Below the pieces are notes generated by a model. It was not told the DNA's origin. It did not search any database and saw only the letters and a program-made list of their open reading frames with translations. Made by a program: the position numbers and the translations under genes. A DNA stretch of 64,000 nt from NCBI GenBank assembly GCA_018268955.1, contig JAFDVO010000011.1, forward strand, positions 1 to 64,000, read 5' to 3'. Positions within the stretch are counted from its first letter, which is position 1. The number at the start of each line of letters is the position of its first letter. Of the stretch, positions 1 through 64,000 are shown piece by piece. Source of the stretch: Acidobacteriota bacterium. Its GTDB lineage: Bacteria; Acidobacteriota; Vicinamibacteria; Vicinamibacterales; CAVVIG01.

Positions 1-1
1 C

Positions 2-220
2 AGCGGTCCTCTTCAGGGACTGCGCTTGCTCGGCTTCGCGGTGTGGGAACGTCGCGACGGAGGGAGAAACGTGACGTTCCCGGCTCGGCAGTACTCCGTG
101 AACGGAGAACGCCGCAGCTTCGCGCTGCTCCGTCCCACCAACGGGGACGCCAGCGTACAGGACGCAATCCGGCAGAGCATCCTCGACGCGTACAGCCGCC
201 TCGAGAGTGCGGCTTCCTGA
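2..220 (+). CDS. Small hypothetical protein, 5' end cut by window; paralogue of the protein at 4863-5180
   Basis: The reading frame is open from the window edge and ends at a stop at 218-220, giving the last 72 residues. The visible part (GFAVWERRDG, then FPARQYSVNGERR) aligns closely with the middle and end of the 105-residue protein at 4863-5180 (GFAVWRSRDG, then FPSRQFVANGERR). I recognise no named domain. Both copies sit among plasmid-like genes, which suggests a duplicated accessory gene family of the mobile element. Function unknown. Confidence 0.6.
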   Translation, partial: SGPLQGLRLLGFAVWERRDGGRNVTFPARQYSVNGERRSFALLRPTNGDASVQDAIRQSILDAYSRLESAAS

Positions 221-235
221 TCGTCCTTCGTGCTT

Positions 236-270
236 CCCAGGCGGCCGGGCTCATTGCCCCGCCGCCTGGG
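236..270 (+). terminator. Hairpin after the first gene, probable terminator
   Basis: CCCAGGCGGC (236-245) pairs perfectly with GCCGCCTGGG (261-270), and GGGC/GCCC inside extends the stem around a short loop. It starts 16 nt after the stop at 220 and lies before the next gene. No T-tract follows, so it may be a GC-only terminator or simply a strong hairpin. Confidence 0.45.
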
Positions 271-315
271 GACCCTGGCCGTCCGGTAACCTTCAGCAAA
301 GCTGGTGGAGGGCTT

Positions 316-1419
316 ATGGAAGCGTCCGTACACGCCGTCGCGCATCAGGTACCTGACCCCTTGCGAGCGGTTCCCAGTGCGCAGACCCTGAGCGTGTCGG
401 TCGTCTACCACCTCTCCGAGGCCGGCCGAAAGGCGTCGCTGATCGCTGGGGGCGACGGCAAGGGCGTCCAGCGCCTGACAGTGGAGGTGCCCTCGACGCG
501 GCTGCACCTCGTCGCCGTCGGGATGAGTGGCCAGGCCCGCCTCAAACTGCAACCGTATTTCGAGCGCGTCGATGGCCAGGTGCTGCGCCAAGACGCGCCG
601 CCCGTGTTCGATGCCCCGCCGACCGTCGAGGAACTGTTCCATCTCGCCGCGTGCAATCACGAACTGGCCCGCGAGTTCCGTTCGTCACGTGCCGAGAGCC
701 GCGACGCCTACCGCGAACGCCGCGCCGAGGTCGCTCGCGCCTTCCTGAGCGATCCGTCCCAGCGCGCCATGGCCCGACCAGCGCCAACGCCGCGTCGGTG
801 CTTCCTGGCCACGTCGTGGGGCCGGGTGATGTTCGACGCCGGGCAGGACAAGGGGCCGGCCGCCGACGTGCCTCGTGAAGCGCATCGGCGGTTCCGAGCG
901 GACGAGAGGCTTCGCAAAGAGGAGCACCTGAAGCGTCGCGCTGCGGATCAATCGCTCCATGAACAGAAGACGCGAGCCGTAGCCGAGTGGCTCGCCGCGC
1001 ACGGTTCTGACGATCAGCGCGGCCGTCACGCCGCGGGTCTCCTGCCCATCGAAGAGGTCATCGACGCGCTCGCGGACGAAGCGTTCGCCAGCGTTGCCGA
1101 CCTGCCACGGTATCCCCTGGACGGCGCCGAGCGGCTACAAGCGCACGTGCGAGGCCTGACCGGCAACGGCTCGATCGTCTTGGCACCGACCGATCTGGCG
1201 ATCGCCGGCTCGGACGCGACGGACGCGACCGCAGCCGAGTGGGCTGTCATGCAGCAGCTCAAGACGCGGCTGCCCGACGCGGACGTCAAGCTCCGCGCGC
1301 ATCGCCTGTCCTGGCGCCGCGACCCTTCGCTGCCCGGTCTCGTGATCTACGGCGTGCTCGCCACGCGCCGTGTCGGCCCGTTCATCGTGCGACGTGAGTT
1401 CGCCGTACCTGCGAGGTGA
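316..1419 (+). CDS. Hypothetical protein of the mobile element
   Basis: 367 residues if translation begins at the ATG at 316, chosen because the frame upstream runs through the preceding hairpin and reads as low-complexity Arg-rich sequence. No signal peptide or membrane segment is visible. The central third is highly charged and Arg/Glu-rich (around residues 150-230), probably helical. The C-terminal part is more ordered. I recognise no catalytic motif or known family. Its place before a DUF932 gene and a ParB-like gene is typical of plasmid or ICE maintenance regions, but that is context only. Confidence 0.5.
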   Translation: MEASVHAVAHQVPDPLRAVPSAQTLSVSVVYHLSEAGRKASLIAGGDGKGVQRLTVEVPSTRLHLVAVGMSGQARLKLQPYFERVDGQVLRQDAPPVFDAPPTVEELFHLAACNHELAREFRSSRAESRDAYRERRAEVARAFLSDPSQRAMARPAPTPRRCFLATSWGRVMFDAGQDKGPAADVPREAHRRFRADERLRKEEHLKRRAADQSLHEQKTRAVAEWLAAHGSDDQRGRHAAGLLPIEEVIDALADEAFASVADLPRYPLDGAERLQAHVRGLTGNGSIVLAPTDLAIAGSDATDATAAEWAVMQQLKTRLPDADVKLRAHRLSWRRDPSLPGLVIYGVLATRRVGPFIVRREFAVPAR

Positions 1420-1552
1420 CATCGACCACGAACTGACCGCCGCCATCTGAGTTCTCACCCTGTTGGCCAGTCCCGGCCAGCCCTCCGCATCGCCCGATGC
1501 GGAGCCACCCCGCGCACGTCGCCTCAGCGGCCACGTCGAAAGGAGTACTCAC

Positions 1553-2659
1553 ATGCACGGCACCAGTGTCTCGACCGTCAACGCGTTCACGGCCCATCGC
1601 GAATGGGCCACCAGACCGCCCGACGAACGGTTCAACTCCGTTCAAGCGCTCTACGAAGCCGCTCGCACACGGCGCATCGGCACCGAAGAGCGCGACGTCG
1701 ACACCGTGGCATTCGGGACCCAGGCCCTGACGGACGATGTCCTCGCCCTGCGCGACGGCTCGGACCGTCCGGCCGCCCTGACCCACTGGAGCTTCGAGCA
1801 GCTCGCCACCATCGCCGGCGCGCCGCCGAAGTACCTGAGGACGCTGCCCGCGTCGATCGCCTCAGCGGCGCTCAACCACGGGCTGCGGCGGCAGCGGCGG
1901 GAACAGCACCAGCTGTTTACCGACCAGGCCGCGCCGTGGACCGTGCGGGCGATCACCTCGCCGCGCTACACCCGGGTCCACCACGACGAGCTGGCCAGCC
2001 GGGTGCTCGACCTCATGGCCTCGCACCCCGCGTGGCAGTTGCCGCTCGGGTACAAGGACGGCGTGTTCGGTGGCGAACGGGTGCCCTCGGGCGCCTACCT
2101 CGGGGATCGGGACATGTTCCTCTTCCTCGTGGATGGCAACCGTGATCTCGAAGACCCCACCGACACCTCCCGGTCTGGCCTGTTCCGTGGGTTCATTCTC
2201 CGGAACAGCGATGTGGGAGCCGCCGCCCTCACCCTGGATGTGTTCTTGTTCCGCGTGGTCTGCGGCAATCACATCATCTGGGGGTTCCAGCACGTGGCCG
2301 GCTTCAGACGCCGGCACGTGGGGACGTCGATTCAGGCCGCGTGGAGTGACTCGCTTGCGAGTGTCCGCCAGGCCCTCGACGCCGACCCGTCCGCCGATCG
2401 GGCGAAGCTCCTGCGCGCCAGCGCCCAGGAGATCGCGTCGACCCGCGACGGCGTTATTGACGTCGCGGCTTCCCGGCTCGATCTGCCCCGGAAGTCCGCG
2501 TCGGAGGCCTACGGCCTGGCAGAGCAGTACGAGACGAATCCGCGTTCTGTGTGGGGCTATGTGCAGGGGCTGACACGACTTAGCCAGCAGACGCCCTGGC
2601 AGGACGGACGCTTCGCTCTCGACCGCGCCGCCAGCCGCCTCCTGACCACGGTGCATTAG
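1553..2659 (+). CDS. DUF932 family protein
   Basis: 368 residues. The ATG at 1553 follows an AAAGGAG ribosome-binding site at good spacing. The central and C-terminal parts (ITSPRYTRVHHDEL, DRDMFLFLVDG, GFILRNSDVGAAALTLDVFLFRVVCGNHIIWG) match the pattern of DUF932 proteins carried by phages, plasmids and integrative elements. The biochemical role of this family is not established. No membrane segment is seen. A 12-bp perfect hairpin follows the stop, so the gene is probably a separate transcription unit from the ParB-like gene downstream. Confidence 0.75.
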   Translation: MHGTSVSTVNAFTAHREWATRPPDERFNSVQALYEAARTRRIGTEERDVDTVAFGTQALTDDVLALRDGSDRPAALTHWSFEQLATIAGAPPKYLRTLPASIASAALNHGLRRQRREQHQLFTDQAAPWTVRAITSPRYTRVHHDELASRVLDLMASHPAWQLPLGYKDGVFGGERVPSGAYLGDRDMFLFLVDGNRDLEDPTDTSRSGLFRGFILRNSDVGAAALTLDVFLFRVVCGNHIIWGFQHVAGFRRRHVGTSIQAAWSDSLASVRQALDADPSADRAKLLRASAQEIASTRDGVIDVAASRLDLPRKSASEAYGLAEQYETNPRSVWGYVQGLTRLSQQTPWQDGRFALDRAASRLLTTVH

Positions 2660-2670
2660 CCGTGGCCTGA

Positions 2671-2699
2671 AGCCGTGCGGACCCAGCGTCCGCACGGCT
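2671..2699 (+). terminator. Perfect 12-bp hairpin after the DUF932 gene
   Basis: AGCCGTGCGGAC (2671-2682) and GTCCGCACGGCT (2688-2699) form a perfect stem with a 5-nt loop, 11 nt after the DUF932 stop. No U-rich tail follows, so it is terminator-like by position and stability only. Confidence 0.5.
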
Positions 2700-2828
2700 C
2701 CACCCTCCCAACCCACAACTCGAGACGGGTCGATCCAGGTCCGCCCGTCCCATTGCGCGAATGGTCCGTCGCGCGGCTCGACGTCGGCGCCCCAGCGGCC
2801 CCGACGTCTTTTTACCCGAGGTGTCCCC

Positions 2829-4199
2829 ATGCGTGAGTTCAGACAACTAGAGACGAACGTGATCCACGAATCGTCGACCAACCCCCGGCGGTCATTCTCA
2901 GAGACGGGGCTCGACGAACTGACGGCGAGCGTGCGCCGGCACGGCGTGCTGCAGCCGATTCTCGTACGCCCGAACGGGAACGGGTTCGTCCTCATCGCGG
3001 GTGCGCGGCGGCTGCGCGCGGCGAAGCTCGCGGGCTGCGAGTCGGTACCCGCGCGCGTGCTCGATCTCGACGATGCCGCGGCCGACGAGGCCACGATCAT
3101 CGAGAACCTCCATCGTGAGGACATCCACCCGCTCGACGAAGGCGTCAGCTACCAGCGCCTCGTGTCGGCGGGCCGGACGATCGAGGACATCGCCGCGGCG
3201 CTCGGCAAGTCGAAGGGCTACGTCTATCAGCGCATCAGCCTGACGCGGCTCGTGCCGAAGGTCCAGGACCTCCTGGCCCGCGACATCCTGCCGCTTATCT
3301 ACGCGCTGAAGATCGCCGTGGTTCCTGCCGAGCAGCAGGAGGAGGCGTTGACCCAGTGCTTCCGCCCTCTCTTCCGTGACGAGGAAGCGCGACGCGACCA
3401 GCTCGAACCGCTGGCGCAGCTCACGGCGTGGATCGAGAAGACCGTTCGCCTGAACCCGCGCAGCGAAGACACCCAGGTGTTGCTGCCTGCGCTGGCCGAG
3501 CAGGTGGAATCCGTCGAGCAGGAGCGCGACGCCTCGGTGATCGCGCTCTCGACACTGCACTTCCACACGGACAAGGCCGACCCGAAACCGATTCTGGCTA
3601 AGAGCTGGAAGCCGGCGGAGGGGAAGGACCGCTGTAGCCACGCACGGCCTGGCGTCATCGTGCTCGGCGACGGACAGGGCACGTTCCTGCAGGTCTGCAT
3701 CGCGAAGAAGGCGTGCGAAAAGCACTGGGGGCGCCCGAAGCCGGCGTCGTCAGGGCCGACGCCAGATCAGGCGGAGCAGGCCGAGGCACGGCGTCAGCAG
3801 GAAGAGACGTGGGCCAGACAGCGGGAGGAACAAGAGCGGTGGCGCAGCGAACTGCGCCCCCGTGCCGTCCGGCTCATCGCCGAGCGAGCCGCGAAGCTCC
3901 CCTGGTCGCCCATGCTGCTGCGACTGCTGCTCGAGGACATCCGTCCAGACGAGTTGTTCCTCGAGGTGCTCGGGAGGCCGGATCGCATCGCCGTCAAGCA
4001 CTACCCGCGAGCGCTGGCGATCGCACTGGCCCTGCGGCATTCCTGGCAGCGGCACGACCTGCTCACGTTCAGTAAGCGGCTCGGCGTAAAGGTGACGTCC
4101 AAGGACCTCGCCGACACGCCAGCTCCACCTCCCGCCGATGGCGAGGCGCCCAGCGCGCCGGCACGTGCGAGGAAGACGCCGCCGCGCGCAGAGCGCTGA
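2829..4199 (+). CDS. ParB/RepB/Spo0J-like partition or nucleoid protein
   Basis: 456 residues. Residues about 8-110 form a ParB N-terminal domain: NPRR near the start, then GVLQPILVRPNG, IAGARRLRAAKLAG and the box ENLHREDIHPLDEG. An HTH follows (IEDIAAALGKSKGYVYQRISLTRLV). The C-terminal half is a long extension with a charged Gln/Glu/Arg-rich helix (about 300-345), unlike the short dimerisation domain of chromosomal ParB. ParB proteins bind parS-like sites and use CTP to segregate DNA; no ParA is visible here, so it may be an accessory ParB-like regulator of the mobile element. ATG start; preceded by a DUF932 gene. Confidence 0.8.
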   Translation: MREFRQLETNVIHESSTNPRRSFSETGLDELTASVRRHGVLQPILVRPNGNGFVLIAGARRLRAAKLAGCESVPARVLDLDDAAADEATIIENLHREDIHPLDEGVSYQRLVSAGRTIEDIAAALGKSKGYVYQRISLTRLVPKVQDLLARDILPLIYALKIAVVPAEQQEEALTQCFRPLFRDEEARRDQLEPLAQLTAWIEKTVRLNPRSEDTQVLLPALAEQVESVEQERDASVIALSTLHFHTDKADPKPILAKSWKPAEGKDRCSHARPGVIVLGDGQGTFLQVCIAKKACEKHWGRPKPASSGPTPDQAEQAEARRQQEETWARQREEQERWRSELRPRAVRLIAERAAKLPWSPMLLRLLLEDIRPDELFLEVLGRPDRIAVKHYPRALAIALALRHSWQRHDLLTFSKRLGVKVTSKDLADTPAPPPADGEAPSAPARARKTPPRAER

Positions 4200-4304
4200 G
4201 GCCCTCGGCCGAGCGCCGCTCACGGACAGAACCGTGGGCGGCGCACGTGGGGCAATCACCGCATGGTGCAGACGATACACCGGGCATCACGCCGTGGATT
4301 CTCG

Positions 4305-4389
4305 GGCTCGCCTCGCCGTCGTCAAGGCTCGTCGCTGCGCTCCGACCCGCGGTGCGGGCTGCGGCCTTGACGATCGGCTCGGGCGAGCC
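4305..4389. repeat. Large structured inverted repeat in the 4200-4466 intergenic region
   Basis: Nested complementary arms: GGCTCGCC (4305-4312) with GGCGAGCC (4382-4389), CGTCAAGGC (4320-4328) with GCCTTGACG (4364-4372), and CCCGC/GCGGG around GGT at 4346-4358. The 267-nt gap between the ParB-like gene and the next gene contains no convincing coding frame. It could be a structured RNA, a REP-like element or a transposon relic. Confidence 0.5.
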
Positions 4390-4466
4390 TCGGTCCTGGC
4401 ATTTACGTGATGCCCGGCGGAATCCGCCCGGGCAGGCATTCGGAACTTGATTCAGGGAGAACCACC

Positions 4467-4826
4467 ATGACCGACAGATCGACGCCGAGTATCGAAGTGA
4501 CGATCGGTCGGCAGACGCGCCTCTATCACGCGTTCATCACCACCGCGCCTGCCGTCCTCGACGCCCCCTCCACCGTGACGCTCTACGCCGGCCCCCTCAA
4601 GGACATCGCCGGCCTGGCGGCGGACGACCTCGCGCTCGACGCCGAGAAGGCCGGCACGCCCTCGAGGCTCGTGCTCATCGACACCACCGAACTCGGATGG
4701 CAGCGCGCTCGTTGCCGCGCCAAGTCGCACCGCCTGTCGCCGGCCGATCCCGTCCTGGTCGGCTTCACCACCTTGCAGCAGTGGCTCTGGCAGCGACTGC
4801 AGATGACGCAACTGGCGACTGCCTGA
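4467..4826 (+). CDS. Small hypothetical protein of the mobile element
   Basis: 119 residues from the ATG at 4467, which has an AGGGAGA ribosome-binding site 7 nt upstream. No signal peptide, membrane helix or known motif is visible. The middle (TPSRLVLIDTTELGWQRARCRAKSHRL) looks like a compact mixed alpha/beta fold. It lies between the ParB-like gene and the 105-residue paralogue and is probably co-transcribed with the latter (36-nt gap). Function unknown. Confidence 0.55.
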   Translation: MTDRSTPSIEVTIGRQTRLYHAFITTAPAVLDAPSTVTLYAGPLKDIAGLAADDLALDAEKAGTPSRLVLIDTTELGWQRARCRAKSHRLSPADPVLVGFTTLQQWLWQRLQMTQLATA

Positions 4827-4862
4827 CGGGCAGCGCCGCAACCGCACTCAGGAGACCGGGCC

Positions 4863-5180
4863 ATGACGAACATCAGCATTCACATCCAGAAGACGAACGG
4901 CCAAGCGGCGCCCGGCAAGCTGGCGGACGCCGAGATCCACTTCAACGGCGGCGAACTCGACGGACTGAAGCTCGTGGGATTCGCCGTATGGCGCAGCCGC
5001 GACGGCCACGGCGAGGACGTCAGCTTCCCGTCGCGCCAGTTCGTGGCCAACGGGGAGCGCCGAACGTTCCCGTTGCTCCGGTGGATTGCCGACCGGGAAG
5101 CGCAGGCCAAGCTCGCGGGCGTGGTGCTGAGGGCATACCGGTCCGAGCAGACCGTCAACCGAGAGATCGCGGCGCAGTAG
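4863..5180 (+). CDS. Small hypothetical protein, paralogue of the partial gene at the left edge
   Basis: 105 residues, ATG start preceded by AGGAGACC. The sequence has an N-terminal beta-rich part (MTNISIHIQKTNG), a GFAVWRSRDG segment and FPSRQFVANGERR, all shared with the 72-residue C-terminal piece at 2-220. The two genes flank the hypothetical/DUF932/ParB-like group, as in an internally duplicated accessory module. No enzyme or DNA-binding motif is seen. Confidence 0.6.
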   Translation: MTNISIHIQKTNGQAAPGKLADAEIHFNGGELDGLKLVGFAVWRSRDGHGEDVSFPSRQFVANGERRTFPLLRWIADREAQAKLAGVVLRAYRSEQTVNREIAAQ

Positions 5181-5229
5181 CGCATTTCGGAGGCCGGGCG
5201 GGTGACACCGCTCGGCCCCTGCGAGGGCG

Positions 5230-5529
5230 ATGATGCAAGCAAGCGAGCAACGTGAACCCTTCGAGGAGCGCCACTTCACCGTTCCGGAACTGGCGGAGAT
5301 GTGGAACCTATCACGGGAATTTGTCCGGCAGGTCGTCCAGAGTGAGCCCGGCGTGACCGAGTGGGTGCGGCAACAGCCAGGACGTCGGCGATATCGTGTG
5401 CTGCGCGTGCCCCAGTCCGTGGCGGAACGGCTCTACAACCGAGCGCTTGGAAAGGCTGAAGACTGCGCAACCCGCACGTCGAATGGAACCTGGGATCAGC
5501 AACCGAATCATCGTCGGCGCAGCCGCTAG
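5230..5529 (+). CDS. Small helix-turn-helix protein, possible excisionase-type regulator
   Basis: 99 residues; ATG at 5230 or 5233. Residues about 14-60 (HFTVPELAEMWNLSREFVRQVVQ, then GRRRYRVLRVPQSVAERLY) resemble the winged HTH of excisionase/MerR-like domains: a helix entering a turn, a recognition helix and a basic wing. The C-terminal 30 residues are polar and probably disordered. On an element with a tyrosine recombinase, such a protein could be a recombination directionality factor or transcription regulator. The family call rests on pattern only. Confidence 0.55.
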   Translation: MMQASEQREPFEERHFTVPELAEMWNLSREFVRQVVQSEPGVTEWVRQQPGRRRYRVLRVPQSVAERLYNRALGKAEDCATRTSNGTWDQQPNHRRRSR

Positions 5530-5613
5530 TCGACGCACATCTTCGGCCTCTGACATCGGCAGCGAATGGCGGGCGAGCCTGATGCTCACGCGATCGAACC
5601 TCGTTAAGCCGCG

Positions 5614-6123
5614 TCAGATCGCCTGGAAGGGATTCTCGTCGGCCGTCGGGCCGTACACCGACGGCAGTGGCACGTCGAGCAGGCGGAGGTACACAGTGAG
5701 CTGGCCGCGGTGGTGATACCAGTGATTGAAGAGGAGCGAGCGCAGTGCCCCGGCCCGCGGAATCTCGAGCAGCGTCTGGGAACCGGACTTGAGCGACCAC
5801 ATGTGGACGGCCCGATCGTCGAGGAGAGCCTCGAAGTACGCCGTCGCTGCTGACAGGCTCTTGTCCAACGCGCCGAGCAACTCGGCTCGTGACGCACCCT
5901 CCGGTGTGCCGCTGGCCGCAACGCTGACATCGAGATCATCGCCGCTAACAAAGCCGACGACCTGCCGAGGCAGTGTCGCGACGTGCATCGCCAGCTGGCC
6001 GAGTGACATGGACTTCGGATGGGGACGCCACGTCAGCCTGTCTTCAGGAACGCGCTCGAGCACGCGGCGAGTGGTTGCGGTTTCAGCCATCAGCTCCTGC
6101 GCGAACGATGCCCCGATCGTCAT
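5614..6123 (-). CDS. DinB family protein
   Basis: 169 residues from the ATG at 6123, chosen because AGGGAGGG precedes it at 6-nt spacing. DinB-like four-helix-bundle proteins are metal-binding and often act as thiol-dependent transferases or hydrolases; the true reaction here is unknown. Family features are the putative metal ligand His in MSLGQLAMHVATLP and the C-terminal LLFNHWYHHRGQLTVYLRLLDVPLPSVYGPTADE, with its H-x-H-x-G pattern. It is divergent from the ECF sigma gene; no promoter of the sigma type is seen in its direction. Confidence 0.8.
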   Translation of the reverse strand: MTIGASFAQELMAETATTRRVLERVPEDRLTWRPHPKSMSLGQLAMHVATLPRQVVGFVSGDDLDVSVAASGTPEGASRAELLGALDKSLSAATAYFEALLDDRAVHMWSLKSGSQTLLEIPRAGALRSLLFNHWYHHRGQLTVYLRLLDVPLPSVYGPTADENPFQAI

Positions 6124-6169
6124 GTGCGAACCCTCCCTGCGCCCTGCGAAATGTCGATCCCAACCGATG

Positions 6170-6198
6170 TGTAAGATGTCTGCCTGACCGGTCACTCA
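6170..6198 (+). promoter_or_regulatory. ECF promoter of the sigma/anti-sigma operon (type A motif)
   Basis: TGTAAG at 6170-6175, 17 nt, CACTCA at 6193-6198, ending 58 nt before the sigma GTG. The same TGTAAG-N17-CAC layout precedes the TVP38, ynjB-like and TonB-receptor genes, and an N16 version precedes the thioredoxin gene. A matching site before the sigma gene itself suggests autoregulation, as is usual for ECF factors. Confidence 0.7.
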
Positions 6199-6256
6199 TC
6201 ATAAGCGAGCGACACGCGCCCCGGGGTTCGGACGACCTGAACCGTACAATGGGAGG

Positions 6257-6841
6257 GTGCCATTCGACAAACAGGTGCTACTGGAGCAACTCCGCGCGCG
6301 CAATTCGCAAGCGCTGCACGACGTGGTCGAGCAGCATGCCCGGCGACTGTACCGTTCGGCAAGGGCCATGGGATTTTCAGCCACAGAAGCGGACGATCTG
6401 TCACAGGAGGTGTTCGTGACCTTTCTGGAGACCCTCGACCGCTTCGAGGGTCGGTCGAGCGTCAGCACGTGGCTGTTCGGTATCTTGCATCACAAGGTGC
6501 AGGAGCGACGCCGGGTCGTTGTGCGCGACCAACGTGCCGATCCGATCGACGAGATCTTCGAGGCGTCCTTCGATGCCCACGGCTCCTGGACGAAGCCGCC
6601 CATCGCTGCCGATCGGCTTGCGGCGTCGCGTCAGGTCTCGGCGGCTCTCGCCGAATGCCTGGACGGCTTGCCGGATCAGCAGCGTGCCGTGTTTCACTTC
6701 AGGGAGGTGGAAGGATTGTCGACAGCGGAAGTCGGCGAACTGGTTGGCTGCACGACGAATCACGTCGGGGTGTTGTTCCACCGGGCCCGCACACGACTGC
6801 GCGGGTGCCTCGAGGGCAAGGGCTGGGGAGCGTCGCGATGA
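6257..6841 (+). CDS. ECF RNA polymerase sigma factor, block A
   Basis: 194 residues with the two-domain ECF layout. Region 2 is about residues 20-90 (ATEADDLSQEVFVTFLETLDRFEG, then VSTWLFGILHHKVQERRR). Region 4 is about 130-185 (CLDGLPDQQRAVFHFREVEGLSTAEVGELVGCTTNHVGVLFHRARTRLR). The GTG at 6257 is abutted directly by GGGAGG, too close for a normal ribosome-binding site, so the exact start is uncertain. It overlaps the downstream zinc-finger anti-sigma gene by ATGA. Five similar promoter sites at 6170, 10516, 10572, 18042 and 18098 make it the likely master regulator of 6.2-19.1 kb. Confidence 0.9.
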   Translation: MPFDKQVLLEQLRARNSQALHDVVEQHARRLYRSARAMGFSATEADDLSQEVFVTFLETLDRFEGRSSVSTWLFGILHHKVQERRRVVVRDQRADPIDEIFEASFDAHGSWTKPPIAADRLAASRQVSAALAECLDGLPDQQRAVFHFREVEGLSTAEVGELVGCTTNHVGVLFHRARTRLRGCLEGKGWGASR

Positions 6842-7071
6842 AGAGCTGCAAGGATGTGTCGTATCAGCTGTCGACCGGTGACCTGGCCCACACATCGCTG
6901 GTCGAACGCATCGGCGTGTGGCTGCACCTGGCCATGTGCCGGAACTGCCGGGCCTTCAGCCGCCAGCTCGGTGCAATGGCCAGAGCCGCTCGTGGCGCCG
7001 CGTCGGCGACCGAAGCGGAACCCCGCGAATCGTTCGAACGGGAGATCGTCGAGCGCCTGCGTCAGCGCTGA
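6838..7071 (+). CDS. Short zinc-finger anti-sigma factor
   Basis: 77 residues; its ATG overlaps the sigma stop (ATGA), the classic sigma/anti-sigma arrangement. The zinc-binding anti-sigma signature H-x3-C-x2-C is present as HLAMCRNC, with an earlier Cys in MKSCKDVSYQL. There is no transmembrane segment or sensor domain, so this is a soluble one-domain anti-sigma of the zf-HC2/ZAS type. Release would have to come through the zinc site (oxidation or metal exchange) rather than through proteolysis of a membrane protein. Its stop overlaps by 10 nt the 3' end of the convergent flavoprotein gene. Confidence 0.85.
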   Translation: MKSCKDVSYQLSTGDLAHTSLVERIGVWLHLAMCRNCRAFSRQLGAMARAARGAASATEAEPRESFEREIVERLRQR

Positions 7072-8192
7072 AACTGCGCCACGAAGCGCGTGTCGATCGT
7101 GTCCTTGAGCCAGCGGCACCAGCGCCCTCCGAACGCGAGGCCGTGCCACTCGCCGATCGCCTGACCGCCGCCGGCATTGAGCAGCTTCAGAAATGACCGC
7201 TGTGGTGTGAAGGATTGCAGCGGCCGCCCCTCCAGGCTCCGCCGCAGATTCTCGAGCAATACCGGTCCCTGACGCACCGCGTAGACGCCCGCCTTCGCAG
7301 CACGCTGCCCCTGGAGCGAGCCGGCATCACCAACCGCAAAAACACGTGAATCTCCGATGCTCTGCAACGTATCGGTGGTGGCCAGAAATCCGTCACCATC
7401 CTTCGGCAGGTCGATGACGTCCAGGACGGGTCGCGGAGAGGCTCCCGTTGCCAAGATGACAAGATCCGCCTCGACGACCGTGCGGTCCCCGACGTGAACG
7501 TGCTGGTCGGTGACCGACACAACGCGGCCGGCGAGGCGCGAGACGCCAGCGCGGTCGAGCGCTGCTGAAGCTCGACGAACTAAACCTGCGCCGCCGTCCG
7601 GCAGGATCTGTCCTTCGGACACCAGGGTGTACTCAGCCTCCCGACCGGTGGTCGCCTGCACGAATGACGGCAGGCACAAGGCGATCTCCACACCGGCGGC
7701 TCCTCCACCGACCACGGCGACACGGAGCGCGCCCTTTCCAGTTGGCGCCTGTGTCAGCGCGTGCCGCAGGCGAGCCAGAAACGTCTGCATCGGCTTGATG
7801 GCGATGACGTGTGCTCCAGCGTCGAACGCGATGTCGCCTGTGGACGGCTCGGAGCCGACCCCGACGGACAGCAGATCGAAGTGGACAGGTGGAGCCCCCG
7901 ACATCCGCAGCTCACGCGCCGATAGGTCCGCGTGCGTCACCTGTCCCACCACGAGGCGTGCACCGGCAGAGTCGCAGAGCGGCGCCAGCGGCACCTCCAT
8001 CGCGGCGGGCGGATAGTCGCCGGCCAGCGCGCCCGTCAACATGCCCGAATACGTGGCGACCGGGAAATCCGACACGCACGTCAGTGTGATGCCCGGTCGT
8101 GGCTGGTCCTGCCAGTGCCTGAGCACGTGCAGATGCGTGTGACCGGCGCCCAGCAGGACGATGGCGCGCGGGCGTGAGGGAGCGCGCTGCAT
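7062..8192 (-). CDS. FAD/NAD(P)-dependent oxidoreductase, type II NADH dehydrogenase-like (SelD-N-like family)
   Basis: 376 residues from the ATG at 8192, four bases after the upstream stop. FAD-binding GAGHTHLHVLRHW lies at the N-terminus; the second Rossmann motif VAVVGGGAAGVEIAL is near residue 165; the C-terminal FAD signature is DSRVFAVGDAG. The G-G/A-G-H-x-H-x-H-V-L-R start is the hallmark of the flavoprotein family found alone or fused to the N-terminus of selenophosphate synthetase SelD; no SelD is present here. Last gene of the operon TVP38 - MerA-like - this gene. Likely membrane-associated; substrate unknown. Confidence 0.8.
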   Translation of the reverse strand: MQRAPSRPRAIVLLGAGHTHLHVLRHWQDQPRPGITLTCVSDFPVATYSGMLTGALAGDYPPAAMEVPLAPLCDSAGARLVVGQVTHADLSARELRMSGAPPVHFDLLSVGVGSEPSTGDIAFDAGAHVIAIKPMQTFLARLRHALTQAPTGKGALRVAVVGGGAAGVEIALCLPSFVQATTGREAEYTLVSEGQILPDGGAGLVRRASAALDRAGVSRLAGRVVSVTDQHVHVGDRTVVEADLVILATGASPRPVLDVIDLPKDGDGFLATTDTLQSIGDSRVFAVGDAGSLQGQRAAKAGVYAVRQGPVLLENLRRSLEGRPLQSFTPQRSFLKLLNAGGGQAIGEWHGLAFGGRWCRWLKDTIDTRFVAQFQR

Positions 8193-8196
8193 GGTC

Positions 8197-9717
8197 TCAG
8201 CGGCGCCAGCGCAACCAGGCATCGAACAGCCGCCGCACGAACGGCGTGAGCCGGCCGCGATTCCAGGCATCGCCGAGCTTCTTCCAGGCCTCGCTCTGCG
8301 TGGGGTACGGATGGATGGTCTGCGCCAGCGTCGAAAGCGACAGACCGGCCGTCATGGCGAGGCTCATCTCCCCGATCATCTCACCCGCATGTGAGGCGAC
8401 GATGGTCGCCCCAAGGATGCGGCCCTTCGAGTCAGCATGGACGCGGGCGAAGCCCTCGCTCTGGCCGTCGAGGATGGCCCGGTCGTTCTCCGCAAGGGCC
8501 ACGGTCAGGGTCCGTACGTCGGTTCGCTTCCCAGCGTCTTCCGCGGTCATGCCCACGTGCGCGACTTCAGGATCGGTGTAGGTCGACCACGGGATGACCA
8601 GGGCGCTGGCTTTCTTGTGTCCCGAGAACAGCGCGTTCTGGAGGGCCACCCGCGCCAGGGCGTCGGCGGCGTGCGTGAACTTGTATGGCGACGCGATGTC
8701 GCCCACGGCAAAGACGCGCGGGTTGCTGGTACGCAGGCAATCGTCCACCGTCACGCCTGAACGGCTGGCGGTGATGCCCGCCCTCTCGAGGTCCAGTCCC
8801 TCCACGTTGGCGGCGCGTCCGGTGGCGACCAGGATGGCCTCGGCGTGGACGGCGGTCTCGCGCCCCTGCTGTTCCACGGTGACCACACGGACGTCACTGT
8901 CCGGGGCACGCTCGACGCGGATGATCCGTGCGTCGAGTCGCATCGCGATGCCTTCGCGGTCGAACGCATCGGTGACGACACGCGACGCATCGGCGTCTTC
9001 GCGCGGGAGGAGGCGAGGGGCGTCGCCGATCAGGGTGACGTCCGACCCGAACCGTCGGAATGCCTGCGCGAGTTCGCACCCGATCGGTCCGGCACCGACC
9101 ACAATGAGCCTTGCGGGCAGTTCGGTCAGTGAGAAAACTGACTCATTTGTGAGATACCCGGCCTCCGCGAGTCCGGGTATCGGCGGGACGGCTGCGCGAG
9201 CGCCGGTGGCCACAATGGATCGGGAGAACCGTAGCGTCGTGCCCTCCACGTCGAGGGCGTCTGGCGCCACGAAGTGCCCCTGTCCGAAGAACACGTCGAT
9301 ACCGAGTCCGGCCAGGCGAGCCACGGAATCGTTGCGTGCGATGTCCGCACGCAGTCGGCGTAACCGCGCCATGGCGGCGCCGAAGTCGGCCCGTACAGCT
9401 CCGGCATCGACCCCGAAGGCGGCGCCATGTCGCGCGTCGGCCACGGCCCGTGCCGCTCGGATAAGAGCCTTCGAGGGAACGCAGCCGTAGTTGAGGCAAT
9501 CGCCCCCGAGCGCATGCCGTTCGACAATCGCGACCTTCGCGCCGAGCCCCGCGGCGCCGACAGCTGAGACCAGCCCGGCGGTGCCTGCACCAATCACCAC
9601 CAGGTTGTACCGGCCCAATGGCGTCGGGTTCCGCCACGGCTGCGGGCGCACGCGATCCACGAGTTCCTGGTTGTACTGGTCGTTTGGTTCGAGGAGGGGT
9701 AAGCGGGACAGGTGCAT
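8197..9717 (-). CDS. Dihydrolipoamide dehydrogenase/mercuric reductase-like flavoprotein disulfide reductase
   Basis: 506 residues. GAGTAG (43-48) binds FAD; GGDCLNYGCVPSKAL gives the redox-active pair Cys74/Cys79; a second GAGPIGCEL binds NAD(P)H; the dimer interface carries the catalytic His-Glu signature HPYPTQSE. It lacks the C-terminal Cys-Cys pair of true MerA and any N-terminal HMA domain, so mercury reduction is unlikely. The extra N-terminal 35 residues (LLEPNDQYNQELV) are typical of MerA-like proteins encoded next to TVP38 proteins. Overlaps the TVP38 stop by one base (TGATG), so translation is coupled. It may reduce a periplasmic or membrane thiol carrier; this is inference. Confidence 0.85.
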   Translation of the reverse strand: MHLSRLPLLEPNDQYNQELVDRVRPQPWRNPTPLGRYNLVVIGAGTAGLVSAVGAAGLGAKVAIVERHALGGDCLNYGCVPSKALIRAARAVADARHGAAFGVDAGAVRADFGAAMARLRRLRADIARNDSVARLAGLGIDVFFGQGHFVAPDALDVEGTTLRFSRSIVATGARAAVPPIPGLAEAGYLTNESVFSLTELPARLIVVGAGPIGCELAQAFRRFGSDVTLIGDAPRLLPREDADASRVVTDAFDREGIAMRLDARIIRVERAPDSDVRVVTVEQQGRETAVHAEAILVATGRAANVEGLDLERAGITASRSGVTVDDCLRTSNPRVFAVGDIASPYKFTHAADALARVALQNALFSGHKKASALVIPWSTYTDPEVAHVGMTAEDAGKRTDVRTLTVALAENDRAILDGQSEGFARVHADSKGRILGATIVASHAGEMIGEMSLAMTAGLSLSTLAQTIHPYPTQSEAWKKLGDAWNRGRLTPFVRRLFDAWLRWRR

Positions 9718-10478
9718 CAGGACTTCCGTTCAGGTGACGCAGAAGACGTGGCTGACGAACCGAGCGCGAGTTCAGCTGCCAACGCACGGCGCGCCACCCG
9801 TGCGATGAACAGCGTGGCCGCGGCGGTGGCGCCGACACCGACCACCGACAGCACCAGGCGTGCGGTGGACTCCCGGGCTACGCTGTCTGTCATGGCCAGG
9901 TCGCGTACGAGGGATCCGAGATATACGTAGAGAGCTGTGCCTGGAAACATGCCGATGGCCGAGCCGAGGATGTAGTCGCGCAGCCGCACACGGGTCAGCC
10001 CGAGCGCGTAATTGAGCACGTTGAACGGGAAGAGTGGCGACAGGCGTAGCAACAGGACGATGCGGAAGCCGTGTTCGCCGACGGCGGCGTCCACGGCACG
10101 GAACCGTGGGTCACCCTCTATCCGCCTGGCGATCCAGCCTCGGGCGAGGGTACGGCCGAGGACGAACGACATCGTGGCGGCGGCGACGCTGACGGGCGAG
10201 ACCAGGAGCGTGCCGAGTACGGGGCCGTATGCGAAGCCGGCGCCCGCCGTGAGGACCGCACCGGGCAACATCAGGACAGCGGCCGCAATGTAGACCGTAG
10301 CGTAGATCAGCGCACCGACGGCACCTGCGCCCTTCAGCCATCCCGCCAGGGCCCCGGCCCACTGGCTCAGCGGCCAGACGAACGCCGCTTCCAGCGCGAG
10401 CGACGCCACGACAATCGCGCCACCAATACCCAGCCATCGGCGCGTCCGTCGGCCGGTTCCTTTTGTCCCGTGACTCAT
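9717..10478 (-). CDS. TVP38/TMEM64 (DedA-like) membrane protein, YdjX/YdjZ-like
   Basis: 253 residues from the ATG at 10478. There are about five to six hydrophobic segments. The SNARE-associated/VTT core contains LPGAVLTAGAGFAYGPVLGTLL, the F-x-L-G-R-x-x-A-R segment (SFVLGRTLARGWIARRI) and RLSPLFPFNVLNYALGLTRV-x2-RDY, all diagnostic of TVP38. Family members are thought to scramble or transport lipids or anions. In E. coli, ydjX and ydjZ lie just upstream of ynjA-F, as here with a divergent ynj-like operon. First gene of a minus-strand operon behind a type A ECF promoter. Confidence 0.85.
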   Translation of the reverse strand: MSHGTKGTGRRTRRWLGIGGAIVVASLALEAAFVWPLSQWAGALAGWLKGAGAVGALIYATVYIAAAVLMLPGAVLTAGAGFAYGPVLGTLLVSPVSVAAATMSFVLGRTLARGWIARRIEGDPRFRAVDAAVGEHGFRIVLLLRLSPLFPFNVLNYALGLTRVRLRDYILGSAIGMFPGTALYVYLGSLVRDLAMTDSVARESTARLVLSVVGVGATAAATLFIARVARRALAAELALGSSATSSASPERKS

Positions 10479-10515
10479 GCTTTCGGTCGTGGTCGCGCGG
10501 CTGTACACCGCAGAA

Positions 10516-10544
10516 TGAGTGCTCGCTCGCCGTGATTTCTTACA
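10516..10544 (-). promoter_or_regulatory. ECF promoter (type A) of the TVP38-flavoprotein operon
   Basis: Minus strand TGTAAG (10544-10539), 17 nt, CACTCA (10521-10516). It is back to back with the plus-strand promoter at 10572-10600, so the two -35 elements appear as TTTCTTACA...TGTAAGAAA. The predicted start site lies about 30 nt before the TVP38 ATG. Confidence 0.65.
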
Positions 10545-10571
10545 GTCCCGACGTGCGCTGGGCCGTGAGGG

Positions 10572-10600
10572 TGTAAGAAACCGCAGTTCTGCCGCACTAG
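10572..10600 (+). promoter_or_regulatory. ECF promoter (type A) of the ynj-like operon
   Basis: TGTAAG (10572-10577), 17 nt, CACTAG (10595-10600). The substrate-binding protein ATG is at 10606, only 5 nt after the -10 element, which predicts a leaderless or almost leaderless mRNA. Confidence 0.6.
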
Positions 10601-10605
10601 CCGGA

Positions 10606-11868
10606 ATGCACCTGTTCCCTCGAGTCGGCCGCGGCGGCCTGCTGCGCGCAGCGGCAGCCGTCGTCGCGCTGGCGCTCGCCGGTGGCGCCTGCCGGGAGAA
10701 CCCGCGCGCCGCGTCGGCTCAGGAGTTGGCTGAGGGCCCGTGGAGCACCCTCGTGGCGCAGGCGCGCGGCACCACGGTCATCTGGCGCATGTGGCGAGGC
10801 GACCCGGCCATCAACGCGTACGTCGATAAGTGGGTGGCCCCGCGCATGCAAGAACAGTTCGGCGTAGAGGTGCAGGCTGTGGACAGCCAGGGGCCGGAGA
10901 TGGTCAACACCCTCGTGACCGAACGCGAGGCGCGGGGCGGGACAGCCGGCACGACCAGCCTGCTCTGGATCAACGGCGAGACGTTCGCGCAACTGCAGCA
11001 AGAGCATTTGCTGGCCGGTCCCTGGACGATGCGACTTCCCAACGCCGCGCTCGTCGATGCGGCGTCGCCCATAATCACTCGCGACTTCGAACAGGATCCG
11101 ACCGGATACGAGTCGCCCTGGGGGATGGTGCAGTTCGCGTTGATCTATGACGTCGAGCGTACGCCGAATCCGCCGACTACGATACCGGCGCTGGCCGCCT
11201 GGATTCGCGCGCACCCCGGTCGCTTCACCCACGACCAGAGCTTTACCGGCCTCACATTTCTGAAGGGGTTGATGTACGGGCTCGGCGGTGGCGTCGAACG
11301 TTTCCAGCACGGGTTCGACGAGGCACGATACGTCCAGGGGCGCGACGCGCTGTTCTCATGGCTGCAGTCCGTGCGACCCTACTTCTGGCGGGAGGGCACC
11401 ACGTACCCGCCTGACGTCGCCGCCATGCACCGGCTGTTCGCGAACGGTGAGATCGACTTCACGATGTCGAATAACCAGAACGAGGTGGTCACGAAGGTGC
11501 GCCAGGGGATCCTGCCGCCCACGTCCCGGGCAGTGTTGCTGGACGAGGGCACGATCGCGAATGCCCACTATGTCGGCGTTCCCTTCAACGCCCCGAATCC
11601 GGCGGGCGCGATGGTGCTGGCCAACTTCCTGCTCTCGCCCGAGGCGCAGCTGGAAAAGCAGCGTGGCGAGGTGTGGGGCGACGGCACGGTGCTGAACGTG
11701 CCGGCGCTGCCCGAGCCGTGGCCCGCGCGCTTCGCCGATGTAGCGACTGACGCCGCCGCGCTGCCGTACGACGTGCTCGCCGCGCACGCACGTCCCGAAG
11801 TGCATCCGCAGTACCACACACACCTGCTCGACGACTGGCGCCGCGTCATGCGCGCCGACGCTCGATGA
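10606..11868 (+). CDS. YnjB-like ABC transporter substrate-binding lipoprotein
   Basis: 420 residues from the ATG at 10606. The N-terminus is a lipoprotein signal: basic start, hydrophobic stretch VVALALAGGAC with the lipobox Cys. The mature protein (TVIWRMWRGDPAINAYVDKWVAPRM, SLLWINGETFAQLQ, GMVQFALIYD, DFTMSNNQNEVV, NPAGAMVLANFLLSPEAQ) matches the YnjB branch of extracellular solute-binding proteins. The substrate of YnjB is not known. It overlaps the first permease by ATGA and heads a five-gene operon. No Shine-Dalgarno precedes the start, which fits a leaderless transcript. Confidence 0.8.
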   Translation: MHLFPRVGRGGLLRAAAAVVALALAGGACRENPRAASAQELAEGPWSTLVAQARGTTVIWRMWRGDPAINAYVDKWVAPRMQEQFGVEVQAVDSQGPEMVNTLVTEREARGGTAGTTSLLWINGETFAQLQQEHLLAGPWTMRLPNAALVDAASPIITRDFEQDPTGYESPWGMVQFALIYDVERTPNPPTTIPALAAWIRAHPGRFTHDQSFTGLTFLKGLMYGLGGGVERFQHGFDEARYVQGRDALFSWLQSVRPYFWREGTTYPPDVAAMHRLFANGEIDFTMSNNQNEVVTKVRQGILPPTSRAVLLDEGTIANAHYVGVPFNAPNPAGAMVLANFLLSPEAQLEKQRGEVWGDGTVLNVPALPEPWPARFADVATDAAALPYDVLAAHARPEVHPQYHTHLLDDWRRVMRADAR

Positions 11869-12704
11869 CGCGGCGGAACGTGGCGCCGCTCGCGGCCGTG
11901 CTCCTGATCGCGTCGCCGGTGATCGTCGGGGTCGCCTACACGATTCTTGCGGCCCTCGGCTTGCGCGGTGCTGGCGCCTCGGAACTGACCGTCCGGCACG
12001 TCGCAGCCGCGCTCGGGGGGTGGGACACCTGGCGGGGCGTTGGCTGGACGCTCGCCACGGCTGCCGTTGCCACCGCCGTCGCCGCTGCCGCGGCCTTCAC
12101 CGTGGCGCTGCGGGTACAGCAGAGTCCTCTCGGCCGTCTTCTCGCCGTGTTGCCGCTGGCAGTGCCACACGTAGCGGCCGCTCTGGCGGCGCTGTTGCTC
12201 CTCTCGCAGAGCGGATGGGTGTCCAGGCTCACGCATGCGGCAGGGCTCACGCCGACACCAGCCGACTTTCCCGCGCTTGTCTACGACCGGTTCGGCGTGT
12301 CGCTCGTCCTCGCATTTGCGTGGAAGGAGTTCGCGTACCTGGTGCTCACCGCCGTCGCGGTCTTGGGCACCCTCGACCGTGCATCAGACGAGGTGGCCCG
12401 AACGCTCGGTGCGAGCGCGCGACAGGTGTTCTGGCGAATTACGTGGCCGCAGCTCTGGCGAGGAACGTCGCCGGCGGTGATCGCCGCGTTCGCCTTTCTC
12501 ATCGGCCAGTACGAGATGCCGGCGCTGCTCGCGCCCAGCACTCCAACGGCGCTACCGCTGCTTATCTACGAGCGCAGTGTCGATCCCAACCTCCTGCGAC
12601 GGGGCGAAGCCTACGTGGTGGCCCTGCTGGCCCTCACGCTCTGCGCGGGGCTGATCGCGGCGCACGGGATCTGGCGGCGTCGCCTGCCGGGAGTGACGCG
12701 GTGA
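11865..12704 (+). CDS. ABC transporter permease (N-half YnjC-like)
   Basis: 279 residues with about six transmembrane helices. The cytoplasmic EAA loop that docks the ATPase is visible as DEVARTLGASARQVFWRITWPQLWRG, about 60% into the protein. In E. coli YnjC is one fused protein of two permease halves; here the halves are separate genes, and this is the first. ATGA overlap with the substrate-binding protein and GTGA overlap with the second permease indicate tight translational coupling. Confidence 0.85.
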   Translation: MTRRNVAPLAAVLLIASPVIVGVAYTILAALGLRGAGASELTVRHVAAALGGWDTWRGVGWTLATAAVATAVAAAAAFTVALRVQQSPLGRLLAVLPLAVPHVAAALAALLLLSQSGWVSRLTHAAGLTPTPADFPALVYDRFGVSLVLAFAWKEFAYLVLTAVAVLGTLDRASDEVARTLGASARQVFWRITWPQLWRGTSPAVIAAFAFLIGQYEMPALLAPSTPTALPLLIYERSVDPNLLRRGEAYVVALLALTLCAGLIAAHGIWRRRLPGVTR

Positions 12705-13483
12705 CGCATGCGACGCATCGATTCACACTGCTCGCATTGGCCGGTTGGGTCTTGACGCCGATCGTCGTGCTCGCACTGCGCGCCGTGTCTCTTTCGTGGC
12801 GATACCCGCAGATCATGCCGATGGCCACGGCGTCTGGCGGCGCCTTCGAGGCTCTTGCGGATCCCCGCCTGGTCGCTGCGGCCGCCACCAGTTTCTGGCT
12901 CGCGCTGGCAACGGGAGTGCTCGGCACCGTTCTCGGCTTTGTCACCGCGAGGCTGGTGACGCGGGCGAGCGGACGGCTGCAGCAGTTGACCTGGCTCGGC
13001 GCGCTCTTCCTGGTCGTGGCACCGCCCCTTGCGTCTGGTGTCGGGCTACAGGTGGTGATGCTGTCACTCGGATTTGGCGGCACCGTGCTCGGTGTGCTCC
13101 TCGCACACCTGGTTCCGGCGACCGGCTACCTGACACTGTTTGCCGCGGGCATCCTGGGCAGCATGCAGTCAGGCATCGAGGACGAGGCACGGACCCTTGG
13201 GGCGTCGCGCCTGCAGGTGTGGACCCGCGTGCTCCTGCCGCAACTGGCACCGCGTTTCGCCGAGAGCGTCGTGCTCGGGGCGCTCATCTCGTGGGGGCAG
13301 CTCGCATTGACTCTACTCGTCGGTGGCGGAGTCGTGAGAACCTTGCCGGTCGAATTGCTCTCGCTAGTCCGTTCGGGCAACGATCAGGCGGGTGCGCTGG
13401 CGGCTCTCGTGCTCAGCCTGCCTCCTCTGCTTGGCCTCGGGCTTCTCGTGCGAGCCACGCGTCGGACAGGAGCCGCCCTGTGA
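12701..13483 (+). CDS. ABC transporter permease (C-half YnjC-like)
   Basis: 260 residues from the GTG at 12701, chosen for the GTGA overlap with the first permease. It has about six hydrophobic segments and the EAA motif EDEARTLGASRLQVWTRVLLPQLAP. It pairs with the first permease to form the transmembrane pathway. The stop overlaps the GTG of the ATPase gene. Nothing is truncated compared with other single-domain permeases of the thiamine/iron/spermidine-type importer group. Confidence 0.85.
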   Translation: MTHATHRFTLLALAGWVLTPIVVLALRAVSLSWRYPQIMPMATASGGAFEALADPRLVAAAATSFWLALATGVLGTVLGFVTARLVTRASGRLQQLTWLGALFLVVAPPLASGVGLQVVMLSLGFGGTVLGVLLAHLVPATGYLTLFAAGILGSMQSGIEDEARTLGASRLQVWTRVLLPQLAPRFAESVVLGALISWGQLALTLLVGGGVVRTLPVELLSLVRSGNDQAGALAALVLSLPPLLGLGLLVRATRRTGAAL

Positions 13484-14535
13484 ACACGCCGCGCGGGCTG
13501 GTGGTCACGGGTGCGCACGTGTCGTTCGGCGCACGTCCGGGGCTGCACGGCGTGGATCTGTCGGTGGCGCGTGGCGAGCGGGTCGCCCTCCTCGGACCTT
13601 CGGGTTGTGGCAAGACGTCGCTGCTCCGCGCCGTTGCGGGCCTGCAGCCGCTAACCTCGGGTGCGATCGCGGTCGATGGCACAGAGGTGACAGGGGTATT
13701 GCCGGAGCAGCGCGGCATTGTCTACATGCACCAGAGCCCCTCGCTCTTCGACCACCTGAGCGTCATCGACAACGTCGGCTTTCCGCTCGAAGTACGCGGC
13801 ACGCCGCGGAGGCAGGCGCGCGAACGGGCCGCAGCACTGCTAGATCGCGTGCAGCTTGCCAGGCTCGCGCACCGCGCGTCGGATACGCTCAGTGGCGGTC
13901 AACGCCACCGTGTAGCACTGGCGCGTGCGCTCGCGGCGAACCCGGCGGTGCTGCTCCTCGATGAGCCGTTCGCGGCGCTTGACCCCGAGTTGCGCGCCGA
14001 GGTTCGCGAGACCGTGCTCGATCTCCTGGGCACCGCCGAGTGGGCGCCGGCGGTGGTCGTCGTGACTCACGACGTGGACGAAGCCGCAGCGATGGCGCAC
14101 CGCGTCGCGATCCTCCTCGACGGTCGTCTCGCTCAGGTGGCGTCGCCCGAACATCTGCTGAATGCCCCAGTGTCGGTGGCGGTCGCGCGCCTCCTCGGAC
14201 TCCCGAACGTGCTGACGGGCATTCGTGCGGCCGACGGCAGGGTGTCCTTCGCGCTCGACCGCTGTGATGCTCGTGGCGCCGTTGGTCAAGTCGCGGTGGT
14301 GGTTCGTGTCAATGCCGTCAGGTTCGGACCACCCGGTGCCGGGACTCCCGCGCGCGTAGTGTCGGTGCAGCACCGGTTGGCAGGGACCATCGTGCGGGTA
14401 GACGTCGCAGGCGAGCAGGTGACCGGCATCCCGGCTCCGGGTCTTTCCCTCGCCGCAGGCGACCGTGTGGGCGTGCTCGTCGATCCGGGCGCGGTGCACG
14501 TGCTCGATGAGGCGTTGGGAGGACGCGATGTTTGA
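13480..14535 (+). CDS. ABC transporter ATP-binding protein (YnjD-like)
   Basis: 351 residues from the GTG at 13480 (GTGA overlap). Walker A GPSGCGKT, Q-loop (HQSPSLFDHL), signature LSGGQRHR, Walker B VLLLDEPF and switch His in VVTHDVDE are all intact. After about residue 235 there is an extra C-terminal domain of about 110 residues that looks like a TOBE-type OB fold (ARVVSVQHRLAGTIVRVDVAGEQV). E. coli YnjD is shorter and lacks such a domain, so this is closer to the PotA/FbpC layout. It energises the two permeases. Confidence 0.88.
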   Translation: MNTPRGLVVTGAHVSFGARPGLHGVDLSVARGERVALLGPSGCGKTSLLRAVAGLQPLTSGAIAVDGTEVTGVLPEQRGIVYMHQSPSLFDHLSVIDNVGFPLEVRGTPRRQARERAAALLDRVQLARLAHRASDTLSGGQRHRVALARALAANPAVLLLDEPFAALDPELRAEVRETVLDLLGTAEWAPAVVVVTHDVDEAAAMAHRVAILLDGRLAQVASPEHLLNAPVSVAVARLLGLPNVLTGIRAADGRVSFALDRCDARGAVGQVAVVVRVNAVRFGPPGAGTPARVVSVQHRLAGTIVRVDVAGEQVTGIPAPGLSLAAGDRVGVLVDPGAVHVLDEALGGRDV

Positions 14536-15139
14536 TCGCTATCTCCGGCCGCTCAAGGACCGCGCGCTCACGCCACTTGCACATCTCGCCGGTCCCCGGC
14601 TCTCCCCGAATGTGGTTACCTGGGCAGCCTTCGTCGTCGGCATGGGAAGTGCGGCGGCGCCATTCGAGGGGGCCAGAGGAATCGGGCTGCTGCTCTGGTT
14701 CCTGAACCGCGTGCTCGACGGACTCGATGGCACGCAGGCTCGCACGCATGCCCGAACCACGGCGTACGGCGGCTATCTGGACATCGTGCTCGACTTCGTC
14801 GTGTATGCGGCGGTGCCGATTGGGCTTGCCGTTGGCGCCGGATCGCCATCGCCGCTGATGCTCAGCGCGCTGCTGATGCTGGCGTCGTTCTACGTCAACG
14901 CCGCATCGTGGATGTACCTCGCGGCGATTCTCGAGCAGCGGCGCGAGGGCGCAAGCGCGACCGGCGAAGCGACCACCATCACCATGCCGTCTGGACTCGT
15001 CGGCGGCACGGAAACAGTGGTCTTCTACGTCGCGTTCTTTCTCTGGCCATCCTACCTGCGGACGCTGTTCACGGTCATGACCGTCCTGGTGATGCTGACG
15101 GTAGTGCAGCGCATGGCCTGGGCCAGGCGTCACCTTTGA
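14528..15139 (+). CDS. CDP-alcohol phosphatidyltransferase (YnjF-like)
   Basis: 203 residues, ATG at 14528, overlapping the ATPase end by 8 nt. The CDP-alcohol phosphatidyltransferase signature D-G-x2-A-R-x8-G-x3-D-x3-D is complete (DGTQARTHARTTAYGGYLDIVLD). About five to six membrane helices follow the usual pattern. The enzyme joins a CDP-linked lipid to an alcohol head group, or in the YnjF branch acts on an unknown acceptor. The same neighbour occurs at the end of the E. coli ynj operon, so its link to the transporter is conserved across distant phyla. No rhodanese (YnjE) is present. Confidence 0.85.
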   Translation: MFDRYLRPLKDRALTPLAHLAGPRLSPNVVTWAAFVVGMGSAAAPFEGARGIGLLLWFLNRVLDGLDGTQARTHARTTAYGGYLDIVLDFVVYAAVPIGLAVGAGSPSPLMLSALLMLASFYVNAASWMYLAAILEQRREGASATGEATTITMPSGLVGGTETVVFYVAFFLWPSYLRTLFTVMTVLVMLTVVQRMAWARRHL

Positions 15140-15145
15140 CTCCGT

Positions 15146-17965
15146 TCAGAACCGAATCCTCGCCGCGAACTGCATCTGGCGCGCCGGCCCCGCTGCCGTA
15201 GGCTGGAACGCGAGCGTGCCATTCTCGTCGGGCCTCACGCCGCTCGCCCCGTAGTTGAAGAAGCCGGAGAAGTTCGTCCGGTTGAAGAGGTTGAAGATGT
15301 CCGCGCGTAGCTGGATCCGCGTGACACCGACCGGCAGTTCGCGTGCGAGCCCAAGGTCGAACTGCGCGAAGCCCGCGGTGCGCTCGCTGTTGCGACCCAC
15401 ACCCGCCGGGCGGTCGTTGAAGATGGTGTCGCCGTTGTTGTCGAGCCCGGTCGTGACGTTGAGGGGCTGGCCGCTCGAGAGGAAGAGCACCGGCACGACA
15501 TCGAGCAGGTGCGGCACCCGCACCAGGCCGTTCACGGCCAGAATGTGGCGCCGATCGTTCAGGCTCGGCCCGAGTTCGGCGTCCGGGACTCGGGCGTCCA
15601 TCGCGCGAAAATTGATGTCGTCCGTGTCGTTCTCGATGCGAGAGAGGGTGTAGGCGACGTCGAAAGCCACGCCGTGACCGAGTGTGCGGCGTGCGTTGAC
15701 GTAGAGACCGTCAAACCGGCTGTGACCACTCGACTGATCCTGCTCGATCAACCTGAAGCCACCCGCCGCGGGCACCAGCGGGCGCGTAGCATCGGCGGCA
15801 GCAACAGTCCGGAGGCTGGCAGCGGCCATGGATGCCGGTGCATTGATGTCGACGCGGCGGATCAGATGCCGACCACGGGCGTAAACGTAGTCGAGGCTGA
15901 CCGAAAAGCCACCAGGGGCCGTCAGCACGTAGCCTGCGGAGGCCTGCGCGGTCGAGGGGCTCTGCAGGTTCGGGTCGAACACCTGGACGTTGCGCGGCGG
16001 CAACCGCGAGAGTGGCACGTTCTGGTAGGCGGTTCGCGGCAGTTGAGCCGGGAATGTTGGTGGCGCGAACGGCGTGCCCGGCGCGAACGTCACCGACACG
16101 GCCCCGCCGTTCGGATCGTTGAAGATCGTGTCCGAATACACGGCGAAGGGTATGCGCTCGTAGAAGACCCCGTATCCGCCGCGCAGCTGATGGCGGGTGC
16201 TGCCCCTGGGCGTCCAACTCAGGCCCACACGGGGTGCGATGTTGTTCATGTCGCCGTCAGCGACCGGCGTGTGCGTCACCGAGTCGTAGTCCCACCGTGC
16301 GCCAAGCGTCACGCTGAGGTCGGTGCCGAGGCGAAAGGCGTCTTCGGCGAACGCCGCGCTCAGGGTCTGCGCGCTGTTCACCACGGGATTGACGAAGCTT
16401 TGCGAGTAGGAGAGGACGCTGATGTCGCGTGGAAGGTCCGCCAGCGTCAGGAACGGCCCGCTCGGGCGGAGGGTCCGCCCCTGGAGGTCGACGACGTAGG
16501 CACCGCGGGCGCCGGGCCCCGAGCGGATGGTGAAATCACCGCGCAGGACATCGACCCCCGCACGCAGTGTGTGCCGACCCGCCTGCCGCGTGTAGACGTC
16601 GCGCAGTTGCAGGTCGGTCTCGGTCCAGAAGAAGTCGTCCGACACGCCGCCGATCGTCGCAAGCGTCGCGCCCCGATCCGTCACGACCACCCGGGGACCG
16701 CCATCGAGGGAGGCCCAGTTTGCGCGAAGCTGTCCCACCTGGACGCCCACTTCATTGAAGCCGACCCCTGCCGTGGTCCGATGTGTGAACGCCGCGAATT
16801 GGTTGCGGTAGTTGACCGAGAGTCCGGCCGACGGCAGCGTCAGGCCGCCGACGAAGCCGGCATCGCCGTCATGCGTGTAGTCCGAGAGGTGCGCGCGCAC
16901 GGTCGACACGTTCGCGTCGTTCCAGCGCACGTCCGTTTTCACCAGACCCGTCTGGTTGCGGAAGGCGGTGGAGGCCAGACCGGCAGCGAGCGGCGAGGTC
17001 AAGATGGCGTCCTGCGATTCCCGGGTCACCTCCAGGTCGCCGAAGTAGAACAGGCGGTCGCGCACCAGGGCGCCGCCAAGCGAACCGCCCGCCTGTTGAC
17101 GCTGGAAGCTGTCGTCGATGACCTGCCCGTTCGCGTCTTTCGGCGCGAAGTAGTTCGGCGAGTCAACCACCGCACCCGGCCGGACCACGTAGAACGCGTC
17201 GCCCCATTGGCGGTTTCCGCCGCTTCGCGTCGTGACGGAAAAGACGCCGTTGCCAGTCCGTCCGTATTCAGGCGCGTACGCGTTGACGCGCACCTGCAGG
17301 TCGTCGGTCGACCCCAGCGTGACCGGCAGCTTGGGGCCGCCGAGGAACAGGTCGGTATTGTCGAAGCCGTCTACCGTATAGTTCGCGGTGAGCGACGAGG
17401 CCCCATTGATGGTGAGCCGCGGTGCAAGGTTGTAGAAGCCTCGGGCAGGAGCTGCGCCAGGCACGAGGTACGCGGACGCAATGAGGTCGCGTCCGTTGTT
17501 CGGCAGTCGGTCCAACTGCTCGCGGTTCAGACGACCCCCGAGTGCAGGCGACGAGGCGCGGACGCCGAGGCCGCTGTCGGCGCTCACCGACACTGACTCG
17601 CTGACGCCTGGCACCTGCAGCATCAGATCGACCAGACGTCGCTCACCGCTCGCGAGGGGGGCGAGTGGTGTCCTCACCGGCGCAAAGCCGTCGGCCACGG
17701 CTTCTACCGTGAGGTCGACCGCCGTGAGCACTCCCTGGAACTCGTAACCGCCGTCAGGTGCGGTAACCACGTCTCGACGAATGGCTACATCCGTCCCTGA
17801 CAGCACGACCCGGGCGCCGGCCACCGCCGCTCCGGAGGGGTCGCGCACGACGCCGGTGACCACGGAACTCGATTGCGCGGATATCGAGGCCTCCGCTATC
17901 GCGACCAGCAAAAGGAAAGTCCCCCGCAGTACAACCCCGCTCCGTCGGTATCGCGACCACGTCAC
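15146..17965 (-). CDS. TonB-dependent receptor, carboxypeptidase-regulatory-like (Oar-type)
   Basis: 939 residues from the GTG at 17965, preceded by GGAGGG at 8-nt spacing; upstream ATGs would place the promoter inside the gene. A signal peptide (VVLRGTFLLLVAIAEASISAQ) is followed by a carboxypeptidase-regulatory-like beta-sandwich (VVTGVVRDPSGAAVAGARVVLSG). Next come a plug domain (LPNNGRDLIASAYLVPGAAP, LTINGASSLTANYTVDG) and a long beta-barrel ending FNLFNRTNFSGFFNYGASG...FAARIRF, with the usual C-terminal Phe. Such receptors import large or rare ligands through the outer membrane. Convergent with the ynj-like operon (6-nt gap), it is probably the outer-membrane partner of that transporter. 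Confidence 0.85.
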   Translation of the reverse strand: MTWSRYRRSGVVLRGTFLLLVAIAEASISAQSSSVVTGVVRDPSGAAVAGARVVLSGTDVAIRRDVVTAPDGGYEFQGVLTAVDLTVEAVADGFAPVRTPLAPLASGERRLVDLMLQVPGVSESVSVSADSGLGVRASSPALGGRLNREQLDRLPNNGRDLIASAYLVPGAAPARGFYNLAPRLTINGASSLTANYTVDGFDNTDLFLGGPKLPVTLGSTDDLQVRVNAYAPEYGRTGNGVFSVTTRSGGNRQWGDAFYVVRPGAVVDSPNYFAPKDANGQVIDDSFQRQQAGGSLGGALVRDRLFYFGDLEVTRESQDAILTSPLAAGLASTAFRNQTGLVKTDVRWNDANVSTVRAHLSDYTHDGDAGFVGGLTLPSAGLSVNYRNQFAAFTHRTTAGVGFNEVGVQVGQLRANWASLDGGPRVVVTDRGATLATIGGVSDDFFWTETDLQLRDVYTRQAGRHTLRAGVDVLRGDFTIRSGPGARGAYVVDLQGRTLRPSGPFLTLADLPRDISVLSYSQSFVNPVVNSAQTLSAAFAEDAFRLGTDLSVTLGARWDYDSVTHTPVADGDMNNIAPRVGLSWTPRGSTRHQLRGGYGVFYERIPFAVYSDTIFNDPNGGAVSVTFAPGTPFAPPTFPAQLPRTAYQNVPLSRLPPRNVQVFDPNLQSPSTAQASAGYVLTAPGGFSVSLDYVYARGRHLIRRVDINAPASMAAASLRTVAAADATRPLVPAAGGFRLIEQDQSSGHSRFDGLYVNARRTLGHGVAFDVAYTLSRIENDTDDINFRAMDARVPDAELGPSLNDRRHILAVNGLVRVPHLLDVVPVLFLSSGQPLNVTTGLDNNGDTIFNDRPAGVGRNSERTAGFAQFDLGLARELPVGVTRIQLRADIFNLFNRTNFSGFFNYGASGVRPDENGTLAFQPTAAGPARQMQFAARIRF

Positions 17966-18041
17966 CTCAGCTACCCTCCGGCGGGCGCGACGCCGAAGCC
18001 CGGGACAACCCCCTGCATCTCGTGCGCGTACCGCTGGATCG

Positions 18042-18070
18042 TGGGTGTCGCAGGCACCCAGATTCTTACA
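18042..18070 (-). promoter_or_regulatory. ECF promoter (type A) of the TonB-dependent receptor
   Basis: Minus strand TGTAAG (18070-18065), 17 nt, CACCCA (18047-18042). The leader to the GTG at 17965 would be about 70 nt. It is back to back with the thioredoxin-gene promoter, with the same 39-bp span between outer -35 edges as at 10539-10577. Confidence 0.65.
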
Positions 18071-18097
18071 GCGGCGGAACCACTCGGCCGCCGACTC

Positions 18098-18125
18098 TGT
18101 AAGGTGGCTCACATTTCCTCACTTC
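18098..18125 (+). promoter_or_regulatory. ECF promoter (type A variant) of the TlpA-like gene
   Basis: TGTAAG (18098-18103), 16 nt, CACTTC (18120-18125). The spacer is one base shorter than in the other four sites, so this is the weakest member of the set. It lies 38 nt before the ATG at 18164. Confidence 0.5.
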
Positions 18126-18163
18126 ACGGGCACATCCGGCCCGCAACTGCGCTCTAATACGGC

Positions 18164-19142
18164 ATGCTCAACGCATTCAGCTTTCGTCGCATCGTCTGCG
18201 CCACCCTTGTGCTCACCGGCGTCCTGCTCGGTTGTGCGCCCCAGGCACTGGCACAGACTCCCACCCTGACGGCCGCGGTCCGCGCGGCGATCGCCAGGCA
18301 GGACTTCGCCGCCGCCGAACAACTCGTCGCGAACGACCGCAACACTCGCGGCATTACCCCGGACGGGCTCGAAGCCATGTCCTGGCTCGGACGTGGTGCG
18401 CTGGCGGCGCAACGCTGGGATGCGGCCGACGCCTTTGCCCGCGACACCTATGCGCTGGCCGTCGCTGCCCTCAACGGGCGGACGATGGACCAGGAACCGC
18501 ACCTGCCGATCGCGATCGGGGCCGCCATGGAAGTGCGAGCCCAAGTGGCCGCGCATCGCGGTGAGCGCAGCGAGGCGGTGGCGATGCTCCAGCGCGAGCT
18601 GACGACCTACAAGGACACGTCGCTGGTCAAACGCATCCAGAAGAACATCAACCTGCTGAGCCTCGAAGGCACGGTAGCCCCGGCCCTCGACCTCTCTGAA
18701 TCGCTCGCGGCGAAGCCGCTCTCGCTGAACGACGTGAAGGGCAAGGTGGTGGTGCTCTTCTTCTGGGCGCACTGGTGCCCGGACTGCAAGACGCAGGCGC
18801 CAATTCTGAAGGAGCTTCTCGACGGTTACGGCGGTCGTGGGCTGACGGTGGTTGCGCCGACGCAGCGCTATGGCTACGTCGCCCTGGGGCAAGGAGGCCG
18901 GTCCGCAGGAAGAGAACAACTACATCGAGGAGATCCGCGCCACCTATTACGGATTCCTCCCGCCGAACACCATCGCGATGAGCGAGTCGAATCACCGCCG
19001 CTACGGCGTCAGCACGACCCCCACCCTCGTCGTGCTCGATCGGCAAGGGATCGTGCGGAGCTATCACCCCGGCAACATGAGCAAGGCCGAACTCGAACCG
19101 CTGGTGATGCGCCTGCTCAACGATCAGGCCCGTACGCGCTAG
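18164..19142 (+). pseudogene. TlpA/AhpC-like thioredoxin lipoprotein with a frame break
   Basis: The first frame (18164 to about 18890) encodes a lipoprotein signal (LTGVLLGCAPQ), a helical N-terminal domain of about 130 residues and a thioredoxin core with the active site WAHWCPDCKTQAP. It loses homology after PTQRYGYVA. The next frame continues GKEAGPQEENNYIEEIR, then the cis-Pro region GVSTTPTLVVLDRQG, to a stop at 19142. One extra base near the GGGG at about 18886-18889 would explain the break. It may be a sequencing error or a real recent mutation. The protein would act in the periplasm as a thiol reductant or resolving protein, beside the receptor and under the same promoter type. Confidence 0.75.
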
Positions 19143-19489
19143 GGTCACACCGGGCGAAAGCCGCCGGAGCCGAGCTAGGCTTCTGGCCCTCCCGGCGTCG
19201 ATCTCATGACGTGAAGCCTGAACTGAGGCAACCCGCAGCGCATCAACGCCGAGCCGTGTAACGTGCGGTTGCGGATCGACCGTCGCCAGATGTCGCGTGG
19301 ACGATCCAACCTGTGACGTCAGCCTGTCGCGCGCGCACGAGGATAGCCGCGGACGTGGCATCAGCGGAAGGCAAGGCCTCCTGACGCCGTATCACTGGAG
19401 GCGCTGACGATGTGGCGTGAGCCCGCGCAGCGGGCCTCGATGCGCAACGGGCCGCGAGCCCCATTGTGCGGTCGACTCTGCAGGTTGCC
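19143..19489. other. Intergenic region without recognised features
   Basis: 347 nt between the convergent thioredoxin-like gene and dsbD. I see no coding frame with homology, no tRNA and no strong terminator. It contains only scattered short GC-rich inverted repeats. Confidence 0.4.
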
Positions 19490-21247
19490 TCATTTCGCGG
19501 GCTCGCTTGCAGTGACAGGCCTGAGGACGACGTAGGTGGGCAACCCGATGGCGTGAAAGCGATCCATGACGGAACGGGCCGGTTCCTCATCTGGCTGCTC
19601 TGCCTGGAACTTCACCTTCACGTAGCCTGACAACGCCGCAATGACGGCGGGATCCTCGAAGGTCGTCTCGTCCATCGTCAGGCAGTTCTTGCACCACGTG
19701 GCCCACAGGTCAACGAGCACCGGCTTGCGCTCGCGCGTGGCCGCGGCCAGCCCTTCTGACATCGATGCGTGCCATCCGGAGTTCACCTTGGCCTCGACGC
19801 TGGCGGTCACCTGATCGGCATTGACCCACCGGTCGGCAAGCAGCCCATAGGCCACGTAGCCGTAGTACGCCGCAGTGGACAGGATCACGACGCCAAAGCC
19901 GTGCTTGACGCGGGTCATCCACGCGCCGGGCCGCGGGAGGGCGGCGATCCCCGCACCCGCAATCGGCCACGGCAAGGCCATCCCGAGACCGAGCAGAAAG
20001 GGTAGGGCCAGCGCAACGGTGTGTCCCGACGCGTACAGGCTGGTCGAGAACAGCACAACCTGGATCACGACGGGGGCCACGCAGGCGCCGGCCAGCAGTG
20101 CGGCAACGGCCCCCATCGAGAACGCCAGCACGAATGTGCCCTTACTTTGGGACGCACTGAAGCGACTCGACAGTTTCGACAGGTCGATCGTCACCATGTC
20201 GAACATAGCCAGGCCCAGCACGATGAACAGCGCGGCGATGCCGACGTTGAACCACGGCGAGGCATTGAGCGTACCGAAGGTGCCCGCCGTGAGGATGACG
20301 ATGAGGCCGAGGACGCCGTAGACCGCAGCCATGGCGGCGCCGTAGGCCGCGCCGAGAAATAGTCCGCGGCGGCGCGAGCCCGCCTGGCTACCGGCGCCGA
20401 TGATCGCAAGATTGATCGGAATCATCGGCAGGACGCATGGCGTCAGGTTCAGCGCCAGCCCTCCGAGGACGACGAGCAGCACGATCGCGAGCGGTCCCCG
20501 CCCGTCGAACCAGCCAACCTCACGCACTCCCGCTTCGGCGTTGTGCAGAAAGCCGATGAATTCGCCGCTGTCGAGATACCCACCGGTCGTGGCGGCCACG
20601 TCGAAGCCCGCAAGCGCCGCGAGTGGATCCTCGGCGGACGCCGTTCGCTCAACCGGTTCAGCGGCCCTGGCCCCCTCTTCCCACTCACCGTGTGCCGTGC
20701 CGAAGTGAACGCGGTCCAGCTCGACGTTCACGTCGCGGGTGATGGGCGTCACCGACGGTACCACTCGGACCGTCCAGGAGACAGGCGTCGTGGTCGGGGC
20801 ATAACACATGGCTTCGTCGCAGGTCTGGTATCGCAGCCGCCCGGGGATGATCAACTCGCCAGGCGTGGCACTTGCTGCGACGTTCAGGCGCACGCCGATC
20901 GTGAATTGGTGCTCGAAGACGGCGAGCGGCTGGGTCGAACCCTGCTGTCGCAGGTCCGATGCCACAGGAAAGACGATCTCTTCAACCGTCACCCCGCTGG
21001 GCGGACTGACGGTCACCACCGTCGGGATGAACGCTGGATCACGGGGAGCGTTCGACTGGACGTGCAGGCCGTCGGCCAGCGTCACGGCCACGCCGACCTT
21101 GAGGTCGTCTCCCGCGTGCACCGAGTCACTCTCGGCGAGGATCCGGACGTCCGCTGCCCGTGGGCGGACCTGACCCGAGGTCGGGGTTGCCTGCAACAGC
21201 GCCGCAGCACCAGTCACCAGCACCAGGACGGATCGGAATCGAATCAC
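19490..21247 (-). CDS. dsbD: Thiol:disulfide interchange protein DsbD
   Basis: 585 residues from the GTG at 21247, which has AGGTG at good spacing; a GTG at 21256 would add three residues but abuts the AGG. A signal peptide is followed by a periplasmic DsbD-alpha-like domain with the pair CDEAMC, then a membrane domain of eight helices with the two conserved Cys (LNLTPCVLPMIP and LLAGACVAPVVIQ), and a C-terminal thioredoxin domain with WATWCKNC. DsbD moves electrons from cytoplasmic thioredoxin to periplasmic disulfides, including those needed for copper and cytochrome assembly. It carries its own type B ECF promoter, so it can be expressed apart from the upstream bufferin genes. Confidence 0.92.
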   Translation of the reverse strand: MIRFRSVLVLVTGAAALLQATPTSGQVRPRAADVRILAESDSVHAGDDLKVGVAVTLADGLHVQSNAPRDPAFIPTVVTVSPPSGVTVEEIVFPVASDLRQQGSTQPLAVFEHQFTIGVRLNVAASATPGELIIPGRLRYQTCDEAMCYAPTTTPVSWTVRVVPSVTPITRDVNVELDRVHFGTAHGEWEEGARAAEPVERTASAEDPLAALAGFDVAATTGGYLDSGEFIGFLHNAEAGVREVGWFDGRGPLAIVLLVVLGGLALNLTPCVLPMIPINLAIIGAGSQAGSRRRGLFLGAAYGAAMAAVYGVLGLIVILTAGTFGTLNASPWFNVGIAALFIVLGLAMFDMVTIDLSKLSSRFSASQSKGTFVLAFSMGAVAALLAGACVAPVVIQVVLFSTSLYASGHTVALALPFLLGLGMALPWPIAGAGIAALPRPGAWMTRVKHGFGVVILSTAAYYGYVAYGLLADRWVNADQVTASVEAKVNSGWHASMSEGLAAATRERKPVLVDLWATWCKNCLTMDETTFEDPAVIAALSGYVKVKFQAEQPDEEPARSVMDRFHAIGLPTYVVLRPVTASEPAK

Positions 21248-21294
21248 GCGTGTCACCTGTCATGGCAGGGCCGCGTCCATTCGCGGCTACGGGT

Positions 21295-21323
21295 GAAACG
21301 CGTGATGGCCGGGGAATATTCCA
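21295..21323 (-). promoter_or_regulatory. ECF promoter (type B) of dsbD
   Basis: Minus strand TGGAATATT (21323-21315), 13 nt, GCGTTTC (21301-21295). The same sequence pair with the same spacing occurs twice more at 28013-28076. It lies in the 86-nt gap between the CusF-like gene and dsbD. Confidence 0.7.
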
Positions 21324-21333
21324 GGACGCGGTT

Positions 21334-22365
21334 TCAGGGGTCGCGAGAGAACGCAGGAAATGTGAAATCGAACACCTGCCCCTTCGGCTCGGCCGGCTTG
21401 AACTTCATCTCAAGGCTCAGGCTGATCGGCAGCTGGGCTCCCGGAATTACTACCTGCAGCGTGTTGCCGTCGCGGCTGCCACCTGGCGTGAGGCTGAGGG
21501 CCTGGCCGGTCGGAGTACCGTTGGTATCGGTCTGCCGAACGCTCCCCGTGAAGCCCGCCGCACGCAGCGGCCGCGTCATGTCGTCATAAAAGTAGACGCG
21601 GAAGATGTTCGGCGGAACGAACGTGCCTTCGAGGTGATGCCACTGATCGGACGACATGAACAGCAACCCTCCATGCCGTGGGTTGTGATCGCCGTGCGGA
21701 CGACGCTCGAACAACTTGCTACGTGGTGAGCCGTCCGGGCATACCCCCGGTGTCAGTTCGCGAACCGACTTGTGCGCGTCACATGTGAAGTAGAGCGCCG
21801 CAGTGATCGGCACCATCTCGCTCCGGTCGATCGGACACACGCCAGGCGCGTCGCGGATGAACATCTGCACGCGCAGGCACGAGTAGGCCGTGACGAGCCG
21901 AATGGGCACCAGCGCCGCGCCGGACTTCGGGCAGCGCCCAGGTTTGTCGTCGATCACGGTCTCCTCGCCTGGCGACGGACAGACATAAGAGAGGTCCGGC
22001 AGGTCGGGCACCACTGGCGCTGCCGCCCTGACGGGCGCCCGTGGCGGCGCCGCGATCCGCACGTTGAATAGCGTGGTGAAGTTGCCGGCACGAACCGTCG
22101 CCGTGATGCGGTCGCCCTTCTTCAGGCGGACCAGCACGTCGGCTGGCTCGAGCCGGTAGCTCATCGTCATCGCCGCCATCCAGCCGGGCACGTCGTCGTT
22201 GGCGACGCTGGCCGTCCGCTGTGCCGTGTCGACGGCCTCCACCGTGCCGCGCAAGCTGAACTCCTGTGTCGACGCCTGTGCCTGCGCGGGGACCGCAGGC
22301 ATGACCCACAGGAGCAGTGCGTGCGCGAACATCGCGGCCAATCCGGCGCGTTCTATCAGGAACAT
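21334..22365 (-). CDS. Secreted multi-domain metal-binding protein (CusF-like plus Cys-rich repeats)
   Basis: 343 residues from the ATG at 22365, with GGAG upstream. After a signal peptide comes a copper-binding CusF-like module ([15 protein letters not shown], then [16 protein letters not shown] with a Trp/Met-rich site). Three heavy-metal-binding-like Cys units follow (YVCPSP...GRCPKSG, YSCLRVQ...[19 protein letters not shown]...GVCPDG). The last part ([24 protein letters not shown]) is His/Met-rich and then forms a beta-sandwich-like domain. Probable periplasmic copper handling. Stop-to-start contact with the DUF3179 gene (6 nt overlap) shows they belong to one operon. Confidence 0.75.
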
Positions 22366-22370
22366 CCGCT

Positions 22371-23843
22371 TCACTCCAGTAGCAGGGTGTCGGGAAACTG
22401 CGCGAACCATCCGAACCAGAACGCGCGCTGGGCAGAGACCCGAGGAGCGAACTCGCCAGCGGTGGTACCCTCAGGCACCAGCGCATCCTCGGTCAGGCGC
22501 CATCGGCGGCCGCGGGCGTCCACTATCCGTGCCGCGTTCGCCTGCTTCGGCCACGCGTCGGCTACGGCAAACACCCGGTTGGCGCCACTCTGATCCGACA
22601 CGACGACGTAGTGCCGTTCGCCTGAGGAGAATGCGTACACCGCGTGCTTCTTCAGGAGCCGGACGTCGATGGCAACTGGCAGGGTCCCGCCCGATCCGCC
22701 GGGCAGGCGCATGACGAGGACTTCATCCTTCAGCGCGAGTCGACGGTCGGTCCGCGACACCTGGAACATCAGCTGGTCCGACGCGAAGTAGTCGCGGTAG
22801 GCAGCGCCTTCCGAGTAGTCCCGGTTGTACCCCGTGTCGAGCGACAACACGGTGGTCTCGGGGTGCGCGGTCTTCCACGCCTTCCACGTCGTGGTGACGA
22901 CCGGCCTCGTGCGGAGGGACAGGCTGGTCCCGGCGAGCGCTCCGACGACCGGCTTGCCTTCGAACGTGGACCACAGCGAATTCGTCTCTTCGTCGAACAT
23001 GAGCTTGTTGGACTGGTACAGCAGCCCACTGGTGCCGAAGTGAAACGACCGGCCACCTGCCGTGCTTTCGTAGGGCATGACTGTGCCGCACAGCGTGCAG
23101 TAGACGATGGCGAGGTCCACGCCGCCGAGGCGGTCGAGCGCCAGCTCGTGCCACGCGAGAATCCGTCGAGGGTAAGCGCGGGCCTCGCCGTTCACAAAAA
23201 GCCCGAACACCACGTTCGAGTCCTTCATGAAGGAGGCGTGGTTGGCAGCGACGTACCTGGGCTGCCGGAGCGGCGGAATACCGTTCACACGCACTCCGCC
23301 CCAGTCGATTTCGTCGAGCCGAATCAGTGCGCGGACGCCGTCCGGGAAGAAGGCGCCAAGCCGGGGATCGAGCTGCGAGTAGACCACCCGCTTCAACGCG
23401 GCAAAGTCCGGATGCGGCTCATACGGGCTCCGCCACAGCCAGGCCCGCCAGCGGTCCAGGTCGTCCCCGAACTTCTGTCCGGTCCGCTGCTCGAGAAACT
23501 GGAGTAGTCGTCGCCGGGCCGGCGAGCCGGGATCGCCGAGCGGTGAGATCGGCTCGCCGGCGCGCCCCGCGCCGCCCGCATCGGCGGCGGACGCTGAAGC
23601 GGCAATGTCCACTGGGCGGGCCTGCCTGGGCGCGCGCATGAAGCGCGCCAGTTCAATCAGCAGCCCGGCGTAGCCGTTGCGCCATTCGGCCTGAATGGTC
23701 TGCAAGGCCGGTTCACTGGTTCGCCGATCCTCTGATGCAGCATCGACGAACCGCGCTATCGGCACGGGCGCCTGCGCGCGCCCCGACGCCAGCGGGCCCG
23801 CGAGGGTCAGCGTCACGACGATGCCTGATACACGTTTCATCAT
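22371..23843 (-). CDS. DUF3179 domain-containing secreted protein
   Basis: 490 residues from the tandem ATGs at 23843/23840. A signal peptide ([16 protein letters not shown]) is followed by a helical N-terminal region of about 130 residues. The DUF3179 core is recognisable by [44 protein letters not shown] and [13 protein letters not shown]. The C-T-L-C-G-T motif and nearby His residues suggest a metal site; the activity of the family is not established. Its place between DoxX and the CusF-like gene ties it to periplasmic metal or redox homeostasis. Confidence 0.8.
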
Positions 23844-23887
23844 GGTCCGCCTGTGAGAGGTGAGGCCGCAATGACCACGTGGTGCCG

Positions 23888-24361
23888 CTAACGCGTACCC
23901 GTGCGCCCCTTCCACCACCGGCCGATCAAGTAGTCCAGCGACATCTGTCCGCCACCCCGCGTGAGCAGCATCAGCAGCCCCGACGCCCAGAGCAGATGGT
24001 CGGTCCATGCGTCCGGGTAGACGAAGGTCTGGATCACCACAATCATCCCGAAGAACGGCAGCGTGGCCACCCGCGTCGCCAGGCCGAGCAGCAGCAAGGT
24101 CGAGAACGTCAGTTCGTTGAACGTCGCCATCTTCGCGAGCAGCGCCGGATCGATGAGCGGCACCTTGTATTCGTCGCGGAAGAGAAGCAGCGTGATCTGC
24201 CACGACTCGTACTTCAGCAGGCCGGCCTTGAGGAAGACCGCGCCGATGCCGAGACGCGAGACGAGGAGGATCAGCGACAGCGGCACATCGGCCAGCTTGC
24301 CGCGGACGGTATCGAGTAGCGCCAGTGGGCGCATGGTTGGTGAGGCGGCAGCAGTCGTCAC
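23888..24361 (-). CDS. DoxX family membrane protein of the bufferin cluster
   Basis: 157 residues if the GTG at 24361 is used (GTGA overlap with bufC-like); an internal ATG at 24334 is the alternative. Four membrane helices follow the DoxX pattern: LILLVSRLGIGAVFLKAGLLKYESW, FNELTFSTLLLLGLATRVATLP, FGMIVVIQTFVYPDAWTDHLLWASGLLMLLTRGGG-x-SLDYLIG. DoxX proteins are common last genes of bufferin or gig-type clusters; they may link thiol oxidation to the quinone pool. The function in this context is inferred from neighbourhood. Confidence 0.82.
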   Translation of the reverse strand: MTTAAASPTMRPLALLDTVRGKLADVPLSLILLVSRLGIGAVFLKAGLLKYESWQITLLLFRDEYKVPLIDPALLAKMATFNELTFSTLLLLGLATRVATLPFFGMIVVIQTFVYPDAWTDHLLWASGLLMLLTRGGGQMSLDYLIGRWWKGRTGTR

Positions 24362-25134
24362 GCGTGTGGTCCTTCCTGTTCGATCGTGATGTGAGTGATG
24401 AGGCCGTCCTCGACGAGCGCCAGCAGCGCGGTCGCGGGCTCGAACGCCGGGTCGGTCTCGGCGGCGCGGTCCGCGGCGTCTGCCAGCGTGCTGCCCGCGG
24501 CGAGCGCCTGGCGGAATTCGAGGGCGCCGATCGGGAGTCGAGCGAAGCGGAACGTCCCGCGCGACCCGCGCACCTGCAGCGGCACGTCGTCCGGGTGCAG
24601 GTGCCACTCGTCTGGCTGTGTGTCCGAGAGATACATCTGCATCAGTTCGTCCACGCCCCAGGTGGCTCGCGTCAAGTACAGCCCCTGCTGCAGCGTCACG
24701 CGGGCGTCGAGCAGCTGTTCGCCGAGGCCCGCAAGCTCAGGCTGCCCGAGTGCGGGCGTGTCGATGCACACCGAGAGGCGACCCAGTTGCCAGTCGAGTG
24801 CGGCAAACTCCGGCAGGTACGTCAGGGAAGCGGTTGCGGGCCATTCGGCCAGGAACGCGGGGAACTGTTGCCCGTACTCTGCGATGCACGGTGCGGTCGG
24901 TGGATGGACGTGGACGAACTCGCGAGCCGCCGCCTCGAGCCTGACGGCACCAATCATCCACGCCGTGGCCTGGAACCGGCCGGTGATCGCGTTCGCCAGA
25001 CTCGCCTCGAAGTGGCGCTGGTGCACGGCGAGCCGCTTGAGTGGATCGTGTCCGCCGACCAGCAATGCGCCCGCTGGCGTCGTCCCGTCTACCACTGCAT
25101 TCCGAATCTGCTCTTGCAGTTCAGCGGGCGACAT
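24358..25134 (-). CDS. BufC-like protein (DUF2063, putative peptide recognition partner)
   Basis: 258 residues. The N-terminal DUF2063 domain (LQEQIRNAVVDG near the start, LAVHQRHFEASLANAITGRFQATAWMIGA) is followed by a C-terminal part with ARLPIGALEFRQALAAGSTLADAADRAAETDPAFEPATALLALVEDGLI. DUF2063 proteins are annotated as DNA-binding, but in bufferin clusters they are partners of the DUF692 enzyme and help recognise the precursor peptide. Overlaps the DUF692 gene end by 14 nt and the DoxX start by GTGA. Confidence 0.85.
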   Translation of the reverse strand: MSPAELQEQIRNAVVDGTTPAGALLVGGHDPLKRLAVHQRHFEASLANAITGRFQATAWMIGAVRLEAAAREFVHVHPPTAPCIAEYGQQFPAFLAEWPATASLTYLPEFAALDWQLGRLSVCIDTPALGQPELAGLGEQLLDARVTLQQGLYLTRATWGVDELMQMYLSDTQPDEWHLHPDDVPLQVRGSRGTFRFARLPIGALEFRQALAAGSTLADAADRAAETDPAFEPATALLALVEDGLITHITIEQEGPHA

Positions 25135-25993
25135 CGGTCACCTCGTGTGCCGTCGCGAGCTGTGCCAAGCGATCCGCGTGCCGTGCCTCCTCCACCAGGG
25201 TGGAGAGTGACGGGATGTCGGCGTCCCACTCGATCAGCGTGGGCACCGCTCCGAAGCGTCGACGGGCGTGGGCATACAGCGCCCACACGGGATCGGCAAC
25301 GCGCTCGGCATGGGTGTCGATGAGAATGTCCCTTCCAGGAGTCGCCTCGTCAGGTTCTGGTGTGAACCCGCCAAGGTGAAGTTCGGCGACGGCGCTGGCC
25401 GGGAATGCATCGAGGTAGGCCACGGGGTCGTACCCCATGTTGTGGCCACTCAGGAAGACGTTGCTGACGTCGCAGAGCAGCCGCGCTCCGGTGCGCGCCA
25501 CGAGCTCACCCAGAAACTGCACTTCGGTCATCGTCGAACCCGTGAAGCCGACGTAGCTCGAGGGGTTCTCCAGCAGGAACGGACGACCGATCGCATCCTG
25601 GACGTCGAGCAGTTGCCCGGCCACGAGCTGTAACGTCTGCTCGTCATACGGCAGCGGCAGAAGGTCGTTCAGGTACTCCGACTTGTGCGTCGACCAGGCG
25701 AGGTGCCCTGATACGAGCACTGGGTCGAGGCGATCGATGAGCGCCGTGACGCGGGCGAGATGATGCCGGTCTATACCCGAGGCACTGCCCACCGACAGAC
25801 CGACGGTGTGCACGGAAATCGGATAGCGACCGCTCAGCTCGATCAGGAGTTCCGTGGCGTGTGGATTCGCCACGAAGTTCTCTGGATGGATCTCCAGCCA
25901 GCCAACAGACAAGGGGGTGACCACCGCTTCCTCGAGATGCGGGAGTCGGAGCCCGATACCGGCCGATCCCGGCATGCGCGTCGTCAATGACAT
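25121..25993 (-). CDS. BufB-like DUF692 multinuclear iron oxidase (MNIO)
   Basis: 290 residues from the ATG at 25993 with GAGGGGG upstream. TIM-barrel DUF692 features are visible: GIGLRLPHLEEAV, WLEIHPENFVANP, VSVHTVGLSVGS (H at a metal position), SGHLAWSTHKSEY, LENPSSYVGFTGSTMTEVQF, LLCDVSNVFLSGHNMGYDP and ELHLGGFTPEPDEATPGRDILIDTHAERV. These His, Asp and Glu residues are the usual iron ligands. MNIOs modify Cys residues of small peptides; in bufferin clusters they convert Cys to thiooxazole-type heterocycles. The likely substrate is the small secreted protein just upstream. Confidence 0.9.
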   Translation of the reverse strand: MSLTTRMPGSAGIGLRLPHLEEAVVTPLSVGWLEIHPENFVANPHATELLIELSGRYPISVHTVGLSVGSASGIDRHHLARVTALIDRLDPVLVSGHLAWSTHKSEYLNDLLPLPYDEQTLQLVAGQLLDVQDAIGRPFLLENPSSYVGFTGSTMTEVQFLGELVARTGARLLCDVSNVFLSGHNMGYDPVAYLDAFPASAVAELHLGGFTPEPDEATPGRDILIDTHAERVADPVWALYAHARRRFGAVPTLIEWDADIPSLSTLVEEARHADRLAQLATAHEVTDVAR

Positions 25994-26021
25994 GCGATGG
26001 TCCCCCTCTACGGCTGCGCGG

Positions 26022-26288
26022 TTACTGCGCGGTCTTGCTGCCGCCAACGATGCGATCGCAGAAGCCTTCGGGCACGAAGACCCAGGCCTTCTTGTCGCCA
26101 TCGCGCTTCGAGGTGCCACCGCACGAGTTGTTTCCAGTGGACGCGCAGTCATTCTTGCCGGCCTTGGCGATGCCGTAGCACTTCTCGGCCTTGAAGCTGG
26201 GCATCTCTGCCGGCTTCTGCGCGGAGAGCAGGGCAGGGGCGGCGATGGCGGCGACGAATGCAGCGGCGACGAGGTTACGGGTCTTCAT
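26022..26288 (-). CDS. BufA-like DUF2282 bufferin precursor, copper-binding peptide
   Basis: 88 residues, ATG at 26288 with GGAG at 5-nt spacing. A signal peptide (KTRNLVAAAFVAAIAAPALLSA) precedes a mature part of about 65 residues with four Cys (37, 48, 56, 77): EKCYGIAKAGKNDCAS, NNSCGG and PEGFCDRI. EKCYG-[IV]-AKAGKNDC is the DUF2282 hallmark. DUF2282 proteins are RiPP precursors whose Cys are modified by the DUF692 enzyme and exported to bind copper. The order BufA-BufB-BufC-DoxX is canonical. A sigma/anti-sigma pair stands directly upstream. Confidence 0.9.
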   Translation of the reverse strand: MKTRNLVAAAFVAAIAAPALLSAQKPAEMPSFKAEKCYGIAKAGKNDCASTGNNSCGGTSKRDGDKKAWVFVPEGFCDRIVGGSKTAQ

Positions 26289-26404
26289 GAGCACTCCAGC
26301 GGGGTGGGCAGTCGATGCCGGGGACATCCCGTCACGCCGCCACGCTGAGTGAGTGCCGCGAGCCTCGTGGATATTACAGTCGGTCAGCGCCGCACGAGTG
26401 CCGG

Positions 26405-27031
26405 CTAGCTTTGAAAGCGATAACTCTCGATGACGAGCGCGCGCGCGCCACGAAAGATCCGTCCATGTACCTCCACGCGTCGTCCGAGCAACATCTCGTT
26501 GTGGATCAATTCAGACGCGAGTTTCTGCTCTACGAGATTCCAGATGCGTCCATCGTCCGTGGCTATTGCACCGTGGTGACCGATCGTTTTGCACGGAGCC
26601 TGGATGCCGTAGCGATGTTCGAGTTCGCAGTCGCGGCAGAGAAGCGTTCCGGTCAAGACCACCGCACTGCTGCCGTCGAGACGCAGTGCCATCTGGTCCA
26701 TCGCGTTGGCGGCGCGACTCTCCACGCGCTGGTGCATCGCGAAACCCGCTGAGAGACCGACGAACAGGACCGCTGCTGCGACGGCCCGCCACGGCCGCCA
26801 GCGTGGCGCGCCAGCGGCCCTGATGCGCGTCTCCAGACCCTCCGGTACATCGGTGGCTATGACGACGCGACGCACAGCCGCCTTCGTCTCGATCGCTCGT
26901 GCGGCGATTCGATCGCACGACGGGCAGACGCTGCGATTTGCAGTCGCCGCCTCCATGGCGTCGGTCGCCAGTTCCTGGTCGATGTACGCATCGAGTGCGT
27001 CTCGAAACTGTGTGCAGGTCATGTGTGTCAC
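26405..27031 (-). CDS. Membrane anti-sigma factor with periplasmic Cys-containing sensor domain
   Basis: 208 residues, beginning one base after the sigma stop (alternative ATG at 27022). The N-terminal zf-HC2-like domain has Cys in THMTCTQFRDALDAYID and a CPSC pair, but the zinc-site His three residues before it is Asn (NRSVCPSC). One membrane helix (AVAAAVLFVGLSAGFAMH) follows, then a periplasmic domain with LLCRDCELEHRYGIQAPC and GHHGAIATDDGRIWNL. The CxxC plus His cluster could sense metal or redox state outside the cell. It is followed by the bufferin precursor gene 116 nt later. Confidence 0.8.
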   Translation of the reverse strand: MTHMTCTQFRDALDAYIDQELATDAMEAATANRSVCPSCDRIAARAIETKAAVRRVVIATDVPEGLETRIRAAGAPRWRPWRAVAAAVLFVGLSAGFAMHQRVESRAANAMDQMALRLDGSSAVVLTGTLLCRDCELEHRYGIQAPCKTIGHHGAIATDDGRIWNLVEQKLASELIHNEMLLGRRVEVHGRIFRGARALVIESYRFQS

Positions 27032-27568
27032 TCAGCGCTCCCGTGCGACGATACGCAGCGGTGGTGTGGTCTCGCGTGATCGCTCGTTAAGCAGGCGTCC
27101 CAGCATCCGGCGTCCACGGCTGATGCGGGACATCACCGTGCCGACAGGGCAGTCCATCGTGGCGGCAATGTCCTGGTAGGTGAGTTCTTCGACATCCGCC
27201 AGCAGCACCGCCCACCGGTATGCGTCGGGCAACTGGTCGAGCGCCCACTGCATGTCGTCCGACAGCGTCATCCGGGTCGCCTCGTGTTCCCAGTCGTATC
27301 CGGGCTGCGGCAGGTCATCCAGATCGCCGACCGGCAGTTCGAGACGAACCTTCCGCCACTGACTGATCCAGGTGTTGTGCAAGATGCGGCACAGCCAGGC
27401 GCGGCAGTTGGTGCCTGGTGTGAAGGATCCGAAGTGGGTCCAGGCCTTGAGGTAGGTGTCCTGCGCGAGGTCTTCGGCGCGATCGGTCCCGACCATCTGC
27501 CGTGCCAGACGGTAGACCGTCGGCAAATGGGGCATCGCGAGCGCCTCGAACTCGGACCGTTTGCGCAT
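27032..27568 (-). CDS. ECF RNA polymerase sigma factor, block B
   Basis: 178 residues. Region 2 is in the first 85 residues (AEDLAQDTYLKAWTHFGSFTPGTNCRAWLCRILHNTWISQWRK); region 4 is about 110-165 (ALDQLPDAYRWAVLLADVEELTYQDIAATMDCPVGTVMSRISRGRRML). The anti-sigma gene follows at once. Type B promoters (TGGAATATT-N13-GCGTTTC) precede the upstream small gene, the divergent peroxiredoxin and dsbD. The arrangement resembles gold/copper-induced clusters in Cupriavidus, where an ECF factor drives a DUF2282-DUF692-DUF2063-DoxX operon. No clear Shine-Dalgarno is seen before the ATG. Confidence 0.9.
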   Translation of the reverse strand: MRKRSEFEALAMPHLPTVYRLARQMVGTDRAEDLAQDTYLKAWTHFGSFTPGTNCRAWLCRILHNTWISQWRKVRLELPVGDLDDLPQPGYDWEHEATRMTLSDDMQWALDQLPDAYRWAVLLADVEELTYQDIAATMDCPVGTVMSRISRGRRMLGRLLNERSRETTPPLRIVARER

Positions 27569-27608
27569 GGGGAGTGGAGGCCACCCACGTGGCGGCCTCC
27601 ATTCTGTC

Positions 27609-27968
27609 CTATTGCATCTTGATGCTGGAGACGGCGATGGTATCGCCGGACACCTTTCCGTCGACGGTGACCTTCCAATCCTTGTCGTGGTCGGTCTTCT
27701 TGATCAGGTCGAGCGCGAGGTCGTTCCCCTTCTTGTCGAACTTGAGCACCTTCTTGTCGGCGGTGACGAGGCTGTAGCCGCTCTTGACGCAGCCGTCCAT
27801 GAGCAGGCACTTCTTGTCGTGGCTCTCGGTGTAGCCGGCCTCAGTGGCGTGATGCGATGAACAGGCGATGTCCATCAGCGTGCCCTTCATCGGCTGCCCT
27901 TGCGCGCCCGCGGACACCGCCAGCCCCGTCACGAGGGCGATGCCCGACACGAATCCGATCAATTTCAT
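27609..27968 (-). CDS. Small secreted Cys/His-containing protein, first gene of the block B operon
   Basis: 119 residues from the ATG at 27968 with AGGAG at 7-nt spacing. A signal peptide (KLIGFVSGIALVTGLAVSAGA) is followed by GTLMDIACSSHHATEAGYTESHDKKCLLMDGCVKSGYSLVT and a beta-rich end with many Lys and Asp residues. Three Cys and three His within about 28 residues suggest a metal or redox site. I cannot name the family with confidence. It is the first gene after a type B ECF promoter and lies 41 nt before the sigma gene, so it is probably part of the response itself. Confidence 0.7.
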   Translation of the reverse strand: MKLIGFVSGIALVTGLAVSAGAQGQPMKGTLMDIACSSHHATEAGYTESHDKKCLLMDGCVKSGYSLVTADKKVLKFDKKGNDLALDLIKKTDHDKDWKVTVDGKVSGDTIAVSSIKMQ

Positions 27969-28012
27969 GGTTCCGCTCCTGCACATGGGCCGGATCAGTC
28001 CGGCTAGTGGTA

Positions 28013-28041
28013 GAAACGCACGGCGCCGCCTGAATATTCCA
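28013..28041 (-). promoter_or_regulatory. ECF promoter (type B) of the sigma-bufferin operon
   Basis: Minus strand TGGAATATT (28041-28033), 13 nt, GCGTTTC (28019-28013). Together with the divergent site at 28048-28076 the -35 elements make the palindrome AATATTCCA-CCCGCG-TGGAATATT. Confidence 0.75.
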
Positions 28042-28047
28042 CCCGCG

Positions 28048-28076
28048 TGGAATATTTTCGCCGCCCCATGCGTTTC
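28048..28076 (+). promoter_or_regulatory. ECF promoter (type B) of the peroxiredoxin fusion gene
   Basis: TGGAATATT (28048-28056), 13 nt, GCGTTTC (28070-28076). Transcription would begin near 28084, which rules out ATGs at 28068 and upstream as starts and supports the GTG at 28107. Confidence 0.75.
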
Positions 28077-28106
28077 ACCAGGAGAATGCGTTTGCGAGGA
28101 GGCTCC

Positions 28107-29273
28107 GTGCGCCAGATCCGTCACGTGTCCATGCTGGTCGTGCTGACAGCTGGGCTTCTGTCATGGCCGTACCCGGGAACCGGGCTGGCGGCTCAGGCCG
28201 CCCAGGCGGTGCGTACGAAAATCGACGTCTCGAAACTGGGGCCGCAGGTGGGGCAGACTGTCCCGGACTTCAGCCTGACGGATCAGAACGGCAAGACGTG
28301 GACACGCCAATCAATCATGGGGCCGAAGGGCGCCATGCTGGTCTTCTACCGGTCAGCCGACTGGTGCCCGTACTGCAAAACGCAGCTTGTCGACCTGCAG
28401 AGCCGGCTCGACGCGCTGCGCGCGCAGGGCCTCGGTGTCGCCGCCATCAGCTACGACTCGGTGCCAACGCTGGCGGAGTTCGCCTCGAGGCGCAAAATTA
28501 CCCTTCCGCTACTGTCAGACGCGGGCTCCGCCACGATCAAGGCGTTCGGCATCCTCAATCCGCTCCCGGAGATGGCGTTCGGTCCTGAGAAGGACAATCC
28601 CGAGGTGATCGCGGAACTCCAGAAGTACGTGGCTGGCGGCAGGCCGAGTCCGTCGTGGGCCGGTATCGCGTTTCCCGGCACGTTCATCCTGGATCCGCAG
28701 GGCCGTGTTGTGTCCCGCTTCTTCGAGGACTACTACGTCGAGCGCAGCACGTTCTCGAACATCATGCTTCGCCTCGGGAAGGCCGCAGCGCCTGTGACGG
28801 CCACGAAGGTGACGGGCACGCACCTGACGTTGACCACCTACCCGAGCGACAGCATTATTGCGGCCGGGAATCGCTTTTCGCTGGCGGTACAGGTGCAGCC
28901 GCAGCCCGGGGTGCACGTGTACGCTCCAGGCGCGTCCGGTTACAAGGTTATTGCGCTCTCGCTCAAGCCGCAACCGTTCGTGCGCGTGCTGCCGATGACC
29001 TACCCGGCGTCGGAAACATACTTCTTCAAGCCCCTGAACGAGCGTGTGCCCGTGTTCCAGAAGCCGGTCACACTAGTGCAGGAACTCGTGCTTGAAGGGA
29101 CCGCCACCGCGCAGGCCGCCTATCGCGGTAAGGAGTCGATCACCATTGAGGGAGCGCTCGACTACCAGGCGTGTGACGACAAGGTCTGCTTCAACCCCGT
29201 GTCGGTTCCACTCTCGTGGACGATGAGCCTGAAGGCCCTGGTCACCGAGCGCGCGCCTCGGCCACCACAATAG
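28107..29273 (+). CDS. Secreted peroxiredoxin-like/DsbD-alpha-like fusion protein
   Basis: 388 residues from the GTG at 28107, preceded by AGGAGG. A signal peptide is followed by an AhpC/TSA domain (residues about 45-220: GQTVPDFSLTDQNGKTWT, FYRSADWCPYCKTQLVDLQ, FPGTFILDPQGRVVSRFFED). The C-terminal 140 residues resemble the periplasmic domain of DsbD (SIIAAGNRFSLAVQVQPQPGVHVYAPG, then LDYQACDDKVCFNPVSVPLSW with a Cys pair). A peroxidase or thiol reductase joined to the domain that normally passes electrons from DsbD suggests a direct DsbD client. It shares a promoter type with dsbD and the bufferin operon. Confidence 0.82.
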   Translation: MRQIRHVSMLVVLTAGLLSWPYPGTGLAAQAAQAVRTKIDVSKLGPQVGQTVPDFSLTDQNGKTWTRQSIMGPKGAMLVFYRSADWCPYCKTQLVDLQSRLDALRAQGLGVAAISYDSVPTLAEFASRRKITLPLLSDAGSATIKAFGILNPLPEMAFGPEKDNPEVIAELQKYVAGGRPSPSWAGIAFPGTFILDPQGRVVSRFFEDYYVERSTFSNIMLRLGKAAAPVTATKVTGTHLTLTTYPSDSIIAAGNRFSLAVQVQPQPGVHVYAPGASGYKVIALSLKPQPFVRVLPMTYPASETYFFKPLNERVPVFQKPVTLVQELVLEGTATAQAAYRGKESITIEGALDYQACDDKVCFNPVSVPLSWTMSLKALVTERAPRPPQ

Positions 29274-29289
29274 ACTGTGCGCCGCCAGC

Positions 29290-29902
29290 TCACTCTCTGC
29301 GGCGTAGCCGCGAGTATTGAAACGACTGCGAACTGCCCCAGGGAGTTGTGTGTACATGCAGCCTTGCATCGCACAACTCGAAGACTGAACCAAGTGCCTC
29401 TGCCAGTCGCTCTGGGGAGTACCGCCGCACCGGCAAGCCGCTGCACTTCTCTGGCCCATCTAAAGCGAACGTCGCGATGATGGCGCTACCGCCGGGTTTC
29501 AGTACATCGAGCATGTGCTGCCGGTAGCGCAGCCGCTCGTCTGCCGTCGAGGAAGTGAAAGACGGCGCGGTCATGCCAGATGTCCATGGGTTTGAGCGAC
29601 CATGCGCGGGTGACATCTGCTTCGATCCAGATTGGCGTGTGAGCGGCAGGACCGAGGCGGGCCTTGGCACGAGCCAACGCAGCCCCCGAGACGTCGAGTA
29701 CGGCCAAGCAGTCGAGGCCACGCGCAGCGAGCGCGTCGACCAGGTGCGAATCGCCACCGCCGACATCAAGCACACAACTCTCAGCGTTCATCCCGGCCGC
29801 TGTCAGCATCTCCAGTGAGACGGAAGGCAGCGGCTCGAACCAGCTGACTTCCTGTTCGCTCTTCGTCGTGTAAACCTGGTTCCAGTGGGCGGCGCGCTCC
29901 AT
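29290..29902 (-). pseudogene. SAM-dependent class I methyltransferase with a frame break
   Basis: Translation from the ATG at 29902 (MERAAHWNQVYTTKSEQEVSWFE) runs through motif I (VLDVGGGDSHLVDALAARG) and the DISGAAL-like acidic strand (VLDVSGAALARAKARLG) to HDRAVFHFLDG. It then loses homology; the next frame continues ADERLRYRQHMLDVLKPGGSAIIATFALDGPEKCSGLPVRRYSPERL to a stop at 29290. An extra base near 29543-29547 accounts for it. The family acts on thiols or thiopurine-like small molecules in some annotations, but the substrate is unknown. It lies 8 nt after a nucleoside phosphorylase-like gene. Confidence 0.75.
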
Positions 29903-29910
29903 TGCAGTCC

Positions 29911-30801
29911 TCAGCGTGTGGTCGCTCTGTTGCTTCGTGATGGGTGACGGCCGCGGACAAATCGGGAGGCGCCTGCGATGATGCCGTTCAGCACCGCCAC
30001 GCGGTAGGCGTGCTCTCCGGTGTCGAACTGGTCTCCGGTGTGGTCGCCGGAGTTGCTGACCATCGCAACGACCGCGATGGCTGCACGACGAGTCTGCGCG
30101 AACGCGAACAACGAGGCTGCCTGCATCTCCACGGCCAAGGCCCCCGCGGACGCCCAGTGCCGCACCTGCCGGCGCGTCTCTCGATAGGGCGCGTCGGTCG
30201 TCCACACCAGCCCGCAGGAGACCGGGGCGACGGCCGCCAGGCTGTCGGCGAGGGCAGCTGTCAACAGCATGTTCGGAGCGGAGACGCGCTCGCTGGCTGG
30301 TAGGTAGTGCAAGGAAGTGCCTTCGTCCCGAACGGCTTCAGTGGCAATGACAAGACTGGGCAACGGGAGTGTCGGCGCCAGGCGGCCGGACGAGGTGAAG
30401 CCCACGACGACCTTGGCTCCTGCGGCCACTAGCTGCTCGGCTACGAGAACCGCGAATGGACCGCCAATTGTCCGGGGCACCACACCACAGCGCATCCCGT
30501 GTCTCCGCACCGCCACCATGGGAGTGTGGAAGCACGCCCACTCGGGAACGGGGCGCGAGGTGCCGTCGTCCGTCAAGCCGTCGAAGAGATCACCGTCGAA
30601 ATCTAGAACACAGACCGGTGGCACTGCGACGCTCTTGAGACGTCGCGTTCTCCGGACTTCCCGCATCAGGGCATCGGCCGTGAGGACCGACGGCTGATCC
30701 AGGGCGTGGGTGTGGAGGAGCGGAAGCTGAGGGCGGTGAGCGCTCACGCGTGTCCAGCCAATCGTCTCGATACCCGCGGGGAGGCGGACGCCTCGTGCCA
30801 T
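29911..30801 (-). CDS. Nucleoside phosphorylase-like protein
   Basis: 296 residues if the ATG at 30801 is the start; GTG 30747 is possible and the start is uncertain. Features of the purine/uridine phosphorylase superfamily are CVLDFDGDLFDGL, the glycine-rich phosphate region (GVVPRTIGGPFAVLVAEQLVAAGAKVVVGFTSSG) and the C-terminal acidic/methionine site ALAVEMQAASLFAFAQTRRAAIAVVAMVSN. These enzymes cleave nucleosides or related compounds with phosphate. The N-terminal FDGDL-type segment is typical of a diverged branch whose substrate is not known. It is followed closely by the broken methyltransferase gene. Confidence 0.75.
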   Translation of the reverse strand: MARGVRLPAGIETIGWTRVSAHRPQLPLLHTHALDQPSVLTADALMREVRRTRRLKSVAVPPVCVLDFDGDLFDGLTDDGTSRPVPEWACFHTPMVAVRRHGMRCGVVPRTIGGPFAVLVAEQLVAAGAKVVVGFTSSGRLAPTLPLPSLVIATEAVRDEGTSLHYLPASERVSAPNMLLTAALADSLAAVAPVSCGLVWTTDAPYRETRRQVRHWASAGALAVEMQAASLFAFAQTRRAAIAVVAMVSNSGDHTGDQFDTGEHAYRVAVLNGIIAGASRFVRGRHPSRSNRATTR

Positions 30802-30937
30802 CCCCGCACCAGAACGGCTGTCGCTGGCTCCATGGGGATTGTGGAGTCCGAGGGCATCAACGAGCCGGAGCCCAGTCTCAGTCTGGCAGTCGGCTCCGAG
30901 AGGGTCAGAAAGGGAATCATGTGTTTGACACAAGCCG

Positions 30938-31198
30938 CTAAGGGGTTGGTTGTGGCGGCATCGGCTCACAGCCACATCGGGCCAACTCTTCGGGCGGACA
31001 CTTCGCGTCGCCGTACGAGCAGAACACGCAGCAGTCGCCCGCCTTCGGACGCAGAAGCGCGCGGCACTGCGGGCACTCCCAGAAGTAGAGGCAGCGGTCC
31101 TCGGGCATCGTGTCGGCGGTGACCGTTCCGCAGTGCGGGCAGAGGAGGTGTGCGGTCAGCAACCGTTTGCTCCGTTGTGGTCGCTGCATCTTCGACAT
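30938..31198 (-). CDS. GDCCVxC-type small zinc-ribbon protein
   Basis: 86 residues from the ATG at 31198 (31189 also possible). The first half has CPHCG and CPQC pairs, a zinc ribbon; the second half has GDCCVFCSYGDAKCPPEELARCGC. GDCCVxC proteins form a small family in which some members carry selenocysteine; here all positions are Cys. The function is unknown, though gene context elsewhere often involves metal or thiol stress. It lies between the phosphorylase-like gene and the integrase, inside the putative mobile element. Confidence 0.75.
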   Translation of the reverse strand: MSKMQRPQRSKRLLTAHLLCPHCGTVTADTMPEDRCLYFWECPQCRALLRPKAGDCCVFCSYGDAKCPPEELARCGCEPMPPQPTP

Positions 31199-31373
31199 CG
31201 TTCGCCGGAGCGCTTCACCGCGTCGACATTCGTCAAAGCGTGGCGACCCGAGTCCGCTACCCACTGCATGACTCAGATGATACGCCTCGGCCTGCTTGAA
31301 CGACTCGAGCGTCTGGCTGCTCGCATGGACGGCGGACGAGCATGGAGAGTGCGACCGTTCTCATCGGCCGCGT

Positions 31374-32489
31374 CTAGGCCTGGGCACGAACATCCCAGAT
31401 CTTCCTGACCTCTGCTTCGAGTTGGTCCTGGCGGGCCTTGACCCAAGGAGCGTAGTGACGCTCCGTGATCTTGATTGAACTGTGGCCGAGGAGCTTCGAC
31501 ACGCTGTCGAGCGAGACGCCCTTGAGCAGCAGCGAGACGGCAAAGGTGTCGCGGAAGCGGTGCGGATGGCAATGTGGTACCGGCGGGTCGGCCGTCTCAC
31601 CAACCTTCTTGAACACACGGTCCCAGCTCTTGACCATACTCTCCCGCTGGCTGGTGCCGTCGTAGAAGAAGTACCGCTCGTTGTCGTTCTTGACGGCGGC
31701 CAGTGTCTTGACCACGTTCGGCGGCAGAGGGCAGTAGACGGGCGTCCCGGTCTTCTGCTGGTACAGGAACAGCTTGTCCTCGGCGAGCCGCTCGCGTTCC
31801 AGACATGCGGCATCCTGCATGCGTAACCCCGAGTACCGGAGCAGAACGATCATCGGCTCGATCCTCGGGCCGTAGCGACCAAACCCTTCCATCTTGCGAG
31901 CCGCGTCCAGGAGCCGGTCGACCTCCTCGTCGGAATACGGAAGCGTCGGACGATGCGATACCTTCGTAGCCTTCAGCGGGGATGCCGGGTTGCGTTCCAT
32001 CCAACCTGAGTCGACGCAGAATCGGCAGAATGCTCGCAGGTACTCCAGTCTCTTCGCAGCCGACAACGGCGAGTACGTCCAGCCGTGGCGGAAGGCGCGG
32101 AGCCGGTCAACCGTTAGATCGCGGAGTTGCCGGAAGCCCTTGCTCTTGCAGAACGGCAGCAACTTGCCCTCGAGCAGTTCGCGGCGCTTCTGAATCGTTG
32201 TTGCCGCCAGATTCCTGGTCTCCGCCTCCTTCAGGAACGCGGTGACGGCTTCCGCAATCGACGGAAGCTCAGGCTTGAGTACCCCGATTCGACCCGACGA
32301 TTGCCACTGATGAACGCTGGTCGAGGCGGCCGTCCAATTGGAGGTGTTCATGCTCCGCCGCACTGCTTCGCCGCCAATCGAGCCCTGGACCCAGATCGGG
32401 CACTGGCAACGTGTCCACCGGTTGCCCTTGTCGGCGTGAGGGCACTCTGCGAGGTGTCGGCGGTACAGAGCGAGGGCGCCTTGCGGCAT
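31374..32489 (-). CDS. Tyrosine recombinase (phage-type integrase)
   Basis: 371 residues. An N-terminal Cys-rich segment (HLAECPHADKGNRWTRCQCPIW, about residues 12-33) may bind zinc. A SAM-like core-binding domain follows (about 80-175), then the catalytic domain with Arg223 (LLRYSGLRMQDAA), Lys in the QQKTGTP strand, His310 and Arg313 (HPHRFRDTF), His336 (LGHSSI) and Tyr346 (ERHYAPW). All catalytic residues are present, so the enzyme is probably active. A tRNA-Ser 3'-end fragment lies 132 bp beyond its start codon, as expected for an integrase next to its attachment site. Confidence 0.92.
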   Translation of the reverse strand: MPQGALALYRRHLAECPHADKGNRWTRCQCPIWVQGSIGGEAVRRSMNTSNWTAASTSVHQWQSSGRIGVLKPELPSIAEAVTAFLKEAETRNLAATTIQKRRELLEGKLLPFCKSKGFRQLRDLTVDRLRAFRHGWTYSPLSAAKRLEYLRAFCRFCVDSGWMERNPASPLKATKVSHRPTLPYSDEEVDRLLDAARKMEGFGRYGPRIEPMIVLLRYSGLRMQDAACLERERLAEDKLFLYQQKTGTPVYCPLPPNVVKTLAAVKNDNERYFFYDGTSQRESMVKSWDRVFKKVGETADPPVPHCHPHRFRDTFAVSLLLKGVSLDSVSKLLGHSSIKITERHYAPWVKARQDQLEAEVRKIWDVRAQA

Positions 32490-32620
32490 GCTACGAGCGT
32501 AATACGAGCCGAGAATTCGCGTACGAGTTATGTACGGCCAACTGAGGATTCCGTGGTTTCGTTCGATTCAATAGCGCCGTATCTACGATGTTTCTCAGGG
32601 TCTTGATCGTGAAGTAGATA

Positions 32621-32641
32621 CGAATCCCACCCTCTCCGCCA
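32621..32641 (+). other. Putative attachment site: tRNA-Ser 3'-end fragment
   Basis: The 21 nt from CGAATCCCAC to CTCTCCGCCA match the T-loop 3' half, acceptor strand and CCA end typical of bacterial tRNA-Ser. No 5' part, anticodon arm or GTGGG T-stem partner is found upstream, so this is not a tRNA gene but the duplicated 3' end left by integration. Confidence 0.7.
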
Positions 32642-32984
32642 ACCTTCGCCAAGCACTCACTACGTTCGTGGCTCCGGTTGGCAGGCCACGTCCGACCGGT
32701 TTCATGCGAAGGTTGTCCTCCGCAGCCAGCGAACGACTTGTCCGCCGTAGCTGGCGAGCGCAGCGAGCGTCTGGCGGAGCTGGAAGTGAGCGATTTAGGT
32801 GAAGGAGGACCAATCGCCTCCAGCGAACCCATCCCCTTTTTGCACGTCGCCAAACGCTCGCTTCACCCTTCGCCTGTCCCTCGCTGCGAGCGGCTCCGGA
32901 GACAAGCCGCTGGCGGCTTCGGATGGCTTCCCGTATCGACGCGCCCGCACGCCAGGGTTGTCCGGCGCGGACACGGAGCCGGTG
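32642..32984. repeat. Intergenic region with REP-like inverted repeats
   Basis: No gene is supported. It holds imperfect palindromes such as TCCGCC (32741-32746) facing GGCGGA (32773-32778) around a GCGAGCGCAGCGAGCG core, and GTCCTCC (near 32715) facing GGAGGAC (near 32806). Such sequences resemble dispersed REP-like elements. The minus-strand open frame here containing GGEGGIR is an artefact of the tRNA-Ser end. Confidence 0.4.
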
Positions 32985-34113
32985 TCATTTCACGGGCGCG
33001 TACGGCCGCCCTTTGACCTTCTCAGGCGCAAAGAAATAGTCGCGGACGTACTGGAAGTCGAACGCGCTGGTCACGGCCTCGTGCAGGTGCCGGCTCGCAG
33101 GGTCGGTCAGCTGCGCGGTCCACGAGACGACAACCCACTGTGGTGTGTCCGTTTTGGCAGCGGCAACAGCGGCGGGATCGATCGTGTAGACCTGCAGGCG
33201 CTTGGTGCTCCCGCCGTTGCCTTCGAAGACGTCCGGCACATTCTCCAGCAAGGCATCCGGCTGCATCGTCGCGATTGTGGCTGGCTCCGAGAGGCGATCC
33301 CTGTACTTCGCCCTGTTGCTCGCGAGCGTGGCGAGCCGGCGCTGGTGTTTGGAATCGAGGTCGCCCATCAGCGCCGTGCGGGTCGTCGGGTTCGACTCCG
33401 CGTCCAGCTTCTTCTTCTGCGCCGCGTAGAGCCGCCCCACTGCAGCTTCGAGGACCGACAAGTACTCGCCCTTCGTCACGGCGACATACGGGAGCCGATT
33501 GTCCCTCGTCAACATCACGTACTTGCGGGTGCCGTTGAGAAATACGACGGGAATTGGCCGATCACCGGGTGGCCGAACAGGTCCACCGCCTTCTCGACCT
33601 CCTCCCCACCGAACGCCTGCTGTGCGAAAGGCGGCAGCGTGAAGTAGTACCGCTGCGGCGTGTTCAGGGCGTCGGTTGGCTCGCCGTAGACGCCGTTCAC
33701 CATCACGCTCCAGACGATGTGGCTGTTCGAGGCGCGCACGATCTTCCCGGCGGCGTCGTGTTTGAGGTCCGTATAGATGCGTGCCAGCGCTCCGTAGCTT
33801 TGCGGCAGGTCCGCCGTGTTCTGGTTGTACGGCCCGAGCTTCTCGGACACCGACACCACCACGTCGCCGAGCCCTCCGATCGGCTGATACGTCGACTGAA
33901 GCCATCCCACCATCGTCCGGGCAACCCCGAGCTGCACCGGCGAGTAGGTGCGGGCATCAACCGTCACCGGGGTCGGCGCCGTGGGAAAGGTGACGATCCT
34001 CATCCAGCCAATGGGCTGATCCCGAAAAGTGGCAGGCGGAGCGGACTGCGCCAGGGCGGCAGGGCAGCGGCGCAGCACGCGAGTGTGACGGTCCACGCGG
34101 CGAGGGTGTTCAT
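32985..34113 (-). pseudogene. Secreted protein of unknown family with two frame breaks
   Basis: Three consecutive frames make one protein of about 375 residues. A signal peptide (MNTLAAWTVTLACCAAALP) shifts near 34065 to ALAQSAPPATFRDQPIGWMRIVTFP, which continues to FGHPVIGQFP and shifts near 33548 to VVFLNGTRKYVMLTRDNRLPYVAVTKGEYL, ending VKGRPYAPVK. Each shift is explained by one missing base in a C- or G-rich run. The middle has a duplicated-looking SHIVWSVMVNGVYGEPTDALN region; the end is Lys- and Asp-rich. I do not recognise the family. It is the first gene outside the putative element. Confidence 0.7.
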
Positions 34114-34424
34114 GCGCTGTAGGGTACGCCAGAAGCACAGCGCGTAGAAGTTACGTGAGCGTCGTCCTCCAGTCGCAGCGCTTTGACGTCCGGTTACTAC
34201 CATCGCGTGTCATCGAACGGACTTCCCGCCGTGTCCGCGCTCGACCAGTATCTGCGCACGCCAGAACGGCGAGATCGATGCGGCCGCGAAACGGCTGAGT
34301 ACGGTTTGCGGTCACAATCCGCTCGAGCTTCGGATCGCGGGATGACGCGTGTTCCCAACGCGTATACTCGAAGTTCCCCTGCTCGATCGGTTCGTCACTC
34401 TCGCCGCAAGGCCAAGGAAGACGC
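34114..34424. other. Intergenic region upstream of the histidine kinase
   Basis: 311 nt between the divergent broken secreted-protein gene and the histidine kinase. No gene, strong palindrome or sigma-54/ECF motif of the types seen elsewhere is evident. An AAGGAAG ribosome-binding site ends it, before the GTG at 34425. Confidence 0.4.
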
Positions 34425-35624
34425 GTGCTCACTACGGACTTCGGCGATCTGCTCGCCGAGCGCATGCAGCTCGCCCATCGCGAGATCGCGACCCGCTGGT
34501 TCGGACGCCTGCTCGACCTGCTGCCGGTCGACGCCCGCGAGGTGTTCCCCAGCAGCCTGCTGGATCACATCCCGGCGCTGATCGTCGAGATCGCCGCGTC
34601 GCTACGCGAGCCGAACACGGCATTCGCGGCGAACACCGCGATGCTCGACAAGGCACGTGAACTCGGGTCGCTGCGCCATGCGCAGCGCGCGTCGCTTCAC
34701 CAGGTCGTGCGGGAATACCAGATTCTCGGAAGCATCCTCGTCACGTTCGTCGCCGAGCAGCTGGACGCACTTGGCCTCGAGCCACCACCGGCCGACACGG
34801 TGCGACTGGTCGCACGCCTGCACGAAGCGGTGAATGTCCTCTCACAGGCGACCATCGAGTCGTTCGTCGCGCTGTACACGCAGACGATCGCGGACCAGCA
34901 CGCACGGCTGGAGGAGTTCACCCGCCTTGCCGCACACGAGTGGCGCCAGCCGCTCGGCGCCATCCAGTTTGCGGTCTCGCTGCTCGATCGCGATGACGGC
35001 AGTCCCGAGCGGCGGGAGCGGCGCCTCGATACGCTGCGACGCAACGTCGCGCACCTGGTCGCGCTGACGCGCAAGCTGGAATCGGTCGCGCGGCTGCACG
35101 GGTCCGGCGACGATGACCTGCTGCTGCAGACGGTGCCTGCGTCCACCGTCGTCCAGGAAGCCGCACGTCAGCTGCGTGACGCCGCCGACGCCCAGGGGGT
35201 CGAACTCCGGATTGCGTCCGATCTTCCGTCGGTGACGGTCGACGTGGGCCGGTTCGAGCTGATCTTCGTCAACCTGCTGTCGAACGCGATCAAGTACGCC
35301 GACCCCACGAAGGACACCCGGGTCGTGGAAGTGACAGGCACGGCCGACGCGGCAGGCTGGTGCCGCTTCGAGGTGCGCGACAACGGGCTCGGCATCCCCT
35401 CGCACGCCCTGAATACCATCTTCGAGCGGTTCACCCGCGCGCACGGCGACCACGCCCATGCGGCGCAGGTCGCTGGTGTCGGCCTCGGACTCGCCATCGT
35501 CGACGACTGCGTGCGCGCCATCGGCGGCCGGATCGACGTGACGTCGGTCGAAGGCGACGGCACCACGTTCACCGTCTCGATTCCCGAGTCGCCCGGCGCG
35601 CCGCTGCTCGATCGCGCCACGTAG
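34425..35624 (+). CDS. Cytoplasmic sensor histidine kinase with RsbRD-like N-terminal domain
   Basis: 399 residues, GTG start with AAGGAAG at 6-nt spacing. Residues about 5-150 are all-helical (RWFGRLLDLLPVDAREVFPSSLLDHIPALIVEIAASL, HQVVREYQILGSIL) like RsbRD N-terminal sensor domains. The phospho-acceptor His lies in FTRLAAHEWRQPLGAIQ; the ATPase N-box is FVNLLSNAIKYADPT; G1 is RDNGLGIP; G2 is GVGLGLAIVDDC. No membrane helix is present. No response regulator gene is adjacent, so the partner is unknown. Confidence 0.88.
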   Translation: MLTTDFGDLLAERMQLAHREIATRWFGRLLDLLPVDAREVFPSSLLDHIPALIVEIAASLREPNTAFAANTAMLDKARELGSLRHAQRASLHQVVREYQILGSILVTFVAEQLDALGLEPPPADTVRLVARLHEAVNVLSQATIESFVALYTQTIADQHARLEEFTRLAAHEWRQPLGAIQFAVSLLDRDDGSPERRERRLDTLRRNVAHLVALTRKLESVARLHGSGDDDLLLQTVPASTVVQEAARQLRDAADAQGVELRIASDLPSVTVDVGRFELIFVNLLSNAIKYADPTKDTRVVEVTGTADAAGWCRFEVRDNGLGIPSHALNTIFERFTRAHGDHAHAAQVAGVGLGLAIVDDCVRAIGGRIDVTSVEGDGTTFTVSIPESPGAPLLDRAT

Positions 35625-35773
35625 CCGACGCACGATGCCGCCCATACATCCATGACCGCGGTGGCGCCGACGCCGATCAGGATTGCGCGAACGACGAATT
35701 CCGTGGTGTGAGTCATGGCGTGTCGGCGACCTCAGTGTGGGCGTGGCGGCACGCCGGGGCGAGAAACGCGATC

Positions 35774-36619
35774 TCAGGGTTCGAGTGATCGTCCGCTGAC
35801 GATGTGGACCCGCGCCGGCATGCGCACGACCCCCTCCTGCTCGTAGGGTGCGAACCGCGCGGCCAACGTGTGATGCGCTCCGGCGAACGCGCGTGCTCCG
35901 GCGGCCGCGAGAACTTCCGCGAAGGACGAGAACGCTGCGAGCGCGAAGTGTGCCGCCTCCTGCGCCGGCAGGCTGCTGCCGATCGGGAGCGTACCCCGCC
36001 AGTCGGAGGCGGTGAGCTCGACGAAGCCGGCCCGCGACAGCAGCGAGTGGAGCACTGTCACGTCCGCATACCGAAATGGACCCGGCGTCGACGGGTCGAC
36101 CGGCGGGAGTTCAGCGAACTCGGCGACCGCCGCCCGCGTCGCGGCCATCCACGTGTTGTCCTCCACCGGGCCCCACACCGCGAAGGCGAACCGGCCACCT
36201 GGAACGAGCCACCGCCGCAGGTTCGCGAACGCCGCCGCGGGGTCGGCGAAGAACATCACACCAAGCCTCGACATCAGCCGCTCGTAGGGCAGCTCGGGCG
36301 GCGAGGCCGTCTGCATGTCGGCGACGTCGAACGCCACCGACGTGTCCTGCCCGCCCTGCCGTCGCCGTGCAACGTCGATGAGTGCGGGTGACAGGTCGAA
36401 CCCGTGCGCGACGCTCCCGGCAGGCGCGCGTCGCAGGACGTCGATCGTGGTCGTCCCGCTTCCACACGCGACGTCTGCGATACGGACGCGATCCGTGATC
36501 GCCAGGCCAGCGAAGAGCGGGTCGTCAATCGGCGCCAGCATGGCCTCCAGCCCGGCGAGCTGGCGGCGCCACTTCTCACTGCGCGCGGCAGCCCAGTCGG
36601 GCGCCATGTGTCGAGTCAT
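35774..36619 (-). CDS. Class I SAM-dependent methyltransferase, UbiE-like
   Basis: 281 residues. Motif I is RIADVACGSGTTTIDVLRRAP; the acidic strand is HGFDLSPALIDVARRR; motif II/III region is VAFDVADMQTASPPELPYERLMSRLGVMFFADPAAAFANLRRWLVPGGRFAFAVWG. The C-terminal third varies and probably binds the substrate, which cannot be told from sequence. It is 12 nt downstream of the DUF2306 gene stop, on the same strand, so the two are likely co-transcribed. Confidence 0.85.
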   Translation of the reverse strand: MTRHMAPDWAAARSEKWRRQLAGLEAMLAPIDDPLFAGLAITDRVRIADVACGSGTTTIDVLRRAPAGSVAHGFDLSPALIDVARRRQGGQDTSVAFDVADMQTASPPELPYERLMSRLGVMFFADPAAAFANLRRWLVPGGRFAFAVWGPVEDNTWMAATRAAVAEFAELPPVDPSTPGPFRYADVTVLHSLLSRAGFVELTASDWRGTLPIGSSLPAQEAAHFALAAFSSFAEVLAAAGARAFAGAHHTLAARFAPYEQEGVVRMPARVHIVSGRSLEP

Positions 36620-36631
36620 CCGTCGTGCTCC

Positions 36632-37330
36632 TTACGTGGTGGAGAGCCGCGCGGTGCGTGCTCGTTGCGGCGGAGTGATGGTCTCTGCTTTCAGGCGTGT
36701 GCGGATGAAGTACTCCGCCACAGCCGCGTTGATCGCCCACCCGAGGCCCATCATCCATGCCCGGCTCGCCTCGTCTGGCGTGCCGCCGATGAAGACGAAC
36801 CATGGCAGGTGCGTGAGGACCTGCGTGCCGGCGCCCATGCCGAGCGCGTACGCGCACATCATCCACGCGCCGTGTCCCTCGTAGTCATGACGCCGCACGG
36901 ACGCCGTGCCGCGCACGATCGAGAATGTCATCCCGGCTCCAACAACCAGCCGCATGACGTACACCGCCTCGCCGTCTCCTGCCGGCCACGGGTAGACCTG
37001 CGTCATCCAGAGTCCCGTCAGCGCGGCGAGCAGCCCGAGTGGCACGAGGAGCAGCCCGACCGCTCGATGCCACCCACGCCGCCGGAGCGCAGGCGCAAAC
37101 TGCAGCGCGCCAAGCAGTGAGTACGGAATCACGGCGGCGATGTGGAGCGCCACCGGCAGTGGATCGTCGGCGAACCGCATTCCACCGGCGGGCACCTGAC
37201 CGGTCATCAGACCCGCAAGCCGAATGACACCGGCAGCCACAGGGACGACGGCGAGCGCGACCAGCACAGTGGGGCCCACGAAGGTTCGCGTCGCACGCGT
37301 GCTGCGCGTCGGGGGCGTGGCGGGAGTCAT
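36632..37330 (-). CDS. DUF2306 family membrane protein
   Basis: 232 residues from the ATG at 37330. Seven hydrophobic segments are seen, with the DUF2306 pattern in HIAAVIPYSLLGALQFAPALRRRGWHRAVGLLLVPLGLLAALTGLWM and RHDYEGHGAWMMCAYALGMGAGTQVLTHLPWF. Conserved His residues in helices suggest heme or metal binding as in related cytochrome b561-like folds; this is not proven. Five nt separate it from a truncated barrel gene upstream. Confidence 0.75.
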   Translation of the reverse strand: MTPATPPTRSTRATRTFVGPTVLVALAVVPVAAGVIRLAGLMTGQVPAGGMRFADDPLPVALHIAAVIPYSLLGALQFAPALRRRGWHRAVGLLLVPLGLLAALTGLWMTQVYPWPAGDGEAVYVMRLVVGAGMTFSIVRGTASVRRHDYEGHGAWMMCAYALGMGAGTQVLTHLPWFVFIGGTPDEASRAWMMGLGWAINAAVAEYFIRTRLKAETITPPQRARTARLSTT

Positions 37331-37335
37331 GGCGC

Positions 37336-37629
37336 TCACCGCAACGCCAGCCGCAGCCCGCCAAGCACGGCCACGTCGTTTCGCCGTGCGCTGGCCGAGG
37401 CGCCTGGGGGCGTGGTCCAGGTCAGGTAGTCGCGTACCTCGAGTCGCACGCGTACCCGCGCGATGCCCAGCTCGCCGCCGACGCTGGCGTAGCTGGCCAG
37501 GTCGTGCGTCGTTGCGGCATCCACATAGCGGTAGCTGTGCGTGCGCGCGCCAATCCCCACGCCGGTGAACGGCTTGAAGGTGATGCGCCGGTCCGCCGCC
37601 AAGCTGCCCTTCAAACTGCCGTCGATCAC
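37336..37629 (-). CDS. C-terminal fragment of an outer-membrane beta-barrel-like protein
   Basis: 97 residues with alternating hydrophobic/polar strands (RRITFKPFTGVGIGARTHSYRYV, YASVGGELGIARVRVRLEVRDYLTW, NDVAVLGGLRLAL), typical of the last strands of a small porin-like barrel. There is no signal peptide, and the 240 nt upstream has no frame that would complete the protein, so it is probably the remnant of a truncated gene. Left as a short CDS because the frame is open. Confidence 0.45.
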   Translation of the reverse strand: MIDGSLKGSLAADRRITFKPFTGVGIGARTHSYRYVDAATTHDLASYASVGGELGIARVRVRLEVRDYLTWTTPPGASASARRNDVAVLGGLRLALR

Positions 37630-37867
37630 GGCGTCGATGCTGTGGCATCCGCGGATGCACGCCGATCCGGTACACGCCTGGTTGCGAGAGTGCGTGCGGA
37701 AGGCCGTTGTGATCGAGTGACGTGGCTGCCGCGCTGTGCAGCGCCCGCCAGAACGTGAAGCACCGGGGCTCGGGCCCGTGTGCTCCAGGCGGAGCCGTCC
37801 GTCCGCCGAGCTGGCGCGCCAGGGCGCTGGGTCCGCCAGCGCCCTGCCGTAGGTCGCTGGTCTCGCG

Positions 37868-38419
37868 CTAGCGGGCCGACGCGACGTCCTGTCCTGCTGG
37901 CTGGGACTTCAGCGCCTCGAGCAACACCTGCAGTGCGCGGCTGTACGCCTCGTCCTTGCTCTTCAGCGTCTTCCGGTAGTCGCCGCTCTTCGGATTACCG
38001 TTCAGGATGGTCTGCGTGACCACCTTTTCGTACACGATGTCGGGCGTCTGGTCGGCATCGCCGCGCAAGCCATCCGCCTGCATGTCCTGCACGAAGAGCT
38101 TGCTGTCTGGCACGGCGTTCCCCTGCAGGGCGGCGTAGGCCTCCTGGAAGCGGCCGGCCTGCAGCTGGGCGGCGAGCGCGTCCGGTGCCGGATACCGGCC
38201 GGACACGACGAGAAGTTGCACGTTGGGGTAGAGCAGGGCTGCGACGAACCCATCGGCAGCCTGCGGGTCACGGGCGGCGAAAGCGTCGAGGTGACGCGCG
38301 GCGAGCGTGGTGGTCAGCTCGCGTGCCAGGGCAGCCGAGGCCGGCTGCGCCAGGACGGGAGCCGCCGCCGACGTCGCGAGGGCGAGTGCGGCGAGGGTGC
38401 GGACCACTCCGGTGTGCAT
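37868..38419 (-). CDS. Secreted hypothetical protein
   Basis: 183 residues. A signal peptide (VVRTLAALALATSAAAPVLAQ) is followed by a helical mature part (LARELTTTLAARHLDAFAARDPQAADGFVAALLYPNVQLLVVSGRYPAPDALAAQLQAGRFQEAYAALQG, ending LQVLLEALKSQPAGQD). It lacks Cys and known motifs. It is divergent from the cytochrome c/monooxygenase-like gene, and each gene has a copy of the same imperfect palindrome near its promoter, so they may share a regulator. Function unknown. Confidence 0.6.
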   Translation of the reverse strand: MHTGVVRTLAALALATSAAAPVLAQPASAALARELTTTLAARHLDAFAARDPQAADGFVAALLYPNVQLLVVSGRYPAPDALAAQLQAGRFQEAYAALQGNAVPDSKLFVQDMQADGLRGDADQTPDIVYEKVVTQTILNGNPKSGDYRKTLKSKDEAYSRALQVLLEALKSQPAGQDVASAR

Positions 38420-38442
38420 GCGGCCAGTGTAGGCGCCTCATA

Positions 38443-38456
38443 GTTGTAATTCAAAC
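38443..38456 (-). promoter_or_regulatory. Operator-like site near the secreted hypothetical gene
   Basis: Plus strand GTTGTAATTCAAAC; read on the minus strand it is GTTTGAATTACAAC, matching 13 of 14 positions of the site at 38517-38530. Each divergent gene thus has the motif in the same relative orientation. Confidence 0.5.
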
Positions 38457-38516
38457 GATATCTTGATGCCGCCCGCGGCGGCCTTCCGTCTTGCCTCCGC
38501 GTGGCCGGTTCTGGTA

Positions 38517-38530
38517 GTTTGAATTCCAAC
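38517..38530 (+). promoter_or_regulatory. Operator-like site near the cytochrome c/monooxygenase-like gene
   Basis: GTTTGAATTCCAAC is an imperfect palindrome (centre GAATTC) about 25 nt before the coding start. With the copy at 38443-38456 it suggests a dimeric repressor controlling both divergent genes; the regulator is not identified. Confidence 0.5.
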
Positions 38531-38555
38531 GATAGGCTGGTGTGGGAGGGATGTG

Positions 38556-39974
38556 ATGATGTCGAGCCGAACGTGCGTGAGGACGCTGTCGACGGTGCTG
38601 GCCACGGGCGCGCTGCTCGCCACGGGCCTCGCCGGTGCCGCCGCCGGCCAGGAGCAGGGGGCCGCCACCTTTACCCGTGACGTGGCGCCGATCTTCCAGG
38701 CGAAGTGCCAGTCGTGCCACCAGCCCGGGTCGATTGCGCCGATGTCGCTCATCACCTACCAGGATGCGCGGCCCTGGGCGCGGTCGATTCGCGAGCGTGT
38801 GAGCACGCGGCAGATGCCGCCGTGGCACATCGACCCGAGCGTCGGCGTCCGGAAGTTCAAGAACGACATGTCGCTGACCCAGGCGCAGATCGACACGATC
38901 GTGCGGTGGGTGGACAGCGGCGCCCCGATGGGCGATCCGCGTGACATGCCGCCCGCCAAGCCGCTCACCACGGACAACGGCTGGCGCGCCGAGAAGGACG
39001 GGTTCGGCCCGCCCGACCTGGTCGTCCGCTCGGACGACTACACCATGCCCGCCCAGCACCAGGACGTCTGGTGGCGGCCGATGAGCGACATCCCGGTGAC
39101 CGAGCCGCGGTGGGTCCGCATGGTCGAAATCCGGCCGACCACGATGCCGGCGCGGAAGATCGTGCACCACGCGATCGCCTATCACGTGCTGAGCCCCGCG
39201 AACACCGCCGAGGTGAACACCGGCATCGGCTCGTTCGGCAACAGCAGCGCGGACGACCTGGTCAACCGTCGGCCGCAGCTGATGGAGTGGGCCATCGGCA
39301 AGGGATACGACCGCTACCTGGAGGGCACCGGCAAGATGGTCATGCCGGGCGAGAAGATCTCGTGGGACGAACACCTGCACGCCGTGGGCGAGGAGATCAC
39401 CGGCGGCGTCGAGATCGGCCTCTGGTTCTACCCGAAAGGGCAGGAGCCGGCCAAGCACAGCTACCTGGTCGGCTTCACCGGGATCAAGCGCGGCCTGCCC
39501 GGCCAGGCGGCGCTCGACATCCCGCCGAACTCCATCGCGCAGACCGAAGGCTTCACGGTGCTGAAGGAGAACACCATCATCACCAACTTCCAGCCGCACT
39601 TCCACCTGCGTGGAAAGGCGATGCAGGTCGAGGCGATCCTGCCAGACGGCCAGACGCAGACCATCAGCTACGTCGGCAACTTCAACTTCAACTGGATGAC
39701 GAACTACATCTACGCGGACGATGCGGCGCCGGTGTTCCCGAAGGGGACGATCATCCACGTCATCGCGTGGTACGACAACACGCGCGCGAACAAGAACAAC
39801 CCCGACCCGGATCAGTGGGTCGGGTACGGCGACCGCACGGTCGACGAGATGGCGCACGCGTGGATGAACGTGGTCTACCTCTCGGATCAGGAATACCAGG
39901 ACCGGATCGCCAAGTACGGCGTCGGCGTGACCAACGGCGTCAAGCCCACGGGCCGGCAGACGCAGCAGCAGTGA
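38556..39974 (+). CDS. Secreted cytochrome c with copper type II monooxygenase-like domain
   Basis: 472 residues from the ATG at 38556 (GGGAGGG upstream; GTG 38553 and ATG 38559 are alternatives). After a signal peptide, one heme site CQSCH (51-55) lies in an atypical cytochrome domain with MSLITYQDARPWARSIRERVSTRQMPPW. The rest resembles copper type II ascorbate-dependent monooxygenases: KIVHHAIAYHVL, EHLHAVGEEITGG, NFQPHFHLRGKAM and a late WMNVVYLSD. Paired His and Met residues could form two copper centres. Common in Acidobacteriota; the substrate is unknown. The partner gene follows 14 nt later. Confidence 0.75.
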   Translation: MMSSRTCVRTLSTVLATGALLATGLAGAAAGQEQGAATFTRDVAPIFQAKCQSCHQPGSIAPMSLITYQDARPWARSIRERVSTRQMPPWHIDPSVGVRKFKNDMSLTQAQIDTIVRWVDSGAPMGDPRDMPPAKPLTTDNGWRAEKDGFGPPDLVVRSDDYTMPAQHQDVWWRPMSDIPVTEPRWVRMVEIRPTTMPARKIVHHAIAYHVLSPANTAEVNTGIGSFGNSSADDLVNRRPQLMEWAIGKGYDRYLEGTGKMVMPGEKISWDEHLHAVGEEITGGVEIGLWFYPKGQEPAKHSYLVGFTGIKRGLPGQAALDIPPNSIAQTEGFTVLKENTIITNFQPHFHLRGKAMQVEAILPDGQTQTISYVGNFNFNWMTNYIYADDAAPVFPKGTIIHVIAWYDNTRANKNNPDPDQWVGYGDRTVDEMAHAWMNVVYLSDQEYQDRIAKYGVGVTNGVKPTGRQTQQQ

Positions 39975-39988
39975 GCAGGAGCGACGGC

Positions 39989-40876
39989 ATGATGAGGAAC
40001 CGATGGCGAGCGGGAGTGCTGGCCGCAGCCGTGGCCCTGGGCTGCGGTGCGCTCCCCGGCGCCCAGACGAGGCTCCCAAGCGAGCCCGGCGGCGCGTCGG
40101 GCCGCAGCATCACGGGTGCGTTCGAAGGCTGGTACGACGAGAAGGACGGCAGCCACGTGTTCCTGGTCGGCTACTACAACCGGAACCTCGGCGAAGCGGT
40201 CGATATCCCGATCGGGCCGAACAACCGCATCGAACCTGGCGGGCCAGACCTCGGACAGCCAACGCACTTCCTCCCGGGACGCCAGGTCGGGATGTTCACG
40301 GTGAAGGTGCCGAAGACCTTCACCGCCGACCAGCGCCTGACCTGGACGATCAGCGTCAACGGGGAGAGCACGGCGATCCCGCTCCGCCTGAACACGGACT
40401 ACAACGTCAGCCCATTCGAGGACGCGGCGGTCCACAACACGCCGCCGGCGCTCTCCTTCGAGGCGGAGGGTGCCTCCATCCAGGGGCCGGTCGCCTCGAT
40501 CGCCGATGCGCTCCCGCGCACGGCGACCGTGAACACGCCCACGCCGCTCTCGCTCTGGGCGAGCGACGATGCGAAGTACACGAGCGGGACGAACGCGCCG
40601 ATGACGAAACCGCGACCGCCGGTGACGGCGATGTGGTCCCTGTATCGCGGACCGGGCGCCGTGACGTTCGACCCGGCGAACGGACGCCCGCACCTGAAGA
40701 CCACGCGCGGCGGTCAGGTTGGCCAGCCATACGCAGGGACGGGCGACGTGACCGCCACATTCACGCGCCCCGGCGAGTACATCCTCCATGTCGTGGCAAA
40801 CGACTACTCAGGTCCCGGCGGCGCGGGCGAGGTCTGCTGCTGGACGACGGCCATGCTGAAGGTGACCGTACGGTGA
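39989..40876 (+). CDS. Secreted hypothetical protein, partner of the cytochrome/monooxygenase-like protein
   Basis: 295 residues from the tandem ATGs at 39989/39992. A signal peptide (WRAGVLAAAVALGCGALPGAQ) is followed by a beta-rich sequence. The first half (GRSITGAFEGWYDEKDGSHVFLVGYYNRNLGEAVDIPIGPNN) and second half (PPVTAMWSLYRGPGAVTFDP, then GDVTATFTRPGEYILHVVANDYSG) look like two immunoglobulin-like domains. A CC pair is near the C-terminus. Co-transcribed with the preceding gene. I do not recognise a catalytic site. Confidence 0.65.
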   Translation: MMRNRWRAGVLAAAVALGCGALPGAQTRLPSEPGGASGRSITGAFEGWYDEKDGSHVFLVGYYNRNLGEAVDIPIGPNNRIEPGGPDLGQPTHFLPGRQVGMFTVKVPKTFTADQRLTWTISVNGESTAIPLRLNTDYNVSPFEDAAVHNTPPALSFEAEGASIQGPVASIADALPRTATVNTPTPLSLWASDDAKYTSGTNAPMTKPRPPVTAMWSLYRGPGAVTFDPANGRPHLKTTRGGQVGQPYAGTGDVTATFTRPGEYILHVVANDYSGPGGAGEVCCWTTAMLKVTVR

Positions 40877-41024
40877 ACCGCGGCGACTGATGGGCCGTGT
40901 GGCGCTGCGCGACCGACCTGGGATTCGCAGCACCCGCGAGGCGAACCAGCCACTCGGTCCGCTGGCATGCAGCGGGCATCCGGCTCGCGCTTGACACGGC
41001 GTCGTCGTCGTGGATGATGGCGCA

Positions 41025-42476
41025 ATGCTGCGACCCTCGCCGGGGCTACGGCGCTGTGCCCTCACGCTCGTTCTGTTGGCCTTCCTCATCGCACCAGCGG
41101 CGGCACAGCCGCCGCTCGGCCCGACTCCAGCCGAGTTCTTCGCGACCGACGACCGGTTGACCCGACTCGAACAGTGGGTCATCGCTGCCGCTGATCACCA
41201 GCCTGGTGAGCCAGACCAGTACTCGCGTGCCCTGTCGCAGTGGAACCTGACGGACCTGCAGGCGCTCTGGGTGGACCTGAACGCGATGGCGCGGCTGATG
41301 CGCGACCGCTCCCTCGGCACGTTCCATGTGGAGACCCGCAACCGGTTCTGGACGCGCGTCGTCTACTCGCGGAGGCAGATGCAGGCGCTCCAGCGGCTGG
41401 CGTGCGTGGCCGGAGGGAGCCTCGACGCGTCAGGTGCGGCGATGCCGGTGGGCAGCGTTCGCCGTGAGTGTGTGGGCGCCTTCCCTGTAAACACGTTGCC
41501 CGACAGCTTGAAGGACGTGGCGCTGTGGTACGGGCGCGAACGTGTGCGCAGGGGGGACGACAACCTGGTCTGGAGGCGAGGCGCGCTGCTCCACTCGGAT
41601 GTCGCGATGCTCGAGACCCCTGTGCTCACGCAGGTGGGATCGGAGTCGCTGCCGTTCGGGCCAAAGCGGTTCCGACGGGAACTGCTCGATGGGCAGACCG
41701 GAGCCGTGACGCTGACCGGCATCCACTGGTCCCTCGCCGAAGCAGCAGTCGGGTTCGTGACGCCTTCCGGTGCCGCGAAGCCTGCGCCTGGGCAGGACCC
41801 GTGGGTGCGTTCCTGGTACGAGGCGACGGTGACCTGGATGCAGGGGACCGACCAGCACGACGAGGAGCACCTCAACGCGGCGCTCTCGCTCTTTCCAGCT
41901 GACAGCCGCCTGTGGTTCCTCGCTGGTTGTGAACATGAGGCGTACGCCTCTCCCGCAATTCAGGTGGCCCTCGACGGCGCCAGGGATGCCGGCCGGCTCG
42001 GCACCGCCAGGGACGAACTGCGCCGTGCGCGCGACGCCTTCGTCAGGAGCATCGAGGCAACGCCTGACAATCCCGAAGCACACCTGCATCTCGGACGGGT
42101 GCTCACGCTGCTCGGCGACGCGGAGGAGGCGATTCCGCACCTGACCGCGCCGCACGACACCCTGCCTTCGATTCGGCTGCGCTACTTCAATCGCATGTTC
42201 CTCGGTGCCGGACTCGAGCGGGTGCAGCGGTTCAGCGACGCCGCGGACGCGTACGACGACGCGGCACGGTTGTTCCCGAGGGCGCAGTCGCCACTCCTCG
42301 CGCGGTCGGCGCTGGCGCGTCGGCGTGACGCCTACGAGCCTGCGCGAGACGCCGTGGCGCGCCTGTGGGCACTCGCTCCTGGCGCAGACGATGACGACCC
42401 GTGGTGGGCCTACTCGGTGGCCCACGCCTCAGGAGCCGACGCGCTGGTGACGTCGGTGTGGGAGGCGGTCCGATGA
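41025..42476 (+). CDS. Secreted TPR-like protein of unknown function
   Basis: 483 residues from the ATG at 41025. A signal peptide (LRRCALTLVLLAFLIAPAAAQ) is followed by helical repeats; the clearest TPR-like units are in the C-terminal half (AFVRSIEATPDNPEAHLHLGRVLTLLGDAEEAIPHL, then YFNRMFLGAGLERVQRFSDAADAYDDAARLFP). No enzymatic motif is seen. It overlaps the following VWA gene by ATGA, so both are translated together. Such TPR/VWA pairs are frequent in Acidobacteriota but their role is unknown. Confidence 0.7.
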   Translation: MLRPSPGLRRCALTLVLLAFLIAPAAAQPPLGPTPAEFFATDDRLTRLEQWVIAAADHQPGEPDQYSRALSQWNLTDLQALWVDLNAMARLMRDRSLGTFHVETRNRFWTRVVYSRRQMQALQRLACVAGGSLDASGAAMPVGSVRRECVGAFPVNTLPDSLKDVALWYGRERVRRGDDNLVWRRGALLHSDVAMLETPVLTQVGSESLPFGPKRFRRELLDGQTGAVTLTGIHWSLAEAAVGFVTPSGAAKPAPGQDPWVRSWYEATVTWMQGTDQHDEEHLNAALSLFPADSRLWFLAGCEHEAYASPAIQVALDGARDAGRLGTARDELRRARDAFVRSIEATPDNPEAHLHLGRVLTLLGDAEEAIPHLTAPHDTLPSIRLRYFNRMFLGAGLERVQRFSDAADAYDDAARLFPRAQSPLLARSALARRRDAYEPARDAVARLWALAPGADDDDPWWAYSVAHASGADALVTSVWEAVR

Positions 42477-43345
42477 TGGCGCAGCGTCCGGCTCTCGCGA
42501 TGCTGGTGTGCACTGCGCTCGTTGCGTGGAGTGCGGTCTCCTTCGCCCAGGACGCGACCTTCCGCTCGGTCGTCGAACGTGTGCGTCTCGACGCACTGAT
42601 CACGGAAGGGGGACAGCCGGTGACGGGGCTCACCGCCGCCGACCTCGACGTGCTCGACAACGGGGTCCGGCAGACGCTGGAGTACGTCAGCCTCGATCAG
42701 ATTCCTGTGAACGTGGTGTTCGTGCTCGACATGAGCGAGAGCGTCTCCGGACGCGTGCTCGACGAGCTGCGCCGTGCAGTCAGGGGCGTCGCGGGGAGCC
42801 TGCGCGATCGGGACCAGAGTGCGCTCATCACGTTCAGCCATCGTGTCGCGCTGACGTCCGGCCTGAGTGAGGATTCGCGGACGCTCGCCGCATCGCTGTC
42901 CGCGCTCGCGCCTGGCGGAGGCACGGCACTCATCGACGCCATGTACGCGTCCCTGTGGGTGGCGGCTCCAGACCCCGGACGCGCCGTCGTGATCGTCTTC
43001 AGCGATGGCCTGGACACGTCGAGCTGGCTTACACGAGAGTCCGTGATCGATACCGCGAAGCGGGCCGACGCGGTCGTCTACGCGGTGACCACGCGAAGCG
43101 CACGACACGACTCATTCCTCTCCGAGCTGACCGAGACAACCGGTGGACGCGTCTTCGACATCTCCTCCCCGGAGCGGCTCCCGGGCACCTTCGCGGCCAT
43201 CCTCGAGGAGTTCAGGCAGCGTTACCTCGTCAGCTACGCACCCACAGGTGTGAAGGCCGCGGGCTGGCACCGACTCGAACTGCGCGTGCGCGGCCGCCGG
43301 GCGGCGGTGAAGATGCGGCAGGGCTACCTGGCCGGGCCGAACTGA
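42473..43345 (+). CDS. Secreted VWFA-related domain protein
   Basis: 290 residues, ATG overlapping the TPR gene stop. After a signal peptide, an N-terminal beta-domain (VRLDALITEGGQPVTGLTAADLDVLDNGV) precedes a von Willebrand A domain with the MIDAS D-x-S-x-S (VFVLDMSESVSG), a conserved Thr site (APGGGTALIDAMYASL) and FSDGLD. This is the VWFA-related domain layout abundant in Acidobacteriota. It probably mediates protein-protein contact in the periplasm. Confidence 0.8.
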   Translation: MMAQRPALAMLVCTALVAWSAVSFAQDATFRSVVERVRLDALITEGGQPVTGLTAADLDVLDNGVRQTLEYVSLDQIPVNVVFVLDMSESVSGRVLDELRRAVRGVAGSLRDRDQSALITFSHRVALTSGLSEDSRTLAASLSALAPGGGTALIDAMYASLWVAAPDPGRAVVIVFSDGLDTSSWLTRESVIDTAKRADAVVYAVTTRSARHDSFLSELTETTGGRVFDISSPERLPGTFAAILEEFRQRYLVSYAPTGVKAAGWHRLELRVRGRRAAVKMRQGYLAGPN

Positions 43346-43391
43346 GCGCCAGTCCAGCGGCTCGAGCCGGCCCTCAGCCTGCCGGTCCCGT

Positions 43392-45166
<1,775 letters not shown>

Positions 45167-45170
<4 letters not shown>

Positions 45171-45448
45171 GCCACCTGGGCGTGCGCCGGCTGTGCCGCG
45201 CCTTCACCGCCGCCGTGGCTGCGCAGGAACTCCAGCTCATGAGCACGGTCGCCGTAGATGTCCTGCGCTTCGCGCCACAGCAGCTCGGCCGTGACATGGG
45301 GGCAGTCCGGTGGGCACCGCGCATCGAGCGCCATCCCGGACCGGCGACGGTGCATCACCATGGCGTCGTGCCAGGCTGCCAGTCGCTGCGCCAGGTCGAC
45401 CGCCTCGCGCGTGCCAATCGCCTTTCCCAACGCGGTATACGGAGTCAT
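45167..45448 (-). CDS. Small hypothetical protein co-transcribed with the sigma-54 activator
   Basis: 93 residues from the ATG at 45448. Mostly helical (ALGKAIGTREAVDLAQRLAAWHDAMVMHRRR) with a Cys/His cluster CPPDCPH followed by VTAELLWREAQDIYGDRAHELEFLRSHGG. No known domain. The ATGA overlap with the activator gene suggests a direct regulatory or sensing link, possibly metal- or redox-dependent through CPPDCPH; this is inference. Confidence 0.65.
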
Positions 45449-45635
45449 CGTCCTCACGGGCCTGCCCTCGATGAAAAGGGCCGCGGCACGCTGGCGCCTC
45501 CCGAGCGCAGCCCACCGCGGCCATCCCTGAAAAGACAAGGGCCGCCGCGGCGGCATCTGCCGCCCGCACCGGCCCTGCGATGCCGCAGGCGCGGGGGCTC
45601 TCACCCTCGCCCGAAGCTCGCGTGCCCACAGCGAT

Positions 45636-45651
45636 CGCAACATCGAGGCCA
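45636..45651 (-). promoter_or_regulatory. Sigma-54 promoter of the activator operon
   Basis: Minus strand TGGCCTCGATGTTGCG (45651-45636): GG-N10-GC with TGGC at -24 and TTGC at -12, close to the consensus TGGCACG-N4-TTGC. The palindromic pair at 45715-45748 lies about 65-100 bp upstream, a normal enhancer distance. Confidence 0.65.
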
Positions 45652-45714
45652 GAGCCCGACGAGGGAAACAGAGCGATTTTGTTGGGATTCGAGTGGGGCT
45701 GTCGCGGCGGCAGG

Positions 45715-45748
45715 CGTTTCAGTGTGAAACGCGTTTCAGAGTGAAACG
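45715..45748. promoter_or_regulatory. Tandem 17-bp palindromes, probable enhancer of the sigma-54 activator
   Basis: CGTTTCA-GTG-TGAAACG (45715-45731) directly followed by CGTTTCA-GAG-TGAAACG (45732-45748). Two perfect 7-bp dyads with identical arms, abutting, upstream of a sigma-54 promoter match the expected binding site of two dimers of a Fis-type HTH activator. Confidence 0.7.
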
Positions 45749-45798
45749 ATTCGGGAACCCGGAGCCGGGAGTCTTCGGGCCAGAAGTCGACCCCGCCG

Positions 45799-45833
45799 GA
45801 AGCCTGAAGCCTGAAGCCCGAAGCCCGAAGCCT
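45799..45833. repeat. Heptamer tandem repeat GAAGCCT/C x5
   Basis: Five consecutive units GAAGCCT, GAAGCCT, GAAGCCC, GAAGCCC, GAAGCCT, just after the TauE/SafE gene stop. A simple intergenic repeat with no coding role. Confidence 0.7.
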
Positions 45834-45838
45834 GTAAT

Positions 45839-46533
45839 TCAGTGATGCATCACCGGCAGCGCCGCGTGCCAGAGGAACCACGCGCCCATGACGAGCACGA
45901 ACACCTGCGACAGCCGATTGAGGGTCGTACGCTGGCGTATGAGCAGGGCATCGGCCAGGGAGACGCCGAGCAGGGCAGGAGCCGTGCCCAGGCCGAAGGC
46001 CACCAGCGCGAGCGCACCCCGAGCGGGTCCTCCCGTCGCCATCGCCCCCAGCACCGCGGTGTAGAGCAGGCCGCACGGGAGCAGGCCAAGCAGCAGGCCG
46101 AGCGTGAAGGGATGCGACGGCATCCTCGCACTGAGCCGCCCGGTGAGGCGATGCGCCCACAGTCCAGGGCTCGCACCGGGGGAGAACGAGAGAAGCCCCG
46201 CCGCACCGGAGACGATGAGCGCGCCGCCCGCGAGAACAGCCGCCGCCCTCTGCAGACCCATCAGCGCACCGGCAACCTGCAGCGCGCTCCCAAGCGCGCC
46301 TGCCGCCGCTCCGAGCGTGCCATACGTGACCAGCCGACCGGCCGTGTACCACGCCTGCGCCGCCCAGGGAACCAGTGCGCCGACCGGCCTGGCGTACCGG
46401 CGCGAGACGATCAGCACGAACGGCGCACACATCCCCACGCAGTGCCCAGCGCTGCCGAGGAAGCCGAGCGTCAGGAACGCCACCAGATCCAGGTGCGACC
46501 CGACGCTCGCCAGTGCGTGGACGTGCTCGTGCA

Positions 46534-46534
<1 letters not shown>
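45839..46534 (-). CDS. Sulfite exporter TauE/SafE (DsbD_2/UreH-like) membrane protein, probable copper helper
   Basis: 231 residues from the ATG at 46534, which overlaps the actF stop (TGATG). Six hydrophobic helices with two Cys motifs: GHCVGMCAPF near the N-terminus and LLPCGLLYTAVLG in the middle, as in CcdA/DsbD-type transporters placed beside cbb3 oxidase genes. The N-terminus is His-rich (HEHVHAL). In cbb3 clusters such proteins are linked to copper delivery or thiol transfer. Last gene of the respiratory operon. Confidence 0.8.
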
Positions 46535-47744
<1,210 letters not shown>

Positions 47745-47748
<4 letters not shown>

Positions 47749-48428
47749 GACCGTCCTCCGGAAATCGAATTCATTGCCGCTGCTGTCGGCACCGGCTGCG
47801 CCTGTCCCGCCGACGCACCGGCTGCGGGCGTCGCGCCAGAGGCCGGTGCGGAGGCGGGCGCGACGGGTTCCACCGACTGCATCTGCCTGACGTAGTGCAC
47901 CACCGACCACATGTCACGCGCGTCGAGCTGGCGCGCGTGGCTCGGCATCGAGCCCTGGCCGCGCATCGGCCGATGGAAGATCTCGCCGTCGGCCCAATCA
48001 CGCACCTTCTGGGTCATCAGGCTGGGCGGCTTCGGGAACACCAGTGTGAGTGTGCCGTCGCCGGCTCCCTTCGGGCCGTGGCAGGTGATGCACACGTTCT
48101 CGTATACGAACTTGCCGTGCGCAATCACCTCTGGCGAGTGGGGCAGCGGGTTGACGAGCGCGGCGGCCTCGGCGGCCTGCGCCTGCTTGTACGGATACGG
48201 CGTCTCGTCGATCGCCACCGCACCGGCCGGTGCTTCCAGCGTGCCGGTCGGCCGACCTCCGAAGATGTCTGCGCGCTGGGGCTTCAGCTTCGGCTGGTCG
48301 ATCATGTCGAGCCTGTTGCCTTCCCGATGCGGCGACCGTCCGGCGGGGAGCCCGAGGTCGCATCCCGCCGCAGCGAGCGCGAGGCCCGCCACCGCCACGC
48401 GCATCAACCCAATCGTGGTGCTACGCAT
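47745..48428 (-). CDS. actE: Alternative complex III subunit ActE, monoheme cytochrome c lipoprotein
   Basis: 227 residues from the ATG at 48428. A lipoprotein signal (VAVAGLALAAAGC) precedes one heme site CITCH in GKFVYENVCITCHGPKGAGDGT, with a distal Met in MRGQGSMPSHARQL. It ends with a Pro/Ala-rich tail. It accepts electrons from ActA/ActB and may pass them to the oxidase. Overlaps ActD (8 nt) and ActF (4 nt). Confidence 0.88.
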
Positions 48429-48972
48429 GGTTCGCACCCTCCACCTCCACCAGCCGCACATCGTCGGCCCCGAGCGACTGCACGAACCGTTGTGCCGCGT
48501 CTGCCTGCCACTTCGGGTCGGTCGATGAGATCCACAGGACGAACCGGTCGACCGTCGCACCGGTCTTCACCAGCAGCGGCGGCGGCTGCGGGACCGTGTC
48601 CTTCTTGCCCGCGACGATCGCCGTGATGGCGCTGCCGATGGCCGCGCAGAGGACCATCAGCTCGAACGTGATCGGGACGAACGCCGGCCACGACGCGTGC
48701 GGCTTGCCACCGAAGTTCATGGGCCAGTCGTAGACCATCACGTAGTTCTGGAACGCCTGCGCGAACAGGATGCCGAAGAGCGCGAGCCCTCCCGTGACCC
48801 ACGGGATCCACGAGCGGCGCTGGCCCATGGCGTCTTCCATGCCGTGGACCGCGAATGGCGTCAGCATGTCGAAGTGCGTCCAGCCTTCCGAGCGGACGCG
48901 TGCCGCAGCGGCCAGGGCCTCGTCGGGCCCATGGAAATCGCCGAGCACACCGGTGATCGAGGTCGGTTTCAT
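48421..48972 (-). CDS. actD: Alternative complex III subunit ActD (DUF3341)
   Basis: 183 residues. Starts with a soluble ferredoxin-like part (GVLGDFHGPDEALAAAARVRSEGWTHFDMLTPFAVHGM), then two helices: WIPWVTGGLALFGILFAQAFQNYVMVYDWPMNFGGKPHASWPAFVPITFELMVLCAAIGSAITAIVAG. This is the DUF3341 layout of ActD, a structural membrane subunit. Three nt separate it from actC. Confidence 0.9.
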   Translation of the reverse strand: MKPTSITGVLGDFHGPDEALAAAARVRSEGWTHFDMLTPFAVHGMEDAMGQRRSWIPWVTGGLALFGILFAQAFQNYVMVYDWPMNFGGKPHASWPAFVPITFELMVLCAAIGSAITAIVAGKKDTVPQPPPLLVKTGATVDRFVLWISSTDPKWQADAAQRFVQSLGADDVRLVEVEGANHA

Positions 48973-48975
48973 GGC

Positions 48976-50502
48976 TTACGTCTCCTGGAGCGCCGTGGCG
49001 GGGATGCCCCCGGTGAGCGCTGCGGGCATCGGGCTCGGTGCCGCCTTCGCGGGCACCCCTCGTGCCACTGTCGGATCCATCACGCTCTTCACCTCGGAGA
49101 TGGCCACCACCGGCAGCATCCGCACGAAGAGCAGGAACAGCGTGAAGAACAGGCCGAACGAGCCGAGCAGGATCGCGTAGTCCCAGCGGCTCAGCGCATA
49201 CATGCCCCACGAGGAGGGCAGGTAATCGCGGTGCAGCGACGAGACGACGATCACGTAGCGCTCGAACCACATGCCGACGTTGACCAGAATCGAGACGATG
49301 AAGAGCACCAGCGTGTGGCGCCGCATCGACTTGAACCAGAACACCTGCGGGATGATCGCGTTGCAGGTGAACATGATCGCGTAGGCCCACCCATAGGGGC
49401 CGAACGCGCGGTTCTTGAAGACGAACCCTTCATACGCGCTGCCCGAGTACCAGGCCATGAAGAACTCGGTCGCGTAGGCGAAGCCGACCAGCATGCCCGT
49501 GAGCATCAGGATCTTCGCCATGTTCTCCATGTGGTTCAGCGTGATGTAGTTCTTCATGCCGAAGTACCCGCGCATGAAGGTCATCAGCGTGATGACCATG
49601 GCGAACCCGGAGAAGATCGCGCCGATGACGAAGTAGGGCGGGAAGATCGTCGTGTGCCAGCCCGGGATGACCGACGTGGCGAAGTCGAACGACACGATGG
49701 TGTGGACCGAGAACACCAGCGGCGTCGCGAGCGCGGCGAGGACCATGTAGGCGGACTCGTAGTGGCGCCACGCGCGCTGCGATCCGTTCCAGCCGAAGCT
49801 CATCGCGTTGAACAGCTTCTGTCGCCACGGGTGCGTCGCACGGTCGCGGAGCGTCGCGAGGTCCGGCAGCAGGCCGAGGTACCAGAAGGTGAGTGACACC
49901 AGGCCGTAGGTGGAGATCGCGAAGATGTCCCACGCGAGCGGCGAGTTGAAGTTGATCCACAGCGGGCCGCGCGCGTTCGGATATGGCACGAGCCAGTAGG
50001 CGAACCAGGGCCGACCGAGGTGGATGACCGGGAAGATGCCCGCGCAGCAGACCGCAAAGAGCGTCATCGCTTCTGCGGCGCGGTTGATGCCGGTGCGCCA
50101 CTGCTGCCGGAACAGGTACAGCACCGCGGAGATGAGCGTGCCCGCGTGGCCGATGCCGATCCAGAAGACGAAGTTGATGATGAACGAGCCCCAGCCGACC
50201 GGCTGGTTCACGCCGGCGATGCCCATCCCGGCGTAGAACAGTGTGATCAGCGAGAACACCAGCAGTCCGAGGAAGCAGAGCGCCACGCTGAAGGCGAGCC
50301 ACCAGCGCTTCGTCGGGAACTGCTCGGCGTGCATGCAGATGTCCCGGTCGACATCGGCCCACTTCTTCGCCCCGGTGACGAGCGGCTCGGGAATCTCGAG
50401 GTCGCCGCCGTACGGGCCAGCGCCGGGAACGACGATCGGCCGGCCCGAGAGCTGGCTGTCGTCCATGACCGTGGCGTACGGGCTTACGTCATGCCTTGTC
50501 AT
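48976..50502 (-). CDS. actC: Alternative complex III subunit ActC (NrfD-like quinol-binding)
   Basis: 508 residues from the ATG at 50502 with AAGGTG upstream; it overlaps actB by 14 nt. Ten membrane helices; NrfD/PsrC-type signatures are [49 protein letters not shown] and [39 protein letters not shown]. It provides the main quinol site of the complex. The N-terminal 50 residues are a cytoplasmic extension typical of ActC. Confidence 0.92.
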
Positions 50503-53500
50503 TCCGCACCTTCGTCAAGTAGGAGATCGCGGGTTTCACCCCGACGGATTCGAGCAGCTTCATCGCGCGCGGGCTCGAGGCCAGTTGCGACACGCGCGAG
50601 TTCGGCGCGTGCGCGTTGCCGAACGTGATGGCCTTGGTCGGGCACGCTTCCATGCACGCGGGCACCACGGCGTCGTCCGGCAGGTTGTTGTGGTCCGTCC
50701 CGTTGCGGGTCGCCTCGGCGCGCGCGAGCCGGATGCGCTGGACGCAGAACGAGCACTTCTCCATGACGCCCCGGCTCCGGACGGTGACCTCCGGGTTGTT
50801 CTTCATCTGCATCGGCGGTCGCGCGTTCAGCTCCGCGTTCTTCGCAATGCGCGGGACCAGCCAGCGGAAGAAGCTGCTGTCCTGCTGCTTGCTCATTTCC
50901 CAGTAGTTGAACCGGCGCACCTTGAAGGGGCAGTTGTTCGCGCAGTACCGCGTGCCGACGCAGCGGTTGTAGATCTGCTGGTTCAGCCCGTCTTCGCTGT
51001 GCATGGTCGCCGAGAACGGGCAGACCGTTTCGCACGGCGCGTTCTCACAGTGCTGGCAGAGCATCGGCTCGAAGAGCGTCTGCGGTTCCTCGACGACGTC
51101 GAGGGGACCGTCCCAGACCTCCGCGCCCCAGCCGCCTTCCTTCTCGGGAGCGTCGTAGTAGCGGTCGATCCGGATCCAGGACATCTCCCGACCGTCGAGC
51201 ATGCCGCGACGGCCGACCACCGGGATGTTGTTTTCGGCCTGGCAGCCGATGACGCACTTGCCGCAGCCGTTGCACGTGCTGAGGTCGATCGCCATCGCCC
51301 AGCGGGCATTCGGGTATTCGTGCTCGGGCCACGCGGAGGGCCCGCCCTCGAACTGCTCGGTCCCCGCAGCGGCGTTGGCCTCGAAGGCCGTGAGCGTCGT
51401 GGTCGGGACGATCGGCCGCGCCTCGCGATCGATGACGTCCGAACCCTGTGCGAACGCGAGCGGCTCGTTGCCCTGCGCGCGCTTGACGCTGACTGGCAAA
51501 CCCGCCGCGATCAGGCGTCCGTTCGCGCGCTGGCGGAGCGGGAAGGCATTCGGTCCCACGTCCGCACCGATCGGGCCGCACGCCGTGCGCCCCAGGCCGA
51601 GCGGCAGCGCCACCTGATCGTGGTGCATGCCCGCGTGGCGATACACGGGCACGACGAGCTTCGCGTGACCGGCGTCCACCTCGACGAGGTCACCGTTGGC
51701 GAGCCCCATCTCGTCGAACCGCCGCGGCGCCATCGAGAGCGCGCCACCCCAGGTGATGCGGGTGATCGGATCCGGCAGTTCGTGCAGCCAGCCGTTGTTG
51801 CCGCTGCGTCCGTCGTTCAGCGAGCCGTGCGGGTAGAGCTGCAACTCGAGGCCGTCGGCCGGCGCCGATGAACCTGCCATCGCCAGCGCGGCGAGCGCCC
51901 CCGCGTCAAAGTGCCGGGGCGGCGCGTCCCCGGAGGCGGCCGGCTTCCAATACCCGGCTCGCAGCACTTCGTTCCATGCCGCATCGAAGGCCGGATCTCC
52001 GGTGTCATTCCCCAGGCGTGACGCCCACGCCGCGCGGAGGTAGTGCCACGCGAGGCTGGTGCTTGGGGCCCGCTCCGCGGTGTTCACCGCCGGGGCCGGC
52101 GGCAGGGTGGTGACCGCCTTCACGGCGGCGACGCATGCGGGGTCGCCAACGGCCGCCGCCCAGTCGACCATCACCTCGAGCAGCCCGCGCGTGTCGAACA
52201 GCGGCTGCATGACCGGCTGCTGGACGGCGCACGCGCCGCCGGGGAGTTCCGCGTCGCCCCAGGCCTCGAACGGATGGCTGGCCGGTGCAAGGACATCGGC
52301 GAGACGGCCCGTTTCGTCGAGCCTGTCGTTGAGCGACACGATGTACGGCACCTTGGCCATGGCCTCGGCGAAGTTCACGCCGGTCGGCGCGTCGTACACT
52401 GGGTTCGCGCCGGCGACGATCAGCATCGCGACCCCGCCTGACCGCATCTCGTCTGCCAGCGTCGCCAGCGCGTCAGCGTGCGTCGCGGCTTCGCGCGAGA
52501 GTGGGGCGGCCTCATCGAACAGCCCGGCCTCGAATGCGCCGAGCGTCACGTTCAGCAGGATGGCAGCCGTTTCGAGCGCCACGCCAGACGACGAGGTGCT
52601 GGCGGGGCCACCAGCGACGACGAGTGCGTGACCGCTCGCGGCGGCGAGTTCGGTGGCGAGCTTGCGAAGCGCATCAGCCGGTACGCCGGCGCCTGTCGAC
52701 ACGGCCTCGATGGTGAACGGTGCGAGGGCACGCGCCGCCTCTGCGTTCCCGGCGAGCGGCCCGAGCCCTTTCACGACGATCAACTCGTGCGCGAGAGCGG
52801 CCGCGACACTGGCGAGACGCGAGTCGCGCACGCGAATGCGGCTGTCGGCGTTCGCGCCGGTCAAGGAGAGCCGACCTTCGAGCTGGACGAACCGGCTCAT
52901 GCGACGGGCACCGGCGCCGCCCGGAGCGCGGCGAATCGCGAAGTCGCGATCGAGGCCGGTGCTCGAGTCGTCCAGGAAGTCGGCACCGAGCCCGACCACC
53001 AGGTCGGCGGCGTCCAGCTTCGGGCGCGGAACTGCGGCATGCCCGAACGCGCGGGGCCAGGCCTCGGCAGCCGCCTCGCTGGCGAGCGGACTCCAGACGA
53101 CGTGGCGCAGGCCGGTCTGCGTTCGGAGCGCCTCGATCGCCGACGTGAGCGCCGGGCTCTGCACGGGACCGGTCAGCAGCACCGACGTGCGACCCGTGTC
53201 CTTCAGCCGCGACACGACGTCAGCCGAGACCGAGTTCCACGCGAGCGACACCGCGGCATCGGGTCGTCGGCGCACGGACAGTGGCCCGCGCGCGCGGTCG
53301 GGATCGTAAAGGTCCATCAGCGCGGCCTGGTGGCGCGCCGTGACGCCGCGGCCGTTGATGGCGTCGGCACGCGGCGCGACGAGAATCGGCCGTCCCTCAC
53401 GCGTGCGCACGAGCACGGGCGCGCCGTCGATCACCGTATGGAAGTAGCGCGCCTTCCCCATGCCGTCGACGAGGTTCTCCGGCATGTCGTGAAAGGCCAC

Positions 53501-53635
53501 CGAGTTCTCCGGCGGGACCTGACAGGCAGCGCTGCCCAGCGCCGCGGCCGCCGCCACGACGCTCGAGAGGCGCAGGAACTCGCGCCGGTCGACGCCGGTG
53601 GCTTCCGGCAGTGCATTGGTCTGGTGTCCACTCAT
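50489..53635 (-). CDS. actB: Alternative complex III subunit ActB (molybdopterin-like plus iron-sulfur)
   Basis: 1048 residues from the ATG at 53635 (AGGG at 8 nt; ATG 53641 abuts it). A TAT-type leader ([19 protein letters not shown]) with a lipobox-like SAAC is followed by a molybdopterin-oxidoreductase-like domain and a C-terminal four-cluster ferredoxin part: [41 protein letters not shown] and KCSFCVQRI. ActB carries electrons to the heme subunits; the molybdopterin domain is structural in known complexes. Overlaps actC. Confidence 0.92.
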
Positions 53636-53645
53636 AGTCATTTCC

Positions 53646-54266
53646 CTACCGGTGACAGGCGACGCAGTCGGTCGACGCCTTCATTTCCGGCTTGCGATGG
53701 CAGTCGAGGCACCACTGCATGTTGAATGGCTTCTGGACCGAGACGATTTCCATCTCGGCCACCTTCCCGTGGCAGTTCTGGCACGCCACCATCGGCTTGC
53801 CTTCCTCGTCCACGAGCGGCAGCTTCGACTCGCCCTTCTCGTTCTTCGCGTTCAGGTGCGCGGAGTGATCGAAGTAGACGAAGTCGGGGAGGTCGTGCAC
53901 CTTCACCCATGGAATGGGCTCGCCCCGGTCCCAGTACTCCTTCATCTTCAGCACCCACTCCTTGTTCAAGCCGACCGTCGAGTGGCAGTTCATGCACACC
54001 GCGGTTGATGGCAGCGTGGAGTGCCGGCCCTTGTACGGCATCGTGTGGCAGTAGAGGCACGGAATGCCGAAGCCGCCCACGTTGACGTTCTCGCCCTTCT
54101 CGTTCACCTGCATCACCGGAGCACCGGCCATGCGCTTGTGCGAGAAAGCAATCGGCTGGCGTGGCGCGTAGCCCTTGCGTACGTTGCTCAGCGCGTAGCC
54201 GAGCGACGCCATCACGAACAGCACCAGCACCGTGATGGCGATGCGGATGACGCTCCTGCCCTTCAT
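53646..54266 (-). CDS. actA: Alternative complex III subunit ActA, pentaheme cytochrome c
   Basis: 206 residues. An N-terminal membrane anchor (VIRIAITVLVLFVMASLGYAL) precedes five heme sites: CLYCH, CMNCH, CQNCH, CLDCH and CVACH. Extra His residues (FSHKRMAG, FDHSAHL, GRHSTL) can serve as sixth ligands, as in cytochrome c7/NrfB-like proteins. It is the usual first act gene. ATGA overlap with ccoS upstream shows that the cbb3 and act genes form one transcription unit. Confidence 0.92.
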   Translation of the reverse strand: MKGRSVIRIAITVLVLFVMASLGYALSNVRKGYAPRQPIAFSHKRMAGAPVMQVNEKGENVNVGGFGIPCLYCHTMPYKGRHSTLPSTAVCMNCHSTVGLNKEWVLKMKEYWDRGEPIPWVKVHDLPDFVYFDHSAHLNAKNEKGESKLPLVDEEGKPMVACQNCHGKVAEMEIVSVQKPFNMQWCLDCHRKPEMKASTDCVACHR

Positions 54267-54463
54267 TCGCGAACTCCCGTCGTGGTTGCGGACGCCTTGG
54301 ACGCCGGCCCCGATCGGCCCGGCCCCTCATCGTCGAAGAGGATGCGGACCGCGGGCGTGTCGAGGTCGTCGAACTGCCCACTCATCGCGGCCCAGATGAA
54401 GAAACCGACGGCGATGGCCGCGATCAGCAGCGCCAGCGGTAAGAGGACGAATACGGTTTCCAT
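54263..54463 (-). CDS. ccoS: cbb3 oxidase assembly protein CcoS
   Basis: 66 residues from the ATG at 54463. One membrane helix (VFVLLPLALLIAAIAVGFFIWAAMSGQFDDLDTPAVRILFDDE) shows the CcoS hallmark GQFDDLDTPAxRILFDD. CcoS is needed for cofactor insertion into the oxidase. One base separates it from the ccoI stop; overlaps actA by ATGA. Confidence 0.92.
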   Translation of the reverse strand: METVFVLLPLALLIAAIAVGFFIWAAMSGQFDDLDTPAVRILFDDEGPGRSGPASKASATTTGVRE

Positions 54464-54464
54464 C

Positions 54465-56993
54465 TCAGGCTCCGAGCGGATCCGTCGAGGCACGCGCGGC
54501 CAGCCGTCCGTCAGGCCGCGCGAACGTACGAGTCGCTGTCGACGACAGCACGACCGTCAGTGAAGAGAGCGGCATCAGCACCGCGGCGAGCAGCGGGCCG
54601 ACGAGGCCTGCCAGCGCCAGCGTCGATACGGTGGCGTTGTACGCGAGTGAGAAACCGATGTTCCGGCGGATGATGCCGCGCAGCCGGCGCGACCCCTCCA
54701 TGATGTCGAGGAGCGGGCGGACACCTTCACGCGTGAGCACGATGTCGGCGGCCACGATCGTCGCGCCCATGCCGCCGTGCACCGCCACGCCGACGTCCGC
54801 GAGCGCAAGCGCTGCGGCATCGTTCACGCCGTCACCGACCATCACGATCGACCCGGCACCCTCGCGCGCCGAGACGAGCTGCTGCACGTAGTCACGCTTC
54901 GCTTCCGGCGTGAGGCCACCGTGGACGTCCGCCGGCTCGAGGCCGAGTTCCGCCCCAATCCGCGCCACGACCTCCGGGTGATCGCCGGAGACGATGCGCA
55001 CGTGCACGCCCCTGGCCCGTAGCCGATCGACCGTGCGCCGCACATCGGGACGCAGCGCGTCGCCGAGTCCGGCGACACCAGCGATGCGGCCGTCGATCGA
55101 GACGAAGATCGGGCTCATGCCGTCCGCCAACATCGTGGTGGCGGCGGCATCCACGTCGGCGGGCACAATGGCTCTGTCCGTTGTGACGTGTGCCACGCTG
55201 CCGACCCGCACGTCATGTCCGTCGAGTCGACCCCGGATGCCAAGGCCCGGCGTTTCCACCACCTCGTCGACCGTGCGTACGAGATGGAGCGGCGTGCCGT
55301 TCGCATGCTGGAATGCCCGCGCCACCGGATGCGACGACTCCTGCTCGAGCGCACGCGCCAGCTCCAGCGCGCCTTCGTCTCCGTGATACCGAACCACGCA
55401 AGCGCGACCTTCGGTCAGCGTGCCGGTCTTGTCGAGCAGGACGGTATGCACGTGCCGCAGGCGGTCGAGCGCGTCGGGGTTCTTCACGAAGATGCCGGCC
55501 CGAGCGGCCCGCATGAGGGCAATCGACATCGCGAGCGGCACCGACAGCCCGAGCGCACAGGGGCACGAGACGACGAGCAGGGCGACGACCCGGGTCAGCG
55601 CGGTGTCGATCTGGCCGACCGCGAATCCGTAGGCCAGCGCTCCGAGCGCGACCACGAAGAGCGCCTTGACGAACCGTCGCGCCATCGCATCCGTGGCCTG
55701 CAATACCGCCGGCTTGTGGGCCAGCGCATCCTGCACGACGGCGAGGAGGGCGCCGACGCGCGTCCGCGCACCGGCCGCGTCCACCCGCACGATGAGCCGC
55801 GCGCCCACGTTCGTTGCGCCGGCGTGCACCGTATCGCCGGCGTCCACCGGCACCGGGACCGACTCGCCGGTAATGACCGCGTTATCCAGGGATGAACGAC
55901 CGACCAGCACAACACCGTCGACCGGCACCAGCTCGCCGCTGCGGACCTCGACCCGGTCGCCAGGGGTCAGCGCCGCCAGTGGGACCTCCACGGATGTCGC
56001 GTCCGGGCCGTCCCCCTCGAGGCGCCGCGCGAATTCGAGGAACGCGACGCCGCGCAGGCTGTCCGCGCGCTCGAGCGCCGCCCGCTGGGCGCTGCGCTGC
56101 AGCTGCCGCGCACCGAGCAGCGCGGCGGTCAGCATCGCGAGCGAGTCGAACCAGACCGGTCCGGACCCGATCACGACGTTCCAGGCGCTCGCGAGTGCGC
56201 CGATCGTCAGGCCGACCGCAATCGGCAGGTCGATATGCACGAGCCCGGCCCTGAGCCCCGCGATGGCTGTCTGGAAGAACGGTCGGGCAGAGAAGGTGAG
56301 GACCGGGACGGCGACCAGGAGCGAGAACCAGCGGAAGAACACCTGGAACTGCGATGCCATCCCGGAGTAGTCGCCGGCATACAGCGCGCCGGAGAGGAAC
56401 ATCAGGTTCATCGCACACGCGGCGGCGACCCCGAGGCGCGCGAGCGCAGCCCGATCTTCCGCGCGTCGCGCATCCTGCACGCGGGACGCCTGATGCACGT
56501 GCGGGGTGTAGCCAAGGCGATCGAGCGCGCGGCCAATCGTCGAGAGCCGCGTCTGCGCAGGACGCCAGGTGACCTCGGCAACCGCGCTCCCGTAGTTCAG
56601 CCGCACATCGTCGACCCCCGCGAGGACCGCCGGCAGCTTCTCGACGAGCCAGACGCAGGCCGCGCAGTGCACGCCCTCGAGATACAGTCGTGTGCGGCGG
56701 CGCTCGTCGCCGAGCGTGTCACTCGCGCCGTCCTGGACCTGTGGGTCGTCGAAATCCTCGAAGCTGCGTCCCGAGACGCGCGCAGGCTCGAGCGCCGCGC
56801 GCTGCTGGTCGACGAGCCGGTAGTACTGGTCGAAGCCCCACTCGCGAACGAGCGTGTAGACCTGTCGGCACCCGGCGCAGCAGAACTGCTCCGCATCCTG
56901 CGCACGTACGAGCGCCGCCGGCACCGGCTGGCCACAGTGGGCGCAGGCCGCTGCCGCGGTCGTACGGGCGCGTGGTGCCGAGGCCGGACTCAT
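54465..56993 (-). CDS. ccoI: Copper-translocating P-type ATPase CcoI/FixI
   Basis: 842 residues. The N-terminus has a treble-clef-like Cys cluster (CAHCGQPVP, CCAGC) and an HMA-type site GVHCAACVWL. P-type ATPase motifs are TGES (actuator), VSCPCALGLSVP (copper-transport CPC), DKTGTLTEG (phosphorylated Asp) and GDGVNDAAAL. The HMA and Zn-like N-terminal pair marks the FixI/CcoI subgroup, which exports copper to the periplasm for cbb3 assembly. ATGA overlap with ccoH. Confidence 0.93.
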   Translation of the reverse strand: MSPASAPRARTTAAAACAHCGQPVPAALVRAQDAEQFCCAGCRQVYTLVREWGFDQYYRLVDQQRAALEPARVSGRSFEDFDDPQVQDGASDTLGDERRRTRLYLEGVHCAACVWLVEKLPAVLAGVDDVRLNYGSAVAEVTWRPAQTRLSTIGRALDRLGYTPHVHQASRVQDARRAEDRAALARLGVAAACAMNLMFLSGALYAGDYSGMASQFQVFFRWFSLLVAVPVLTFSARPFFQTAIAGLRAGLVHIDLPIAVGLTIGALASAWNVVIGSGPVWFDSLAMLTAALLGARQLQRSAQRAALERADSLRGVAFLEFARRLEGDGPDATSVEVPLAALTPGDRVEVRSGELVPVDGVVLVGRSSLDNAVITGESVPVPVDAGDTVHAGATNVGARLIVRVDAAGARTRVGALLAVVQDALAHKPAVLQATDAMARRFVKALFVVALGALAYGFAVGQIDTALTRVVALLVVSCPCALGLSVPLAMSIALMRAARAGIFVKNPDALDRLRHVHTVLLDKTGTLTEGRACVVRYHGDEGALELARALEQESSHPVARAFQHANGTPLHLVRTVDEVVETPGLGIRGRLDGHDVRVGSVAHVTTDRAIVPADVDAAATTMLADGMSPIFVSIDGRIAGVAGLGDALRPDVRRTVDRLRARGVHVRIVSGDHPEVVARIGAELGLEPADVHGGLTPEAKRDYVQQLVSAREGAGSIVMVGDGVNDAAALALADVGVAVHGGMGATIVAADIVLTREGVRPLLDIMEGSRRLRGIIRRNIGFSLAYNATVSTLALAGLVGPLLAAVLMPLSSLTVVLSSTATRTFARPDGRLAARASTDPLGA

Positions 56994-57532
56994 CGAACGC
57001 GCGCCTCCGTCGTCGTGGAGGTGTCCGCGGTCACGTTGATCCGGTCGGCGTGGACGAACCGCATCGCCTGCTGGCGTGTGTCGATCCGGAACTCCCAGGT
57101 GCCGGGCTGATCGAGGCGCACGAGCGTGCGGTAGCTGCCGGGGGTCGTCGGGAGCCCGACCAGATCGCCGCGCTGGTTCAGGCGCGTGTCCGAGGGGCGC
57201 ACGGCGAGGAACTTGCCGGTGAGTCCGGAGACGGGACGGCCCTCACGGTCGTGGACGCTGATGTCGACCGGACGCGGCATGCCCGGGTAGTGCGGCACGC
57301 CGGCCGGAAGCTCGTACTGCACCGTCCAGCCGAGCTGTCGGCTTGCGTCGAGCACGCTCTCGTCGGCATCCCACGATTCAGCGGCTTCGTAATAGCCCTC
57401 GATCGGGCGCGGCGCGTTCGGACGGGTCGCCACCCATACGAGCACCGCGCACGCCACGATGGACATCGTGAGATGGCCGCCGATGTAGATCGGCCAGCGA
57501 TACTCGGACAGCAGCCGGAGCACTCGTTTCAT
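56990..57532 (-). CDS. ccoH: FixH/CcoH family protein
   Basis: 180 residues from the ATG at 57532 (ATGA overlap with ccoG). One membrane helix near the N-terminus (WPIYIGGHLTMSIVACAVLVWVATRP) is followed by the FixH motif IEGYYEAAESWDADESVLDASRQLGWTVQYELP and a beta-rich periplasmic domain ending in VHADRINVTA. FixH is needed for assembly of cbb3-type oxidase. Confidence 0.9.
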   Translation of the reverse strand: MKRVLRLLSEYRWPIYIGGHLTMSIVACAVLVWVATRPNAPRPIEGYYEAAESWDADESVLDASRQLGWTVQYELPAGVPHYPGMPRPVDISVHDREGRPVSGLTGKFLAVRPSDTRLNQRGDLVGLPTTPGSYRTLVRLDQPGTWEFRIDTRQQAMRFVHADRINVTADTSTTTEARVR

Positions 57533-59004
57533 TGCGCGCCTCCAGAGCCGTTGAACGGCCCGAGCAGCAGGAACTCCATTTCCCTCCTGAAGCCATGGTC
57601 GGACGTCACGAGGTAGCGGACGTGCGCCTGGCCATTGACGAAGAGCCGCCGCGGCACCGTGGCGACGGCATTGATCGTCACGACCTTCTCCGCCGCGACG
57701 ACGACCGGCGATTCGCTGAGCACCAGCGATACGTCCCTGGGCTCGATGACCTCGATCGTGAAGCGGTGCGGTTCCTGTGACTGGTTGGTGAAGCGGAACC
57801 GCTGCTGGTTCGCCACGTCGCCCGAGTTGAGCATCCGATACGGCTCGCGCCCACCGCGCACGACCTCGACCATCGCGTCGGCGCGCGTCGCGATCAGCGC
57901 CGCGAAGGTGCCCCAGGCGATCAGCATCAGCACCAGGTAGGCCAGGTTGCGCGGACGCCACAGGTGGCGGATGCCGCCCTGCTGCTCGCGCTCGGAGGTG
58001 AACTTGATGAGGCCGGTCGGACGTCCCAGCTTCCGCATCACCTCATCGCACGCGTCCACGCACTGCGCTGTCCCGATGCACTCGACCTGCAGCCCGCGCC
58101 GGATATCCACGCCCGTCGGGCACGCGGTGACGCACGCATTGCAGTCGACGCAGGCACCCGCCGTCGGGAGGAGCACGCGCGAGCGGGTCCTCGGCTCACC
58201 GCGCGTGGTGTCGTAGGCGACGAGCAGCGTGTCCTTGTCCGAGAGCACGTTCTGCAGGCGCCCGTAAGGGCACGCGATCGTGCACATCTGGTCGCGGAAC
58301 CACCCGAAGTCGAACACGATCAGCGCGGCCACGAACGAGATGGTGAAGATGGCGCCCTTCCACTCCAGTGGCTGGTGCAGCAGCCCTGGGCCGAGCGCCT
58401 CCCAGCTCGTGAAGTACGCGACGAAGTTCGCCGCCATCAGCAGCCCCACCAACGCGAACAGCGTCCACTTGACCGCCTTGATGCGGACCTTCCGGGCGTT
58501 CCACGGCTCGCGGTTCAATCCGCGCTGCTTCGCAGGGCCGCCCTCCACCCACGCCTCGATCGGCCGGAACAGGAACTCGAGGTAGACCGTCTGCGGGCAT
58601 CCGAAGCCGCACCACACCCGGCCGAATGTCGATCCGACGAAGAACACCGTCACCACGACGCTGAACCCGAAGGCCAGCAGGACCAGGTTCTCCGTCGGGT
58701 GGAACACCGCACCGAACAGGTGCGTGCGGCGCGATTCGAAGTCGAAGAAGACTGCCGGGTACCCGCCGACCTTGATGAGCGGCAGCGCGAAGAACAGGGC
58801 GACCAGCAGGTAGCCGATGTTCCGGCGAATACGCCAGAAGTGCCCCTTGTGCACGACGGGATGCATGAACTTCCGCTTCCCGTCAGCAGAGAGGCTGTAG
58901 AGCAGCTCCTCTTCTGGTGCGACGTCGAAGATCCGATCCTGGGCTGCAGGCGCAGCCACCGGCGCGGATCCATTCGGGACGTATGCGCGTGCCTCGGCAG
59001 ACAT
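57529..59004 (-). CDS. ccoG: cbb3 oxidase accessory protein CcoG (FixG)
   Basis: 491 residues from the ATG at 59004. The 4Fe-4S and membrane layout of CcoG is present: several helices with WCGFGCPQTVYLEFLFRPIE, TIACPYGRLQNVL, the ferredoxin pair CVDCNACVTACPTGVDIR and CIGTAQCVDACDEVM, then a C-terminal Ig-like domain. CcoG reduces copper for delivery to the oxidase. It begins 1 nt after the ccoP stop. Confidence 0.92.
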   Translation of the reverse strand: MSAEARAYVPNGSAPVAAPAAQDRIFDVAPEEELLYSLSADGKRKFMHPVVHKGHFWRIRRNIGYLLVALFFALPLIKVGGYPAVFFDFESRRTHLFGAVFHPTENLVLLAFGFSVVVTVFFVGSTFGRVWCGFGCPQTVYLEFLFRPIEAWVEGGPAKQRGLNREPWNARKVRIKAVKWTLFALVGLLMAANFVAYFTSWEALGPGLLHQPLEWKGAIFTISFVAALIVFDFGWFRDQMCTIACPYGRLQNVLSDKDTLLVAYDTTRGEPRTRSRVLLPTAGACVDCNACVTACPTGVDIRRGLQVECIGTAQCVDACDEVMRKLGRPTGLIKFTSEREQQGGIRHLWRPRNLAYLVLMLIAWGTFAALIATRADAMVEVVRGGREPYRMLNSGDVANQQRFRFTNQSQEPHRFTIEVIEPRDVSLVLSESPVVVAAEKVVTINAVATVPRRLFVNGQAHVRYLVTSDHGFRREMEFLLLGPFNGSGGAQ

Positions 59005-59005
59005 C

Positions 59006-59593
59006 TCAGTGCCCCGCGATCGGCTCCGCGGCAAACACCTCACCCTCGGGCGCACGCGGGTTCGGCGGGTTGGAGCCCTGCAAGCTGCGGATGTACGACA
59101 CCAGCGCGGAGAGTTCCTCGGGCCTCAGCGCACGCCCCCATGGCGGCATGCCCTTCGCGGGCCAGCCCTTCGCCACGGTCTGGAAGATCTGCTCCACCGA
59201 GCCACCGTGGAGCCAGTGGTCGTCAGTGAGGTTGGGGCCGATGAGCCCCTGTGCCTGGGGGCCGTGACACGGCGCACAGGACTTGGCGAAGCGGGCTGCG
59301 CCCGTCTCGACGATCGCCGCGTTCCCTGCGCCGGCCAGCAGTTCAGCGGGCTTCGGCGGCACGAGCGGGTTTGCGTCGAAGTACGCCTGCACGGCAGCGA
59401 CCGACTGCTGCGTCTGCTGCCGGTACTCGGCTTCCATCGTTCCCTCGCCGAAGCTGAGGGCGTAGAACATCAGGTACGCCGCGGAGAACAGGAGCGAACC
59501 CCACAGGATGGCCATGAGCCATCCCGGCATCGGGTTGTCGTATTCCTTGATGCCGTCCAGCTCGTGAAGGACTTTGTCGTCGTACTGCGCCAT
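59006..59593 (-). CDS. ccoP: cbb3 oxidase subunit CcoP, single-heme form
   Basis: 195 residues. The CcoP N-terminal segment (DGIKEYDNPMPGWLMAILWGSLLFSAAYLMFYALSFGEGTMEAEY) is followed by one cytochrome domain with CAPCH (AKSCAPCHGPQAQGLIGPNLTDDHWLHGG) and the distal Met in KGMPPWGRAL. Classical CcoP has two hemes; this protein has only the C-terminal type. Nevertheless the motif set and position identify it. Confidence 0.9.
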   Translation of the reverse strand: MAQYDDKVLHELDGIKEYDNPMPGWLMAILWGSLLFSAAYLMFYALSFGEGTMEAEYRQQTQQSVAAVQAYFDANPLVPPKPAELLAGAGNAAIVETGAARFAKSCAPCHGPQAQGLIGPNLTDDHWLHGGSVEQIFQTVAKGWPAKGMPPWGRALRPEELSALVSYIRSLQGSNPPNPRAPEGEVFAAEPIAGH

Positions 59594-59605
59594 GATGTGT
59601 TCTCT

Positions 59606-59800
59606 TCACCCTCGGTGAGGGCGTTCCTGGGCGGCGCTCGCGTCACCCGCATCGTCGAGTGCCATGCGTGCGCGGACGTCGAGGTCGGTGGCACTGGTGC
59701 GGAACAGCTTGATCGTCACGACCACGTACACCGCGACGAAGAAGAGCAGCGACGCGACCGCCAGCGTCGTCGACAGGTTGGTGGCGAGTTCCTGAAGCAT
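59606..59800 (-). CDS. ccoQ: cbb3 oxidase subunit CcoQ-like
   Basis: 64 residues from the ATG at 59800. A single hydrophobic helix (TTLAVASLLFFVAVYVVVTIKLFR) followed by a charged tail, placed between ccoNO and ccoP, 4 nt after the former. CcoQ stabilises the oxidase. The sequence is too short for a firm family match; the call rests on topology and position. Confidence 0.75.
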   Translation of the reverse strand: MLQELATNLSTTLAVASLLFFVAVYVVVTIKLFRTSATDLDVRARMALDDAGDASAAQERPHRG

Positions 59801-59804
59801 CGGC

Positions 59805-62222
59805 CTACTGGGTCGGGCCGCCAGTGGCGGGCCGTGACGTGTCATGCGAGGCGCTCGAGCGTGGTGCGGGCTCGGGCGAGTGCGCGGCGGCCGCCGGCTT
59901 CGCAGCGGGCGTGGGCTCGCTGCTGCGTGCGGTCGGCGTGTGTGGTTGTACCGCGGGTGTGCCGCTGGCCGGATCGGCCGCTGCGGCCGCAGGCGCCGGC
60001 TGTGCGGCCGGCAACTGCAGCGTTGCGGAGTACGAGCCCTGCGGCTCAGGCCGCTTCCAGCGGATGTCGGTGCCGAGCCGCTGGAGGTAGGCGACGAGGG
60101 CGACGATCTCCTTGTCCGCGAGGCCGGTCGGCCCCTGCTGGGACTCGACCTCCTTCGCGATCGCGTTCGCCTGGTTCTGCATCGACGCGACCGCCGTCTC
60201 GATCTCGCCATCCGAATACGGCACGCCGACCGTCCGCAGCGCGTGGAGCTTGGACTGGATCAGGCCGGTGTCGAACGGCGTGGTCAGCAGGTGCGGGTAG
60301 CGCGGCATGATCGAGCCGGGCGTCGTCGAATCCGGCTGCGCCATGTGGCGCACGTGCCAGAGGGACGGGTACTTGCCGCCGACGCGCAGCAGGTCCGGGC
60401 CAGTGCGCTTCGATCCCCACTGGAACGGGTGGTCGTAGACGTATTCGCCTGCCTTGGCGTATTCGCCGTAGCGCTCCGTCTCGTAGCGGAACGGGCGGAC
60501 CATCTGTGAGTGGCAGTTGTAGCAGCCCTCGCGGATGTAGATGTCGCGCCCGGTGACCTCGAGCGGCGTGTACGGCTTGACGCTCGCGATCTCCTTCACG
60601 TTCGACTTGTCGAAGAACATGGGGATCGACTCGACGAGCGAACCGACCGCCAGCGCCAGCGCCGTGAGCACGGTGAACGTGACCGTCCGCGACTCGAGCA
60701 TGCGGTGGAAGCCGTGGCGGATTGAGTGCTGGAACGCGTAGAGGGCGTGGTCGTACGTGTTCGCCGGCGTCACCGCGCCAGGTGCGAGGCGTTCGACGAC
60801 GAGCGGCGGGGCATCGATCTCCGGCTCGACGGCAAAGTCCGCCGGGGCGCTCTGGATCGTCTTGACGATGTTCCAGCCGGCCATCAGCACGCCGGAGAAG
60901 AAGAGCAGGCCGCCGATGAGGCGCACCTCGTACATCGGCACGAGGGCCAGCACCGTCTCGATGAAGTCCGGGTAGACCAGGCGGCCGTCCGGCTCGAACG
61001 CGCGCCACATCGCCCACTGCGTGATGCCGGCCACCCACATGGAGATCTGGTAGGCGATCAGGCCGACGGTAGCCACCCAGAAGTGGATGGTCGCGAGCCG
61101 TGGGGAGTACAGCTGCGTCTTCCAGAGGCGTGGGATGACCCAGTAGAGGATGCCGAACGAGAGGAAGGCGTTCCAGCCGAGCGCGCCGGCGTGAACGTGG
61201 CCGATCGTCCAGTCGGTGAAGTGCGACACCGCGTTGACCGACTTGATCGACATCATCGGCCCCTCGAAGGTCGACATGCCGTAGTAGGTGACCGCGACCA
61301 CCATGAACTTCAGGATCGGGTCCTCGCGCAGCTTGTGCCAGGCGCCGCGCAGCGTGAAGAAGCCGTTCACCATGCCGCCCCAGGACGGCATCCAGAGGAT
61401 CAGGGAGAACAGCATCCCGAGGGTGGAGGCCCACTCGGGAACCGCGGAGTAGTGGAGGTGGTGCGGGCCGGCCCAGATGTAGACGAAGACCAGCGACCAG
61501 AAGTGCAGGATCGACAGCCGGTAGCTGAAGACCGGCCGCTCGGCCGCCTTGGGCAGGTAGTAATACATGAGCCCGAGGAACGGCGTCGTGAGGAAGAACG
61601 CGACGGCGTTGTGGCCGTACCACCACTGCATCAGCGCGTCCTTCACGCCCGCGTAGGCCGGATAGCTGCCGAGCAGGGAGTAGGGAACCGCGATGCTGTT
61701 GCCGATGTGCAGAATCGCGACAGCGACGATGGTGGCGATGTAGAACCAGATGGCGACGTAGATGTGCCGCTCGCGTCGGATGGCGATGGTCCCGAAGAAG
61801 TTGACCGCGAAGGTCACCCAGAGGACCGCGATGACGATGTCGAGCACCCAGGGGAGTTCGGCGTATTCCTTCCCCTGTGTGTTGCCCGTGACGAGCGCGA
61901 GTGCGGCGGCGACGATCAGGAGCTGCCAGCCCCAGAAGTGGAACTTCGACAGGCCATCGCTGAAGAGGCGTGTCTTCAGCAGCCGCTGCATCGAGTGATA
62001 GGTGCCGCCGAAGATGATGTTGCCGCAGAAGGCAAAGATGACGGCGTTGGTGTGCAGCGGGCGCAGGCGGCCGAACGTCAGGTACGGCGCCAGGTTCAGC
62101 CCGGGCATGAACAACATCGCGGCGACGAGCACGCCGACGAGCATGCCGACGACAGCCCAGACGAGCGCCGCGAGGAAGAAGAGCCGCGGGGTGCGGTCAT
62201 CGTAGCGAACGGTGTGGCTCAT
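59805..62222 (-). CDS. ccoNO: Fused cbb3 oxidase subunits CcoN-CcoO
   Basis: 805 residues from the ATG at 62222 with GAGGG at 5-nt spacing. Residues 1 to about 480 are subunit I: twelve helices with heme and CuB ligands (LRPLHTNAVIFAF, WWYGHNAVAFFLTTPFLGLMYYYLP, WAGPHHLHYSAVPEW, HFTDWTIGHVHAGALGWN). Residues about 540-745 are CcoO, a membrane-anchored monoheme cytochrome c with CYNCHSQMVRPF and a distal Met in PGSIMPRYPHLL. The C-terminal 65 residues are Pro/Ala-rich and disordered. Fused CcoNO occurs in Bacteroidota and some Acidobacteriota. First gene of the operon, behind a sigma-54-type promoter. Confidence 0.93.
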   Translation of the reverse strand: MSHTVRYDDRTPRLFFLAALVWAVVGMLVGVLVAAMLFMPGLNLAPYLTFGRLRPLHTNAVIFAFCGNIIFGGTYHSMQRLLKTRLFSDGLSKFHFWGWQLLIVAAALALVTGNTQGKEYAELPWVLDIVIAVLWVTFAVNFFGTIAIRRERHIYVAIWFYIATIVAVAILHIGNSIAVPYSLLGSYPAYAGVKDALMQWWYGHNAVAFFLTTPFLGLMYYYLPKAAERPVFSYRLSILHFWSLVFVYIWAGPHHLHYSAVPEWASTLGMLFSLILWMPSWGGMVNGFFTLRGAWHKLREDPILKFMVVAVTYYGMSTFEGPMMSIKSVNAVSHFTDWTIGHVHAGALGWNAFLSFGILYWVIPRLWKTQLYSPRLATIHFWVATVGLIAYQISMWVAGITQWAMWRAFEPDGRLVYPDFIETVLALVPMYEVRLIGGLLFFSGVLMAGWNIVKTIQSAPADFAVEPEIDAPPLVVERLAPGAVTPANTYDHALYAFQHSIRHGFHRMLESRTVTFTVLTALALAVGSLVESIPMFFDKSNVKEIASVKPYTPLEVTGRDIYIREGCYNCHSQMVRPFRYETERYGEYAKAGEYVYDHPFQWGSKRTGPDLLRVGGKYPSLWHVRHMAQPDSTTPGSIMPRYPHLLTTPFDTGLIQSKLHALRTVGVPYSDGEIETAVASMQNQANAIAKEVESQQGPTGLADKEIVALVAYLQRLGTDIRWKRPEPQGSYSATLQLPAAQPAPAAAAADPASGTPAVQPHTPTARSSEPTPAAKPAAAAHSPEPAPRSSASHDTSRPATGGPTQ

Positions 62223-62370
62223 CGATCCCTCATCTAACGGGTCCTGCGAGTGCATTCGGGAGGGCGAACAGGCCGGGGCGTGAACACAAGGCGGGCAGAC
62301 ACACGTCGAGCGGACCGCTGATTGCGCAGCGCCGGACATCCGGCAGATTCGCTGTTTGCCCCTGCTGAAT

Positions 62371-62386
62371 CGCAAGGAACATTCCA
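62371..62386 (-). promoter_or_regulatory. Sigma-54-type promoter upstream of ccoNO
   Basis: Minus strand TGGAATGTTCCTTGCG (62386-62371): GG-N10-GC with TGG at -24 and TTGC at -12. It lies about 150 nt before the ccoNO ATG. No copy of the CGTTTCA-N3-TGAAACG enhancer is evident upstream, so the activator is unproven. Confidence 0.5.
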
Positions 62387-62535
62387 CCGACAGAACTGTG
62401 CGCTTTTCGGAGCGGGACGCTGAGGTTCCGCTGTATGCCGGAGTTCCGCCGCGCGGAATTCTCCGCGCTGGTCGCGGATTCGTCCGCGGCTCGCGTCGAG
62501 ATCAAGTGACGGGAATCCGGTGCCACGCGCGCCCA

Positions 62536-62599
62536 CCAGTTCACCAACTCACGAACTCACCAATTCACCAATTCACCAACTCACCAATTCACCAACCTC
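62536..62599. repeat. Octamer tandem repeat, consensus CCAATTCA
   Basis: Seven units of CCA(A/G)(T/C)TCA-like sequence followed by a partial eighth, in the 413-nt divergent region between ccoNO and the ThuA gene. The rest of that region holds the sigma-54-type site and GC-rich short palindromes but no gene. Confidence 0.75.
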
Positions 62600-62635
62600 C
62601 TCGATCTCCCTTCCCTCTGCTACCATCCGGCGCTC

Positions 62636-63514
62636 ATGAGACACGCCATGCGTCTGTTCGTCGTCCTCGCTCTGGCCGTCGCCCTCATGCCGGACGCGAC
62701 CCGCGCACAAACCGCCACGGGCCCGCGCAAGAAGCTGCTCTTCCTCACGCACGCCGCGCTGTACAAGCACCCGAGCCTCGAGCCGGCGGAAACCGCCGTG
62801 ACGGAATGGGGGCGCACGGCAGGCTTCGATGTGACGACGTTGCGGGGATTTGCGCAGCCGTCGCGCAGCATCGACCTCTCGATGCTCACGCCCGAGTACC
62901 TCAATGGGTTCGACGGCCTGATGCTGATGACCAACGGCAACCTGCCGTTGTCCCCGGAACAGAAGCGGTCGCTCGTCGAGTTCGTCCGGAACGGCAAGGC
63001 GCTCGTCGGCGTGCACTGCGCCACGCTGACCCTGTACGACTACCCGCAGTTCGGTGAGGTGCTGGGCGGCTACTACCTGCGCTCGATCGTGCCGACGGAG
63101 CAGATCGCCGCCGGGAAGGTGGGCGTGCTGAAGGTGGAGGACCAGGCGCACCCAGCGACGCGGATGCTCGGCTCGACGTGGCCGATCAACGAGGAGTTCT
63201 ACGAGTTCGGCCACGCGGTGTGGGACGCGAGCCGTCCCACCGAGAACGTGTCGGCCGTGGGGCGGCTGCACATCCTCCTGCCGTTCTCACGCGATCGCGT
63301 GCACGTGCTCCTCAGCCTCGACACGGACCGCACGGACCTTTCGGACCTGCCCAACGTCCCGAAGGGCGACTACCCGCAGGCCTGGACGAACACCTTCGGT
63401 CGCGGTCGGGTCTTCTACACCACGCTCGGGCATCGCGACGACATCTGGGCGCATGACGCGGTGTTCCGCGCGCACGTGACCGGCGGGATCCGCTGGGCGC
63501 TGGGGCTCGAGTAG
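62636..63514 (+). CDS. Secreted ThuA domain-containing protein
   Basis: 292 residues; ATG 62636, or 62648. A signal peptide (MRLFVVLALAVALMPDATRAQ) is followed by a ThuA/glutamine amidotransferase-like fold: KKLLFLTHAALYKHPS, the strand LMLMTNGNLPLSPEQKRSLVEFVRNGKALVGVHCATLT, and the end YTTLGHRDDIWAHDAVFRAHVTGGIRWAL. ThuA-like proteins are widespread in sugar-degradation loci; the reaction is not established, though a hydrolase or lyase on keto-sugars is suspected. It is divergent from the respiratory operon. Confidence 0.88.
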   Translation: MRHAMRLFVVLALAVALMPDATRAQTATGPRKKLLFLTHAALYKHPSLEPAETAVTEWGRTAGFDVTTLRGFAQPSRSIDLSMLTPEYLNGFDGLMLMTNGNLPLSPEQKRSLVEFVRNGKALVGVHCATLTLYDYPQFGEVLGGYYLRSIVPTEQIAAGKVGVLKVEDQAHPATRMLGSTWPINEEFYEFGHAVWDASRPTENVSAVGRLHILLPFSRDRVHVLLSLDTDRTDLSDLPNVPKGDYPQAWTNTFGRGRVFYTTLGHRDDIWAHDAVFRAHVTGGIRWALGLE

Positions 63515-63595
63515 ACCCCTCGTCGGCTGGAGCCGCCCAGCGCTGCAGGCGGAAGCCCGACGCCCGGAGCCTGCTACGATCGTCGCAAGGTCGTC

Positions 63596-64000
63596 GTGGC
63601 TGCCACTGACACCAACACCGCGGCTGAGCCGCCGCCGTTCGCCTCGGCGTATCGGCTGCCAATCGATCAGCTGATCAGTGCGCTCGACACCGACGCGGAC
63701 GCCGGACTGTCGGGAGACGACGCGGCGCGCCGGCTGGTGAGGCATGGGCGTAACGAGCTTGCGTCATCGCCGCCGACACCGGCCTGGCGCCGGTTCCTCG
63801 CCCAGTTCGAGGACGTGCTCGTCATCCTGCTGCTGATCGCGACCGCGATCTCTGCGGCCCTGTGGGTCGTCGAACGCGACGCACCTCTCCCCTACGAAGC
63901 GATGGCGATCCTTGCCGTCGTGCTGTTGAACGCCGCCATCGGCTTCGCGCAGGAACAGCGTGCCGAAGCTGCCGTTGCGGCCCTCCGTGCGATGTCGGCG
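63596..64000 (+). CDS. Cation-transporting P-type ATPase, N-terminal part (3' end outside the window)
   Basis: The frame from GTG 63596 (weak AAGG upstream) is open to the window edge, 135 codons. It starts with a cation-ATPase N-terminal domain (LISALDTDADAGLSGDDAARRLVRHGRNEL) and continues with the first two helices (FLAQFEDVLVILLLIATAISAALWVVE, PLPYEAMAILAVVLLNAAIGFAQEQRAEAAVAALRAM). This matches the SERCA/PMA-like P2-type ATPases, not the copper P1B type. The specificity residues lie beyond the window. Confidence 0.8.
   Translation, partial: MAATDTNTAAEPPPFASAYRLPIDQLISALDTDADAGLSGDDAARRLVRHGRNELASSPPTPAWRRFLAQFEDVLVILLLIATAISAALWVVERDAPLPYEAMAILAVVLLNAAIGFAQEQRAEAAVAALRAMSA

Follow-up and report, generated by a model that had tools for sequence, protein, structure and literature searches.

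A compact predicted ECF sigma factor regulon with a bufferin operon in an acidobacterial genome, and a putative promoter within the sigma gene of its relatives

RESULTS AND DISCUSSION

The window, i.e. the whole 64 000 nt stretch of DNA that we analysed (C2:1-64000; source genome of 4.77 Mb in 58 contigs), very probably contains a compact and mostly self-contained regulon, in which the ECF sigma factor encoded at 6257-6841 and its ZAS anti-sigma factor would act at five promoters, i.e. 6170+, 10544-, 10572+, 18070- and 26378- (Table 1). The signal would be copper or a linked thiol/oxidative stress, and the circuit of relatives appears to be wired otherwise. Judged by sequence evidence the regulon is real, and it supplies an acidobacterial ECF family that is still uncharacterised with a promoter code that is defined and can be tested. 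It also connects a second phylum, in which the target set is larger, with the control of bufferins by an ECF/ZAS pair, and puts genes to which no role has been given (those of TVP38, the ynjB-like importer, the SelD-type flavoprotein and DUF3179) in a probable copper/thiol stress response.

Table 1. Predicted promoters and genes of the regulon in the window
Feature	Position	Strand	Evidence
Promoter TGTAAG-N17-CACTCA before sigma/anti-sigma operon	6170..6198	+	matrix 20.7, strict match
ECF sigma factor, 194 aa, regions 2 and 4	6257..6841	+	PF04542, PF08281
Small cytoplasmic zinc-finger ZAS-type anti-sigma factor, 77 aa	6838..7071	+	NF052368, Cys4, H-x3-C-x2-C
SelD-N-terminal-type pyridine nucleotide-disulfide oxidoreductase	7062..8192	-	TIGR03169
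MerA/lipoamide-dehydrogenase-like flavoprotein (PRK06370 type)	8197..9717	-	profile
TVP38/VTT-domain membrane protein	9717..10478	-	PF09335
Promoter TGTAAG-N17-CACTCATT before TVP38	10514..10544	-	matrix 30.9
Promoter TGTAAG-N17-CACTAG before ynjB, moderate match	10572..10600	+	matrix 16.7
ynjB-like lipoprotein substrate-binding protein	10606..11868	+	NF008633
Two ABC permeases, ABC ATPase, CDP-alcohol phosphatidyltransferase	11865..15139	+	
TonB-dependent-receptor-like (Oar type) outer-membrane protein	15146..17965	-	PF13620, PF25183
Promoter TGTAAG-N17-CACCCA before outer-membrane receptor, moderate match	18042..18070	-	matrix 22.7
Originally predicted fifth site TGTAAG-N16-CACTTC before TlpA	18098..18125	+	unsupported, matrix 0.5
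DsbD-like thiol:disulfide interchange protein, probable end of bufferin operon	19490..21256	-	
CusF-like and heavy-metal-binding-domain periplasmic protein	21334..22365	-	
DUF3179 protein	22371..23840	-	
DoxX membrane protein	23888..24334	-	Pfam
bufC, DUF2063 partner protein	24358..25134	-	Pfam
bufB, MNIO enzyme	25121..25993	-	PF05114
bufA, bufferin precursor (DUF2282)	26022..26288	-	Pfam
Sixth promoter TGTAAT-N17-CACTCACT before bufA	26348..26378	-	matrix 31.3, highest in window

Promoter sites in the window

The sigma factor consists of regions 2 and 4 only, adjoins its anti-sigma factor and scores 102.1 bits against TIGR02943 (Sig70_famx1), which is below the curated cut-off of 162.2 and leaves it outside that family. 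The anti-sigma factor reaches 53.1 bits against NF052368 (cut-off 50) and carries both the H-x3-C-x2-C motif and Cys4 (MKSC...HLAMCRNC). A common promoter motif stands upstream of several transcription units and co-occurs with the sigma gene in other genomes.

The original prediction listed five TGTAAG-CAC sites, i.e. 6170+, 10544-, 10572+, 18070- and 18098+, all of which were found in place, with spacers of 17, 17, 17, 17 and 16 nt, respectively (16-17 nt predicted), and with both divergent pairs spanning 39 bp as described (10539-10577 and 18065-18103). Each site is directed at a gene start, the distance from CAC to the start being 64, 43, 11, 82 and 44 nt in the same order. The hexamer TGTAAG by itself is not enriched, since it occurs six times in the window with 4.3 expected; TGTAAG-N14..19-CAC occurs exactly five times with 0.56 expected, and none of 100 shuffles reached five. 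Genome-wide, the specificity expected of the loose pattern TGTAAG-N16/17-CAC did not materialize: there are 13 matches (five here) against 25 for the reversed control, and the eight matches elsewhere have chance-level scores and lie mostly within long open frames. As the reversed control was no less frequent, this pattern was dropped as a genome-wide test, and specificity therefore had to be judged from other genomes.

When the window was scored with a matrix of 20 sites from other genomes, none of them from the window, the top five positions were 26378-, 10544-, 18070-, 6170+ and 10572+ (31.3 to 16.7; Table 1), followed by a next-best position at 7.2, and simulated windows gave about 0.13 sites scoring at least 16 by chance per window. 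Four of the five originally listed promoters are therefore supported. The remaining one, 18098+, scores no better than chance TGTAAG matches, and no site scoring at least 14 precedes the TlpA gene of another genome (G044). The strict form TGTAAK-N17-CACTNA has only three matches in the whole 4.77-Mb genome, i.e. 6170+, 10544- and 26378-, all within 20.2 kb. The last of these had been overlooked because its -35 element reads TGTAAT. The idea that a single promoter precedes every unit from the sigma gene to 19142 thus fails for TlpA and is weaker for ynjB and the TonB receptor, whose sites (10572+ and 18070-) have imperfect -10 elements, but otherwise stands. Given the overlooked promoter, the failure at TlpA and the support from other genomes, the one-regulon reading was mostly right but too narrow, as it omitted the bufferin operon.

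TVP38 and the receptor probably start at 10478 and about 17965, respectively, i.e. downstream of the starts of their longest ORFs, and since the ATG of ynjB is only 11 nt from the CAC, its mRNA is probably leaderless or nearly so. The TlpA-like gene (18164-19142, +) is frameshifted near 18850, with its thioredoxin-fold start and its C-terminal part (ORF 18852-19142) in different frames, which reflects either an assembly error or a broken gene. For the equal 39-bp spans of the divergent pairs we considered both a shared operator and a duplication, and rejected them: the 27-bp middles show no likeness by inspection, and the gap measures 19 bp in a divergent pair of G147 and 9 bp in one of G096, so that the equal spacing is probably a coincidence.

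The bufferin operon

Behind 26378- the genes for DUF2282, MNIO, DUF2063 and DoxX are consecutive and all four products score above the Pfam cut-offs, as in a bufferin 1 cluster. From DoxX the series continues on the same strand through the DUF3179, CusF/heavy-metal-binding and DsbD-like genes with gaps of at most 77 nt. Bufferins chelate copper and aid growth under copper stress (PMC12452194). Of five sigma-positive genomes, three (G000, G129 and G147) have the promoter at equal distance before bufA and two (G064 and G065) have a bufA without the motif, and none of seven scored sigma-negative genomes has it there. In G129 and G147, bufA bears the motif divergently from the orthologue of the sigma gene at 6257. 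The bufferin-to-DsbD operon (26378 to 19490, minus) would best explain the biology of the regulon and points to periplasmic copper/thiol stress, although we infer the copper signal from the target genes only.

Further upstream, the reading frame at 27609-28124 (-) encodes a small Cys-containing periplasmic protein that by eye resembles motif-led ones of G140, G046 and G065; the motif is absent here.

Distribution of the motif and the sigma factor

Among 193 genomes of the class we found 10 sigma orthologues (42-64 % identity), well separated from other ECF sigma factors. Next to these orthologues a stricter version of the motif, TGTAA(G/T)-N17-CACTCACT, turns up again and in many cases points at a divergent gene instead of the sigma gene; phylum-wide sampling likewise placed the motif next to sigma orthologues. 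All 11 sigma-positive related genomes contain TGTAAK-N17-CACTNA (27 matches in about 50 Mb; reversed control 9), vs 2 of the 22 sigma-negative ones from the class (two matches in about 103 Mb; reversed control 8). Close ynjB orthologues in G068 and G069, where no sigma orthologue was found, lack the site. Scanning genome contigs with the sigma alignment brought up hardly anything but distant ECF sigma factors, and searches of plasmids yielded no close relative of either the sigma or the anti-sigma factor. Apart from the one before TlpA, the window sites are strongly supported by the comparison across genomes as putative promoters of the sigma factor encoded at 6257.

By eye, from translations without profiles, motif-led genes in relatives resemble those of small periplasmic Cys, DUF302-like, YceI-like, DUF3179-like and ArsM-like proteins, and thioredoxins, also named by eye, occur behind the motif as well. 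A parallel island is present in G147, a member of another family, with the promoter in front of bufABC-doxX, of a series of thioredoxin, CcdA-like and SelD-type flavoprotein genes, and of thioredoxin-sigma-anti-sigma, and with TVP38- and MerA-like genes close by. Another ECF sigma factor of this genome, related to the first and paired with a small anti-sigma factor of its own (G147:C167:47.2-48.3 kb), is likewise preceded by the motif (L205 12229 (-), score 19.8), which suggests cross-talk or a cascade.

A putative promoter inside the sigma gene of relatives

In many orthologues of the phylum-wide sample the motif lies within the sigma gene, in frame and 99-105 nt before the stop, where it occupies codons of region 4.2, i.e. 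the region reading the -35 element (TGT AAG AT. ... xxC ACT AAC), and is oriented toward the anti-sigma gene just downstream. By hand tally, the Cys codon at the site is TGT in 17/17 genes and two other conserved Cys positions mix TGT and TGC, and the Thr codon is ACT in 16/18 vs roughly 1/9 elsewhere in the same genes. Where Cys is replaced by Ser, Gly or Arg, GTAA(G/T) is still kept (AGT, GGT, CGT). When synonymous codons were redrawn from the usage of each gene itself, the Fisher p was 1e-14 in a less redundant set of 20 genes that includes the two without the site. Across all columns and frames of the alignment (17 genes; window and G044 excluded) the site was the sole outlier of 528 positions (Fisher p about 5e-16), with a mean score of 19.8, next-best -8.1 and a median p of 0.68. 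Because the genes have ancestry in common and are thus not fully independent, the exact p values are not to be trusted, unlike the contrast of the site with the other 527 positions, which is trustworthy.

The window and G044, i.e. the two genomes with an own-strand site directly before the sigma gene, have lost the intragenic site, and G147 combines a weakened intragenic site with an own-strand site upstream of its thioredoxin-sigma operon. It is therefore rather likely that the DNA of region 4.2 holds the sigma factor's own promoter, TGTAA(G/T)-N17-CACT, aimed at the anti-sigma gene for a negative feedback through this gene only, and that lineages such as that of the window lost it and instead have a promoter before the whole sigma/anti-sigma operon. 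In most relatives, the upstream promoter would face a divergent target and the intragenic copy would probably drive the anti-sigma gene, an arrangement that autoregulation of the whole operon may have replaced in the window lineage. Such a feedback promoter would superimpose coding and regulatory information, a reading we consider reasonably probable. If confirmed, it would clearly exemplify both a regulatory site that is retained within coding DNA despite synonymous drift and a feedback loop whose wiring has changed between relatives. Judging by title or abstract, none of the open papers returned by a literature search on ECF sigma factors, anti-sigma factors and intragenic promoters describes such a site.

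A thin comparison with Proteobacteria covered three loci, two of them readable, one of which scores 21.1. The intragenic site may exist outside Acidobacteriota: L254, a TIGR02943 member above the cut-off (class of G545), has TGTAAGGTTCTCGGCGTGAGTACGACTCACC in region 4.2 with a score of 21.1.

Proposed circuit and alternatives

Going by what is established for ECF systems, the cytoplasmic ZAS anti-sigma factor (6838-7071), whose gene is co-transcribed with that of the sigma factor, would hold the latter until stress, i.e. excess copper or a linked thiol/oxidative stress, alters its zinc site, and the freed sigma factor would direct RNA polymerase to TGTAA(G/T)-N17-CACT(C)A promoters. At 6170+ it would drive its own operon, combining positive feedback with a co-made inhibitor, while 10544- would serve TVP38 and the two flavoproteins, 10572+ the ynjB-like ABC importer and the CDP-alcohol transferase, 18070- the outer-membrane receptor, and 26378- the bufferin cluster through DsbD. 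The output would comprise a periplasmic copper-binding RiPP, metal-binding proteins and disulfide-reducing enzymes. An open literature search returned no paper treating both TVP38 and an ECF sigma factor.

How far this regulon extends depends on the weaker sites. If only 6170+, 10544- and 26378-, the sole strict matches in the genome, were promoters of the sigma factor, the importer and the receptor would lie outside the regulon and the ynjB, receptor and TlpA sites would be chance or weak matches, in line with their scores (16.7, 22.7 and 0.5) and with the TlpA gene of G044 lacking a site. We consider this unlikely, as 10572+ and 18070- are intergenic, aimed at gene starts and have the exact 17-nt spacer, with only about 0.13 sites of such a score (at least 16) expected. 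It is even more improbable that control of the bufferin operon belongs instead to the second ECF sigma/zinc-finger pair. This pair (sigma 27568-27032 and zinc-finger anti-sigma-like protein 27031-26405, minus) is directly upstream on the same strand and ends 27 nt before the bufferin promoter, but the site at 26378 fits the motif that accompanies orthologues of the 6257 sigma factor, and it is from such an orthologue that bufA of G129 and G147 diverges with its motif.

As to the signal, the five-promoter regulon might mainly answer oxidative or thiol stress (peroxide, hypochlorite, disulfide) rather than copper, with the bufferin as one arm. Such a signal would fit the window's DsbD and flavoprotein disulfide reductases, as well as the thioredoxins and DUF302-like or YceI-like proteins seen by eye behind the motif in relatives, and msrAB is under sigmaE control in Neisseria (PMC3240639). 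On the other hand, the bufferins and the CusF/heavy-metal-binding protein indicate copper (PMC12452194), and Neisseria sigmaE was not induced by the oxidants tried (PMC2893595), which makes a mainly oxidative signal conceivable but somewhat doubtful.

Comparison with known systems

Compared with the at least five transcription units here, which include the ABC importer, the receptor, TVP38 and the flavoproteins, Neisseria sigmaE controls one operon plus msrAB. Within that operon, NMB2141-2143 are presumably bufferin genes. In architecture, Neisseria sigmaE/MseR is nevertheless the nearest characterised system: N. meningitidis sigmaE (NMB2144) and MseR (NMB2145) are likewise an autoregulated ECF sigma factor with a small cytoplasmic ZAS anti-sigma factor (Cys4 and ZAS cysteines), and the operon NMB2140-2145 also includes a DoxX-like gene and unknown proteins (PMC2893595, PMC3240639). 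Both the ZAS cysteines and Cys4 of MseR are essential (PMC2893595). The Neisseria -35 element GTMAGBWTT agrees with TGTAAG(A/G)(A/T)TT of our matrix, while the -10 element is in the same register but differs in sequence (CGTCTAAH there, PMC2893595; CACTCA here), 18/20 training sites of our matrix reading CACTCACT or nearly so.

Two other systems are functional parallels. In Cupriavidus metallidurans, the RpoQ/RsqA pair also lies beside a copper- and gold-induced operon, the divergent gigPABT, but RsqA is predicted to be membrane-bound, the RpoQ dependence of gig is putative and the gene set here is wider (PMC10304878). Acinetobacter SigAb has a small direct regulon, is copper-induced and is required for copper resistance, but differs in its promoter (GTCAAC/CGTT), its anti-sigma factors (AabA and AabB) and its targets (PMC12153292).

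Bufferin 1 clusters often contain sigma and anti-sigma genes, as here (PMC12452194). The anti-sigma factor of the Caulobacter-type (SigF) clusters is NrsF, whereas the one in the window is a short ZAS protein (NF052368). In a sigma-negative genome (G061, locus L251), TGTAACC...GCGAA lies about 237 nt before the EKCYG codon of a DUF2282 bufferin gene. This sequence presumably recalls a SigF-type promoter rather than the TGTAAK-CACT motif.
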